Shown here: positions 1-64,000 of the stretch, one piece after another | How the letters are laid out: every line of letters starts with the position of its first letter | How positions within the stretch are numbered: position 1 is the first letter of the stretch | Assembly (NCBI RefSeq): GCF_003573695.1 | Contig: NC_039362.1 | Span: 8,222,088-8,286,087, forward strand | Length of the DNA stretch: 64,000 bases | Reading direction: 5' to 3' | From: Papaver somniferum | Taxonomy: Eukaryota; Streptophyta; Magnoliopsida; Ranunculales; Papaveraceae | Position numbers and translations under genes: made by a program | Notes under the pieces: model-generated | Seen by the model: the letters and a program-made list of their open reading frames with translations, nothing else | Told to the model about the DNA's origin: nothing | The model's database searches: none

Positions 1-1693
1 TTTATTGTGAGGTGATTGATAATACTAGGCTGTTCTTCGGGAATATATGTCCGATTTATCAATTGGTTCATGTTCACCTTGATTTATCAAAAGAAGGAAC
101 AAAAACTCTTGGGTATTTCTGTGGGGACAAATTTATTCAATCCTATAGACTTTTCTGTGTGAGACAGATTTGTTTATCAAGTCTTCGACTTTGGGTTGTA
201 GCAACTCTTAGTTGTGGGTGAGATCAGCTAAGGGAATCAAGTCCGTCGTATCCTGCTGAGATCAGAGACGTAAGGAGCGCAACTGTACCTTGAATTGGTA
301 TGAGATTGATTAGGGTTCAACTACAGTCCAGTCCGAACTTAATTAGTAGTAGGCTAGTGTCTGTAGTGGCTTAATACAACATGGTGTTCAATCTGGACTA
401 GGTCCCGGGGTTTTTCTGCATTTGCGGTTTCCTCGTTAACAAAATTCTGGTGTCTGTGTTATTTCTTTTCGCATTTTACTTCAACCGTGTCTTGTATACT
501 TCTATGAGAATATAAACAATTGAACAACTCTATGATTAACACAATTAGATTCATTTGATTATCATTGATATTGAAGTGTTAGATGAATATGGTTAATACA
601 AAAGTTTTCATATGTATAATTTCGGTTAACTAATGTTGAGACAACTCAATATACACGTTTAGGTACGGTTACCCATATCTAAATGAAGGTATATTTTATT
701 CGTGTGTAATAAGCTGATACCATCTAACGGTGGAGAGATATTTCTCTGGTTATAAGCAAACTTAACTTGAATATTAAATCAGGATTTCATCTGACGATGA
801 ACATTGATTGCTTTTTTTTCAAAGCTATCAAACCCTGATTTGAAGACTATATAAGGGAGAACTCTAGCAACTGGAAAACCTAATCCCCACACCTCATGTG
901 TGATACTAGTTGCGTATAGAGTCGATTTTTCTTTAACCTAGGTTTTTCCTAAAATCATTATAGGTAAACGACTGAAGACTTCATTGGGATTGTGAAGCCA
1001 GACCCAACTATTTTCACTGTAGTTGCGTGTTCTGATCTTACTTGTTCTAATATTGAGTAATATATCCTCTAAGATTGTCTCTAGATTTATCTCTGATAGG
1101 TAAGATATAAAAAGTAATCACAAATCTCTTTATATCGTTCTTTGTGATTCCATAATAACTTGTTCTACTACCATATAGTTAAGTTATTGTGAGGTGATTG
1201 ATATTTCTAGGCTTTTATTCGGGTATATAAGACCGGATTATCAATTGGTTCATGTTCACCTTGATTTATCAAAAGACGGAACAACAACTTCGTAAGTATT
1301 TTTGTGGGACACGGATTTATCTATCTGAATAGACTTTTATGTGTGTGGCAGACAAATTTGTTTATCAAGTCTTCAAATTTGGGTCGTAGCAACTCTTAGT
1401 TGTGGGTAAGATCAGCTAAGGGAATCAAGTGCATAGAGTCCTGCTGGGATTCAGAGGCGTAAGGAACACGACTGTACCTTAATCGGTATGAGACTTGGTT
1501 AGGGCTCAACTACATTCCAGTCTGAAGTTAACTTATAGTAGGCTAGTTTATGTAGCGGCTTAATACAATGCGTTGTTCAAATCTGGACTAGGTCCCGGGG
1601 TTTTTCTGCATTTGCGGTTTCCTCGTTAACAAAATTTCTGTTATCTATGTTATTTCTTTTTCACATTATATTTCTTTATATAATTGAGATATC
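1..1693 (+). mobile_element. Ty1/copia (SIRE-like) LTR remnant, rearranged
   Basis: This is the downstream part of a long copia LTR, recognised by close similarity to the complete solo LTR at 61261-63757. Bases 1 to about 476 match the segment running from the GTGAGGTGATTGAT motif to the shared GGTTTCCTCGTTAAC block. At about 477 the sequence jumps back to an earlier LTR point (equivalent to about 62270) and then reads through the same segment again (1186-1690). The LTR is therefore partly duplicated in tandem, or two fragments are joined. It continues at 4022-4275 after a nested solo LTR. It has no coding capacity. Confidence 0.75.
848..854 (+). promoter_or_regulatory. TATA box of the copia LTR
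   Basis: TATATAA occurs in the context GAAGACTATATAAGGG, about 40 bases before a conserved AACCTAATCCCCACACCTC stretch. The same arrangement recurs in the related LTR at about 62620 (+) and in modified form at about 60265 (+), 43460 (-) and 32285 (-). This fits the U3/R promoter of this LTR family. Confidence 0.6.
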
Positions 1694-1698
1694 ACAGG
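1694..1698 (+). repeat. Target-site duplication, left (ACAGG)
   Basis: ACAGG precedes the solo LTR and ACAAG follows it at 4017-4021, differing at one base. Joining the outer flanks restores the uninterrupted copia LTR sequence seen at about 63455. Confidence 0.65.
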
Positions 1699-2061
1699 AG
1701 TTTATGGGTGAAAATCGTTTCTGCCGATTTTGGTAATTTCGGTAGGTGAGTGAGAAACAAATCTAAACCCTAAATAAATGTACTGCACGGGAGTACTTTA
1801 GATTCTAGAGATAAATCTGTACAACTCCGTCCTAAAACAAAAAATGGTTGTTCCGGATTTGCTTCGGTCACAAAGAGGAGGAGAAGGGATGGTTTAGGGA
1901 GGGAAGCGAAGAGAGTGCTGAGACCAGAACAGTTCTGGAAGAGTAGTACTTGACTTGTATCAGAAGGTGAAAGCTTTGGGAAAGCTAGCAAAGTTGCCTT
2001 TCTGAGGGTTGTATTTCTCCTTGACCAAAAAACTTATTGTCTTGGTGGAAATAGGTAAGAC

Positions 2062-2073
2062 CTATTTATATAA
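2062..2073 (-). promoter_or_regulatory. LTR TATA box (copy A)
   Basis: On the minus strand this reads TATATAAATAGG. The equivalent TATAAATAGG is kept at about 6997-7008 (copy B) and 29548-29560 (copy C), about 370 bp before the LTR end. This places both minisatellites upstream, in U3. Confidence 0.55.
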
Positions 2074-2494
2074 GTCTAAATGAAACGTACTCTGGCCTTG
2101 TAAGAAAAAGAAACGGATGAGTTAAAGAGAAGAGGTGGTAACCCCTGGTATTGATGGAATTTTATGGAATTGATGTTCCATAATGAAAGAGCGTTTCACC
2201 ATTACTTCCTGCATTTACTAACCGTTTTATTCTTAATACACTGTCTTGAAACGGGCATTTGTGTATGTCGCACGCTGTAAACTGCCAAACCAAAACCCTA
2301 AAGAGCATCCCCAAGTTTGTGACATGTATTGATGTCTCGAGTGTTTTCGTGGAAAACGTGTAGCATGTCGCTGGTGTTTGAGAAGTTGAGCTTGAAAGAT
2401 GTGCCGGCTCACTGGCGACCTTCGACGGTCGAGATTTGCATCTTGAGAGGAATCGTGGCCTTAGATGTAGGCGCGACATGCCAAAGTGCAACGG

Positions 2495-3275
2495 TTGAAT
2501 GGCATGTGCCAATGGAGCGTGTGGCGGCTTGGCCCTAGGTTTGAACGACTTGGCATGCTAGGTTGCAAGCGTCGCTTGGCATGTGCCAATGGCATGTGTA
2601 TCATCTTGGCCCTATGTTTGCACGGTTTGGCATGCTAGGTTGCAAGCGTCGCTTGGCATGTGCCAATGGCGCGTGTGGCGGCTTTCCCCTAGGTTTGCAC
2701 GGCTTGGCATGCTAGGTTGCAAGCGTCACTTGGCATATGCCAATGGCGCGTGTGGATGCTTGCCCCTAGGTTTGCACGGCTTGGCATGCTAGGTTGTAAG
2801 CGGCGCTTGGCGTGTGCCAATGGCACGTGTGGCGGCTTGGCCCTAGGTTTGCACGGCTTGGCATGTGCCAATGGCGCGTGTGGCGGCTTGCCCCTAGGTT
2901 TGCATGGCTTGGCATGCTAGGTTGCAAGCGGCGCTTGGCATGTGCCAATGGTGTGTGTGGCGGCTTGGCCCTAGGTTAGCACGGCTTGGCATGTTAGGTT
3001 GCAAGCGGCAATTGGCATGTGCAAATGGCCGTGTGGCGGATTGTCCCTAGGTTTGCAAGGTTTGGCATGCTAGGTTGCAAGCGGCGCTTGACATGTGCCA
3101 ATGGCGCGTGTGGCGGCTTGCCCCTAGGTTTGCACGGCTTGGCATGCTAGGTTACAAGCGGCGCTTGGCATGTGCCAATGGCGCGTGTGGCGGCTTGGCC
3201 CTAGGTTTTCACGGCTTGGCATGCTAGGTTGCAAGCGGCGCTTGGCATGTGCCAATGGCGCGTGTGGCGCAATGA
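2495..3275. repeat. 77-bp minisatellite in LTR copy A
   Basis: About 11 degenerate tandem copies of a 77-bp unit contain GGCATGTGCCAATGGCGCGT and CCCTAGGTTTGCACGGCTTG. Successive GGCATGTGCC starts at 3167 and 3244 give the 77-bp period. One unit near 2860 is shortened. Confidence 0.9.
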
Positions 3276-3289
3276 TTGCACGGCTCGAA

Positions 3290-3845
3290 TTTGGCACTGT
3301 TGCTATGATGCGCAGCGATTGTGCGGCTTGTTTTGGCATAGTTGTCGTGATGCGCAGCGATGATGTGGCTTTGTTTTAGCATAGTTGTCGTGATGCGCAG
3401 CGAGTGTGCGGCTTTTTTTTGGCATAGTTACCGTGATGCGCAGCGATGGTGCGGCTTAGTTTTGGCATAGTTGCCGTGATGCGCAGCGAGTGTGCGACTT
3501 TGTTCTGGCATAGTTGTCGTGATGCGCAGCGATTGTGCGGCTTTGGTTTTGGCATAGTTTCCATGATGCGCAGCGATCGTGCGGCTTGGTTTTGGCATCG
3601 TTTCCATGATGCACAACGATTGTGCGGCTTTGGTTTTGGCATAGTTTCCATGATGCGCAGCGATCGTGCGGCTTGGTTTTGGCATAGTTGACATGATGCG
3701 CAGCGATTGTGCGGCTTTGGTTTTGGCATAGTTGACATGGTGCGCAGCGATCGTGCGACTTGGTTTTGGCATAGTTTCCATGATGCGCAACGATTGTGCG
3801 TCTTTGGTTTTGGCATAGTTTCCATGATGCGCAACGAATATGCGG
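3290..3845. repeat. 43/44-bp minisatellite in LTR copy A
   Basis: About 13 tandem copies contain GGTTTTGGCATAGTTTCCAT and GATGCGCAGCGATTGTGCGG. The period is 43 or 44 bp depending on GGCTTGG versus GGCTTTGG (starts at 3551, 3594 and 3638). Confidence 0.9.
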
Positions 3846-3946
3846 CTTAGGTTTTGTGTGTCGAAACCCTAGTTTAGCATTTTAAAAAAGATACCCTGGT
3901 AATTTTTTACATAAGTGCATTAAATATTATAATAAATGCGTTTAGC

Positions 3947-3962
3947 GTCACCGGTGACGTCA
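3947..3962. promoter_or_regulatory. Overlapping palindromes GTCACCGGTGAC / TGACGTCA
   Basis: A perfect 12-bp palindrome overlaps a perfect 8-bp TGACGTCA, the classical binding site of plant bZIP (TGA/CREB-type) factors. It sits about 55-70 bp inside the start of U3 in sense orientation. TGACGTCA is kept in copy B (8785-8792) and copy C (31662-31669). Factor binding is inferred from the motif only. Confidence 0.5.
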
Positions 3963-4021
3963 TGCTATGCGTAAGGTTTTACGATTTTACCCCTTGTCTA
4001 AAAACCACCATCAAGAACAAG

Positions 4022-4275
4022 TTGTGCGTAGTTCAATCAATTGGTAAATCCAACTTTTGGTTGTTGATTGAAATTGATTGACACTTGAACATTGATTTTT
4101 GGTACCGTTCAAGTTATTTCATATTGTATTAAGAAATTGAGATATAAATCTTGGATGTTTTTGCTTGATTGAGTCTGACTGTTTAGGTGATTCTCTTGGA
4201 ATTATATTGGAGTTAGTCCATATAGATTGCCGAACTAAATATTGGGTGTGGTTGTTAGACCCCCCATCTTTTTCA
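4022..4275 (+). mobile_element. 3' end of the interrupted copia LTR
   Basis: This resumes the LTR broken at 1693 and ends with GTTGTTAGACCCCCCATC and TTTTTCA. It matches 63461-63757 of the intact solo LTR. Confidence 0.75.
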
Positions 4276-4276
4276 A

Positions 4277-4292
4277 TTGGTATCAGAGCAGG
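4277..4292 (+). other. Primer-binding site, initiator Met tRNA
   Basis: TTGGTATCAGAGCAGG follows the LTR end after one base. TGGTATCAGAGC is complementary to the 3' end of plant initiator Met tRNA, the usual copia primer. It fixes the LTR above as a 5' LTR and the element as plus-strand. Confidence 0.85.
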
Positions 4293-4329
4293 CAAACACA
4301 TTAAAGACCTCATAAGTCTGTGTTTGTAG

Positions 4330-5600
4330 CAATATGATTCTGTGGACAGAAGTTTATCTCATACTAACGCACATAGAAATTCCTTCAAAATATTTTGATT
4401 ATGCCAAACGTCTTGGGATTACCTCAAAGGATAACTCCTTAGTATATTCTTCTGAAGCCCGAGGTAGAAAGTGTGATATCAGATTTTCATAACATTCCAT
4501 CTAAAATCACAGTTGACACTATGTCAGAATTTAAGATGAAGCTCACTAGAACCTTAAAAAAGGGTGCTGAGATTTTTGATGTTCAAGTGTCTAAAGTTAG
4601 TTCCCTTGAATTAGCTTTTTGATGAAGTTGAGAAGTCTCTTGATAGAGAATGTGAATTCTATAGCATTATTGAATCCTTTTCTAAAAATATTGAAATCTT
4701 GTTCAAAGAAACCACTCTACAGCGCGAAAAGATTAGTTTTCTTGAATATGTTGTTAAAGAAGATTCAATTAGAGAAAAACGTTTAATCGAAACTCATTCA
4801 TCAGATCTGAACAACTTTCGTTTTGAAAAAGAGAAACTTGTTGAATCTCATCGTCTACCCCAGGAATAGTACAACTCCTTGAAAAGGGAAAACTCTGTTT
4901 TAAAAAGTAAGTCTTCTTCTATGCCTATGTCTAATACTCATGTGGTATTACCAAGCATGGAGATATTTTATTCTAAGGAATTTCCTGCTAAGAGACTATC
5001 ACGTTACTTACAAAATTCCAAAAAGTTTATGAGTCTTAAACGAGATACTTATGACATTTCTTATCCACGAACTTGTTCATTCTGTGGGAAAAGGAATCAC
5101 AATGTTCTACATTGTTTTGCTAGAAAGAAACAGATTTCTGATCTTCAAAAACTATTTCTTTTTACTGTTGACAGAGTAAATCTTCTGACGACATCTACAA
5201 TGTATTTCATTCCTGCAAAAAACCAACAGTCTCATAAATGAGGTTTTCACAAGGTCACTCATCTAGAAATCTCTACAGGAATCGTGTCTCTCCTTATGGT
5301 GCAAACTCTTATGCCACAAATATACACATTCCTAGTGTTTATGAGAATAAATCTGGTAGACCTAAGTCTAGGAGATGGAATTCTCACAATTCTGACCCTC
5401 TGGAACCCATCTCTAGAGGTCCTAGACTTAATCCTCAGAAAAATCCTTCTAATGGATATTCAAAAGGGTTTATGTTTAATTCTCCTGGAATAAGATATAA
5501 CCGAAGGAAGGTAAGGAATACACCACACAAACACTCAAAAGGTATTTACAACTCTTCCCTCAATATTCGTAGTGGGATTACTTCTCACTCTACTACCTAA
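4330..5600 (+). pseudogene. Copia gag remnant with zinc knuckle
   Basis: This is a decayed capsid-like gene directly downstream of the primer site. The first part (about 4460-4870) reads as a helical, Glu/Lys-rich stretch in broken frames. From 4879 a 120-codon frame contains a CCHC knuckle, CSFCGKRNHNVLHC (C-x2-C-x4-H-x4-C), at about 5083-5124. A basic, Arg/Asn/Ser-rich frame follows at 5238-5600. Stops and frame changes (for example the stop at about 4867) show it is dead. No protease, integrase or reverse transcriptase follows, so the rest of the element is lost. The coiled-coil gag with a late knuckle suggests the SIRE lineage. The assignment to copia gag is firm, the lineage less so. Confidence 0.65.
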
Positions 5601-6075
5601 GTCTAGGTAATTTCATTCTTGTACCTAACTTTAGAGTTGCAAGGATGATATTTGCGGGATGCTCAAATTCACGGTATTTTATCGTTTGATCGAATGGTTT
5701 GTGTTAATATAGTTTTCTCCATTTACAAAAGTTGAGTCATATCTTGACTCCTAGTCTAATGTATATTTGTTTGTGTGTTGTAATTTAAAGCATCTTCTAA
5801 ATTTTTGAGCCATGAAAATATATGATTTATTTGAAACAAAGTGTATTTTCTTATTTTGGATCTTGTCTGATCCATTAACTTTTTGTTTCTGGGACGCAAA
5901 CGTCTGTGTCTTCTTCTTGAGAGCTTTTAGGGTTTACTTAACAAGGGTTCCTTCTCTTGTTCTCGAACATATATATATATATATATTGTTCCTTTAATCC
6001 CTTATAATAATAAAAAATATGGAGATCTCTTAAAGACCTCAGGAAATCGTGAATCTTGATATGGAAGAAGACATT
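5601..6075. other. Unassigned AT-rich sequence
   Basis: No convincing gene is visible. It probably derives from the truncated copia element. A short (AT)n run lies at about 5970-5987. Confidence 0.4.
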
Positions 6076-6635
6076 TGAATAAGTGGAGGGTACAACAACC
6101 ACATTCAACAATTCGGTTAGCAATCTGTATGGACAAACTCCAATATACTTTCTAGAGAATCAACGAGACAGTCAGACTCAATCTAGATAAAAAGTATATC
6201 AAAGAGTTTATATCTCAATCCCTCGATTTGATCTTTACTCAAGCAAACAGAAATCTGCGAGTCTTTATCAAAAAGGGATAACTTGGATGGTACCAAAGAC
6301 CAATATCCAAGTGTCAATCAATTTAAATCAAAAACCAAAAGTTCGGATATTCTAATTGATTGAACAATGCACAACCTGTGATATTTCAATTATATAACAA
6401 AATATAATGCGGAAAAGAAATAACACAGACACCAGAATTTTGTTAACGAGGAAACCGCAAATGCAGAAAAACCCCGTGTCCTAGTCCAGATTGAACACAC
6501 ACTGTATTAAGACGCTACAGACACTAGCCTACTCCAAACTAACTTCGGTCTGGACTGTAGTTGAACCCCAATCAATCTCACACTGATCCAAGGTACAACT
6601 ATGCTCCTACGCCTCTGATCCCAGCAGGATGCTAC
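6076..6635 (-). mobile_element. Antisense copia LTR, 3' part (continues at 31729)
   Basis: This is the reverse complement of the LTR end: AGGGTACAACAACC corresponds to the GTTGTTAGACCCCC end, followed by the inverted GTTAACGAGGAAACCGCAAA block. It stops at 6635 inside ...CAGGATGCTAC, and the same LTR resumes at 31724 with ACTACGTACTTGATTCCC, so a 25-kb element is inserted here. No primer site lies beyond the 6076 end, so this is a 3' LTR or a solo LTR. Confidence 0.75.
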
Positions 6636-7439
6636 TGTTTATGGGTGAAAATCGTTTCTGCCGATTTTGGTAATTCCGATAGGTGAGTGAGAAACAGATC
6701 TAAACCCTAAACAAATGTACTGCACGGGAGTACTTTAGATTCGAGAGATCAATATGTACAACTCCGGCCTAAACCAAGAAATGGCCGTTCCAGATTTGCT
6801 TCGGTCACAAAGAGGGGGAGAAGGGATGGTTTAGGGAGGGAAGCGAAGAGAGTGTTGAGACCAGAACAGTTCTGGAAGAGTATTACTTGACTTGTATCGG
6901 AAGGTGAAAGCTTTTGGGAAAGCTAGCAAAGTTTCCTTTCTGAGTATTGTATTTCTTCTAGCCAAAAACTTGTTGTCTTGGTGGAAATAGGTAAGACCTA
7001 TTTATACAAATCTAAGTGAAACGTACTCTGGCCTCGTAAGAAAAAGAAACGTATGAGTTAAATGGGAAGAGGTGGTAACGCCTGGTATTGATGGAATTTG
7101 ATGGAATTGATGTTTCATAATGAAAGAGCGTTTCACCATTACTTCCTGCATTGACTAACCGTTTTATCCTTAATACACTGTCTTGAAACGGGCATTTGTG
7201 TAAGCAGCACGCTGTAAACCGCCAAACCAAAACCTTAAAGAGCATCCCCCAGTTTGTGACATGTATTGATGTCTCAAGTGTTTTCATGGAAAACCTGTAG
7301 CATGTCGCTGGTGTTTAATAAGTTGAGCTTGAGAGATGTGTCGGCTCAGTGCCGACCTTCAACGGTCGAGATTTTGCATCTTGAGAGGAATCGTGGCCTT
7401 TGATGTAGGCGCGACATGCCAAAGTTCAAAGGTCGCATG

Positions 7440-8395
7440 GCATGTGCCAATGGCTTGTGTGGAATTCCTTGGTTGTAGGTTGCGCATCGGGTGCATGTGG
7501 CAATGCCAAAATGAAAGTGTTACATGGCATGTGCCAATGGCGCGCGTAGCAGCTTTGGACCTAGGTTTGCACGGCTTGGCATGCTAGGTTGGAAAGGTCG
7601 CTTGGCATGTGCCAATGGCGCGTGTGGCGGCTTGGCACTAGGTTTGCACGGCTTGGCATGGTAGGTTGCAAGCGTCGCTTGGCATGTGCCAATGGGCGCG
7701 TGGCATCTTGGCCCTAGGTTTGCACGGCTAGGCATGCTAGGTCGCAAGCGTCGATTGGCATGTGCCAATGGCGCGTGTGGCGGCTTGGCCCTAGGTTTGT
7801 ACGGCTTGGCATGCTAGGTCGCAAGCATCGCTTGGCATGTGCCAATGGCGCGTGTGGCGGCTTGTCCCTAGGTTTGCACGGCTTGGAATGCTAGGTCGCA
7901 AGCGTCGTTTGGAATGTGCCAATGGCGCGTGTGACGACTTGGCCCTAGGTTTGCACGGCTTGGCATGCTAGGTCGCAAGCGTCGCTTGGCATGTGTCAAT
8001 TGCGCGTGTGGCGGCTTGGCCCTAGGTTTGCACGACTTGGCATGTTAGGTCGCAAGCGTCGCTTGGCATGTGCCAATGGCGCGTGTGGCTGCTTGGCCAT
8101 AGGTTTGCACGACTTGGCATGCTAGGTCGCAAGCGTCGCTTGGCATGTGCCAATGGCGCGTGTGGCGGCTTGGCCCTAGGTTTGCACAGCTTGGCATGCT
8201 AGGTCGCAAGCGTCGCCTGGCATGTGCCAATGGCGCTGTGGCGGCTTAGCCCTAGGTTTGCACGGGTTTTCATGCTAGGTCCCAAGCGTCGCTTGGCATG
8301 TGCCAATGGTACGTGTGGCGGCTTGGCCCTAGGTTTGTACGGCTTGGCATGCTAGGTCGCAAGCGTCGCTTGGCATGTGCCAACGGAGCGTGTGG
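7440..8395. repeat. 77-bp minisatellite in LTR copy B
   Basis: About 12-13 tandem units of the 77-bp repeat. Most carry GCTAGGTCGCAAGCGTCGCT, whereas copy A mostly has ...GGTTGCAAGCGGCGCT. The arrays have therefore homogenised separately. Confidence 0.9.
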
Positions 8396-8429
8396 CGCAA
8401 TGATTGTGCATCTCGAATTTGTCACGGTT

Positions 8430-8690
8430 GTGGTGAAGCGCAATGATGGTGTGGCTTTGGTTTTGGCATAGTTGCCATGATGCGCAGCGATCGTGCGGCT
8501 TTGGTTTTGGCATGGTTACCATGATGCGGAGCGATCGCGCGGCTTGGTTTTGGCATGGTTGCCATGATGCGCAGCGATTGTGCGGCTTTGGTTTTGGCAT
8601 AATTTCCATGATGCGCAGCAATTGTGCGGATTTGGTTTTTGCATAGTTGCCATGATGCGTAGCGATTGTGCGGCTTAGGGTTTTGTGTGT
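8430..8690. repeat. 43/44-bp minisatellite in LTR copy B
   Basis: About six units of the GGTTTTGGCATAGTTGCC / GATGCGCAGCGATTGTGC repeat, about half the number in copies A and C. Confidence 0.9.
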
Positions 8691-8846
8691 CGAAACCCTA
8701 GTTTAGCATTTGAAAAAAAGATACCCTGGTAATTTTTTACATAAGTGTATTAAATGTTCTAATAAATGTGTTTAGCGTCACCGGTGACGTCATGCTATGC
8801 GTAAGGTTTTATGATTTCACCCTTTGTCTAAAAACTACCATCAATA

Positions 8847-10727
8847 TTAAGTCCCCTGCTTAGCTTGGAACAGGGGCCTTGTTGCAAGGTAAGCATAAGA
8901 TGGTGACAGACGAGGATAGAACTGAGACAGTAAGTCGTGAAAAAGGGCTAAGGAGACTTGTCTGACCTTTTTTCGATATGTAAGTAGAATTCGCAATCCT
9001 TACATCTGGTAGCTTTGTATAAATCCCAGTCGTTTACATGTCTTTGTGGTCAGGCTTTGGAACGCGAGGCGGAGCTTCTAGCATAGACTTGGCATGAAAG
9101 GGATTTGTCAGCACCAATGGGTTTGGAATGGGCGTGGGCCGCTCGGCAAAGCATTGCGTCGGTAAAGGAAACGCGGCAAGGGGAAATGCAGGTTGCCGGC
9201 AAGGCTCTGACATGGTCCACTGGTAAGGCTTTGGCATGGAAAGCACGGATTGTCCTGGCTGGCGCGGAGCGTCGGCATTGGATGGGATTAGCATGAAAGG
9301 CGCGGAGTGTTGCAAAATCTTACGTGGAGCGTTGGCAATACTGGCACTGGAAAGGAAAGTGCGGATGTCTTGAGAGTGGCAAGGCTTGCTCTTGTGGGAC
9401 CAATCGCCTTTCTTCATGCGCGGCTTTAACAGGGAATTCTTTCCTTATTCAAAAATCTTTTTCGAGAGGTAGGTAGCATCCACAATCCTTTTATCTGGTA
9501 GCTTTGAGCAAATCCCGGTATGATTGGGTGTCTTCAGGGCTAGGCTTTGGAACGCGAGGCGGAGCTTCTAGCATGGACTTGGCATGAAGGGGACCCATTA
9601 GCACTGAAGGGCATGGAACGGGTGTGGGACGCTCTATAAAGCGCTTGGAAATGCATGACGCTGGTATGGGAAGCACTTGCAAGGGAAGCGCTTGCGGTTT
9701 AGGGTTTGACACGCCGAAACCCTAATTAGAGCCCTTTACTAGATTCTCTGTAGAATCCGCATAAGGACTCATATTTTGACGGTCCGCCCTTTATCGGACG
9801 CGAAAGAGAATTCTATATATCCCCACAAGGGAATATTTAGGTTTCGAGCTCTCTTAGGAGGTGAAAACGGCCCGACAGTGAAAATCAGGAAGAAGTCAGG
9901 AGGGATGTTGCGGGCCCGAGGTGGCATAGTCGCGCGCCAGTCACATATTCCCGTTCATGGAGAAAGAAGGAATATTCATTATGTTCAAGCTCTAAAAACT
10001 TTATCCGCATGAAAAGAGGTATCGACCCTCTTATGTTTTTCTGTTGTTCGTCTGGATCTGTGTTTTCGAAAACTTCTGTTGTATTCTTGGGACGGATGGA
10101 TGAAATATATGCTCGGAAACGATCACGTCAGGGATAATCTTGGAGATTGTGGTTGCGTCGTCTGTCCATCCTCGACCTTAGGTTGGTTAGTGGACCTTTT
10201 GATCGTGATGATGATGTGTTATGAATGCTTGCATGGTCGAAAACTTCTGGCGCCCCTGGATGAAATAAGGAGATGTTCCATTGCCGATGTGCTGCTATCA
10301 AGTCTCCCGGGACTTTGTTCCAAGCTACATCCTTCGAACCATCTTCTGAATCTTGGATTATCGTACGGAATGGGATGTGGTGAGAAGTCCCCAGTTATAC
10401 TTCGGTTTGATATGATGGCATGGATGAATATGTTAATGTAACCTTCTGGCGTGCTTTTGGAGTCTTCGGCGCACATGTACGGCTTCATGTTGAGAAATTC
10501 CCGCGGATCGTAAAACCTCGACAGTGATGATGTTGAAATCAGTAATAACCTGGTTGAGAGGAGTGAAAGCATCTCATGCTGGTAGTCCCCATGCGTAACC
10601 TACTTTCACTACATCGCCTTGAATCCCCGTTCACGGGATTCGATATAAGCCTATCGTACTCTTCTGTATGTGACACTGGGATGCTCAGAAATTACATGAT
10701 GAAATATTATGGATAGTGCAGGCTTGG
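8847..10727 (-). other. LARD-like element interior, 3' half
   Basis: No gene is recognised. The purine tract lies at 8847-8860. A segment of about 180 bp at about 8985-9170 is repeated at about 9470-9650; both copies contain AGGCTTTGGAACGCGAGGCG and GGAGCTTCTAGCAT. The minus-strand frames at 9034-9417 and 9491-9712 share the peptide HAKSMLEAPPRVPKP because of this duplication. They lack any domain I know. The interior continues at 27198 beyond the nested Tat-like element. Confidence 0.5.
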
Positions 10728-11463
10728 TGTTGGTGCAAAAATTGATCACTCCAACAATCTTCGAGATGCTTGTGAGTTGATCCAATCGCTATCATTGATG
10801 ATGAATCTCCAAAGAGTTGTTGAAAAGAGGTGGGGGTACCTGCAAAAACACTCCGATGCAAAAATCAAAGGATGTTCTATGCAAGTGTATTATGGTGAAA
10901 AGAATAGAATTCTCTACCTTTTGAGTGGATATTTAGCCTCTATATATATAGGCAGAAAATAGATGTAGCTTTAGGGTTTTAATAGTTATTCGAATAACTT
11001 CCCTCATATGTATAAATCCCAAATAACAACCAGATTCATGATAAAATCTAATATTTATCATAATCCTCACTTATCCTAAATAATTATTATCTTGAATAAT
11101 AATTATTTCTACTTAAGATAATTATCCTCTTTCTATCAGGATTTATCTTAAATAATATTCTATAATAATTATTCCATCAAAATCTTAACCTCTTTTATTA
11201 AGATCTTTTTACCCATGGACCTTTGGGCTTCAATAATAAGCCAAGTGGGTTTCTATCATAAGCCAATTTGGTCTTCCATATTAAGCCAGGTTGGTTTCCA
11301 TAATAACCCAAATCCAGGCTTCCACAATAAGCCTTGTGGGTTTCCAAAACAAACCCACCGGTTTTCCTGATAAACCAACCGGTTTCCACAATAAACCGGA
11401 TTTAGGCTTCCATTATAATCCTCATGTGTCACGCACGTACACTATTTAAATAGGGTACGTACA
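10728..11463 (-). mobile_element. 3' LTR of the Tat-like element
   Basis: 736 bp, beginning TGTTGGTGCAAAAATTGATC and ending GGGTACGTACA. About 11210-11420 is built from short repeats with AATAAGCC / AATAAACC cores related to the internal 67-bp repeat. Confidence 0.85.
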
Positions 11464-12255
11464 TCGCCCCCTCTTAATTCTCAACATGTTTATGGATTAA
11501 GAAAATCAAAAGAAGAACTAACCTTCGCGGCTCGTTCAAATTTGCCATATGCTACTTATCCGGTAACCTTTCGTGGCCTTGGCCAGCTTGTTGTGTGGAT
11601 ATGCCCCAAAGTCCTTAATAATTCAAAGCACCAAAAATGTACTTAATCATCTCATAAGTCATTGTTTTTTAATCACCAAACACGTTCAAAGTACCAATAA
11701 TGTACTTAGAACTCCATATGATAATTACCAAAAACCAAACAGATCGGCATGTTATGTCCTCTTTCTCTTCCATCATCTAACAAATGATCTACGTGTTGGT
11801 CTTATAAATATTCCAATATTTCTTTAGGATATTGAATCCCATGCACATTCATGCTTCCCTAGTCGTTCCGGTCTTGCACTGGCACATTTATTGCCATTTG
11901 CACCGTTGTTCTTTGTAAGATATTGTTAGAACTATTTGAATTTGCATGAAAAATCATTTCCTTGGTTTTTGTATTTGATAGGAAAACGCTCCAATTTATC
12001 TCTTTAATAGAAAAATTATCAGGACTAAATAAGTAAATCAATTTCGACTTCGAGAACATACCTCACTTCGAATGCAGTTTGCTCCAGTAACTTTCTAGGC
12101 ACATTGGTTGCCATTTGTTCCCATAATGGCCTAGAATTTCCTGACCCAATGCTCGTGTGTCTGCGAATATTTAATGTACGACAATCTCTGGTGTACAGGT
12201 TGACTGTCATTAGCTTTTTGTCATACATAATAAGCCATCGGAATCTAAAATAAAC
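11464..12255 (-). other. Tat-like element interior next to the 3' LTR
   Basis: Starts with the minus-strand purine tract AAGAGGGGGCGA (11464-11475). The rest is AT-rich and shows no recognisable coding sequence. The last five bases, TAAAC (12251-12255), are the TSD of the CRM-like dimer. Confidence 0.6.
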
Positions 12256-12859
12256 TGATGCAGCGGATATTTGAGAAACTAGTGAAAAGAGAAGTGTTGT
12301 TCAGACTTCAAATATCCCTAGGAATATCGACTATGAACGTTGATTAATATCTAGACTTCGGTTTCCCAACTTTAGATAAAAATAGATTAAACTTGAACAA
12401 AGTTTGATAAAGAAGATATATATTCCAAAAAAGTTGCCTTAAACAATTTATGATGGACTCTTTTATAGACTTGGGGAAAACCCCTAACTTGCTAGTCAAG
12501 AAAGGATGAAAAAACCCCCTAAACCGACTCAGACCCTAATTTGCTATTTTTGGCAAATTTTGGTCGACCTAAAATAATGAAAGTACTCATAAAATAAAAC
12601 AATTCTCCTCAAACGGCGGCCCAAACAGACTCCTAACGAAAGAGTTATTAACAAAATAAAAACTTTCCTAAAATAGCAAAAACGTATGTTTGATGCCCTA
12701 AACGATGGAATTTGGCTAAATTCTGCAGAACAAGGCAATCAAAGATTTCCTTGTCCTGTTCTCTGGCTTGTTTCCCATCGAAATGGACCCCTAAGGATCT
12801 AAATTAGGACACTTAGATTTTTAGCCTCCAAATAGGCTATAGCCTGCTCATCTGCATCA
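12256..12859 (-). mobile_element. CRM-like LTR, left (outer 3' LTR)
   Basis: 604 bp, starting TGATGCAGCGGATATT and ending CTCATCTGCATCA on the plus strand. A minus-strand TATA box CTATAAAAGAG lies at 12458-12468. Confidence 0.9.
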
Positions 12860-15800
12860 TTCTCTCGGGGTTGGGAGAAATTCGCCCTCGAATTTGTCGT
12901 ATCATCATCAGAATTATCACCACAAAAAGGCACTAAGTGTTTGACATTAAAAACATCAGAAGTACGGATGTGACTTGGAAGCTTCAACTTGTATGCATTG
13001 GAATTAATCTTTGCGATAATTTCCAAGGGACCAATCTTGCGCGCCTTCAGTTTGTTGTACTCGCCAACTGGAAAATGATCCTTTGTCAATATTGCCCAGA
13101 CAAAATCCCCTACTTCAAACTCGAAAACTCTGCGTTTCTTATCTGCCGCCTCCTTGTACCTTTCATTAGCTCGAAGCAACTGTTCTTCGGCCAACTTGTG
13201 AACTTGCTGCAGCTGTTGGATACGTTCTTCAGCACGAACTTCAATTCTCTTCAAATCAGGAACACGAGCTAAATCTATTGGTGCTCGTGGATTGTATCCA
13301 TAAACAACCTCGAACGGACTCATACCCAGGCTACGGTTGACTGAACGATTAAATGCAAATTCATCTTGGCAAAGTTTCTGGTCCCAACTTTTCGGATTGT
13401 CTCCAACCATACACCGTAGTATATCACCCAAAGAACGATTCACAACTTCTGTTTGGCCATCACTTTGAGGATGATACGCACTACTGAAATTAAGTCTTGT
13501 ATTAGCCAATTTCCACAAGGTTTTCCAGAAATAACTAAGGAATCTTGTGTCTCGATCACTGACTATTGAACAGGGCAATCCATGTAGACGATACACTTCT
13601 TGGAAGAACAATTCAGCTACCTTCAGTGCATTAGTAGTCTTCTTGCAAGCAATAAAGTGAGACATTTTTGAAAAACGGTCGACAACAACAAATACTGAAT
13701 CATGCCCCCTCTGAGTTCGAGGTAAACCCAATACGAAATCCATGCTCAAATCTGACCATGGTTGGCTTGGAACTTTTAGTGGTATATATAACCCTGCATT
13801 GGTTGCTTTTCCTTTTGAAACTTGACAGATTCGACATCTGTCCACGAATTTAACAACTTCACGCCTCATTGTTGGCCAGTAATATGATTTTGAAACAAGC
13901 TGGAAAGTCTTATCTCTACCCATGTGCCCCTCGTCATGTAACTCCTTAATAATCTTCAATCGAAGACTAGAATCGGGAATACAAAATTGGTTACCTTTAA
14001 AGAGAAATCCTTCATGCATAAGGTACACTCACTTCGTTTCCTAGACTGATATTATCCACAATCTCCACAAAGTGTGGATCGTTAGAATATGTTCAGAATA
14101 CGAATCAAAATCTATTACCTCAGTTCGCATGGTGTTGAGTAACATACTTCGACGGCTTAAAGCATCAGCAACTTGATTCTGCGACCCAGCTTTGTGCTTC
14201 AGTACAAAAGTGAACTCTTGCAAATAAGAAGCCCACTTACCATGTCTAGATGAAAGCTTCTTTGCCTATTGATATGCCTTAAAGAATCATGGTCAGAAAC
14301 ATAATGAATTCGTTATGAATTAGATAGTGTCGCCAATGCTTCAAGGCTTGAACTATGGCATAAAACTCCACATCATAAGTACTGTAGTTGGTCTTAGCAC
14401 CATTCAACTTCTCACTAAAATATGCTACAGGTCGTCCTTCCTGACTCAAAACAGCTCCAATTCCCACCTTCGATGCATCACAGTGTAATTCAAATGGCTT
14501 GCTGAAATCAGGTAACACCAATAGTGGGCGGTTATTAGTTTTGTCTTGACTGCTTCAAAGGCTTTGTCAGCTTCCTCAGACCATGAGAACTTTCCTACTT
14601 TCATGCATTCAGTAATGGGTGCCATAATGGTGCTGAAGTGATGAATAAAACGCCGGTAAAAAGAAGCGAAACCATGAAAACTCCTTACCTCGTGCAGTGT
14701 AGTGGGTGTGGTCCAATTTCTTACAGCTTCAACCTTGGAATCATCTACCTTTATTCCATCCTTGGTTACGACATAGCCGAGAAATAGAATTTGGTCAGTC
14801 ATGAATGAACACTTCTTGATGGCTGCAAATAATTTTTCCCGACGTAGAGTTGAAAGCACTTCTCGAAGATGTTGAAAATGCATGTTCATATCAACACTAT
14901 AAATAAGAATATCGTCGAAATAAACGACCACAAAAGTACCGATAAAGGGCCTGAGAACTTGATTCATTATACGCATGAATGTACTAGGCGCATTGGACAA
15001 TCCAAACGGCATAACCATCCACTCATATAACCCTTCTCGAGTCTTAAAAGCTGTTTTCCACTCATCACCTTCTCGAATTCTGATCTGATGGTACCCACTC
15101 TTCAAGTCGAGTTTGCTAAACACCTTCGCTCCACACAACTGATCTAGCAGGTCATCCAATCTAGGAATTGGAAAACGGTATTTTACTGTGATTTTGTTGA
15201 TGGATCGACTGTCAACACACATTCTCCACGTTCCATCTTTCTTTGGAATCAACAAGGCCGGTACAGCACAAGGACTTAGGCTCTGTCGGATCAAACCTTT
15301 CTGTAACAACTCTTCCACTTGACGACGAAGTTCTTCATGCTCCTTAGGACTCATTCTATAATGCGCTTTGTTTGGCAAGCTTGATCCAGGGATGAGATCA
15401 ATATGGTGTTGTATATCCCGGAGAGGTGGTAGCTCGTCTGGCAACTCGTTAGGGAAAACATCAATAAATTCCTTAATTAAAGGTTGAGCTGCAATAGGGA
15501 TACTACTTTCATCCGGCTGGTCTTTGCTAATCAACACATACAGTTCTCCTGCATCTTCTGCCTCAACTTCAAACTGCTTAAACGACAAGAGATTGGTAGT
15601 TTGTCGGTAGATGGTTTAGGTGCAATTTCTTTGCTGGGTACAAGTACTATACGTACGTCGTTCCATAAAAAGCTGTAGGTATTTTTATGCCCGTCATGAC
15701 TAGTTTTCCTGTCAAACTCCCATGGTCGACCCAACAACAAGTGACAAGCATCCATACTAGTAATGTCACACCATATTTTATCTTTATATTTGTTACCAAT

Positions 15801-17157
15801 CGAAAAAGAAACCAAGCAACGTTTGTTTACTTTCACCTCATTCCCTTTCTTAAGCCAAGAAAGTTTATATGGATGCGGATGTGCCTTGGTTTCCAGCCTA
15901 AACCGTTTCACGACCTCTTCGTCAATAATATTCTCGCAACTTCCAGGATCAATAACTAAACGACAAACTTTTCCCTCGATCGTACATGTCGACTGGAATA
16001 TATTATTACGTAACCAGTTGTCGTCCTCATCTGTACGTGGAGTGAGAAAACTTCTTCTTGCTACAAAGTTCACCTGTATCTCCTGTAACTACTTCATCAC
16101 TAGGTTCAGAGTCATCCTCTGGATCCTCATCATATTCAGGTACCCAATCATCTTCTTCACGATTGTCTTCATTGAAAAGAACCTTGTTCACACGTTCTAC
16201 TTTGCGACAGTCAGTGCCTTTGTGCCCAGTTTCACCGCACTTATTACACTTGCCTCCAAAATAGCTGATTGGAGTTTTACTTGGGTTCGAAACCGAATTA
16301 GGTTTGTTAACAGTACTAGTTGTTGACGTACTACGATTACTTGTTGGGGAAGATGCTACATTGTTACCCCAATTTGAACTTCTACGCCCCACTTGTTTCT
16401 CTACCTGCCTTGCTCTATGATGTGCATCCGATATAGAACAACAGTCAAACATGTTAAGTGTATCCTGATATTGCTGAGGAAGACCACCTACATAACGTGC
16501 GACTCTTTGCTCATCTGACTCCGACAAATCGTTAAGAGAAAGTAATCGATAAAATTCCTTCGTGTACTCGTCTATAGAACGTGTTCCCTTGCGTAGGTTT
16601 TGTAGTTGCTGGTACATCAAGCTGATATAGTTGTGTGGTAAAAATTCTGCTCTCATATGTTTCTTCATCTTCTCCCACGAGACTAACTTCTGCTTCCCTT
16701 TACGAGAGCGTTGTAGTTTGTGTTGTTGCCACCACGAATTAGCTCTTCCCCGAAACATAGTTGCTACCAGCTGAACTCGTTTGTTATCTGGTACATCCTT
16801 AAATTCCAATACTTCCTCAGCTGTGTTCAACCACGAAAGAAACTCCTCCGGTTCTAAACCTCCATAGAATTCTGGAACCTCCACTTTTATTCCGGCCTTC
16901 CAGCGCTCAGAATCGTCACGTTGGATTATCCTACCTTCACGGCGTCCTCTACCAAAAGGGTTGGTATAATCCCCTTCTTCGTTGGTATTATCCCCTTCTT
17001 CCTCGTCTCCTTCTTCATGATGAATGTTATTCTGACCCATCATCACTCGGATTTCATTCAATAATTCTTCCTTCATCGTATTATAATCAATTGGATCAAC
17101 TTCTTGGCCTCGAACACGACCTCGACCACGACCTCGACCAACTGGTAACCTTGGCAT
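12799..17157 (-). pseudogene. CRM-like gag-pol, left-hand copy, frameshifted
   Basis: Homologous along its full length to the intact copy at 17736-22097, and nearly identical where aligned by eye. All polyprotein blocks are visible but split over at least five frames. Small deletions relative to the intact copy lie at about 14080, 14261, 14296, 14527, 15605 and 16071, with a complex change at 14023-14040. The in-frame start is the ATG at 17157, as in the intact copy. The integrase end (12799-14028) is itself uninterrupted. The scatter of single-base losses in an otherwise near-identical copy could be real decay or residual long-read assembly errors. As written, it cannot produce a polyprotein. 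Confidence 0.85.
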
Positions 17158-17179
17158 ATTACTAACCCTGGAATCAACT

Positions 17180-17194
17180 GGCTCTGATGCCAAC
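17180..17194 (-). other. Primer-binding site, left-hand CRM-like copy (altered)
   Basis: On the minus strand this reads GTTGGCATCAGAGCC directly after the middle LTR. It differs from the intact copy's GTTGGTATCAGAGCC at one base inside the tRNA-complementary part. Confidence 0.75.
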
Positions 17195-17796
17195 TGATGC
17201 AGCGGATATTAGAGAAACTAGAGAAAAAGAAGTGTTGTTCAGACTTCAAATATTCCTAGGAATATCGACTATGAACGTTGATTAATATCTAGACTTCGGT
17301 TTCCCAACTTTAGATAAAAATCGATTAAACTTGAACAAAGTTTGATAAAGAAGATATATATTCCAAAAAAGTTGCCCTAAACAATTTATGATGGACTCTT
17401 TTATAGACTTGGGGAAAAACCCTAACTTGCTAGTCAAGAAAGGATGAAAAAACCCCCTAAACCGACTCAGACCCTAATTTGCTATTTTTGGCAAATTTTG
17501 GTCGACCTAAAATAATGAAAGTACTCATAAAATAAAACAATTCGCCTCAAACGGCGGCCCAAACAGACTCCTAACGAAAGAGTTATTAACAAAATAAAAA
17601 CTTTCCTAAAATAGCAAAAACGTATGTTTGATGCCCTAAACGATGGAATTTGGCTAAATTCTGAAGACCAAGGCAATCAAAGATTCCTTGTCCTGTTCTT
17701 TGGCTTGTTTCCCATCGAAATGGACCCCTAAGGATCTAAATTACGACACTTGGATTTTTAGCCTCCAAATAGGCTATAGCCTGCTCATCTGCATCA
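17195..17796 (-). mobile_element. CRM-like LTR, middle (shared)
   Basis: 602 bp. It serves as 5' LTR of the left-hand copy and 3' LTR of the right-hand copy. Its TATA box CTATAAAAGAG (minus strand) lies at 17396-17406. No TSD separates it from either neighbour. Confidence 0.9.
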
Positions 17797-20700
17797 TTCT
17801 CTCGGGGTTGGGAGAAATTCGCCCTCGAATTTGTCGTATCATCATCAGAATTATCACCACAAAAAGGCACTAAGTGTTTGACATTAAAAACATCAGAAGT
17901 ACGGATGTGACTTGGAAGCTTCAACTTGTATGCATTGGAATTAATCTTTGCGACAATTTCCAAGGGACCAATCTTGCGCGCCTTCAGTTTGTTGTACTCG
18001 CCAACTGGAAAACGATCCTTTGTCAATATTGCCCAGACAAAATCCCCTACTTCAAACTCGACAACTCTGCGTTTCTTATCTGCCGCCTCCTTGTACCTTT
18101 CATTAGCTCGAAGCAACTGTTCTTCGGCCAACTTGTGAACTTGCTGCAGCTGTTGGATACGTTCTTCAGCACGAACTTCAATTCTCTTCAAATCAGGAAC
18201 ACGAGCTAAATCTATTGGTGCTCGTGGATTGTATCCATAAACAACCTCGAACGGACTCATACCCAGGCTACGGTTGACTGAACGATTAAATGCAAATTCA
18301 GCTTGGCAAAGTTTCTGGTCCCAACTTTTCGGATTGTCTCCAACCATACACCGTAGTATATCACCCAAAGAACGATTCACAACTTCTGTTTGGCCATCAC
18401 TTTGAGGATGATACGCACTACTGAAATTAAGTCTTGTATTAGCCAATTTCCACAAGGTTTTCCAGAAATAACTAAGGAATCTTGTGTCTCGATCACTGAC
18501 TATTGAACAGGGCAATCCATGTAGACGATACACTTCTTGGAAGAACAATTCAGCTACCTTCAGTGCATTAGTAGTCTTCTTGCAAGCAATAAAGTGAGAC
18601 ATTTTTGAAAAACGGTCGACAACAACAAATACTGAATCATGCCCCCTCTGAGTTCGAGGTAAACCCAATACGAAATCCATGCTCAAATCTGACCATGGTT
18701 GGCTTGGAACTTTTAGTGGTATATATAACCCTGCATTGGTTGCTTTTCCTTTTGAAACTTGACAGATTCGACATCTGTCCACGAATTTAGCAACTTCACG
18801 CCTCATTGTTGGCCAGTAATATGATTTTGAAACAAGCTGGAAAGTTTCTCTACCCATGTGCCCCTCGTCATGTAACTCCTTAATAATCTTCAATCGAAGA
18901 CTAGAATCGGGAATACACAATTGGTTACCTTTAAAGAGAAATCCTTCATGCATAAGGTAATCACTTCGTTTTCCTAGACTGATATTATCCACAATCTCCA
19001 CAAAGTGTGGATCGGTTAGAATATGTTCAGAATACGAATCAAAATCTATTACCTCAGTTCGCATGGTGTTGAGTAACATACTTCGACGGCTTAAAGCATC
19101 AGCAACTTGATTCTGCGACCCAGCTTTGTGCTTCAGTACAAAAGTGAACTCTTGCAAATAAGAAGCCCACTTACCATGTCTAGATGAAAGCTTCTCTTGC
19201 CTATTGATATGCCTTAAAGAATCATGGTCAGAAAACATAATGAATTCGTTATGAATTAGATAGTGTCGCCAATGCTTCAAGGCTTGAACTATGGCATAAA
19301 ACTCCACATCATAAGTACTGTAGTTGGTCTTAGCACCATTCAACTTCTCACTAAAATATGCTACAGGTCGTCCTTCCTGACTCAAAACAGCTCCAATTCC
19401 CACCTTCGATGCATCACAGTGTAATTCAAATGGCTTGCTGAAATCAGGTAACACCAATAGTGGTGCGGTTATTAGTTTTGTCTTGACTGCTTCAAAGGCT
19501 TTGTCAGCTTCCTCAGACCATGAGAACTTTCCTACTTTCATGCATTCAGTAATGGGTGCCATAATGGTGCTGAAGTGATGAATAAAACGCCGGTAAAAAG
19601 AAGCGAAACCATGAAAACTCCTTACCTCGTGCAGTGTAGTGGGTGTGGTCCAATTTCTTACAGCTTCAACCTTGGAATCATCTACCTTTATTCCATCCTT
19701 GGTTACGACATAGCCGAGAAATAGAATTTGGTCAGTCATGAATGAACACTTCTTGATGGCTGCAAATAATTTTTCCCGACGTAGAGTTGAAAGCACTTCT
19801 CGAAGATGTTGAAAATGCATGTTCATATCAACACTATAAATAAGAATATCGTCGAAATAAACGACCACAAAAGTACCGATAAAGGGCCTGAGAACTTGAT
19901 TCATTATACGCATGAATGTACTAGGCGCATTGGACAATCCAAACGGCATAACCATCCACTCATATAACCCTTCTCGAGTCTTAAAAGCTGTTTTCCACTC
20001 ATCTTCTCGAATTCTGATCTGATGGTACCCACTCTTCAAGTCGAGTTTGCTAAACACCTTCGCTCCACACAACTGATCTAGCAGGTCATCCAATCTAGGA
20101 ATTGGAAAACGGTATTTTACTGTGATTTTGTTGATGGCTCGACTGTCAACACACATTCTCCACGTTCCATCTTTCTTTGGAATCAACAAGGCCGGTACAG
20201 CACAAGGACTTAGGCTCTGTCGGATCAAACCTTTCTGTAACAACTCTTCCACTTGACGACGAAGTTCTTCATGCTCCTTAGGACTAATTCTATAATGCGC
20301 TTTGTTTGGCAAGATTGATCCTGGGATGAGATCAATATGGTGTTGTATATCCCAGAGAGGTGGTAGCTCGTATGGAAACTCGTTAGGGAAAACATCAATA
20401 AATTCCTTAATTAAAGGTTGAGATGCAATAGGGATACTACTTTCATCCGGATGTTGGTCTTTGCTAATCAACACATACAGTTCTCCTGCATCTTCTGCCT
20501 CAACTTCAAACTGCTTAAACGACAAGAGATTGGTAGTTTGTCCGGTAGATGGTTTAGGTGCAATTTCTTTGCTGGGTACAAGTACTATACGTACGTCGTT
20601 CCATAAAAAGCTGTAGGTATTTTTATGCCCGTCATGACTAGTTTTCCTGTCAAACTCCCATGGTCGACCCAACAACAAGTGACAAGCATCCATACTAGTA

Positions 20701-22097
20701 ATGTCACACCATATTTTATCTTTATATTTGTTACCAATCGAAAAAGAAACCAAGCAACGTTTGTTTACTTTCACCTCATTCCCTTTCTTAAGCCAAGAAA
20801 GTTTATATGGATGCGGATGTGCCTTGGTTTCCAGCCTAAACCGTTTCACGACCTCTTCGTCAATAATATTCTCGTAACTTCCAGGATCAATAACTAAACG
20901 ATAAACTTTTCCCTCGATCGTACATGTCGACTGGAATATATTATTACGTAACCAGTTGTCGTCCTCATCTGTACGTGGAGTGATAAAACTTCTTCTTGCT
21001 ACAAAGTTCACTCCTGTATCTCCTGTAACTACTTCATCACTAGGTTCAGAGTCATCCTCTGGATACTCATCATATTCAGGTACCCAATCATCTTCTTCAC
21101 GATTGTCTTCATTGAAAAGAACCTTGTTCACACGTTCTACTTTGCGACAGTCAGTGCCTTTGTGCCCAGTTTCACCGCACTTATTACACTTGCCTCCAAA
21201 ATAGCTGATTGGAGTTTTACTTGGGTTCGAAACCGAATTAGGTTTGTTAACAGTACTAGTTGTTGACGTATTACGATTACTTGTTCGGGAAGATGCTACA
21301 TTGTTACCCCAATTTGAACTTCTACGCCCCACTTGTTTCTCTACCTGCCTTGCTCTATGATGTGCATCCGATATAGAACGACAGTCAAACATGTTAAGTG
21401 TATCCTGATATTGCTGAGGAAGACCACCTACATAACATGCGACTCTTTGCTCATCTGACTCCGACAAATTGTTAAGAGAAAGTAATCGATAAAATTCCTT
21501 CGTGTACTCGTCTATAGAACGTGTTCCCTTGCGTAGGTTTTGTAGTTGCTGGTACATCAAGCTGATATAGTTGTGTGGTAAAAATTCTGCTCTCATATAT
21601 TTCTTCATCTTCTCCCACGAGACTAACTTCTGCTTCCCTTTACGAGAGCGTTGTAGTTTGTGTTGTTGCCACCACGAATTAGCTCTTCCCCGAAACATAG
21701 TTGCTACCAGCTGAACTCGTTTGTTATCTGGTACATCCTTAAATTCCAATACTTCCTCAGTTGTGTTCAACCACGAAAGAAACTCCTCCGGTTCTAAACC
21801 TCCATAGAATTCTGGAACCTCCACTTTTATTCCGGCCTTCCAACGCTCAGAATCGTCACGTTGGATTATCCTACCTTCACGGCGTCCTCTACCAAAAGGG
21901 TTGGTATAATCCCCTTCTTCGTTGGTATTATCCCCTTCCTCCTCGTCTCCTTCTTCATGATGAATGTTATTCTGACCCATCATCACTTGGATTTCATCCA
22001 ATAATTCTTCCTTCATCGTATTATAATCAATTGGATCAACTTCTTGGCCTCGAACACGACCTCGACCACGACCTCGACCAACTGGTAACCTTGGCAT
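17736..22097 (-). CDS. CRM-like Ty3/gypsy gag-pol polyprotein, intact
   Basis: A single uninterrupted 1453-residue frame from the ATG at 22097, the first in-frame ATG after the primer site. In order: an Arg/Gly-rich N-terminus; retrotransposon gag domain (about 86-260); zinc knuckle [14 protein letters not shown] (304-317); aspartic protease with DPGS at 404-407, where DSG/DTG is usual; reverse transcriptase (about 600-800) with YFDD at 747-750; RNase H starting near DAS 895; integrase with an H2C2 zinc site (H1076, H1080, C1109, C1112) and DDE residues D1141, D1202 and E1238; and a GPY/F-like module at about 1377-1412. No classical chromodomain follows. The last 20 codons run into the LTR, as in CRM elements with a C-terminal CR motif. 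It would supply capsid, cDNA synthesis and integration functions. The DPG in the protease is the one catalytic-region oddity; the other copy shares it, so it is likely ancestral. Confidence 0.92.
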
Positions 22098-22120
22098 ATT
22101 ACTAACCCTGGAATCGAACT

Positions 22121-22135
22121 GGCTCTGATACCAAC
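22121..22135 (-). other. Primer-binding site, intact CRM-like copy
   Basis: GTTGGTATCAGAGCC on the minus strand directly follows the 5' LTR. It is complementary to the 3' end of initiator Met tRNA. Confidence 0.88.
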
Positions 22136-22737
22136 TGATGCAGCGGATATTAGAGAAACTAGTGAAAAGAGAAGTGTTGTTCAGACTTCAAATATCCCTA
22201 GGAATATCAACTATGAACGTTGATTAATATCTAGACTTCGGTTTCCCAACTTTAGATAAAAATCGATTAAACTTGAACAAAGTTTGATAAAGAAGATATA
22301 TATTCCAAAAAAGTTGCCATAAACAATTTATGATGGACTCTTTTATAGACTTGGGGAAAAACCCTAACTTGCTAGTCAAGAAAGGATGAAAAAAACCCCT
22401 AAACCGACTCAGACCCTAATTTGCTATTTTTGGCAAATTTTGGTCGACCTAAAATAATGAAAGTACTCATAAAATAAAACAACTCGCCTCAAACGGCGGC
22501 CCAAACAGACTCCTAACGAAAGAGTTATTAACAAAATAAAAACTTTCCTAAAATAGCAAAAACGTATGTTTGATGCCCTAAACGATGGATTTGGCTAAAT
22601 TCTGAAGACCAAGGCAATCGAAGATTCCTTGTCCTGTTCTTTGGCTTGTTTCCCATCGAAATGGACCCCTATGGATCTAAATTACGACACTTGGATTTTT
22701 AGCCTCCAAATAGGCTATAGCCTGCTCATCTGCATCA
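22136..22737 (-). mobile_element. CRM-like LTR, right (5' LTR of the intact copy)
   Basis: 602 bp, nearly identical to the other two. It would drive transcription of the intact polyprotein. Confidence 0.9.
22338..22348 (-). promoter_or_regulatory. TATA box of the CRM-like 5' LTR
   Basis: CTATAAAAGAG on the minus strand, about 200 bp before the LTR end. It is conserved in all three LTRs. Confidence 0.6.
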
Positions 22738-22744
22738 TAAACCT

Positions 22745-23505
22745 AACTGGGCTTCTATAATAAGCCATGTGGGTTTCCATAATAAACCCACTGGTTTCTA
22801 TAATAAACCAAATTGGGCTTCCATAATAAGCCATATGTTGGTTTCTTTAATAAACCACCGGGCTTCCTTAATAAGTCCGGTTGGTATTTCTCAACAAGAC
22901 AAACTTGGTTTCTTTAATAAACCACCGGGATTCTTTAATAAGTCCGGTTGGGCTTCCTCAATAAGCCATATGTGGTTTCTTTAATAAACCATCGGGCTTC
23001 CTTAATAAGTCCGGTTGGGCTTCCTCAATAAGCCAGAGTTGGTTTCCTTAATAAACCACCGAGCTTCTTTAATAAGTCCGGTTGGGCTTCCTCAATAAGC
23101 CATATGTGGTTTCTTTAATAAACCACCGAGCTTCCTTAATAAGTACGGTTGGGATTCCTCAATAATCCAGAGTTGGTTTCCTTAATAAACCAGCGAGCTT
23201 CCTTAATAAGATCGGTTGGGCTTCCTCAATAAGACATATGTTGGTTTCCTTAATAAACCACCGGGCTTCCTTAATAAGTCCGGTTGGGCTTCCTCAATAA
23301 GCCAGAGTTGCTTTCCTTAATAAACCACCGAGCTTCCTTAATAATATCGGTTGGGATTCCTCAATAAGACATATGTGGCTTATTTAATAACCACCGGGCT
23401 TCCTTAATAATTCCGGTTGGGCTTCCTCAATAAGCCAGAGTTGGTTTCCTTCATAAACCACCGAGCTTCCTTAATAAGTTCGGTTGGGATTCCTCAGTAA
23501 GCCAG
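22745..23505. repeat. 67-bp tandem repeat in the Tat-like element
   Basis: About 11 units of 67 bp (for example GGCTTCCTCAATAAG starts at 22951, 23018 and 23085). Each holds three to four AATAAGCC / AATAAACC / AATAAGTCC cores. Related half-units occur inside this element's LTRs (11210-11420, 26930-27150). Tandem repeats between the coding region and the 3' LTR are typical of Tat/Retand elements. Confidence 0.88.
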
Positions 23506-24348
23506 CTCAGCTTCTATAATAAGCCATATGAGTTTCTCTAATACTTTTCCTTTGCTCCTTTCACTCAATTTTAGCTTCAGCTTAATTGTGTTGAGACACC
23601 TTGTTTTCGCCTTTCTCTTTATAAGAAAGACATCGCAACTGTTTCCTTTATAATCAAATACTTCTCTGGCTTTCTCTTTATTAAAAAGACATTGCAATTG
23701 TTCCTTTGATAACCAAAACACCTCGCCTTTGTTCTCCTCTTTTTTAGCAACACATTGCACGTATTCCTTTAATAACCAAAATACTTCATCTTTGTCTTCC
23801 TCTTTTATAGAGAGACATTGCACGTATTTCTTTAATAAATACATGCAAAAAAGTGTTCTCATTTATGATTATAAATTCGATTTGTAATGTAACAACTAGT
23901 GAGGACTTACCTCCCTGGGCATACGCTCCTTCCATCTTAGTCGCCCCTAATACTTCCAATGATATTGAAAACGATAAGTCATATTGTTTGACTTCCTTAA
24001 CCATGTTGTTTTTGATTGCATGCTCGGGGTTACTTTAGCCTCCCCCAATATCTGTAGGGATATTCCCGAACAGAAAAGTCGCCCCCCTGTGAAGCAAGAA
24101 CTAGATCTATTATATCCGATACTCACTTGATATATGGATCTGGGCTTATGGTATCTTTTCTGTTGCCATCTTATTTCAGGGTTCATCGTGATTTTTCCTT
24201 TTGGAATCGCCCTCAAAATGTTTTCTTGGTGTGGCGTGTCCTCGGTTGCGGGCCTTTTTGCTGTCCGTGACAACTTTGCCTGCTTTTCTCTCTCCGCCTT
24301 TGCATACCTATCATCCCTATCATACAATTCTATGAGGCTTCCAACTGG
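23506..24348 (-). other. Tat-like element interior between gag and repeats
   Basis: Bases 23600-23840 form a more diverged tandem repeat of about 65 bp (GACATTGCAATTGTTCCTTT-like units). It produces a Lys/Glu-rich minus-strand frame at 23494-23862 with repeated peptide texture, judged not to be a gene. The remainder has no recognisable coding sequence. Confidence 0.5.
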
Positions 24349-25640
24349 CTAAACTGTTAATGAGTTGTAAATTACAAACTCATCGTAATCCAATGCATTT
24401 TTGTATGCTTCTATTACGAAATTCTCATCAACTTTTCCGACTTCACCAACTTCTTTACGGAACCTCCTATTGCAATCACTTAGACTTTCAGCAGGCTCTT
24501 GATGCAAGAGGAATAAGTGACTGCTTCCTTTTTTGCTTCCTAGGTTAATCTTGTATTGCTCGAAGAATGCATCCAACAACATTCCCAAAATTCTTGATCG
24601 AATTAGACTTTATATGAGAGAACCAGGTTAGAGCCTTACCCGTCAAAGTCGTTGGGAATGTTCTGCAAATTATCTCATCACTGTACCCCCACAAGCTCAT
24701 CAAGGCTTGAAATCGTTGGACATGCTCCACCGGATCTCCATTTTTTACATCAAACAAACCTTTGAACTGAGGTTGATTAAAATTCGAAGGTGGACGGAAT
24801 CGTTTAATCTTTGCAAAGAATGGAGAATCCATCGATTTTTTCATGGATAGAATTTGCTGCTCTTCGTCTCTTGACTGTTTCTGTGAAAGTAACTCATCAA
24901 TCATGGCACTAAGCTTTTCCTTGCTGAACTCTTCATCCTCCTATGAATCATCTTGAGTTTCTCTGCAAATTCGTTCATTCCTAACATGATCTGTCCTCCT
25001 CTTTGAACGCTCATTTTCATGCCTAGACCATTTTGAGTGACGACCATTGCTGCGTTCGACTCTCTGTCTATAATTCTCATGGCTAGTACCCTCTTGTCTT
25101 CCCCTCTCGGTTGCATAGTGATGATCATTATTGGAGGTATAACGATCATAATAGCTGTCGTTATGGTGATCTCGACTCCGATAATCATCACTGACATTCA
25201 CATTTCTCCTCTCATTACTTCGGCTATGCCGAAGATCATCACGAGTTTCATTCTACCTGTATAGGATGGCTCGCTCTTGGTGATGGTACGCTCTTCCATT
25301 TTCCGAACGAGGGATGGCTGCTTCTTCTTCTTCCCTGCTTTTCTCCAGCACGACCCTAAGTCGTTTTTTCTCTCTTTCGAGTTCTTGCAATCGCTCCCGT
25401 ACTGTTAAGTCAATAGGTGTTACCTGCTGGGTGTTAATCTGTGTAACCCGTGGGTTATTAATTTGTGTCGTAGGTGGAACACTATCTTGTACCGCTGGCG
25501 GAACGTTAGCCTGTGAAGCAGACCGGACGTTAGCAGGCCCAACCGGCAGATCGTTAACCCGAGAACGTACTCCTTCATTAGCAATATCATTCTGTTGTTG
25601 TTCACGAATGCTAGGGTGTTGGCTTTATACACCATCTTGA
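24349..25640 (-). pseudogene. Tat-like gag remnant
   Basis: Minus-strand frames form a broken gag. A Glu/Arg-rich coiled coil reads LQELEREKKRLRVVLEKSRE at about 25350-25410. A basic linker follows at about 24940-25200. The capsid core spans 24545-24904, with GDPVEHVQRFQALM and FPTTLTGKALTWFSHIKS. It continues in another frame at 24349-24588 with SSHLFLLHQEPAESLSD and FRKEVGEV. These are hallmark strings of Ty3/gypsy Tat-type capsid. A frameshift lies near 24575, and further breaks separate the N-terminal part. No protease or polymerase follows. Confidence 0.8.
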
Positions 25641-25969
25641 ATATGGAAGCTTCTACTCGCGCAAATAGGTGGTGATCTACGAACATTGCTTCCTCTAAAC
25701 CTTGGAAAAGATCTGTCAGATCGATATCGAGAAGCAGATGTCGATGACGACATCGAAGTCTCTCTCCCGTCCCTTTTATCATAGTTTAATTGAACTACAA
25801 CACTTCTAAAAGTTCGAGGGTTTGCCTGGTGATTCGACCCGTTTATGGCTTGCACATCTACGTCCATCTCCGACTGATTTACTCCCGATGTATTCATCTG
25901 TTTCACTTTCCTTTTGACCTTTTCTGTTAACAACTTTGGCCGGATTTTCAAAGACTTTCCGAACTGCAA

Positions 25970-26360
25970 CTCTTCTTTTGGAAACGTAGTGAAGCTTTTC
26001 TGCAACTTTCTGAAGGGTTGTGTATTTTCCGCAACTTTCAGAAAAGTTGTGATCTTTCTGCGATTTTCTGAAAAGTTTTTATCTTTCTGCAATTTTATAA
26101 AAATTTTTGATCTTTATGCAACTTACTGAAAAGTTTTGATCTTTCTGTAGTTTTCTTAAAAGTTTTGATCTTTCTGCAGTTTTCTTAAAAGTTTTGATCT
26201 TTCTGCAACTTTCTGAAAAGTTTTGATCTTTCTGCAACTTTCTGAAAAGTTTCGACCTTTCTGCAACTTTCTGAAAAGTTTCGATCTTTCTACAACTTTC
26301 TGAAAAGTTTCGATCTTTCTGCAACTTTCTGAAAAGTTTTGATCTTTCTGCAACTTTTCT
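25970..26360. repeat. 29-bp tandem repeat in the Tat-like leader
   Basis: About 13 copies containing CTTTCTGCAACTTTCTGAAA, exactly 29 bp apart where cleanest (26231 and 26260). It lies between the primer site and gag. Because 29 is not a multiple of 3, several frames stay open with the same peptide texture (KLFRKLQKD...), which explains the overlapping minus-strand ORFs here. Confidence 0.88.
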
Positions 26361-26411
26361 GTTCATAAGGAACAACTTCTATTACTTGGAGAACACGACC
26401 TTTTCTTGTCG

Positions 26412-26433
26412 TTCCCCTTAGTCGGCGCCAAAA
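26412..26433 (-). other. Primer-binding site of the Tat-like element
   Basis: The minus strand reads TTTTGGCGCCGACTAAGGGG immediately after the 5' LTR. TGGCGCC-type primer sites are usual in plant Tat/Athila gypsy elements. Confidence 0.75.
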
Positions 26434-26435
26434 GA

Positions 26436-27192
26436 TGTTGGTGTAAAAATTGATCACTTCAACAATCTTCGAGATGCTTGTGAGTTGATCCAATCGCTAT
26501 CGTTGATGATGAATCTCCAAAGAGTTGTTGAAAAGAGGTGGGGATACCTGCAAAAACACTCTGATGCTAAAATCAAAGGATGTTCTATGCAAGTGTATTA
26601 TGGTGAAATGAATAGAATTCTCTACCTTTTGAGTTGAGATTTAGCCTCTCTATATATAGGCAGAAAATAGATGTAGCTTTAGGGTTTTGATAGCTATCCG
26701 AATAACTTCCCTCATCTGTATAAATCCCAAATAACAACCAGATTCATGATAAAATCTAATATTTATCATAATCCTCACTTATCCTAAATAATTATTATCT
26801 TGAATAATAACTATTTCTATTTAAGATAATTATCCTCTTTCTATCAGGATTTATCTTAAATAATATTCTATAATAATTATTCCATCAAAATCTTAACCTC
26901 TTTTTTTAAGATCTTTTTACTCATGGACCTTTGGGCTTCAATAATAAGCCAAGTGGGTTTCTATCATAAGCCGATTTGGGCTTCCATATTAAGCCAGGTT
27001 GGTTTCCATAATAAACCCTCTGGTTTCCATAATAACCCAAATCCAGGATTCCACAATAAGCCTTGTGGGTTTCCAAAACAAACCCACCGGTTTTTATGAT
27101 AAACCGGCCGGTTTCCACAATTAACCGGAATTAGGCTTCCATTATAAGACTCATGTGACACGCAGGTACACTATTGAAATAGGGTAAAAACA
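26436..27192 (-). mobile_element. 5' LTR of the Tat-like element
   Basis: 757 bp, beginning TGTTGGTGTAAAAATTGATC and ending GGGTAAAAACA. It is homologous to 10728-11463 over its full length and is followed by the TSD CTTGG. Confidence 0.85.
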
Positions 27193-27197
27193 CTTGG

Positions 27198-29168
27198 GAT
27201 CCTCCGCGGCCTCGTAAAGTGTTGAAGGAGTCTTCTAGACAGAGAGGTGATGATATTCTTACGCTGCACCCTTGAAGAGTAGATGACCTTGTTGTGGGTA
27301 CGTCTTTTGGTCGACTGTGTATTTTGAGCGTTGACAGTGAAGGGATTCCGTGTATATCCTCAGTCCTCAAGTATGGTTTACATGTTTCCATCTTTGTAGT
27401 AATTGCTATTGTGGTGAAGCTCTGGCTGGTATCAACAAATGAGCGACAACAGTTCTTGGTAGGAGATGTAATCAGAAGAGACTACATTGTCGTGGTAACA
27501 AAGTAGGTTGGCTGGAATTGTATGGGCTTCCGTGGAAGTAAAAATATTGGATGGATGCGTAAGCGAGCAAATTGTCCATGCCCACGAGTTTTGGAGAGAT
27601 GGATTAAAAGGTGGACATGACTACGAAGATTGGCTGGTTGTGACCATGATCCTTGACATGGGGAGCGTGGTGGTACGACCCTTTGCAGGAAGAAGCGGTG
27701 TTGAAGCAGTTTCGGCTCTTGGAGAGGATGTCGAAACTTAAGAAGCCAAACGCTAAAGATTTGACTTCGGATACTAGAGCATCTTATGGAGAGAATGCTG
27801 AAGCGGAGCGGCTGCTCGAGCGAGCGTTGAAGCGAAGCAGCTGTCTGGTGAACGCTGAAGCGGAGCGGATGCATTAATCAGTGGGCTGTCAAACTGGACA
27901 CTCTTCAGGTGAACAATGGTGGAGTCCAAGTTCCATCTATCAACCGTGCTTTCCAGGAGAGGTTGGGGTTTGGGAACGACTTCTTTGGTTGGAAACGGCT
28001 GCTTCCCTGGTGTGGTGCGGTTGAGGGTTGCGAATATGTCTTGACGTTGTTCCTTGGGGAAACATAGAATCTCACATAAATGTTTCATCATGGACCGTAC
28101 GGTTTTGTGGGGAGAAGTCCCCAAAAATCATGCGTCTCTTGAAAGGAAGAGAATATTCGTGAACCCAGGGGGTTTGCTGATTTTCCTTGCTTCGATTTTG
28201 GAGAAGTCGTTCCTCATCTTTACGTGTGATGAAATCGGATTTCTGATTCCCTACGGGGCGTTCAAATGCAACGCTAGAAGGATGCACTCTGCCAGCGCAG
28301 GGAGGATACAAGCTGTTGTAAAGATGCAAGCTGCTGTAAAGATGCAAGCTGTTGTAAAGATGTAAGCTGCTGTAAGATGAAAGCTGCTGTATAGATGCAA
28401 GATGCAAGCTGTTGTAAAGATGAAAGCTGTTGTAAAGATGCAAGCTATCGGCGCTGGAAATATTTAAGCTGCGGTATCGGAAGGACGCAAGATGTCAGCG
28501 CTGGAAGACGCAATTTGCCGGTGCTGGAAGGACGCAAACTGTCGGAGCGTGGGAAAAGATGCAAGCTATCGGTATCGGAAGGACGCAAGCTGTCAGCGCT
28601 GGAAGACCAAGTGGCCGGTGCTGGAAGGACGCAAGCTGTCGGCGCGCTGGAAAATATGCAAGTTGCTGGCCCTGGGAAGATGCCAGTTGTTAGCGCTGGA
28701 TCTTGTTGGAACGATCGCTGGCTTGGCATGGACGTTGGCTTGGCAAGGCGCTGGCTTGGCGTGGGCGATGGTTCCAACGTGGGTGCTGTCCTAGCATGGC
28801 GCGGTAGCAGTAAAGTGGGCCAGAATATTTCAGGTATGTACTCCAGTGTTTCTTGTGTTGGTGCAAACCTCGATTTCCGGGATCTCCTGATGAAAAAGGG
28901 ATCCTCCGTGTGTAAGATCGAGTTTTTTGGGAAGCACCGCCGCGATTGTGGAAAGTCCCCAGTCGTTTTGAGTTACTTGATGACTGGATCGTTTGCTTTC
29001 GGTTTCTGTGAAGTCCCCAGCCGTCTCTTGCGGTTTGCGACTGGTAACTAGGTTGTCTGGTAGTCGCGTTGTAGATCCCTAAGCAAGCCGCTTGCTTCTG
29101 CCGTCCTGATTTCTGGATCGATGTATGAGATCGAGGATTGAAACTGATATGGTAACCGAAAGATCAAT
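27198..29168 (-). other. LARD-like element interior, 5' half
   Basis: No retroviral domain is recognised on either strand. It holds an 18-bp tandem repeat with AAGATGCAAGCTGCTGTA (about 28300-28445), then degenerate 24-30-bp repeats with CGCTGGAAGGACGCAAGCTG (about 28450-28680). Scattered GAAGTCCCCA motifs occur at about 28105, 28952 and 29011, and also at 10388. The long plus-strand frame at 28395-29051 mirrors the repeats and is not taken as a gene. Confidence 0.55.
28300..28445. repeat. 18-bp tandem repeat
   Basis: About seven to eight imperfect copies of AAGATGCAAGCTGCTGTA. The period is a multiple of three, so the frame reads KMQAAV repeatedly. Confidence 0.85.
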
Positions 29169-29187
29169 CTCCCACTGTGGTCGCCAA
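29169..29187 (-). other. Primer-binding site of the LARD-like element
   Basis: The minus strand reads TTGGCGACCACAGTGGGAG next to LTR copy C. It resembles the TGGCGAC...TGGGGA sites of Ogre/Tat elements. Confidence 0.65.
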
Positions 29188-30059
29188 TTATTTATGGGTG
29201 AAAATCTTTTCTGCCGATTTTGGTAATTCCGGTAGGTGAGTGAGAAACAGATCTAAACCCTAAACAAAAGTACTGCACGTGAGTACTTTAGATTCGAGAG
29301 ATCAATCTGTACAACTCCGGCCTAAACCAAGAAATGGTTGTTCCGGATTTGCTTCGGTCACAAAGAGGAGGAGAAGGGCTGGTTTAGGGAGGGAAGCAAA
29401 GAGAGTGTTAAGACCAGAACAGTTCTGGAAGAGTATTACTTGACTTGTATCAGAAGGTGAAATCTTTTGGGAAAGCTAGCAAAGTTGCCTTTCTGAGTAT
29501 TGTATTTCTCCTGACCAAAACTTGTTGTCTTGGTGGAAATAGGTAAGACCTATTTATACAAGTCTAAGTGAAATGTACTCTAGCCTCGTAAGAAAAAGAA
29601 ACGGATGAGTTAAATGGGAAGAGGTGGTAACGCCTGGTATTGATGGAATTGATGTTCCATAATGAAAGAGCGTTTCACCATTACTTCCTGCATTTACTAA
29701 CCGTTTTATCCTTTATACACTGTTTTGAAACGGGCATTTGTGTATGCCGCACGCTGTAAACCGCCAAACCAAAACCTTAAAGAGCATCCCCCAGTTTGTG
29801 ACATGTATTGATGTCTTGAGTGTTTTCGTGGAAAACGTGTAGCATGTCGCTGATGTTTGATAAGTTGAGCTTGAGAGATGTGCCGGCTCAGTGCCGACCA
29901 TCGACGGTCGAGATTTTGCATCTTGAGAGGAATCGTGGCCTTTGATGTATGCGGCACATGCCAAAGTGCAAGGGTCGCATGGCATGTGCCAATGGCTTGT
30001 GTGGAATTCCTTGGATGTAGGTTGCGCATCGGGTGCAGGTGGCAATGCCAAAATGCAAG

Positions 30060-30945
30060 TGTTGCATGGCATGTGCCAATGGCGCGCGTAGCGGCTTGGG
30101 ACCTAGGTTTTCACGGCTAGGCATGCTAGGTCGCAAGCGTCGCTTGGCATGTGAAAATGGCGCGTGTGGCGGCTTGGCCCTAGGTTTGCACGACTTTGCA
30201 TGCTAGGTCGCAAGCGTCGCTTGGCATGTGCCAATGACGCGTGTGGCGGTGTGGCCCTAGGTTTGCACGTCTTGGCATGTTAGGTCGCAAGCATCGCTTG
30301 GCATGTGCCAATGGCGCGTGTGGCGGCTTGGCCCTAGGTTTGCATGGATTGGCATTCTAGGTCGTAAGCATCGCTTGGCATGTGCCAATGGCGCGTGTGG
30401 CGGCCTGGCCCTAGGTTTGCACGTCTTGGCATGCTAGGTCGCAAGCCTCGCTTGGCATGTGCCAATGGCGTGTGTGGCGGCCTGGCCCTAGGTTTGCACG
30501 ACTTGGCATGCTAGGTCACAAGCGTCGCTTGGCATATGCCAATGGCGCATGTGGCGGCCTGGCCCTAGGTTTGCACGGCTTGGCATGCTAGGTCGCAAGC
30601 GTCGCTTGGCATGTGCCAATGGAGCGCGTGGCGGACTGTCCCTAGGTTTGCACGGCTTGGCGTGCAAGACCGCAAGCGTCGCTAGGCATGTGTTAATGGC
30701 GCGTGTGGCGACTTGGCCCTAGGTTTGCACGGCTTGTCATGCTAGGTAGCAAGCGTCGCTTGGCATGTGCCAATAGCGCGTGTGGCGGCTTGGCCCTAGG
30801 TTTGCACGTCTTGGCATGCTAGGTCGCAAACGTCGCTTGGCATGTGCCTATGACGCGTTTGGAGGCTTGGCCCTAGGTTTGCACGGCTTGGCATGCTAGG
30901 TCTCAAGCGTCGCTTGGCATGTGCCAACGAAGCGTGTGGTGCAAT
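30060..30945. repeat. 77-bp minisatellite in LTR copy C
   Basis: About 12 units of the same 77-bp repeat, in the GCTAGGTCGCAAGCGTCGCT version found in copy B. Confidence 0.9.
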
Positions 30946-30984
30946 GATTGTGCAACTCGAATTTGGCACGGTTTTCGTGAAGCA

Positions 30985-31560
30985 CAATGATTGTGAGGCT
31001 TTGGTTTTAGCATAGCTGCCATGATGCGCAGAGATCGTGCGTCTTGGTTTTGGCATGGTTGCCATGATGCGCAGCGATCGTGCGCCTTGGTTTTGGAATG
31101 GTTTCCATGATGCGCAACGATCGTGCGCCTTGGTTTTGGCATGGTTTCCATGATGAGCAGTGATCGTGCGGCTTTGGTTTTGGCATGGTTGCCATGTTTC
31201 GCAGCGATCATACGGATTTGGTTTTGGCATGGTTGCCATGATGCGCAGCGATCATGCGGCTTGGTTTTGGCATGGTTTCCATGATGCGCAGCGATCGTGC
31301 GGCTTGGTTTTGGCATAGTTTCCATGATGCGCAACGATCGTGCGGCTTGGTTTTGGCATAGTTTCCATGATGCGCAGCGATTATGCGGCTTTGGTTTTGG
31401 CATGGTTGCCATGATGCGCAGCGATCGTGCGGCTTGGTTTTGGCATGGTTTCCATGATGCGCAGCGATTTTGCGGCTTTGGTTTTCATGATGCGCAGCGA
31501 TTGTGCGGCTTTGGTTTTGGCATAGTTTCCATGATGCGCAGCGATTGTGCGGCTTAGGAT
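30985..31560. repeat. 43/44-bp minisatellite in LTR copy C
   Basis: About 13 units of the GGTTTTGGCATGGTTTCCAT / GATGCGCAGCGATCGTGC repeat. One unit near 31480 is shortened. Confidence 0.9.
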
Positions 31561-31723
31561 TTTGTGTGTCGAAACCCTAGTTTAGCATTTGAAAAAAGAT
31601 ACCCTGGTAATTTTTTACATAAGTGCATTAAATGTTCTAATAAATGTGTTTAGCGTCACGGTGACGTCATGCTATGCGTAAGGTTTTACGATTTTACCCC
31701 TTGTCTAAAAACCACCATCAACA

Positions 31724-33000
31724 ACTACGTACTTGATTCCCTTAGCTGACCCACAACTAAGAGTTGCTAATACCCAAAGTCGAAGACTTTAATAAACAAA
31801 TTTGTATCACACAGAAAAGTCTACGGTAATAAATAAATCCGTCTCCCACGAATATACCTACGAGTTTTGTTCTGTCTTTTAATAAATCAAGGTGAATAGG
31901 AACCAATTGATAAACCGAATTTATATTCCTAAAGAAAAGCCTAGTATTATCAATCACCTCACAATAATCTTAATCGACGCAGCGAAAAAAAATATTGTGG
32001 AATCACAAACGATGAGACGAAGTGTTTGTGATTACTTTTCTATCTTGCCTATTGGAGATATAAATCTCAAGCCAATTATTATAATTGTACTAGTAATGAT
32101 TGAAATAGCAAGATCAGATCACGCAACTATAGAGAAAATAGCTGGGTCTGGCTTCACAATCTAATGAAGTCTTCAAGTCATTAACCTACGGGGTCTCGGT
32201 AGAAACCTAAGGTTAAATGAGAATCGATTCTAGTTTATGCAACTAGTATCACAGCGGAGGTGTGGGGATTACCTTTCCCAGTAGCTAATATAGTCTTCAA
32301 ATCAGGGTTTGCAATCTAAGTTACCTTGGTAACAAAGCATTCAATATTCACCGTTAGATGAAAACCTGATTAGATTCAAGCTAATATATTTCAACCGTTA
32401 GATCGAACTTAGCTTGTTATACACAAATGAAATGCACGTCCATTTAGGTTTGTGTAACCGTACCCAAACGTGTACACTTAGTTGGTTCAACAGTAGTTAA
32501 CCAAATGGTCAGCCATATGAGCACTTTCATATCAACCTTATTCATCTTCGCCATAACTAGTTCAAATGACTCAAAAGAACTAGTTAGAGAGTTGTTCAAT
32601 TGCTTAGATCTCATAGAAGTATATAAGACACAATCGAAGCAAAAACAATTTTGATTCACTCGAATCGATTCATGAACATTATGGTCGCGGTTTGCAAATA
32701 TGCATTCCGTAGTTTATATATGTCTTAGTTCATGAATAAACCGTTTTTAGAAAATTACCCACTTAAGTATGCATACCGGTACGCATACTTAAGTACCCGG
32801 CTTAAGTTTGTTTTCAGTTCACAAACTCTAGCAGAAATTCACGGGATGTGAACTTTCGGCAGTACGCGTACGAGTACGTGGACTTTAGTTCTGGTTATCC
32901 TGAGAAGCAAAGTACGCATACTTTGGTTCAAGGATTATGGACTTACACATGTATGGTTCACATACAATAAACTAGTGGGATCCTAATGAAATTTCCATAG
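31724..33000 (-). mobile_element. Antisense copia LTR, continuation
   Basis: Resumes the LTR interrupted at 6635, with the TSD ACTAC and then GTACTTGATTCCC. It matches the reverse complement of 61940-63190 closely, including the inverted TATA region (about 32285). It passes through the short inverted-repeat array (32772-32940), after which similarity fades. The LTR start (TGTTAGAGCA, inverted) is not found, so this end is truncated or diverged. Confidence 0.75.
32772..32940. repeat. Array of GTATGC/GCATAC inverted motifs in a copia LTR
   Basis: Three short motifs, AGTATGCATACCGGTACGCAT, then GTACGCGTACGAGTACGT and AGTACGCATACTTT, are spaced about 60-90 bp apart in U3. Confidence 0.65.
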
Positions 33001-34058
33001 AGACACTTCATGACTAAAAGAAAGCGCATATCAACTTTTTAGATGCAATCATATAGCCGAAGCTCAATGCATTCATCAAGGAGTTTATAAAGATATAAGA
33101 TCACCCGTAAAATATTCCACAACCGCACTCCCCACAAAGATGTGGCAATTAAGCACAAGTTAATTTAATAACTCTCCCTCATAAAATGTCATTCCCGAAA
33201 GAACAACAAGAGCGACCTTACTCTCACAAGAAAAGAATGATTTCTTTGGACAAAACAAATCACATAAGAATATGAATTTGTATCCAAAAATCTCAATTGA
33301 ATTAACCACAAGTAAACACATGATTAATTCAAACGGAGTACTCAACTAAATTAATCACAGGAGAACCTATGATTAATTTAATCGAAAATGCTCAACATAA
33401 GAGAAATTACGGAGCCACACAGTATATACATAAAAATATGGATCAGGGAAGATCAATACTGCGGAATAAAAAAAGATTCATTCTATCTTTCATCAGTATT
33501 TGCACAATGACATATACTCACCAGAAAATCTTGCTCTACCTCCTATAATCCAAGCTCGGAAGGTGAGATTCTTAGTTTACGATTGTTAGTTTTTGGGAAT
33601 ATTTATTGATTTCTGATATTTGGTCTTAGATGTGTGATTCTTTTTTATTTCTGGTGTAGGTATTTTTTTCCTGTGAAGTTTATTTTACCATCTTTACCTA
33701 ATCACCACCGACAATAACTCCAACAAAAGAGATCTGAAGGTAATGGATCTAATGATTTAACTATTTGTCATTAGGACGATTACACAAATTGAATTCGGAT
33801 CCGGTTGTTTTAATTCTTCCCAACAATTTGAAGTCGGTTTTCAGTTGACAAGATAACACTATACCCATTTCTGGAGTTAACGACATTATGTAGAGTAGTT
33901 TCATAAATTTTAAATGAACATGTGCAGATAGGAACCAGTTCCGGATGTTTCAACATGCTTGATTCATTCAGTGATAAGTTTATTTAGAATGATATGAGGT
34001 AGATGATCAAACCCATGATTTTGTGACTATGCATTAAAATCGGCTTTGTCCCACCTCA
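33001..34058. other. Unassigned, probably degraded retroelement
   Basis: No gene is recognised. Bases 33160-33480 contain minus-strand purine-rich tracts (inverse of CTCTCCCTCATAAAATG), which may be the 3' end of an antisense copia element. GT..AG intron-like borders near 33560-33660 are isolated. Confidence 0.35.
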
Positions 34059-34181
34059 AATGTTCTTGATGTGACTCCTGAAGAAGCATGGAGCGGTTTC
34101 AAACCAGATGTTGCATCTTTTCGTGTGTTCGTGTGTGTTACATATGCTCATGTACCAGCTGAAAAGCGACAAAAGCTTTAA
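34059..34181 (+). pseudogene. Copia integrase fragment
   Basis: A 40-codon open stretch reads TPEEAWSGFKPDV...FRVFVCVTYAHVPAEKR. This matches the conserved region after the copia integrase core (TP-EAW-G-KP, LRVFGC-AY-HVP). It ends in a stop right after the block, and there are no flanking pol domains. It is a short fossil in plus orientation. Confidence 0.75.
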
Positions 34182-35069
34182 ATATCCATCAAAATTCCTT
34201 CCCAATCTTTGCAATCCTTACATTTTCTAGTAACTATTAAGGAACATAGTTGAGTGTCAGGCTCTTGGCCAACGGGGCTAACCCCTGATGGTTCACCGCA
34301 CTTTTAAATTGCATAACTATGTTATAGCAAAACCGTAAGGTTGAGTCTTGAGAAGAGATTGTAGATAGTGAAATGAAAGAGCGACCTAAACTCAAAAAGT
34401 TTTTTATCCCCTTTCTTAACGTATGCGGGGATTTCAACCCCTCGTCTTGGGCAGCTATACCATCCATGTGTTGAGTGAGCCCATCCCGAGTGTCTTCATC
34501 AACCCCTCATCTTGGGCAGTACTGGTGGTTTCTTTTGCAGGAGGTGAACTTTCGTTGTTCAGATCCTCTTCCTCGGCGTAACCTTCTGATATGCCTAGAA
34601 TTTCAGATGATTTTCATCACGTGGATGCTACATAATATCAGTAGCGACAACTACCTGCAAATTGTTTCGCAGATGATGTACAAAAATAGACTGCCACGTC
34701 TACGAAGAGTATATCTCGAGGGATCCAAAACAAGTAAATCGGTTGACATACGTTACGTGCATCCATTTTTGTAAGGAGGTCGGCGTATCGTGGAATGAAT
34801 TAACATCTTCCAAGGGAAAGCAATGAAGCTAAATGTAATTAATCTCTCTCTGAAGTATGTCTTATTTCTTGAAAGTGTAACCATTGTAGCTTCTCTAAGG
34901 CTCTCATAATACCATTTGGAACAAAACAACCACTTTCATTACTATTTCAATGTTCTGTAAGCATACATAACAGCCAATATGTACTCATCACTCTATTTCA
35001 AGTTTGTTTCACTCCACTTGCCTATTGGCTATCGGTAAGACATACTCACAGTGACAGACGAGAGCTGCA
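34182..35069. other. No recognised gene
   Basis: A 99-codon plus frame at 34475-34774 lacks any domain I recognise. The rest is AT-rich with many stops. Confidence 0.35.
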
Positions 35070-35400
35070 CAGCAACACGACCATTGGCCAACAGGTGCAT
35101 ATAGTTATAACTGTGCAACTATTTCAAACTAATGCCTTCTCATTGATAACGCGACCATTGGCCAACAGGTGCATATAGTTATTACCGGAAAAAAAATTCA
35201 AACTGACGCCTGCTCATTAAGAACCCCACCATTGGCCAACAGGTGCATATAGTTATTACCAACAAAAAAATTCAAAATAACGCATGCTCATTGAGAACGC
35301 GACCATTGGCCAACATGTGCATACAGTTATAACCGTGTAAATTTTTTAAAATAACGTCTGCTCATTAAGAACGCGACCATTGGACAACAGGTGCAATCGG
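35070..35400. repeat. 74-bp minisatellite upstream of the F-box pseudogene
   Basis: CCATTGGCCAACAGGTGCAT starts recur at 35081, 35155, 35229, 35303 and 35377, exactly 74 bp apart each time (about 4.4 copies). Each unit contains a CCATTGG (inverted CCAAT-box) core. The last unit ends just before a TATA box. Confidence 0.92.
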
Positions 35401-35411
35401 CAGGAGATGCC

Positions 35412-35418
35412 TATATAA
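35412..35418 (+). promoter_or_regulatory. TATA box of the F-box pseudogene
   Basis: TATATAA, 94 bp before the ATG at 35512, directly after the 74-bp repeats. Confidence 0.6.
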
Positions 35419-35511
35419 GCTTTGATCGTATATCCTTGTAGCAATGTGCAATAAAAAAATCCTTAATACTTGTTATTTTTTGCTGATAATAATATTTCAT
35501 CAGTAGTTGTG

Positions 35512-36623
35512 ATGGAGATATTTCCGGAATTGACTACCGAGATATTACAACGCCTCGAAACTACAGAAAGCGTTTTAGCAAGCAAAAGGGTTTGCAAAGA
35601 GTGGAATAATGTCCTTGCGGATAATATAATTGGACTCCTTTTTGGTGTCACACACGAAATGGGGAAAGAAAAATTTACCCGACTCTTCTATAGAGAACAT
35701 ATTAACGAGGAATATTTCAACCTGATGGTAACAACCAACAATAATCAAGTCACGAACGAAGGAATCTATGAATGGACTAATTCACACCCAATAGTTGGAT
35801 CCTACAATGGTCTGGTATGTTTTTAAATTTCACACCACAGCATACAAGATCCTGTTTACATTATGAATCCAACAACGCGGGAGCACATCCATCTTCTACA
35901 ACTAAGCACCCAATTGCACGAGATCCAATACTTTCATGGTATCTATGGTACAACATAATTAGGGGTTTCGGCTACTGCCAACGTACCAATGCGTACAAGG
36001 TAGTTCGCGTTGACAGGGATGGTATAGTTCAAATATACACTCTAGGAGACGAGAGTGGATGGAGGAACATTGAGGAGACTCCTTATACTTTTCGGGGTTC
36101 AGGTGTCTACGCACATGGTTGTATTTTCTGGAAGGAGTGTCCTAAGCACAATATAGTATCTTTCAATTTAGACACCGAGACGTTCCATGAACAATCAGCA
36201 CCCCCGCATCATATATCTGGGTGTCGATTTTGGATAGATTCTTTCCCAGAATTTTGGATAGTCATGTGCGGAGATCGCCTTTTATTTTACTACATCCACG
36301 AGGCGGTTACAAAGACATATATAAATTTCTGGGCACCCATATCTGAAGAAAATATTCATACATGGGCACCTGGAGGGGAATGGAATTTGGATCACAAGAT
36401 GAGCATTATCTTGGAAAAGGATGGGGATGATTGTCCGATTTATACCCCGATAGCCTTTGGAAATAACAACGACCTCCTATTGTGGCAGAATAGGCGTTTA
36501 TTGCGTTACAATGCACTCACCAGAACTTGGACGGAAATTTGGGGGACAGTACCGTGGAAAACATGGGTTCGAATTATTCCTGACGTCCACGCCACTAACA
36601 CATTCCCTAGGTTATCTATGTAG
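35512..36623 (+). pseudogene. F-box protein with FBA domain, broken
   Basis: From the ATG at 35512, MEIFPELTTEILQRLET...SKRVCKEWNNVL is a clear F-box, the Skp1-binding part of SCF ubiquitin ligases. GSYNGLVCF follows, the usual start of an F-box-associated (FBA) domain. An in-frame TAA at 35824 interrupts, after which the same frame continues DPVYIMNPTTREHI, the normal family continuation. It then shifts frame near 35945-35990 to GFGYCQRTNAYKVVRV, and further FBA sequence runs to the stop at 36623 (about 370 residues overall, normal length). With one stop and one frameshift no full protein can be made, unless these are sequencing errors. No splice signals at suitable spacing would remove the stop. 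Confidence 0.85.
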
Positions 36624-37949
36624 TTTTGTTTTTTTTTTCTCGTTTATTTTGCTTTCATAAGTTTTTTTTTTAGTTATATATATTGTGTAGATCTTCACTC
36701 CATTAGTCGCACAAAAACATATTTCGTGCTATGTCAGCATATAGCTAGACTCTGATTGAAGCGACGTGTTGGCATCATCGCACCAGAAACCTCCATGTAT
36801 AAACCTTTTACGGATCTCAGCCTAATTCAAGAAGAAACGGGAAACTTGAATCAATAGAATTTTTTTTTTTGTAGCAGGCTTCTCAACCTGTTCAAGCCCA
36901 TAACGTAACAGGATTTTTCTAGGTAATTCATAATTGAACAATGTTTCCCATAACATGGAACGCCTTTTGTTTCACTGATGGTGATTGGTGAGGCATGTAC
37001 TTTGTTGTTCGAAATCTTCTGTACCACTAACCCCCCCTCCGTCAATCCACTCTTGCATTTCGAGGACCCGTACACAATAATATCTTTAGATTATGTCAAG
37101 CTCCTTTACCGGATTTACATAGATTGTACCTCTCAATTAAGAACAGGAGTGGATAACGCAAGGAATTCCAATCTCTTGATGCTTGCTCCAGCTGTTTACA
37201 ATATAACTAGTGTTGTTCTTCTTCTACTTCCAAACGGATTTTTTGATCAATGACAATAGAAATCTCTTGTTCTTATAGAGGTTAGGGGTACATGAATTCT
37301 TTCACAGCTTGATGTAGGAGGGGGTTCTATCAAGCTTTGGAACAAGTCTTTCCCTTGTTGACAATTACAGAAGTTGGTTGTATGAAGAAGTTGAGGATTT
37401 TGAGGAATAGGATAGCGAGGATGGAGAAGAAGTTTTGTGAGAATGATAATCAGGGAGTTCCGAAGGAATCCAAGTGCCCCGTCTCAGAACAGTAGACACA
37501 AGCATATCCTTCAGAACCCCCAGCGATCTTTATATGAACTCTGCACAAACTTATCATTGGTCATACGATCGATAATATCCGAATGAGCGATAATTCAACA
37601 CGGTAGTATGAGCGATTAGTCGTACGGGAGGAGCAACTGATTTACGATGATCCAATCATAAACTTCGTATGACTTATCGCTGATATTCCCGCCATGAATC
37701 CATGACTAACAGTTGATATTCCCGTTGTTGTCCTATACACCAAAAGGACGTACGGGTCATTACGAAGTTTTGTTTAACCCCTAAAGGTGTAGAGTTCCTT
37801 ATTTCGTCAATATGAAATGGCACGTCCATACGGCAACAATATTAAAAAAGCCCGTCCTTGTGTGAACCATTTCTACTTAAGAAAATCCTGAGTTTATATT
37901 ATAAATATTTGTTGCTTGTGCTTAAAAAAAATTCGGTACAATTGATGTT
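36624..37949. other. No recognised gene
   Basis: Contains a 74-codon minus frame (36851-37075) without a known domain and an unremarkable AT-rich stretch with many stops. Confidence 0.35.
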
Positions 37950-39148
37950 TATTCTATGATGTGGTGTGGATGTGTGATTCAATTGGTTCCGGTTAAGAAA
38001 AACTATTGTTATCTTGCTTTATTGTGTGGTATCAATTGTTTAGGCTTACAAAATTTCGGTACAATTGATGTTGTGTGTGATTCAATGGGTTCCGGAAAAG
38101 AAAAAATTATTGTTAACTTGCTTTTGTATGGTATCAATTGTTTAGGCTTACAAAATTTCGGTGCAATTGCGGTGCTTTTAATGTCTATGTTGTTTCAATT
38201 GCTTCTGGTTGAGGTGAATAATTATGCAAGTTGATTTATTTTGGTTTGTATGAATTATTTATGGCTTAACGAAATAAAAAATTTACGGGACGGGTTGTTT
38301 AGTCCAATTCGATTCCGGATAAGAGAAACTAAGTTAATTCTGATCTAATTTAGACTTATCGAAGTGAGGTTTGGGTTATTCAAGTCTAATCGAATGCCTT
38401 GAAAAGCTAGTTAACTAACCTAGTACTTGTCTTGTTTAAAATTCAAAGATCTAAGTTTATGGATAGTTAGAACCTGATGAGAAAAATAGAGTTTATCTTT
38501 ATTTTGGTCTTATCGAATTAAGCGGTTGTTTTTGAACAGTCGGTTTAGCAAAGGGACTAAGGTGCTTAGTTTTTTTTTGGTTTGCTAAACTAAATTGGAA
38601 AATTTTTTTCGGACAATTGTTTCCTTGATAACATATCAAAATAAAACTACTTGTAGTTTCGGTTTTAATATTGGATATCAGAACATGATGTGTGGAACCC
38701 TCGTCCCCAACTCTATAGGTTTGCAAGTCTATTTTGAGATTTGTAAGATTCTTTTCGTGTTGTCCTTTATTTTTTCGTTTCTTTGTCATTTTTGGGAGAA
38801 ATATATGGAGTAAACAAGCGATACTAGCATTGATTTTATATTGATTAGCACCGCTAAGGAAAAGAACAATAGTGCTTGAACGTTTATCTAACGAAAGAGT
38901 GAAAGCACAGACTAAGGGGGAGTAACATGTCATATGAAGTGGTATAACAAAGACGTGCGGATTGAATATCTACCTATCTTCCGTAGGGGGAGTATTAGCT
39001 TTGTTATTATAATGTCAACAACGACATTTTCAAGGATTGAATGTAAGCAGTTTTACTGTGTTGTTGAATCGGGAATCAAGTGGATGTGTAATGAATTCTT
39101 GTAATTTATGATGTAAGAGTTGTCACTAAAATTGACAAAGGGGGAGAT
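37950..39148 (+). mobile_element. 3' internal region of a SIRE-like copia element
   Basis: Non-coding sequence leading to a 3' LTR. A 103-bp segment is tandemly repeated (TCAATTGTTTAGGCTTACAA at about 38033 and 38136). Three polypurine tracts, AAGGGGGAG-type, lie at 38914-38922, 38985-38992 and 39138-39147, the last directly before the LTR. Multiple such tracts are typical of SIRE elements. The coding part to the left is missing. Confidence 0.65.
39138..39147 (+). other. Polypurine tract
   Basis: AAAGGGGGAG immediately before the LTR that starts at 39149, in the position of the plus-strand primer. Confidence 0.7.
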
Positions 39149-41901
39149 TTTTAGAGCATTGCTCGGTTGAACCCACGAAAAGAATCTTAGTGAATCAAAA
39201 CCCATGTTAAGAGTCGCTTGATTATGTACTAGAGTCAATTTCGTATAGGTTATCTTGAAAGTATTAGGATATGAGACATTACAAGTATTGTGAAGTCTTG
39301 AAGATGTGAAGAAGCAAAGATCTACAACAAAAATAATCATCCTTCCACTTGAGGTTAGTGATATTTGACTTGAACTGTTTCATTCCTTAACGTATATTTC
39401 AAGTCGTGCATATTGAAAACATAACTGCGAAGCATATTTGAACTCTAGATAGACATGGTATTAAATTTTGTAGATAAAACATCGTCATAATCATTTGCAT
39501 GCTATTGTGATTATGTATGGGTATGAGATGAGGATTTCATCCTAGGGAACAGTGTTTACCTGTGTTCTAAGGAAGTAAATTCATAAACTTGTTTGTGGAC
39601 CGAAAAGGAAATTGTCAGGTGTTATTGGTTTTGTTATTCATTGCATATATTATGAACAACCAATATGTGTGATTGAGTATAACCGCTCACAACTTGTTTG
39701 TGTTCTTGGTATAACTATTCACAAAGGCCTGACTTATGTATTGGTATAACTTTTATTAGTAAAACCAATCTTAAGTAATCACCTGAGATGGTATGATCGG
39801 GTTTGTGTTTTGTCTGACCAAATATGGGAGAGGGGAACCGATCCTAGTAAGAGGTGCATTATATCACAAGGGTAACCGATCCTTGTATGGGGGGCAACAA
39901 GGTTCATAGCAGAAAGGGGAATCGATCCTATGTACATGTGCAACACGTTTTTAGGCAAAGAGGAACGGATCCTATGGACATGTACAACACATATAAGTTA
40001 GATACCATATATATGTAGGGAACCGATCCTAGTACCTAGACAACCAAATTTTGAAAAGCTAGTGTGACTATGCACAGTACTCACATGGAGGTAGAACCGT
40101 TAAACCCATGATTGTGATTGAATGTTGGTTTGATCAATCGTATAGTTCTTGAAAGTCAGATGAACCAATTTTAAACTTGTTTGGAAGTGTGGCAAATCGG
40201 TTTCAAGGTTGTAAGTGTAAAAGAGAACTTACAAAGTAAAGATATCGACATACTTTGAACACGTGTTGTGAATGTTTATTTATTTAATTGTTCAAAGATA
40301 TTCCTTAACGGCTAAGGGAAGAGAATACCAGGATCGAAACATAAGTAAGCTAAGAATTTTTTAGTTAAGGTTATTAATTTCATTTTGTAGGGAAATTACA
40401 GAATTAGTAATGTGCATTTACTAATTAGATTTTCCAAGAGATTTAGATTATTATTTTTGGACAGAGCATTTCCAGGAATTATGGAAACCGAATATGTGCT
40501 TTAATGAATATCTTGAGAATATTTTCGGTTTTGGAAATTCCTTGGTGTCCAAACTTCATTGTCTATAAATACCAAAGTTTTCCTTTCTAGCAAACTAATC
40601 CTTCGTAACGACAGACTTCCTCTTTCGTTGTTGTTACTGGTGAAGCCGCCTATTCGGAGAGGAGTGTAACCTAATTAGGCGAAATCTCTTACGGCCGCTC
40701 AGTTTAAAGTCTTCTTTGGGATTGACAAGCTATAGCATGTATCGTTGGTGGGAAACTAGATAACTGCGGTTTATCTTTTGTTTTCGGTTGATTTGATTGA
40801 CTAACGGTGGTTGAAATATGATTGCACCTAGTTTGTTTATTCTTGAGAATCTTCTCTTCTGATATAAGATTCACTCAAACTAGTTCGTAGTTTCGACAGG
40901 TATCTTTAGACTGTTGTTAGTTCTAAAGATGATCTTGTGGTAATCCATTATTAACAGACTCCGTCCTGTGCGTGATTGATCACAAGAGATTCAAGTGATT
41001 TGTGTGCAGGTTTTATAGAAGATTTAAGAAGATTTGAAGACAAAGAAGATATTGAAGATCTGACTTGGGTTTTATAATCTTTGGTGTGCAAAATACTTGT
41101 TTCGGTAAAAGAGGATCCAGTTAATAATCGGTTTATCCTTGTGGTAGATTGGATTGATTAATTGAGTAGATCGGCATCAACACAGTTTTTCGGATTAAAA
41201 GTGTTGTTGGATTAATCTTAAACGATTACTTCGGTAATTGAACATAATATAGATCTAAGAACCCGGCGAAGGAGTTTATGTTAAGATAAACGAAAGAGCC
41301 TTTATCCGACTCATATCACTTGGTTGAATAGCATTGATACCATACAGATTTGTTTTTCCTTTACTATTTGGAATACGAACCAAAGGAATTGTTACAAGTA
41401 CGTGACTTATTTATAAGTTAGAGGCGTGGGAATACAGACGGAACTAGGTGAACTATAGGGTTAGTTACTTGGCCTCAACCATACGAAGTTAGGTGTGATT
41501 TTGTGTAGTGGCTTAATCCTGAGAGTATTCAATTCTGGACAAGGTCCCGAGGTTTTTATGCATTTTCGGTTTCCTCGTTAACAAAATCTTGATGTGTCAT
41601 TTACTTTTATTTTCCGCATTATAATTGTTTTATTATAATTAAAGTAAATTACACAAATGTTTAAATCCCATTTACTTGATAAGAAATCCTATTGTGTTTG
41701 GTTAAGTCTGAACCTTTTTATCAAGTAAACATATTTCGTTTGTTGTATTGTCTCGATCTCGTATCCATAGACGATCACACGAAGTGTGAACAGATTAGTT
41801 GTATTGTCTCGACTCAGTCCATGGACAATCACTTTCGGAGAAGGACTTATAGGTAGGAAAAGATTTAGCTTGAGGTATATTTGGGTACCCTCGCCTTTTC
41901 A
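39149..41901 (+). mobile_element. 3' LTR of the SIRE-like copia element
   Basis: 2753 bp, starting (T)TTTAGAGCATTGCTCGG and ending CTCGCCTTTTCA. It has the LTR framework shared with 61261-63757 (start block, GGTCCCGAGGTTTTTATGCA, GGTTTCCTCGTTAAC block) but is clearly a different subfamily. It is followed at once by an antisense LTR beginning mid-sequence at 41902, so this element inserted into that LTR. Confidence 0.7.
39834..40035. repeat. Array of GGAACCGATCCTA motifs in a copia LTR
   Basis: Five copies (about 39835, 39872, 39921, 39962 and 40019) of GGAACCGATCCTA or one-base variants, 37-57 bp apart. They lie at the U3 position where sister LTRs carry other motifs. Confidence 0.75.
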
Positions 41902-41997
41902 GTAGTTGAACCCCAATCAATCTCACACTATCTAAGGTACAGTTGCGCTCCTTACGTCTCTGATCCCAGCAGGATACTACGCACTTGATTCCCTTAA

Positions 41998-42914
41998 GGG
42001 TCCATTTGGCACACTTTTTTTTCCTATTACACTGCATTCAACTACACGTATTGATATCACACTGCATTCAACTACATGTATTGATATTGATGGTTTTTGG
42101 CATGTTACAGAAGTAATCCTACAATTATTCTCATTCCAAAAGGCATTTTAGGAAATTCTAAATTTAAGTATTTTGGGACTCTATTTTTGGAATGAGCAAT
42201 AAAAGGATATTTTTACCAGTAAAGGCAAGTAATGCTAAAAACATTAAACGAAATTCATTTAATTTTGGAAACGAGATTGAAATTAATCAAAGAAAATATT
42301 AGATCATGTAAAAACAGATTCGATCTATGATTAAAAAGAGAAAAAACAGGTTTGATACCCTGAACAAAAACAGATCTGACATTCCAAACAAAGATAGAAA
42401 ATAAGATAAAGCAGATCAAGATGAATCTTAATGGTGCATCTTAATTCTTTAGTACTTTGAAGAAAAAAATTTGTTAATCAATGATTATATCTTTAGATTG
42501 TGAAATAATTTTTCATCATATCTGATTAGAGCTATTGAAGAATATATGATGGTGAATGAAAGGAAAAACAACCATCTGATCTATCGAAGAATATATGAAA
42601 TATGATATATGAAAAGGTGAACACCCACTTTCAGAGAAGAAAATATCGAGCAAGAAGAAGAGAATGAAAAATGATTGATTTTTAATGGTCAAATATTGTC
42701 AAAGGGATAGTGGAATGGTGTAATAGAAGGCAACATTGAATGCATCCCTTAAAAGGTGGGTATTCAACTACGCCCATTGGAGGTAGTTTGAATTACTTGC
42801 AGTTACTATGTCATGCATTCCAACCCGTGCCAAACATGTTTACATTGAATGCAGTCCTTGACCACACGGTTGACTGCACTACTTTCTTCTATTACACTCA
42901 TGCCAAACAGACCC
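41998..42914. mobile_element. Tourist/PIF-Harbinger-like non-autonomous element
   Basis: Terminal inverted repeats GGGTCCATTTGGCA (left) and TGCCAAACAGACCC (right; inverted GGGTCTGTTTGGCA) flank 917 bp with no meaningful ORF. TAA at 41995-41997 and 42915-42917 is the 3-bp TSD. Removing the element restores the antisense LTR. A 3-bp TAA duplication and G-rich ends are typical of PIF/Harbinger elements. Subterminal copies of CACTGCATTCAACTAC lie at about 42031 and 42060. Confidence 0.8.
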
Positions 42915-43949
42915 TAAATGATCTCACCCACAACTAGGAGTTGATGCGACCCAAAGTCGAAGACTTTAATAAACAAATCTGTCTCACACAGAAAAGTCTA
43001 CAATAATAGATAAATATGTCTCCCGCAGAAATACCTACAATTTTTCTTTCCGTCTTCTGATAAATCAAGGTGAACATGAACCAATCGATAACCCGGACTT
43101 TTATTCCCGAAGAACAGCCTAGAATTACCAATCACCTCACGATAATCTTAATCGACTAGCGAACAAGATATTGAAGAATCACAAACAATGAGACGAATAT
43201 GTTTGTGACTTATTTTTTATCTTGCCTATCGGATATATAAATCTCAAGCCAATCTTATGATTGCATTCAATCACGATAGAAACAGCTAGATCAGATCACG
43301 TAACTACAAAGAAAATAATTGGGTCTGGTTCACAATCCCAATGAAGTCTTCAAGTCGTTAACCTACAAGGTCTCGGTAGAAACCTAAGGTTAAAGGAGAA
43401 TCCAGTCTAGCTTATACAACTAGTATCACACATGAGGTGTGGGGATTAGTTTCCCAGTTGCTAGAGTTATCTTTATATAGATTTCAAATCAGGGTTTGCA
43501 ATCAATGTTAGATTAGTGACAAAGCATTCAATATACACCGTTAGATGAAGACCTGATTATATTCAAGCTAATATCTTTCAACTGTTAGATCGAATCTTAG
43601 CTTGTTATATCCAAATGAAATATACTTCATTTAGGTTTGAGTAACCATACCTAAATGTGTACACTTAGTTGGTTCAACTGTATTTAACCAAATGGTTAGC
43701 CATATGAACATTTTCATATCAACCTTATTCATCTTCACCATAACTAGTTCAAACGACTTCAAAAGAACTAGTTAGAGAGTTGTTCAACTGCTTAGATCTC
43801 ATAGAAGTATACAGGACACAATCGAAGAACAATCGGTTTGATTCACTTGAATCGATTCATGAACTTTATAGCCACGGTTTGCAAAGATTGCATTCCTTAT
43901 TATATAAAATTTTAAGTTCATGAACAGACCAATTTTAGAAAGTAACACA

Positions 43950-44200
43950 CTTAAGTATGCGTGCTTAAGTAACCGGATTTGAGTTTGTTTAAGTTTCCAA
44001 ACGCAACAGAAACTCACGGAAGTGAACTTTCCGCCAGTATGCGTATGGGTACGCATACTTAGGTAACCAGAATGATTTTGTTTCAAGTTTACAAACTCAA
44101 CAGAAATTCACAGACGTGAACTTCCGCAGTATGTGTACGGGTACACATACTCATCCAGTTTCCATCAACCAATTGTATACACACAAGTATGCACACTTTA
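43950..44200. repeat. Array of GTATGCGTAC-type motifs in a copia LTR
   Basis: Four motifs, for example AGTATGCGTATGGGTACGCA and AGTATGTGTACGGGTACACA, sit in repeats of about 70-90 bp that also share AGAAAYTCACRGAMGTGAAC. Confidence 0.75.
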
Positions 44201-44798
44201 GGTTCCTGGTTTTTGAACTTATTCACTAATGTGCAAATACACTAAGCTTATATGCAAAGATGGTTACATGTTCTAAACTCTCATTTCAATCATTGAAACA
44301 TTCTTAGAGGATGTTATATAGAGGTTATTCACACACTATTTTTCATCAAAGCAATTTTCAAGATATTGAAATGATCAACACGACTTTCTTCACTTATAAA
44401 GATGAACTTGACCAAAGAGAAAGCTTACCAACACATATTTCGAGAAATAGATAAGCGATATAAACTCGACTCAAAATAGCAAATGTGTATAATCGAAGTA
44501 TATATAGCAATACGACTTTTATCTCAGGATAGGATAGAGTAGATAGACTTTTGAGTGATAGATAAGTTCAAATGTACACATAAATTTTTGTCGATGAAGA
44601 TCCACCAGTTCCTTAAGCAGTTATTCGTCTTTGCAGTATAAACGTCGTGGAGTCTAGAGCTCAACGACACTTACTATCCTAGTCCGAGACTTAGCTATAA
44701 GTAGACTATAAATCAAGACTTATAGTTTTGGAAACTAAACTTGACAATCAAGATTGAGATAGTAACGCTTGCAAGTTCGACCAAGAAGTTCTCTAACA

Positions 44799-45312
44799 TT
44801 TTTGTTGGGTGTTTTTCACTAGAACGCACATCTTCTCTTTTACTTTCTAAATAACCCCCTTGAACGCACCATTTTTTCCTTCCATTCAAAATAATTATCA
44901 TAATGTGTGGAAGTATCAGGACCCCTAATACTGTGAGCTTGACGCTGATCCGTCATCGGTACCAATGCAATCTACAAAACATCACAAGTTAGTTGATATG
45001 TACTACAATATTCGGTAGGGTCGATATGTAAAACAACAACGACCAAAGAACAACCGGCTTGGTCGAAGAATAACACAGTGCCGACCATACTACAGTCGGC
45101 AGAGTCGACGTATCAAAAAAAATGCCAACTTAAGCATGTTTCAAATTAAGTCTCCTGTGCTGCAAAAATATTATAGTCGGCAGGGTTCATATTTTTGACC
45201 TTGCCGATTAAACACTGCTCATGAAAAATCGTGGCATTATGTAATGAAGACCATGCCGATACTGGGCAGAAAAAGTGAGAAAAAAAAATCCATCTTTTTG
45301 CATGGAAAAATC
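44799..45312. other. No gene; scattered TCGGCAGGGTCGA-like motifs
   Basis: Degenerate CGGYAGRGTCGA words occur at about 45012, 45098 and 45180, and CCTTGCCGA inverted at about 45220. No coding sequence is supported. Confidence 0.4.
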
Positions 45313-45564
45313 TCAATCTTCACCATGTAAGTTGTGTACCTTATTACTTTCATCTCCCTTTTCTTCTTCTTGATCATTGGATTCTACGTTTGGCTCTAGA
45401 CGTTCATCACTTCCATATCCATCTTGTGTTTGAGGAACATAAAAGTGAGAATCATGCAAATAATCCATTTGATCATGATTTGGTAGATCATCATACAAGT
45501 ACTCATCTGTAGGAGGAAAATTATAAGACTCACCCACTTCAAAATCTGGATTAGAATCACTCAT
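45313..45564 (-). CDS. Small acidic hypothetical protein
   Basis: An 83-residue minus-strand frame starts at the ATG at 45564 (MSDSNPDFEVGESYNFPPTD) and is strongly acidic toward the end. It is open further upstream to 45657, but that part has no ATG and a stop lies just before it. No domain is recognised. The acidic, low-complexity end may be chance. It lies between an antisense LTR and a terminal-inverted-repeat element, so it may belong to a decayed transposon. I regard it as a weak candidate. Confidence 0.3.
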   Translation of the reverse strand: MSDSNPDFEVGESYNFPPTDEYLYDDLPNHDQMDYLHDSHFYVPQTQDGYGSDERLEPNVESNDQEEEKGDESNKVHNLHGED

Positions 45565-45812
45565 ATCCGAAATTTCACAAAACACACAACTTTTTCCCCA
45601 CAAAACTTCCTCTACTACTTCATACTCTTTCTTACTCTCAATTATTTTCAAATCCACTCATATAAATCAACTAACTAATTCTAGTAATTTAACTAATCTA
45701 ATCATTTAGTTTTAATCATTGTAGGGGTAATTTTAGCCATTTAAAAAATACGTAGTTAAGGGGTGTCTTATTTTACTTCATAATGATCTAGGTTTTGCCT
45801 TTTATTAGGTAT

Positions 45813-46910
45813 GGGACACGATCGGCTTACAGGGTCTAGTCTCACGGATTCTCACAAGGTGACGGTGATCGTCAAATCCTGAAATCTAGACGGATGGGAT
45901 TATTTTAAATTATCTTGGTTATCCGGGTTGTCCGTCCCATGAGCCGTAACAACTTCATATTTTCTAGTTGTCATTCTTCTCCATTTATGTTAGAGGAAGA
46001 CAAAAATTTGATTCTTCTTTTTGAGGAACATAAATGCGATGCTTTTTTTTTCTTTCTCCGGAGCAGTATTATCAAATCAAGGGGTATTATTACTTGATAA
46101 AAATTGGAGCATTAAAAATTCTAATAATGAAGAATCAGACCCAAATCCTACGATCATATCAAAACCCATTTTTAAAACATGATGATTAAACAGAAACCCC
46201 TTTTCTCTCAAGATTTTACTATTGATTTCAGAGATTTTGTTTTAATAGGACAATTAGTGGTACATTAGCGGAGAAACCCAAATCAAAAAATTGAATGCTA
46301 CACTAAAGAGTCATTTAAGATATGTTGGCAATTTCATTGGATTCAATCTCTAGAGGTAATGATTTTTCACGTGGTGTAAGATCGATCTAGTGGCTTAATT
46401 TCTTTTGTGGATTACTTCTACAAATTCATGGTCTTCTTCTCTAAGACCTAAATGTTATTTTCTGAGATTTTTTTATGGGGTTCATGCTACTTTCATTCCA
46501 TTGTTCAAAAAAACTACTAATCAAATCAAGCAAAGTTCATCTTTGTTATCATCTAACAAAATGTCAATCTAGTGGGATTAAAATGTAGATCTCTATCTCT
46601 TTGATATATTTGATATATAAGATTTTCTATTTTTCTTAATCACACCAAGAAAACATCATAGGCTTAATACTTACGAAATTCGTGAAAACATCATAGGTTT
46701 AATCAGAAACAACGGTTTCAATTTCAATTTTGATTAGGAATTTTGTAGCAAAAGATTAGATATCGTGGAATTTTTTTCACATGGGTCACGGGTAACCCGG
46801 ATTACCCATATAATTTTATAACAATCTCATCCGTCTAAACTTCAGGATCTGACGATCACCGTCGCCCTGTGAGAGTCTGTGAAACTATACCCTGTCAGCC
46901 GATCGGCCCC
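45813..46910. mobile_element. Mutator-like non-autonomous element with long TIRs
   Basis: The left end (45813 to about 45941) and the right end (about 46779-46910) are inverted copies over about 130 bp. Both contain GACGGTGATCGTCA, TCTCACA and TAGACGGATG in order, and the ends read GGGACACGATCGGCT versus inverted GGGGCCGATCGGCT. The 1098-bp unit has no ORF. Flanks ATTAGGTAT and ATTAGAAGT (9 bp each, six matches) could be a diverged 9-bp TSD. Long TIRs and a 9-bp TSD are Mutator hallmarks. Confidence 0.75.
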
Positions 46911-46988
46911 ATTAGAAGTTCCTATGGAATGGCCAAACACAAAGTTTGTTCATTTTGATCCCACTATGGGATGAACAAACCAAGAAAA

Positions 46989-47028
46989 TCGATGTTCAAA
47001 TGAACAGATCTGTTCATTTGAACATCGA
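46989..47028. repeat. 40-bp perfect palindrome
   Basis: A contiguous perfect inverted repeat centred on AGATCT (47006-47011), each arm reading TCGATGTTCAAATGAACAGA. It has no spacer and could form a cruciform or hairpin RNA. Confidence 0.9.
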
Positions 47029-47247
47029 GACACTCTAATAGGCGCGGGTCTGCTGAAATGGCGCGCGCCATGTCAAATAACTCTGGCGACATCCTGGATG
47101 ACGCACGAGTTTTTAACCAAAACGCGCGTTCTTCCGCAGAGCGGCAGCGTCATCTCCCTAAACGCCAGCGTCTGGATCGATGTCGCCAAAGGCTCCATCT
47201 GAACGGTTCAATGATTTGGTGATCCAATGGCTACATTTTTTTCATTC

Positions 47248-47256
47248 TATAAATAC
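47248..47256 (+). promoter_or_regulatory. TATA box, first Myb-like gene
   Basis: CTATAAATA, about 64 bp before the ATG, followed by a CT-rich leader ending CTACAGAAATG. Confidence 0.65.
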
Positions 47257-47319
47257 TCCTCATTTCAACTCTAAATTCACACATTCTACACATTCTTCTC
47301 TCTCAAATCATCTACAGAA

Positions 47320-47754
47320 ATGCCTCCAAGAGTTCGTGCAGTTAGATTCACTCAACAAGAGGATTTACCTATTTGTAGAGCCTTTGTTTTTCACAAAGAA
47401 GATACTGTCATGCGTAATGTAGCCGATTCGACGTTGAATTTCTGGGAGAAAGTTTTCAGAATGTTCTCCGCTGAAACGGGGAGCATCCATGGGCGTGATT
47501 CTCATGGATTGCAGAATTGTTTTAGTGTAATTAGTACGAATGTATTGGAGTTCGTCGCCCAACTAATACAGAATTACCGAAATAAGCTCAACGGTGAAGC
47601 CGAACATGAAGTGTTTCCCAGAACTCTAGGGATGTGGCCAGCATCTCACCGCGGTCGTCCTTTCGACTTCCATGCTTGTTTCAACATTCTTAGGGTGCTC
47701 AACAGATACGATCCCTATATCGCCCTAGGAATTCCACCACCCTCCGAGAATTGA
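47320..47754 (+). CDS. Myb/SANT-like small protein
   Basis: 144 residues from the ATG at 47320, which has a TATA box and leader in front. RFTQQEDLPICRAFVFHKED and LNFWEKVFRMF resemble the trihelix/Myb-like fold (FT--ED--LC-A... FW--V---F) found in plant proteins annotated as GST-T3-like or NAM-associated, and in ORF1 of PIF/Harbinger elements. RGRPFDFHACFNIL toward the end matches the FxFxxCxxxL closing segment of that family. It is shorter than the usual 200-350 residues. The paralogue at 48789 shares the leader and start region. A DNA-binding role is inferred from the fold only. The frame is intact. Confidence 0.55.
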   Translation: MPPRVRAVRFTQQEDLPICRAFVFHKEDTVMRNVADSTLNFWEKVFRMFSAETGSIHGRDSHGLQNCFSVISTNVLEFVAQLIQNYRNKLNGEAEHEVFPRTLGMWPASHRGRPFDFHACFNILRVLNRYDPYIALGIPPPSEN

Positions 47755-47978
47755 CGCATGTGTAGTAGTTGTTTTAATTTAATGTATTTCTTTTATTCTC
47801 ATGTATGATGTGGTTGTTCAATGCAGTATGTTTTTATTTATGAAATTGATGGTGCAATGTCTAATCGAAGTGAAATTTAAATTACTTGATATTGATGGTT
47901 TTAGATAATCGTAATAACACATAATAAACAACAAATTAAATAACATAATACCATAGTGAATTGATTTGTCCTACAACT

Positions 47979-48479
47979 TCAATCATCCCACTCCACCAAA
48001 AAACACCTGGGACATTCCCAAAAATTCCTTCCATATGTGTCTTCTTCAGAAGAAGTCCGCAAATGCATAAAAGTCCGGCAACCGGGCTTTGAGCATGAAC
48101 TGATTCTCTGTGGACAATGTTTGTATTCGTGATTTCCATATCCACAATGCTTGCAGTGTAATAACTCCTTCTTCAATTTGGCTTTAAGTTTGAAATTTTT
48201 GCACATTGTTGCAATCTTTTCTTATTCTTCTTTTTTAATCTTCATAGCATCATCTAGCATATGTGGTTCCTATGGAAAATTGGGATCTTGACATTGCAAA
48301 TACCTGAGCTTTTCTGGTTGTGATTCGATCACCATTTTGATGCGTGGACAACCTTCTCGCGGACACTTTGAATACATCCAAGGACATTGCATAAGACTGT
48401 GGTTACCCATGAAACATAATGGGCAAACCTCTTTTGCTTGGACACATAATATTTGCTTCGATTTTCCTTTAGAAAACAT
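47979..48479 (-). pseudogene. Zinc-knuckle/GRF-like protein, two in-frame stops
   Basis: One minus-strand frame from the ATG at 48479 contains CPLCFMGNHSLMQCP and then, after stops TAG (48270-48272) and TAA (48222-48224), CKHCGYGNHEYKHCP, a CSKPGC pair and GRNFWECPRCFLVEWDD. The first two blocks are C-x2-C-x4-H-x4-C knuckles. The last resembles a GRF zinc finger (GR-F--CP, closing W-D), a nucleic-acid-binding motif. The frame is kept through both stops, which suggests recent inactivation, readthrough or base errors. A TATA box lies at 48533-48543 on the minus strand. It shares a divergent promoter with the downstream Myb-like gene and converges on the upstream one. Confidence 0.6.
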
Positions 48480-48532
48480 GGTGGATGATGTGAGAGATAT
48501 CGGTTGGTTTGGTTTAGAGTAAAATCTAGTGA

Positions 48533-48543
48533 TGTATTTATAA
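48533..48543 (-). promoter_or_regulatory. TATA box of the zinc-knuckle gene
   Basis: ATTATAAATAC on the minus strand, about 55 bp before its ATG. With the plus-strand TATA at 48703 it defines a divergent promoter of about 310 bp. Confidence 0.6.
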
Positions 48544-48580
48544 TAGAATATAGGCGTTGGTAATTCAAACGGGCGCTTAA

Positions 48581-48625
48581 AGTAAATTCTCGGGCGACTT
48601 CACTAATGTTGCCCGAGACTTTACT
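48581..48625. repeat. Hairpin at the centre of the divergent promoter
   Basis: Arms 48581-48595 (AGTAAATTCTCGGGC) and 48611-48625 (GCCCGAGACTTTACT) are inverted with one mismatch and a 15-base loop. The hairpin sits about midway between the two TATA boxes. Confidence 0.8.
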
Positions 48626-48702
48626 ACGAACGCCAACGGCTAAATTTCCATTTCAAACGTCTAAATTTCCATTTCCAATGGAAAATTTTTCGTTCACAAA
48701 TC

Positions 48703-48710
48703 CTATAAAT
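48703..48710 (+). promoter_or_regulatory. TATA box, second Myb-like gene
   Basis: CTATAAAT, about 85 bp before the ATG at 48789. It excludes the upstream in-frame ATG at 48606 as the real start. Confidence 0.65.
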
Positions 48711-48788
48711 TTTATTCATTCTACGTCCAAAATCACATCTTCTTCTTGTTCTTTTTTTTTCTTATATCTCTCATCCTCCTTTGCAGAA

Positions 48789-49556
48789 ATGTCTCTTAGA
48801 AATCATGGTCCCAAGTTTACCGAAGAAGAGGATATAACTCTATGCAAAACATATTTCTTTCATAGGGTAATCACTGGTGTTCTTATTTCTCATGAAAGTT
48901 CTTTTTGGGAGAACGTGTTTTCAATGTTCGTCTCATTGACTGGAAACCCAGGAAACCGAAATGCTCGTCAATTGCGTGCTCGTTTTCAGCATATTAGGCT
49001 TACAATCCATCCATTTCTTGCTTTGGTAATAGAAATTGATTGAGAAAAGTTCAACGGTGTAACTGAAGATAAAGTGATTCAAATAACTCTTGATAGTTGG
49101 GAGGAAGCTCACGGTAAGCCTTTTCGTTTCGAAGCGTGTTTCAGAATTTTAAAAGATGGTCCATCTCAAGCACATCGTTACTGCACTCGAATGCCGCTGC
49201 CGGAATTTACAATGGAAGAAGATGTTGCTCTAGTTCGATGTTGTTTACATCGTATGGCGAGACTAATGAACCATGACAATTTCTGGGAAAGAGTATTTGG
49301 ACATTTTGTAGTATCGTGGAACGAATCAATAAGAAACAATAAGAGCCTAGAACTAAGAATTACATTCATCAGCAATGAAGTCAAACATTATACAGAAATA
49401 TTGTGTATGGTTCATCGTAGCAATTCTGGATTATCCAACGAAGAACTGAAAACCATCACTCAGACCAAGTTTACCGAAGAACGCGGGAGAGAGTATAGGC
49501 ATTTTGAATTCTATGAACTTTATAGAGAGAATGTCGCTGGATTTGATGCAGTTTGA
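48789..49556 (+). pseudogene. Tandem Myb/SANT-like protein, one in-frame stop
   Basis: Starts at the ATG at 48789 because of the TATA at 48703 and a leader ending TTGCAGAAATG like its paralogue at 47320. The first domain has KFTEEEDITLCKTYFFHR, SSFWENVFSMF and ARQLRARFQHI. A TGA at 49041-49043 interrupts, but the same frame continues EKFNGVTEDKV...GKPFRFEACFRIL, the family's normal continuation. A second domain follows: FTMEEDVALVRCCLHRM, NFWERVFGHF, and a C-terminal FxFYxLYxEN-type block ending at 49556. It is thus a fused or duplicated version of the neighbouring single-domain gene. With the stop only the first 84 residues would be made. Confidence 0.6.
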
Positions 49557-49759
49557 TGTTTTTGTCGTGGTTTATTGTTATTTGCAAGTTTAATAAATTG
49601 TAATAAATTTCACTTTTAATCTGAAGTGGAAATCTATTTTAAAAATATAAACATTTTCATTCATTGTTATTACTGCCAATTCTTTTACAAGATATAAACT
49701 TAGAAAATAATAAAAACGTCAATGAAAATCAAGTACAAGTTTTGGCCTCCTGTTTATCT

Positions 49760-49990
49760 TCATTTGACGCGCTCTTTGACAGTTTCACCTTTGTTTTTGA
49801 ATTTTTTGTTGTTAACTTTCAAAACTGGAGCTCTTCTTTGCCTTTTAGCGGAACATTTTCTTGGAGCAACAACTTCTAAAACTTGCACTTCCCTTTTACA
49901 ATTCTCAATCTTTTTAAAACCCCCACATATCTTAGAAACAACAGCTTCAAGTTTTGCATCGCAAAAAAGTGTGATCGCCTTTCCAGCCAT
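49760..49990 (-). CDS. Small basic protein of the four-gene unit
   Basis: 76 residues from the ATG at 49990, with TATA box TAATTTATAG (inverted CTATAAATTA) at 50048-50057 and a normal plant-style leader. MAGKAITLFCDAKLEAVVSK is followed by a Lys/Arg-rich tail (RKCSAKRQRR, NNKKFKNKGE). It contains three cysteines but no recognised domain. The basic tail suggests nucleic-acid binding or nuclear location, as inference only. It faces inward at the right end of the unit and converges on the second Myb-like gene. Its promoter and intact frame make it more than a chance ORF. Confidence 0.45.
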   Translation of the reverse strand: MAGKAITLFCDAKLEAVVSKICGGFKKIENCKREVQVLEVVAPRKCSAKRQRRAPVLKVNNKKFKNKGETVKERVK

Positions 49991-50047
49991 TTTAGAAGAG
50001 AAAATTCAAGTGAACTTTGGTGTGAGTGAATTGTTCGAAGATGATGG

Positions 50048-50057
50048 TAATTTATAG
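50048..50057 (-). promoter_or_regulatory. TATA box of the small basic gene
   Basis: CTATAAATTA on the minus strand, 58 bp before the ATG. It matches the CTATAAAT boxes of the other genes in the unit. Confidence 0.6.
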
Positions 50058-50309
50058 AGGGAAAAAGTAATGTTAGAAAATTTAAAAACTATCCGTTAGC
50101 GTCAGCACCAAAAACTCGGGCAATGGCACTGGTGACTCCATGTCACCCTTCCTGACGCCAGTGTTTGCGTGCAGGACGCCAACGTTTTGCCATTGAGCGT
50201 CAGCGTATGTATCCAGGTCGCGCTCCTATTAGCCTAGCGCCCAGTGTTTTTCCATAGTGGAAAACCCAGTTTGGCCATCCACCTAATTTGCCAAGGTTCT
50301 TTTATAAGA

Positions 50310-51646
50310 CGTTTTTTCTTTTCTTTCTTAAAGGTTTTTTTTTGTTTAACTTCTAGGATATGTTCTTCTCTCTCGACTTCTCCCTCTGAACCAGAAACTC
50401 TCCTCGCCTCTCATATCTTCTATCTTCTTTTCTTTCATTTTGAGGTAAGGGTTCCTCCTATTTCATTTCTAGTCTAACTGCCTTTATGGAATTATTTTTC
50501 GGTCGAATTAAGGTTTTAATTTGATTCCAATGATTTACGGTTTCATCTCTTGTTACAAAGTTTGAAACTTTACCAGTGATAAGAGTTAAGTAGAGTCTGA
50601 TTATTTCCCAAATTTTTATTTTTCCAAATAGAATACGATGAGATCCCGTTGTTACTCTGGATTTGACATGATCAAACCTATATTACCAGGCTATTAGATT
50701 GCTTTAATTATTTGATGTTTAGGTTTTGATCCGATCTACTTAATTTCTTAGTATCCGTTTTATTTTCTCTATCCAATTTCATGGATCTGAAATTGGATTC
50801 ATGGTTATCCCGATTCTGTGATCCTAAACTATTTATGCATTGGTCTACAGTAGTCCCTCGTAATTCTTTTTGAAGATTATCTTTTCTAATATTAAATTTT
50901 GTTGCTTAATTTTTTTCTTTCAGAAAAAAGAACGGTAGTGATCCACGGATTTATTTTAGGTAAGTAAAGATGATGATGCTTATTCTTGTACCTTGTTGTG
51001 TTTTAGAAGGAGTTAGAAACCTGATACGCGCAGGACTTGTCTGGCTTAGTTTCCCGATATAGGCCAATCTCTGGCGGTATCTTCCAGAAACGCGTTTACA
51101 TATGTCAGGGGTTAGTCCACGAGTGAGTTGAGAGGAGTTTAATGTATTTTGGATCTTGGGGATTTTGAGAGAGTATAGGTAGTTTGAGAGAATTTGGTGT
51201 TTTGATTGTAGGGAGTTTGAGAGACTCTCCCAAAATATATACTCTTTGAGAGATTTGGAGTGAGGCAAAAATACACTATAAACTCCCCAAAAAAAAACCC
51301 CAACTCCCTAGCATTCTAGTTTTTACCACTAACAGGGAGTTTAAGAGTTTCTTTCAAACTCCCCCACGACTAACGGGGTTTTCTAGGGAGTTTGGGAGAC
51401 TCTTCTAAACTCTCCCACGACTAACGGGGATTTTGAGAGACTCCTTTGAACTCCCCCACGACTAACGGAAAACAACTCAACTACACCCAACTCCCACAAC
51501 TCCCTTGAGGACTAACACCCTATGTGTATATATACAGAGGACTAAGTTATTATCCTGTATGTATAATTTTATTTGATCATCTCTAAGAAAACCCTATTTA
51601 TCAACACCAAAGCTTGCTTAGAAAGAGATAAAGTTGAAGAAAAATC
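50310..51646 (+). other. Putative leader exons and introns of the F-box gene
   Basis: A CT-rich stretch (about 50330-50430) with no long ORF ends at TGAG|GTAAGG (donor at 50445). A strong acceptor TTTTTTCTTTCAG lies at 50911-50923. A short exon follows, then a second donor TTTTAG|GTAAGT at 50960. An acceptor candidate GCTTAG (51616-51621) lies just before the F-box ATG at 51647. This looks like a plant 5' leader with two introns, the second carrying the MITE at 51107-51521. The exon structure is inferred from splice signals only. Confidence 0.4.
51107..51521. mobile_element. MITE-like element with imperfect TIRs
   Basis: The left end AGGGGTTAGTCCACGAGTGA and the inverted right end AGGGTGTTAGTCCTCAAGGG match with small gaps. 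The inside is rich in inverted GAGTTTGAGAGACTC / ACTCCCCCACGACTAACGGG words. It is about 415 bp without an ORF. No convincing TSD was found. Confidence 0.6.
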
Positions 51647-53076
51647 ATGAAGCGATATGGTGATACTTCTAAATTTCCTCCTCTCATGCCCCATCGTGTT
51701 ATGGGTAATGAATTATTATCTAAGTTTCCTCCTCTTACGAGTTGTACTAGTCATCCTATTGTGGGCAATGAGTTATTACTTTGTGAGATGCTGACTAGGG
51801 TCCCTGTAAAACCACTCATGAGGTTCAAGTGTGTATGCAAACAATGGTACTCCTTGATACATACAGATCGAAGCTTCATCGATTTACACTTCGCACGATC
51901 AAAATCATGTAATTTTGCTGGTGGTGATGGTAGTGTCTCCCTTTTTAGGTTTTCGTATCAACTTCGTGTTTTCTCCTCAGTTGAACTATTACTGTCTCAA
52001 GGAAGAGTAAAGGCTGTTGAAAGGGAAATATCTATACCAGGATCTTCTCTGGTACACGTTTTTGGAGCTATCAATGGGTTAATTTCTGTAATAGAAACCA
52101 GCACATGTTCTGTTCGTGTGTTCAACCCGAGCACGGGACAGTCAACACCTTGGGTAAAATCCATGATTAAACAACAAAGTGAAAATCCACCGGAGGAAAT
52201 ACTAGCTATAGATGAAGATGGTGATTATGCAACTTACAAGGTTACTTATGGTCGTGGACCGTGGCATTACTTTGGGTATGATCCTGCTACTAAAGAACAC
52301 AAAGTGGTTATTATGTGGATCAAGGAACACAAACTGTATGTGAGGTCATGACCGTTGACTGTAGACATAACAACAACATTATATTATGGAGAAGGCTGGA
52401 TTTATTCCCGCCAACAATTTCACCGTTGGAATTCACTTCATTATCCCTTTACGTAAATGGTTGCATTTATTGGCTGACTCACCCATCTAAAACTAAGGAA
52501 CCTTTGATTGTCGAATTTAATGTCGGGAGCGAAAAATTTAGAGCAATTTCAGTTCCCAATTACATCATTGAAGAAACTCGTTATCCTTATGCTAGTAAGT
52601 TGATACAAATCGGTGGTCGTTTAGCTGTGTTAGCTTTGAAGATAAGGTGGGATGCTGAGTGTTCTTATCCTCCATTAAATAACAACACATCGATGTAGAT
52701 GTGTGTGTTATATGATGGCGATGATGTTCAACACAAGAAACTGACAGGTATTAGTAATGCAACAACTTCTACAAGCAGCGCAGGCACTGTTAGGGATTTC
52801 TATTGGATAGAAGAGACCTTCATGGTACCGCCTTTTAAATGGAAACCGAAAATGTGTAATTCCATTTTAGCTGTTCCGGATACAGATTTGCTCATCATAA
52901 TGTCCGAAAAAGGGGATGATCCGTCATTCTATTTTTACGACTGGAGGAAGAAGAGATTTAGCAAGGATGTGCAGTTTATTCTGAAGGGTCAAAAGTCTCC
53001 CTATCGTGAACCTTTACGATTTGGGGCTTTCATTTACAAAGAAAGACTCCTTCCTGTGCCCACTAGAGAAGTTTAG
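51647..53076 (+). pseudogene. F-box protein with FBA-type C-terminal domain, broken
   Basis: Starts at the ATG at 51647. ELLLCEMLTRVPVKPLMRFK and CVCKQWYSLI form the F-box (residues about 40-85), the Skp1 contact of SCF ubiquitin ligases. An unusual duplicated leader (SKFPPL...NELL twice) precedes it. The FBA region follows: INGLISVIE, VFNPSTGQSTPW and YFGYDPATKEHKVV. A frameshift at about 52335-52345 moves the reading to EVMTVDCRHN...ILWRRLDLFPP and YVNGCIYWLT. An in-frame TAG at 52696 then interrupts before a further 125 codons (CVLYDGDDVQ...FYWIEETFMVPPF) to 53076. All three parts align in family order, so it is one gene of about 470 codons with two lesions. These could also be base errors. 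Confidence 0.85.
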
Positions 53077-53479
53077 ACCAATAGGAATCTTGGGTTTGGA
53101 CTTCTTTTTTGCTGTTTTTGTTGCATCTGAAAGTGTGTTGGTACTCTTTGTTCTTTTTTCTTTTGTTATTAGTGAAAAGAGGCAAATTTGATAATGAATG
53201 TTTCTGATTTGATTTGTGTTTATGGTAATCTCTTCTCTTTATGATTTATGTTTATTTTTTTTTTGTGGTAAATTCTTAATTTTCTTATTTGTTTACCATC
53301 TACTAATTTTTATCATCATCCTATATATTTTCATGCCAGTTCTGTATTTACTGATCAATATCTCTTATTTGGCCGGCCGATTGGAAAAATAAAATAAAAA
53401 TCTCTTATGTGTTTCCTAGGCCTGATCTCTATTTGCTATTATGTGAGTTTTATTTGATAAAATAAAATAAAATAAAAAT
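53077..53479. other. 3' flank of the F-box pseudogene
   Basis: AT-rich, with no gene seen. Confidence 0.4.
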
Positions 53480-54035
53480 AGATGTACTAAAATTTGGTTG
53501 ATGTATTTATCTCGTCCTCTTATTTTACTGACCTGCAACTGAAAGTTTATTGACAAGCTCCGGTTTTGGAAAATGCAGTTGCGTAATACAATATGAGTTT
53601 GATGTTCTAAAAGTTTTTGGTGTTACAGCTTCTGTGCTCAAAATGAGGTTCCGTGTTTTTATACATACGTGGAAGTTCATGACTTCATATTCTAGATGAT
53701 AAGAAGCTGGGATGTCAACTTGCCGTTAGAGAAGATTTGATTGGCCAATCTGCAAATGATGCTGCTAAGGCTGAGACGGTTCTATTATTTCTGCCTCAAA
53801 ACATATATTCTATATCTATCTTACTCGTATGATTTTGATTTTATCATCTCATTCATTGCTGACTTCGTACCCTTTTTCCCTTTTCTAGCTTCCAAGTTGA
53901 AGTCTCAGGTCCCATTGGTTAACAGATGTTTACTGATAATTTTCGTCTGGAAAATGTGAAAATACTTGTATTTCATTCGAATGGAAACTTGATATGAGGT
54001 ACATGACATTGTGACAATGCCTCTGACATGTTGAT
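53480..54035. repeat. Local duplication, copy 1
   Basis: Matches 54600-54970. Shared strings include GACAAGCTCCGGTTTTGGAA, TCAAAATGAGGTTCCGTGTT and GACATTGTGACAATGCC. About 180 bp present here are missing in copy 2. Non-coding. Confidence 0.85.
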
Positions 54036-54599
54036 ATAGAGATAACTATGAATGATCTTCGGATTTCAAAAGATTTTTGTTATAGGGAAAGCTGATTTAT
54101 TTAGGGGGAAAGCTATTGTTATTAGATATGTACATGGGGAAATAATAGCTATTGTTATTAGATAACTATGAGATAACTTGTTGCTGCTGTCTGCATTACC
54201 CTATTTATTTCTTCCATGTTTGATTGTTCTTAGCATCAAAATGAATAGCTTAAGAGAATTACAACTTTATAGGGCAATTATACATATTAAAAACAATTTG
54301 AGTGTTAACATTTTAAATTTCTGAACTGAATGTGTTCGTATATTACGGTTGCATGTGCTTTGCATTTTTTCTGAATAGTAGCGAAGTTAACGTTCTGTTT
54401 AATGAAGATTTGAAAATATTATCAGGGTTTAATGTTCTGAGCATTGGTTTCTTTTTATAGCTTTATTGGGTTCGTGTAGGCGAGTTGGATGCAGGGAAAA
54501 ATTGGATTAGGTATAGTCTTTTAGTCGTTCCTTTGCCTTTTTTTCTGTACTTTGAGCTGCCTTCTTATGGGCATTCGAGTAACAAGACCATTTTGAGAT

Positions 54600-54970
54600 A
54601 TAGTGGATGTACTAAATTTTAGTTGATATTGTAACTGCAACTGAAAGTTTATTGACAAGCTCCGGTTTTGGAAAATGCAGTTGCGTAAGACAATGTGAAT
54701 TTGGTGTTCTAAAGATTTTTGGTGTTACTGCTTCTGTGCTCAAAATGAGGTTCCGTGTTTTTATATATTCGTGGAACTTGATGTTCTAGATGATAAGAAG
54801 CTGGGATGTCAATTTCCGTTAGAGACGTTAGATGATAAGTCTCAGGTCCCACTGGTTAACATGTGTTTATTGATAATTTTTGTATGGCATATTTGAAAAT
54901 ATTTGTATGTCGTTCATGGAAACTTGATAAGGTAGACGACATTGTGACAATGCCTTTGACATGTTATATG
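54600..54970. repeat. Local duplication, copy 2
   Basis: Second copy of the segment at 53480-54035, offset by about 1.1 kb in the same orientation. Confidence 0.85.
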
Positions 54971-55372
54971 AGTGATTTTTGGATTTCAAATATCTGTTAG
55001 TAATTTTCAAAGCTTCTACTCAGTATCATTTTCTATGGTTCGTATTGTGCAGTATTTTGTGACTGCACCATCAAGGTCGCTTTCGAGCAACAAATTAACT
55101 AAGACAACTTCACAGATTAGATATCAATAATTTGGTTTAGCCTCGGGCCAGAATAAGCTGCATTTTTTATCCTTGCGCTGCCGTGGAAGAGTTTTTATTT
55201 CTTGTGAAGCACTACTGAGTCTGAAGGAAGGGTTTGTATAATCTTTTTATTTTGAGGCTTGTCTTCTACAGAAAATTTGGCCCAACCCCTCTATTTCCGT
55301 GAAAGTTGTTTTCCCTTTCTTCTTTTATGTGTTTTCTAGGGTGAATTCATAAGATTTTTGTTAAAGGGAGAT

Positions 55373-55415
<43 letters not shown>

Positions 55416-55818
55416 GAAAGAAAGAACAATAAGAAAAAAAAGATGATCCCAGAAGAGCAGAACTCAGTAATCGATTCACTTATTAGGACAAATTTAATTT
55501 TTTTATTTATTTTTTCAAACTCCGACTGAACCACTGTGGCTGGTGGATGCTTCAAAAAAGAAAATGGAGCTGGTGGTCATATTATCTACCAAAAGTACCC
55601 AAAATAGTAAAGTCCGTCCCAAATCATGTCAGTTCCCAAGAACTAATAGTGTAACTGTTCCTTGTCTGTCTTGGACTCTTGGACGGAGCTGACAGAATAA
55701 CTTTTACTTAGCCGAACTGTCGGATACACATAACTGACAGTACACACCTTCTGTTTTTATCTCTCTGACAATTTTATTTCTCACTGAAAGTGACATTGAC
55801 ATTCTCTACGGCTAACTA
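54971..55818. other. No gene; A-rich tract at 55374-55442
   Basis: AT-rich DNA with an almost pure A run of about 28 bases, then A/G-rich sequence. It could be the tail of a retroposed sequence on the plus strand, but the upstream sequence is not recognised. Confidence 0.45.
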
Positions 55819-55913
55819 TTCCCTTCCGGTACATACAATAAAATTGGAATGATAAAGTGAAGATTAGTATGGCCCCGCACAAGGATGACACACAAATCGG
55901 GAAATGGCCCAAA
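55819..55913 (+). pseudogene. U6 snRNA retro-pseudogene
   Basis: Matches plant U6 spliceosomal RNA end to end with scattered changes. CCCTTC near the start, AATAAAATTGGAA, AGATTAGTATGGCCCC, ACAAGGATGACAC and CACAAATCGGGAAATGG appear in the right order and spacing. Differences include a damaged 5' stem and a lost base pair in the GCGCAAGG region. No U6 upstream element or TATA at the proper distance is seen. The 3' end runs into A8 instead of a T-run terminator. These are marks of a reverse-transcribed copy, not a working gene. Confidence 0.88.
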
Positions 55914-56099
55914 AAAAATTGACTGCTGAGAACCGGCAACGAGTACGTTTTGTAATTCGAAAAACATTGATGTATGTTTATCATGTTTCTTCTGGGATCA
56001 GGATTTATTGGCTAGTGGAGTTTCTTTATGTTATTGTTTTTTCTTAGTTTATACTTTTTATTTTATTTTATTCTTTTATTGGTGTTTGAGATCAAGGTC

Positions 56100-56700
56100 T
56101 TCTCTTCAATTATTCTATTGGAACGAAAATATTTTGAGTTATCTTGGATTGTCAATGGTAAATCAAAATATTTGGAAATTTTAGAGAGGTACAAAGGAAA
56201 CAATATCGGATCTTCTGAGAAATTCTTTGGGTTATTGCAGGGAAGTGAAGATTCTGGGTTTCACGGTGCTGAACAATGATGTTGGAGAGGGGCTAGCGGC
56301 TCTCGAGGGGCGGAAATGGGGTCTACAACTTCAAGCTACCACCATCAACATTGAAGCTAACAACACCAACCTCACCAGACTCATTTCGGATCTCCCAAGT
56401 AGTATGCATTGGCAAGATAAAGCTCTGTGGGAAGATAGAACTCCAAATAATTTATTTTTCTCTCCTCTTTCAAGACATTTTATTTACTCTTCAGTTAGTA
56501 ACTCTGCAAACCAGGCAACAATTGCATTAGCTACTGCTTCTGCTAATGCAACAACTACCTGTAACTATGTGGGTTACCCTCCGTCTTGTATTTTTCATCT
56601 TTTAGATCAGGATAGATTGAGCAACTATGCTCAAAATTATCAGCACCAAGTTTGTTTTGATTTTTAAGTTAATCTAAGGCTTTTCTTATCAAAAGAAAAA
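56100..56700 (+). pseudogene. LINE 3' end with RNase H-like remnant
   Basis: A frame ending at 56667 reads GLAALEGRKWGLQLQ, ISDLPSSMHWQDKALW, NSANQATIALA and PPSCIFHLL. This follows the order of the RNase H-like domain at the end of plant LINE reverse-transcriptase proteins (AEGLAALEGLKWA..., ANQVA-ALA, PPSCI). The upstream part is in another frame and lacks reverse transcriptase, so the copy is 5'-truncated. A short 3' tail TCAAAAGAAAAAAAAA ends it at about 56707. Confidence 0.75.
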
Positions 56701-56742
56701 AAAATCCCCTTTGATACCGTTAGTTAGATTTCCATCATCACT

Positions 56743-57405
56743 TTGGAGGCGGCAAAGATTCAAACAAATCAAAAATGGTCCCGAAGATTTCATCAAGTGA
56801 TACTCCTCGTTGAGATGCTCTCTAACAAAAATGGAAACTACTTGAAGATTATGATAACTTCTTCATACTCAAAGCAAAGATTTATTTGTATTCTCAAAGG
56901 TAGTGAAGGTTCTATTTGGAGTACTTTTTGTACATCTTTCTTTATGCCGAATAATTCTACAACATCACTAGATATTCCAATTCATTCTCCAAAGGTTCAA
57001 GCGTCTTATCAATATCCTATAGTTGGTCAGTCTCCAAAGGGTGAGTTTTGCTCTTTAGGAATATCAGTAGTAGTTCACTACTCTCATAATGGATGGAACA
57101 AAATAGCAGGTGGAATTTCAAAGCATTTTGGTTGGTTTGGAATTTTAAGCTGACGAGTATAACTGGAAAACTAAGATTTTTTTTAAGAAAATTCACCTGA
57201 TACTTTTAATTTCTTTGCTGAACAATACAAGTTTAACGTGCCTCTCATTAAGCCAATGGAGTCCAGAGACTTCTTTTATTAAAAAAGAATTTCTATACTG
57301 AGGATAGCCACTGGATCGGTATTAGAGGACTTTCTATAAATTTGTGGAAGTTAAGCATTATTCAATCGGTGTGCAGTCCTTGGGGTAAATTAGAAGATAT
57401 TTGAA
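56743..57405 (+). pseudogene. LINE ORF1-like (DUF4283-type) fragment
   Basis: An open frame to 57153 has FICILKGSEGSIWSTF, resembling the start of the plant DUF4283 region. Further on, in other frames, HWIGIRGLSINLWKL and the following codons (about 57310-57350) match the (W-GIRGLPLxLW) hallmark of that domain. DUF4283 proteins are usually ORF1 of plant LINEs. Stops and shifts near 57155-57300 show decay. It follows another LINE's A-tail directly, in the same orientation. Confidence 0.55.
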
Positions 57406-57559
57406 AATGCGGGAAATACCAAATACACCCAACTTTTTCGTTCGGGAACCTGTGTAGACAAAACTGAATACAATAGCAGGTAGAACTTCTGAAATATCCT
57501 TGGAAATATATATGTAGAGAGTTTTACATCAACCTCTACTCAACCAGTATGTATATATA

Positions 57560-58880
57560 CACAGAGTTTGTGAACCTGATTTTAAGAAGAGTACTTAGAC
57601 GATCTCAAAAATCAATATCCAAGATCAATTTAGTTGTATCCAGATAATCTAATCGGAATTTTTCCAAGTGATTAAACTTGTTATCTATTTTTAAAGATAC
57701 AGATTCTACAAACAAGTCTTGTAATCGATTACAATTAAGTGGACATGTATATTTAGATTGAATACATACAAACTTGTGTAAATCCAATTATAAAGATAAA
57801 CAATAGAATGCGAAAAAAGAAAAACACAAGATACCAAAATTGTTGTTAACGAGGAAACCGCAATACTAGGAAACCCCGAGACTTCATCCAGAATTGAACA
57901 CCAACTGTATTAAGCTGCTACAAACATTAGCCCACTATAATACTTCAGACTGGACTGTAGTTGAGACTCAACCCGTTTAGATCAAAGATCAAGGTGGGGA
58001 AATCTGTTTGCAATATACAAAGCTGGCAAACCTCACAAATCCGAAATTTACAACTCCTAAAGAGCAGTCTATATTTTGATCACCTCTCAAGAACAATCTT
58101 CGAAAAATCAATTAAGATTAGTTTTCAGATATCTATCTTGAGGAATCACAAAGTCTAAAAAGGAAAGAACTTTATGATTACTATATATGTTTCCTGAAAG
58201 AGATTATGAAAACCTCGATAACAAAAAAGAAGGATCAGGATACATGAACTACCGAGGTAAAGATAGTCGGACCTAGATTCACGACTCCCCAAAGTGAAGT
58301 CTTTTTGTCGTAGACCCAATTATGTTTCCCAAAGGAAATCTAGGTCAATAGAGGACGAATATAGAATCAACTAGGATACAAAGTCCCAGGGATTGAATTT
58401 CACAGTCGAAAGATCATCTCTATTTATAGTTTTTCCAAGACCAGAGTTTTCTTAAAATTCAAGCTAAGATAACTTGAGAATCAAGCGAACACAATTCCTG
58501 ACAAATACAATAGAAAACTATACAGACCGGTTCTAGAAACGTGTATAATGGAGGTTCGGTTTGGCAACTTATCCAAAGAACTAAAAACAATTTTTTGTTA
58601 ATTTAAACACCTAAGATTGTAACCATGATGCACACACATAAGTGTTTAAATGATCAATGAAGTCTTCGAAGTGTTTAAGAGAGTTCTATAAATGCTAAAC
58701 ATATTAAAAACACAGTCTTTGAGCATTTGCTAAAATATAAACTGGGACAGCTGGTAGAGCGGTTCGTGATCCGTAGGTTTATTCACGAGTCATGGTGCAA
58801 CGGTTCGTGAACTGGTTTCGTCAACCTAAATAGACTACCGAACTCAGTTGGCAACGGTTCGTGAACCAGGTTCGCCAACT
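57560..58880 (-). mobile_element. Antisense copia LTR, truncated
   Basis: Contains the inverted block GTTAACGAGGAAACCGCAAT, then the inverted GACTGGACTGTAGTTGAG segment, and runs to an array of GGTTCGTGAACC motifs. Its sense start is missing because a forward LTR begins at 58887. Its left edge is unclear (57406-57560 holds nothing recognisable). Confidence 0.65.
58756..58867. repeat. Array of GGTTCGTGAACC inverted motifs in a copia LTR
   Basis: GGTTCGTGATCC (58761), GGTTCGTGAACT (58802) and GGTTCGTGAACC (58856) are perfect or one-base variants of a 12-bp inverted repeat, about 41-54 bp apart. Confidence 0.8.
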
Positions 58881-58886
58881 ACTAGT

Positions 58887-60527
58887 TGTTATAGCATTGC
58901 TCTGTTGAGCTCACAAGTGTTGCTACCGCAATCTTGTTATCAAAACTTTATCTTGATTTCTAGTCTATAATTAGTTAAGTTTCGAATTAGGATATAAGTG
59001 TAGTAGAGATACACATCACGGTAGTCATCATTGTGTTTTACCATTTGAAGGCGAAGATCAACCGAAACTTTTGGAGAACTTCTTCAACAAATGGTAAGTG
59101 AAGATTGAACCACCTATATCTCAAGTTATATTCATCTTTCTATTTATGAGACTGTGTCACATGACTAATTAGACTATCATGCATAAACAAGAATTTCGAG
59201 TCAAGTATATCTTTGTAATTAGTTCTCGAAATATAATGACTAAGCTTAATGAACATTTGTTCATACTTGACGAATTTAGATCAAGGAACAATTTGTTGTT
59301 CAAAATCGTGATTCAAGTTTTATCATTCTGAAATAGCCTGGAACAATGATATGTGCCATTGATGTTATTTTGTAATGTTTCGAATCGATTTAGAGAAAAA
59401 TATAGAACTACTGTAAATTCGGATGTAAGACAGTATGACTTCAGTCTTAGAAACTGGGAAGACTGTTATAAATTCGGAATAGTATTACATGTACTCGTAC
59501 ACATAACAGAGTAGTTGTATGTCGACATACATATTTTTGGTATGTATATTCTTATGCATACCTTGAATATAATATGCTAACTCATGAATCAGATCGTTAC
59601 ACATACCTGTGTGCAAACCGTTAAGGAACTGTGTTTACGGAACCAGTTTGGTATCCATACCGGTACACGTACCAGAAAAATTTTGTGGACTCTAGAATCA
59701 GTTAAAGTCTAAAGATATGCAAACTGGTACACGTACCTGAATTGTTATGTTAACTGTGGAACTCGGTAAGTGTTTATGGTAAAACTGGTACACGTACCCA
59801 ATTTGTTTTGTGTAACTCCGAAACTTGGTAGTATTTGTAGCATGCAAACCGGTACACGTATTGTGACTCAACTGACTCACGAATGACTTTGGTATTTGTA
59901 CTATGTACACCTACTTTCCATGTCGATTAAATTCTTATGCACATAAGTTATTTTTCTTAAATCTTTTGTATTTGAATAATCTCTAAAACACCATAGACAT
60001 ATTTGATCACTTGATTTTGCTTAGAGTTAAGTCTTAAGTGTTTATGAAAATGAATATTAAGCTTATAAGTTCAAATCGTCTAGTTTCGGCTAACCACCTT
60101 GAACATAGTCCTTATACACGGTTTGATTACAGTTTCACCTAACCTGAGTGTATATCTTGTTTATGTAACTCAGATTCCAAAGATTCATCTAACGGTGTAT
60201 ATTTATTGCTTGGTTCCAAAGTCATCTTAGCTTCAACCTAAAGCAACCCATTCTTTGAAAGTATATAAAAGAGGAACCTCAAGCAACTGGGATCTTTGGA
60301 TCCCGACATTGCTTCTCTTGGTATGTCCTAGTTGTAGCTAGAGTCGTCTTCTTCCTAAAACCATCTTAAGGGTTTAGTAATTAAAAAGACTTCATAGGGA
60401 TTCATGAAGCCAGGATCTTCTTTTGAAAGCTTGGGTATCCTGATCTTGTTTAATTGTTGAGTGTCACTCCATCAACAAGATAGATAAAAATCATCGACGT
60501 TTTGTACGTCTCAAACTTTGTTGATTG
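58887..60527 (+). mobile_element. Copia LTR, 3'-truncated
   Basis: Starts TGTTATAGCATTGCTCTG (LTR family start) and follows the family framework, with a TATA at about 60264 (GTATATAAAAGAGG). It passes through to the position equivalent to about 62935, where it stops against unrelated sequence at 60528. The GTTAACGAGG block and LTR end are missing. Confidence 0.7.
59662..59862. repeat. Array of GGTACACGTACC inverted motifs in a copia LTR
   Basis: GGTACACGTACC at 59662, 59726 and 59787, and GGTACACGTATT at 59851, are spaced 61-64 bp apart. Each is a 12-bp inverted repeat with a 2-base centre. Confidence 0.85.
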
Positions 60528-61255
60528 GTAGGATTAGAAACCTACTATTATAACAGCAAGCGCACGGCGTCTAATGCACAGACAATGGCAAATACGGGTC
60601 GATTCTACGAGAAATTGGATTGGTGAATCTAAATTTCTAAGGTTTTACTAGTACTAATTCAAATATGAAGGGTTGTCGATGTGACGAGAATATGAATGAT
60701 TCTACTAAGATAATAAAACAAAATCAAAGATAAAGATATCTATTGTTTCGAATCCGCCACCTAAATACTTACAACTCCCTAATTCAATATACTAGTTCTC
60801 TTTTAATAAAGAAGTTATAAATGTTCTAGCCTTAAACCACCTTGAAGATGTGATAAATCACTAATAAATATGATGACTTAATCTCAGCAACAAAAATGTC
60901 AATTCCTAGAATTACCTATCCGTTTAAGGCATAGGTAATCATAAATTGAACTAAATCAGTTTATATTGAGCCTGAATACATAACAAATAAATTGATCAAA
61001 CTACGAAGGATGCATGACCTACAAGGTGAAAGTAACTGCCATGAATTCAAAAATTAAATCATGTTCTTCCATATAAATTCATGGAGAACAATTAAATCAA
61101 ACCAAGTAATTCTATTTATTAAGATGGTTTCATCTCCACCACAATAAGAAGCTAAAACATGAAAAAATTGAAAATAGAAAACCTAATTTAATTCTACAAC
61201 TTGGTGTACCGGCTACTCCGGGCTTAAGTTTTAAAATACATACTCCCCCCAATTT
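60528..61255. other. Unassigned, possibly another retroelement fragment
   Basis: Opens with AGCAAGCGCACGG and AAATACGGGTCGATTCTACG, phrases that recur near LTR ends of several plant retroelements (a caveat: recalled, not searched). No ORF of interest. It ends with the TSD of the solo LTR. Confidence 0.35.
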
Positions 61256-61260
61256 ATGGA

Positions 61261-63757
61261 TGTTAGAGCACTGCTCGGTCGAACTCGCAACCGTTGTTAT
61301 CTCAAGCTTGTTTGTGAAGTTTAGTTGTCAAAACTATAAGTCTTGATTCCTAGTCTACTTATAGCTAAGTCTCGGATTACGATAGAATGTGTAGTTGAGC
61401 TTTAGACTTCACGACATTCATCGATTGAAGAAGAAGAACTACTAAGGGGAGCTTGTGGAACTTCATCAGCAAAAGGTATGTGGAGACTCGAAATCATCTA
61501 TCACTCAGAAGTCTATTTTTATTATATCTCCTATAGAGAAAAATTTTCGTATAGCTATATAGATTTTATTTTATACACATTTGATATTTCGAGCTGAGTT
61601 TAACCCGCTTACATATTTCTCGAAATATGTGTTGGTAAGATTTTTCTTTAACCAATTTCATCATTTATTATTGACGAAAGTCAAAAGATGATCATGTGAA
61701 AATCTCCTGGTAACATCTTACATGATTTGTGTGAGACGGTCATTTGATGTAGACTCAGAATGTTTTGTATTGATTATTTGATCACTTGAAAATTTCTTTA
61801 AAGCTAATAGTTTGTGTGAGATATCTATTCTCGTCTTCCGAGAATGTTTGAATGATTGAAATGGAGTTTAAAACAATTAACCTTTGATTGCATATAGCAC
61901 TTTATGCGTACTGTTGCAAATATAATCCAGGTCTGGGAACCATAGTATGCATACCCGTATGCGTATTAGTTTGAAAGTTGAAGTCCGGGAAATATAGTAT
62001 GCATACCCGTATGCGTATCGGCATAACAGTTCATGTCCGGGAATTACACCGAGATTGGTCATGTACGACAATATGCGTACTTTTTCGCATACTGGCGAAC
62101 TCATACCAAGTCTGGCTACTAGGGTATGCGTACCCGTTTGCATACTTGAGTGGGTTATGTTCTAAAATTTGTTTACTCATGAACTAATACATTTATATAA
62201 TAAGGAATGCAATCTTTTGCAAATCGTGGCTATAATGTTCATAATCGATTCAAGTGAATCGAAACCGATTTTGCTTCAATTGTATCTTGTATACTTCTAT
62301 GACAATATAAAAAATTGAACAACTCCATAACTAGTTTCATTTGAGTCATTTGAACTAGTTGTGATAAATATGAATAAGGTTGATATGAAAGTGTTCATAT
62401 GGCTAACTTCGGTTAACTATTGTTGAGCCAACTAAGTGTACACGTTTAGGTACGGTTATCCATATCTAAATGAAGGTACATTTCACATATGTGTAACAAG
62501 CTAAGACAATATAACGGTTGAAAGATATTAGCTTGAATCTAATCAGGTTTTCATCTAACGGTGAATATTGAATGTTTTGTTACCAAGGTAACATTGATTG
62601 CAAACCTTGATTTGAAGACTATATAAGGGATAACTTTAGCAACTGGGAAACCTAATCCCCACACCTCTTGTGTGATACTAGTTGTGACTAGAGTCGATTC
62701 TCCTTTAACCTAGTTTTTTCTAAAACCATTATAGGTTAACGACCTAAAGAATTCATTGGGATTCTGAAGTCAAATCCAACAATTTTCCGTGTAGTTGCGT
62801 ATTCTGATCTTACTTTATTTTATCGTATTTGAGTACTATTTTCTCTAAGATTTGCTCGAGATTTATCTTCGATAGGTAAGATATAAAAAGTAATCACAAA
62901 GCTGTTCATCTCATTCTTTGTGATTCCACAATATCTTGTTTCGCTTCCACACGAATAAGATTATTGTGAGGTGATTGATATTACTAGGTTGTTCTTCAGG
63001 AATATAAGTCTGATGTATCAATTGGTTCATGTTCACCTTGATTTATCAAAACACGAAACAAAAACTCGTAAGTATTTCTGTGGGAGACAAATTTATCTAT
63101 TCAATAGACTTTTCTGTGTGAGACAAATTTGTTTATCGAGTCTTCGACTTTGGGTCAGCAATTCTTGGTTGTGGGTGAGATCATCTAAGGGCATCAAGTG
63201 CGTAGAGTCTCGCTGGGATTCAGAGGAGTAAGGAACGCGAATGTATCTTAATCAGTGTGAGATTGGTTAGGGCTCAACTACATTTCAGTCCGAATTTAAT
63301 TTGTAGTATGCTAGAGTCTGTAGCGTCTTAATACAATGTGGTTTTAAAATTGGACTAGGTCCCGGGGTTTTTCTGCATTTGCGGTTTCCTTGTTAACAAA
63401 ACTTCTGGTGCCCGTGTTATTTCTTTTCCGCATTATATGTTTATGTAATTGAAATTTCACAGGTTATGCGTAGTTCAATCAATTAAATAATCCAACTTTT
63501 GGTTGTTGATATAAATTGATTCGCACTTGAACATTGGTCCTTGGTACCGTTTAAGTTTTTTCTCATATTAATCCGGCTCATGGATTTCTATCTGTTTGAT
63601 TGAAGATTGATTTGAGAAACTGAGAATAACTCTTGGATATATTTTCCTTGATTGATTCTGGCTGTCTAGTTGATTCTCTAGGAAGTTATATTGGAGTTAG
63701 TCCATACAGATTGCCTAAACGAAATATTAGGTGTTGTTGTTAGACCCCCGTTTTTCA
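61261..63757 (+). mobile_element. Complete solo LTR, SIRE-like copia
   Basis: 2497 bp from TGTTAGAGCACTGCTCGG to GTTAGACCCCCGTTTTTCA, flanked by ATGGA (61256-61260) and ATAGA (63758-63762) as a one-mismatch 5-bp TSD. No primer site follows and no internal sequence is attached. It serves as the reference copy for the other LTRs here. The TATATAA box lies at about 62622. Confidence 0.85.
61942..62145. repeat. Array of GTATGC/GCATAC motifs in the solo LTR
   Basis: GTATGCATACCCGTATGCG near 61946 and again near 62000, a diverged version at about 62070-62090, and GTATGCGTACCCGTTTGCAT at about 62124, 52-74 bp apart. Each repeat also carries a CCGGGAAxTA or CCAGGTCTGG-like spacer. Confidence 0.8.
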
Positions 63758-63762
63758 ATAGA

Positions 63763-64000
63763 AATTTTCTCCAATCCAATCAATCCCTACTACCAAATCA
63801 CATAAATCAGTATTAAAATTGTTATCACCCACTCATTGATTTCATGCTGAGATTTCATCACCGGCATCTATTGGTGACAAGGTATGGGCTGCCATGAATA
63901 TAGTTGTAGAAAACAAGAAAGCCCCAACTTCATAGAACATCTTCAACCTATTGATAGGTTACTGTGAGTAAAAAATTGATAAGTGTGGTGATGCATTTGA
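63763..64000. other. Flank of the solo LTR, nothing recognised
   Basis: AT-rich sequence with no supported gene. It continues beyond the window. Confidence 0.4.

What the first reader, a model, noticed from the sequence alone, without database searches (positions are those of the whole stretch)
46926..50280. A compact four-gene unit with transposon-like ends and alternating orientations
Seen: four ORFs arranged + - + -, each behind its own TATA box (47248, 48543 minus, 48703, 50057 minus); GC-rich terminal and central stretches; end sequences sharing GG(A)ATGGCCAAAC, CCACTATGG and CTAATAGG-GCGCG in inverted order. Family knowledge: Myb/SANT-like proteins form ORF1 of PIF/Harbinger elements, and zinc-knuckle and GRF fingers bind nucleic acid. 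Inference: this may be an undescribed family of DNA elements that carry DNA- and RNA-binding proteins but no visible transposase. The layout also looks like a two-fold duplicated module (Myb-like gene plus a convergent partner).
Basis: partly seen in the sequence, partly recalled or inferred. Interest (0 to 1): 0.8.

Follow-up and report, generated by a model that had tools for sequence, protein, structure and literature searches.

The report
Decayed four-gene plant transposon-like unit
A 3.4-kb stretch of what looks like plant DNA has matching inverted ends and four small genes with look-alike promoters, two of the genes now broken, and it is most likely a worn copy of a mobile element that carries DNA- and RNA-binding helper proteins but no visible transposase.

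Summary
The unit is real. I re-bound it as 46925-50281 (3357 bp).

Ends: three words match in inverted order; none of 7676 other same-geometry placements sampled in the window has three.

Genes: ORF1 is intact and Myb-like. ORF3 is two tandem ORF1-type domains with one in-frame stop. ORF2 is a double zinc-knuckle protein with two in-frame stops. ORF4 is a short basic ORF. ORF1 and ORF2 have relatives on other contigs; the ORF2 relative is unbroken.

New here: ORF1 and ORF3 are a DNA-level duplication that includes the promoter (E 1e-22). A box, TYGCCCGAG, occurs three times in 64 kb, facing ORF2, ORF3 and ORF4; ORF1 has a weaker copy. Two boxes form a palindrome at the unit's midpoint.

Best explanation: a worn non-autonomous DNA element, probably grown by duplication from a two-gene ancestor, whose proteins bind its own ends or promoters. 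Superfamily unknown; plant PIF/Harbinger end features are not met.

The decisive test, further genome copies, could not be run (18 of 18 requests unanswered). Mobility is inferred, not shown.

The parts
46921..46924 (.). CCTA, candidate target-site duplication, left
   Evidence: Read (left flank ends CCTA, right flank begins CCTA). Four letters only, so weak.
46925..46938 (+). Left terminal inverted repeat TGGAATGGCCAAAC
46944..46980 (+). Left hairpin with loop CTA inside CCACTATGG (limits from the fold)
   Evidence: fold of 46926-47050
46989..47028 (.). Perfect 40-nt palindrome inside the left end
47035..47042 (+). CTAATAGG, inverted partner at 50225-50232
47183..47191 (+). Promoter box of ORF1, relaxed form (TCGCCAAAG)
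   Evidence: 66 nt from the TATA box
47248..47254 (+). TATA box of ORF1
47320..47754 (+). ORF1, intact, 144 aa, Myb-like
   Evidence: (relative at 71% identity over 67% of the query)
47979..48479 (-). ORF2, 166 codons with two in-frame stops; two CX2CX4HX4C zinc knuckles; the stretch after the second resembles a GRF finger (by recall)
   Evidence: unbroken 166-aa relative, 87% identity; internal repeat, tested on the relative P0003
48536..48542 (-). TATA box of ORF2
48589..48597 (-). Promoter box of ORF2 (TCGCCCGAG)
48575..48632 (.). Central palindrome, centre 48603.0, the midpoint of 46925-50281 (outer limits approximate)
   Evidence: (0 of 100 shuffles reach its score)
48609..48617 (+). Promoter box of ORF3 (TTGCCCGAG)
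48704..48710 (+). TATA box of ORF3
48789..49556 (+). ORF3, 255 codons with one in-frame stop; two tandem Myb-like domains
49760..49990 (-). ORF4, intact, 76 aa, 28% Lys+Arg, no Pfam match; not searched in the protein set
50050..50056 (-). TATA box of ORF4
50115..50123 (-). Promoter box of ORF4 (TTGCCCGAG)
50225..50232 (-). CTAATAGG, right copy
50248..50264 (-). Right hairpin with loop CTA inside CCACTATGG (limits approximate)
50269..50281 (-). Right terminal inverted repeat TGGATGGCCAAAC
50282..50285 (.). CCTA, candidate target-site duplication, right

Best explanation
It is a worn, non-autonomous DNA element of 3357 bp, probably in a plant genome. It grew from a smaller ancestor in which one Myb-like gene and one convergent partner gene faced each other between two inverted ends. 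Duplication of the Myb-like gene together with its promoter (shown), perhaps by formation of a head-to-tail dimer whose inner ends shrank to the central palindrome (inferred), gave the present + - + - order. All four genes are driven from the ends or the centre by promoters that share a TATA box and a box (TYGCCCGAG, exact in three, relaxed in ORF1). The Myb-like proteins most likely bind the subterminal or promoter DNA of the element. They would either position a transposase supplied from elsewhere, as the PIF/Harbinger ORF1 protein does, or keep the element's promoters active, as VANC proteins do for VANDAL elements. The zinc-knuckle protein would bind nucleic acid beside them. Shown: ends, boxes, gene duplication, two broken genes, relatives of two genes on other contigs. 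Inferred: mobility, trans-mobilisation, DNA binding, expression.
Confidence: 0.55

Rival explanations
1. It is an internally deleted or rearranged copy of a larger, ordinary autonomous transposon (PIF/Harbinger, Mutator-like or CACTA) whose transposase gene is missing here, so the four genes are accessory genes of a known superfamily.
For: PIF/Harbinger elements carry a separate Myb-like ORF1 (PMC2836001, passages), and VANDAL elements carry several genes including VANC (PMC10398659, passages). Two of four genes are broken, as expected of a worn copy.
Against: The layout is symmetric, with a convergent gene pair in each half and the palindrome at the midpoint; a random internal deletion would not be expected to leave that. 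The ends do not fit the plant Harbinger motif G(N)5GTT, and no TWA is shared by the flanks.
Confidence: 0.25
2. It is not mobile: a small cluster of host genes (nuclear Myb-like and zinc-knuckle genes) that arose by local duplication, with bidirectional promoters, upstream of an F-box gene.
For: Tandem duplication and shared promoters also arise in gene clusters. ORF2 has an unbroken relative at 87% identity, as a conserved gene would.
Against: The inverted ends bracket the four genes, a candidate TSD abuts them, two genes are dead, and the neighbour on the left is another worn inverted-repeat element.
Confidence: 0.15
3. A non-canonical Helitron or gene-capturing element: the right flank reads CCTAA|T, with a hairpin about 20 nt inside.
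For: A hairpin near the right end and CTAA followed by T at 50283-50287. The Helitron end rules are recalled.
Against: The left end also carries an inverted repeat and a hairpin with the same CCACTATGG loop, and no ATC is seen at 46910-46930. No Pfam Rep or helicase match.
Confidence: 0.05

Closest known systems
PIF/Harbinger transposons (ORF1 protein)
   Same: A separate small gene for a Myb-like DNA-binding protein; in Harbinger3_DR ORF1 binds the TIRs and interacts with the transposase (PMC2836001, passages)
   Different: No transposase; three Myb-like domains in two genes; TIR TGGA(A)TGGCCAAAC, not G(N)5GTT; flank CCTA, not TWA
VANDAL Mutator-like elements with VANC anti-silencing proteins
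   Same: Several genes in one element and degenerate TIRs; VANC proteins bind repeated short motifs in the element's noncoding DNA (PMC10398659, passages)
   Different: No transposase found; Myb-like and zinc-knuckle proteins; a short shared promoter box, no long tandem repeats
Non-autonomous elements moved in trans (MITEs such as mPing)
   Same: Moved by proteins encoded elsewhere, having no transposase gene (PMC2836001, passages)
   Different: MITEs are short and non-coding; this is 3.4 kb with four ORFs and four promoters
CACTA (En/Spm) elements
   Same: GC-rich subterminal regions with repeated short motifs, and accessory DNA-binding proteins (recalled)
   Different: The ends do not start with CACTA; the CACTA letters lie in an internal hairpin loop

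Membership tests
PIF/Harbinger | DDE transposase gene in the autonomous element | tested here: not met
   None of the weak Pfam rows for the four ORFs at E <= 1 is a transposase; no match at E <= 0.01 for the 13 other stop-to-stop frames of 60 or more residues
PIF/Harbinger | 3-bp TSD TWA | tested here: not met
   Flanks share CCTA next to the TIRs and the left flank within 7 nt of the border holds no TTA or TAA; rule from PMC4482050 (passages). One copy only
PIF/Harbinger | Plant TIR motif G(N)5GTT | tested here: not met
   Ends read TGGA(A)TGGCCAAAC; motif from PMC2213677 (passages)
PIF/Harbinger | Myb/SANT-like ORF1 | tested here: inconclusive
   Myb-like fold for ORF1; best Pfam match PF13873 for the first half of ORF3, E 0.029, below cut-off. 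Homology to a Harbinger ORF1 was not tested
VANDAL / Mutator-like | MURA/VANA-type transposase and 9-bp TSD | tested here: not met
   No transposase; flanks match over 4 nt only. One copy only
CACTA | TIR starting CACTA/G and 3-bp TSD | tested here: not met
   Ends start TGGA; CACTA lies inside the hairpins
Terminal-inverted-repeat DNA transposon, any superfamily | Inverted ends | tested here: met
Terminal-inverted-repeat DNA transposon, any superfamily | Several copies sharing borders at unrelated sites | not testable with these tools
   18 of 18 requests to the genome search were unanswered; the relatives are on short contigs whose DNA I could not read
Zinc-knuckle (CCHC) protein | CX2CX4HX4C | tested here: met
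   Twice in ORF2 and conserved in P0003; Pfam zf-CCHC_4 only at E 0.036, below cut-off
GRF zinc finger | PF06839 profile (accession recalled) | tested here: inconclusive
   Not among the Pfam rows at E <= 1; a TYGRxFWxCPxC stretch resembles it by recall; structure model of no use (pLDDT 30)

The most novel reading that the evidence does not exclude
A family of multi-gene DNA elements that carry no transposase but encode their own set of Myb-like and zinc-knuckle proteins, all four genes under one element-specific promoter box. The element would spread as a 'regulatory satellite', binding its own ends and promoters to borrow a transposase or to stay unsilenced, and would have formed by head-to-tail dimerisation with a palindromic inner promoter.
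Probability: 0.25. Interest if true: 0.75.

Novelty: new variant of a known kind. Interest (0 to 1): 0.5.

Why it matters
If copies with the same borders exist, this would be a transposon-like unit made only of regulatory proteins. The shared box in front of the genes then gives a direct test of whether the element's own Myb-like proteins bind and control it. It would bear on how non-autonomous elements keep coding genes and escape silencing, and on how two-gene elements grow into multi-gene ones. If only this copy exists, it is a local curiosity.

Tried and rejected
Further copies in the window: none seen; the two extra ATGGCCAAAC sites (13451, 18388) lie in Gypsy coding ORFs, and in tblastn of the four proteins against the window the rows outside the unit are all at E 0.4 or above. 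Viral and prokaryotic collections: no relatives of ORF2 or ORF1/3. Plant virus reading (bidirectional promoters, stem-loop): no NANTATTAC motif in the unit and no Pfam Rep match. ORF2/ORF4 paralogy: not supported; one of nine frame pairs of the two partner regions scored above all 300 shuffles, but the alignment is Lys-rich, runs through stops and is not in ORF4's frame, so I dropped it. Structure of ORF2: unusable. Solved-structure searches by sequence: nothing at E < 0.5. Pfam E 0.091 of P0001 to Imm19 and similar weak rows are taken as chance. Paper searches for the end letters, for GRF/zinc-knuckle/SANT elements, and for transposase-lacking Myb-like elements gave no title that describes this kind of unit in the capped listings that I saw; subscription papers are not held, so I do not claim it is absent from print. 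Four papers were opened, passages only. The host as a poppy relative was only a guess and was not tested (one search was a listing).
Full report
SETTING. The window looks like plant nuclear DNA: Gypsy-type retrotransposon domains and an F-box ORF, and a U6 snRNA match. That it is a plant is an inference from these; no organism was identified.

THE OBSERVATION. I re-bound the unit to 46925-50281, 3357 bp, 38.2% GC. The two ends share, in inverted order, ATGGCCAAAC, CCACTATGG and CTAATAGG. CCACTATGG and CTAATAGG occur nowhere else in 64 kb. Among 7676 other pairs of segments with the same sizes and distance, sampled every 7 nt, none shares three colinear inverted words of 8 or more bases; 25 share two, 891 one. 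The sizes were set after seeing the ends. A gapped alignment score is less decisive (7 of 2000 shuffle pairs, 41 of 2620 real pairs reach it). Directly outside, both flanks carry CCTA, a possible 4-bp target-site duplication, but four letters with a few possible offsets are weak. In both ends the CCACTATGG word forms the loop of a predicted hairpin; the left end also has a perfect 40-nt palindrome, which drives much of its fold score (z -7.3 left, -2.7 right).

THE GENES. ORF1 (47320-47754, +) is intact, 144 aa. ORF2 (48479-47979, -) has 166 codons and two in-frame stops. ORF3 (48789-49556, +) has 255 codons and one in-frame stop. ORF4 (49990-49760, -) is an intact 76-aa ORF, 28% Lys+Arg. ORF1, the first half and the second half of ORF3 are one protein family: 36% identity, tblastn E 6e-20 (ORF1 and ORF3a), and 28%, E 1e-7 (ORF3a and ORF3b). 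At the DNA level 47194-47688 matches 48647-49148 in direct orientation, 59% over 520 columns, E 1.4e-22 in a two-sequence comparison, so promoter, leader and coding region were duplicated together. ORF2 contains two CX2CX4HX4C knuckles in a repeated module (tested on the unbroken relative P0003: 0 of 2000 shuffles reach the internal score). ORF2 and ORF4 are unrelated by the test used.

THE SHARED PROMOTER. The box TYGCCCGAG occurs three times in 64 kb, once each in front of ORF2, ORF3 and ORF4 and pointing at that gene (0.25 expected; 0 of 100 shuffles reach three). I read the pattern off these promoters before counting it, so the shuffle count overstates its weight; that no fourth copy lies elsewhere in 64 kb does not suffer from this. 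The relaxed form TYGCCMRAG occurs five times, all inside the unit, one in front of ORF1 and one at 47081 (-) in the left end; this count alone is not significant, 21 of 100 shuffles reach five. Distances from box to TATA are 66, 54, 94 and 66 nt for ORF1 to ORF4; the 94 includes a 21-nt tandem duplication (48635-48676). Promoter pairs against shuffles: left/centre-plus 0 of 500, left/right 1, left/centre-minus 3, centre-plus/centre-minus 0, centre-plus/right 18, centre-minus/right 168.

THE CENTRE. The boxes of ORF2 and ORF3 stand back to back in a palindrome centred on 48603.0, which is the midpoint of 46925-50281; the best palindrome in each of 100 shuffles scored lower (14 at most, against 15; the left-end palindrome scores 20). 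Within the 309-nt spacer between ORF2 and ORF3 a hit on the midpoint is roughly a 1-in-100 to 1-in-300 coincidence, by my estimate. A head-to-tail dimer of an element with inverted ends would leave just such a palindrome at its middle, and would put the two Myb-like genes in direct orientation, as seen. Against this, the tip words of the ends are not found in the centre and the partner genes ORF2 and ORF4 are not alike. I hold the dimer as likely but unproven.

SURROUNDINGS. On the left, 12 nt away, ends another worn inverted-repeat element (about 45811-46912; arms 83% alike over 114 columns, about 134 columns). On the right, the border lies about 20 nt before a TATA-like sequence, upstream of an F-box ORF at 51647.

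MECHANISM. Most likely a non-autonomous element whose Myb-like proteins recognise its own end or promoter DNA. In the PIF/Harbinger element Harbinger3_DR the ORF1 protein binds the TIRs and interacts with the transposase (PMC2836001, passages read). In VANDAL elements VANC proteins bind repeated motifs in noncoding DNA and cause loss of silent marks (PMC10398659, abstract and passages). Either role would fit a gene set without a transposase. None of the steps (expression, binding, mobility) is shown here.

MEMBERSHIP. PIF/Harbinger: no transposase, no TWA flank, no G(N)5GTT end (rules; flanks), so I do not file it there. CACTA and Mutator-like ends and flanks also fail on this one copy. It meets the inverted-end criterion of TIR elements; the copy criterion could not be tested, since 18 of 18 genome requests did not complete (listed in Tried and rejected).

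VERDICT. A real and unusually organised unit, probably a transposon-like relic of unnamed superfamily with accessory genes only; interesting mainly if intact copies with the same borders exist.

Noticed in passing
45811-46912: Another inverted-repeat element (arms 83% alike over 114 columns); genes inside it were not looked for. It ends 12 nt before the unit.
   Followed up: partly
50300-52351: The unit ends about 20 nt before a TATA-like sequence and leader-like stretch upstream of an F-box ORF (51647-52351).
   Followed up: partly
12244-22423: Two Gypsy bodies apparently in tandem, spacing about 4937 nt; five compared 300-nt stretches are 99-100% alike. The second has an open 1453-aa frame with gag, RT, RNase H and integrase domains (17736-22097); the first is split into several ORFs.
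   Followed up: no
2500-3856, 7525-8685, 30055-31564: Three separate arrays of a 77-nt repeat followed by a 43/44-nt repeat, GC-rich.
   Followed up: no
43005-44799 and 61260-63101: A string of matching inverted arms, as of two copies of one repeat in opposite orientation.
   Followed up: no
55818-55918: U6 snRNA match over the full model, 61 bits.
   Followed up: no
46989-47028: A perfect 40-nt palindrome in an otherwise worn unit; it may be a separate small insertion.
   Followed up: partly
51334-51468: Short tandem repeats (41 and 51 nt units) containing GACTAACGGGG or a shorter form of it next to the F-box ORF.
   Followed up: no
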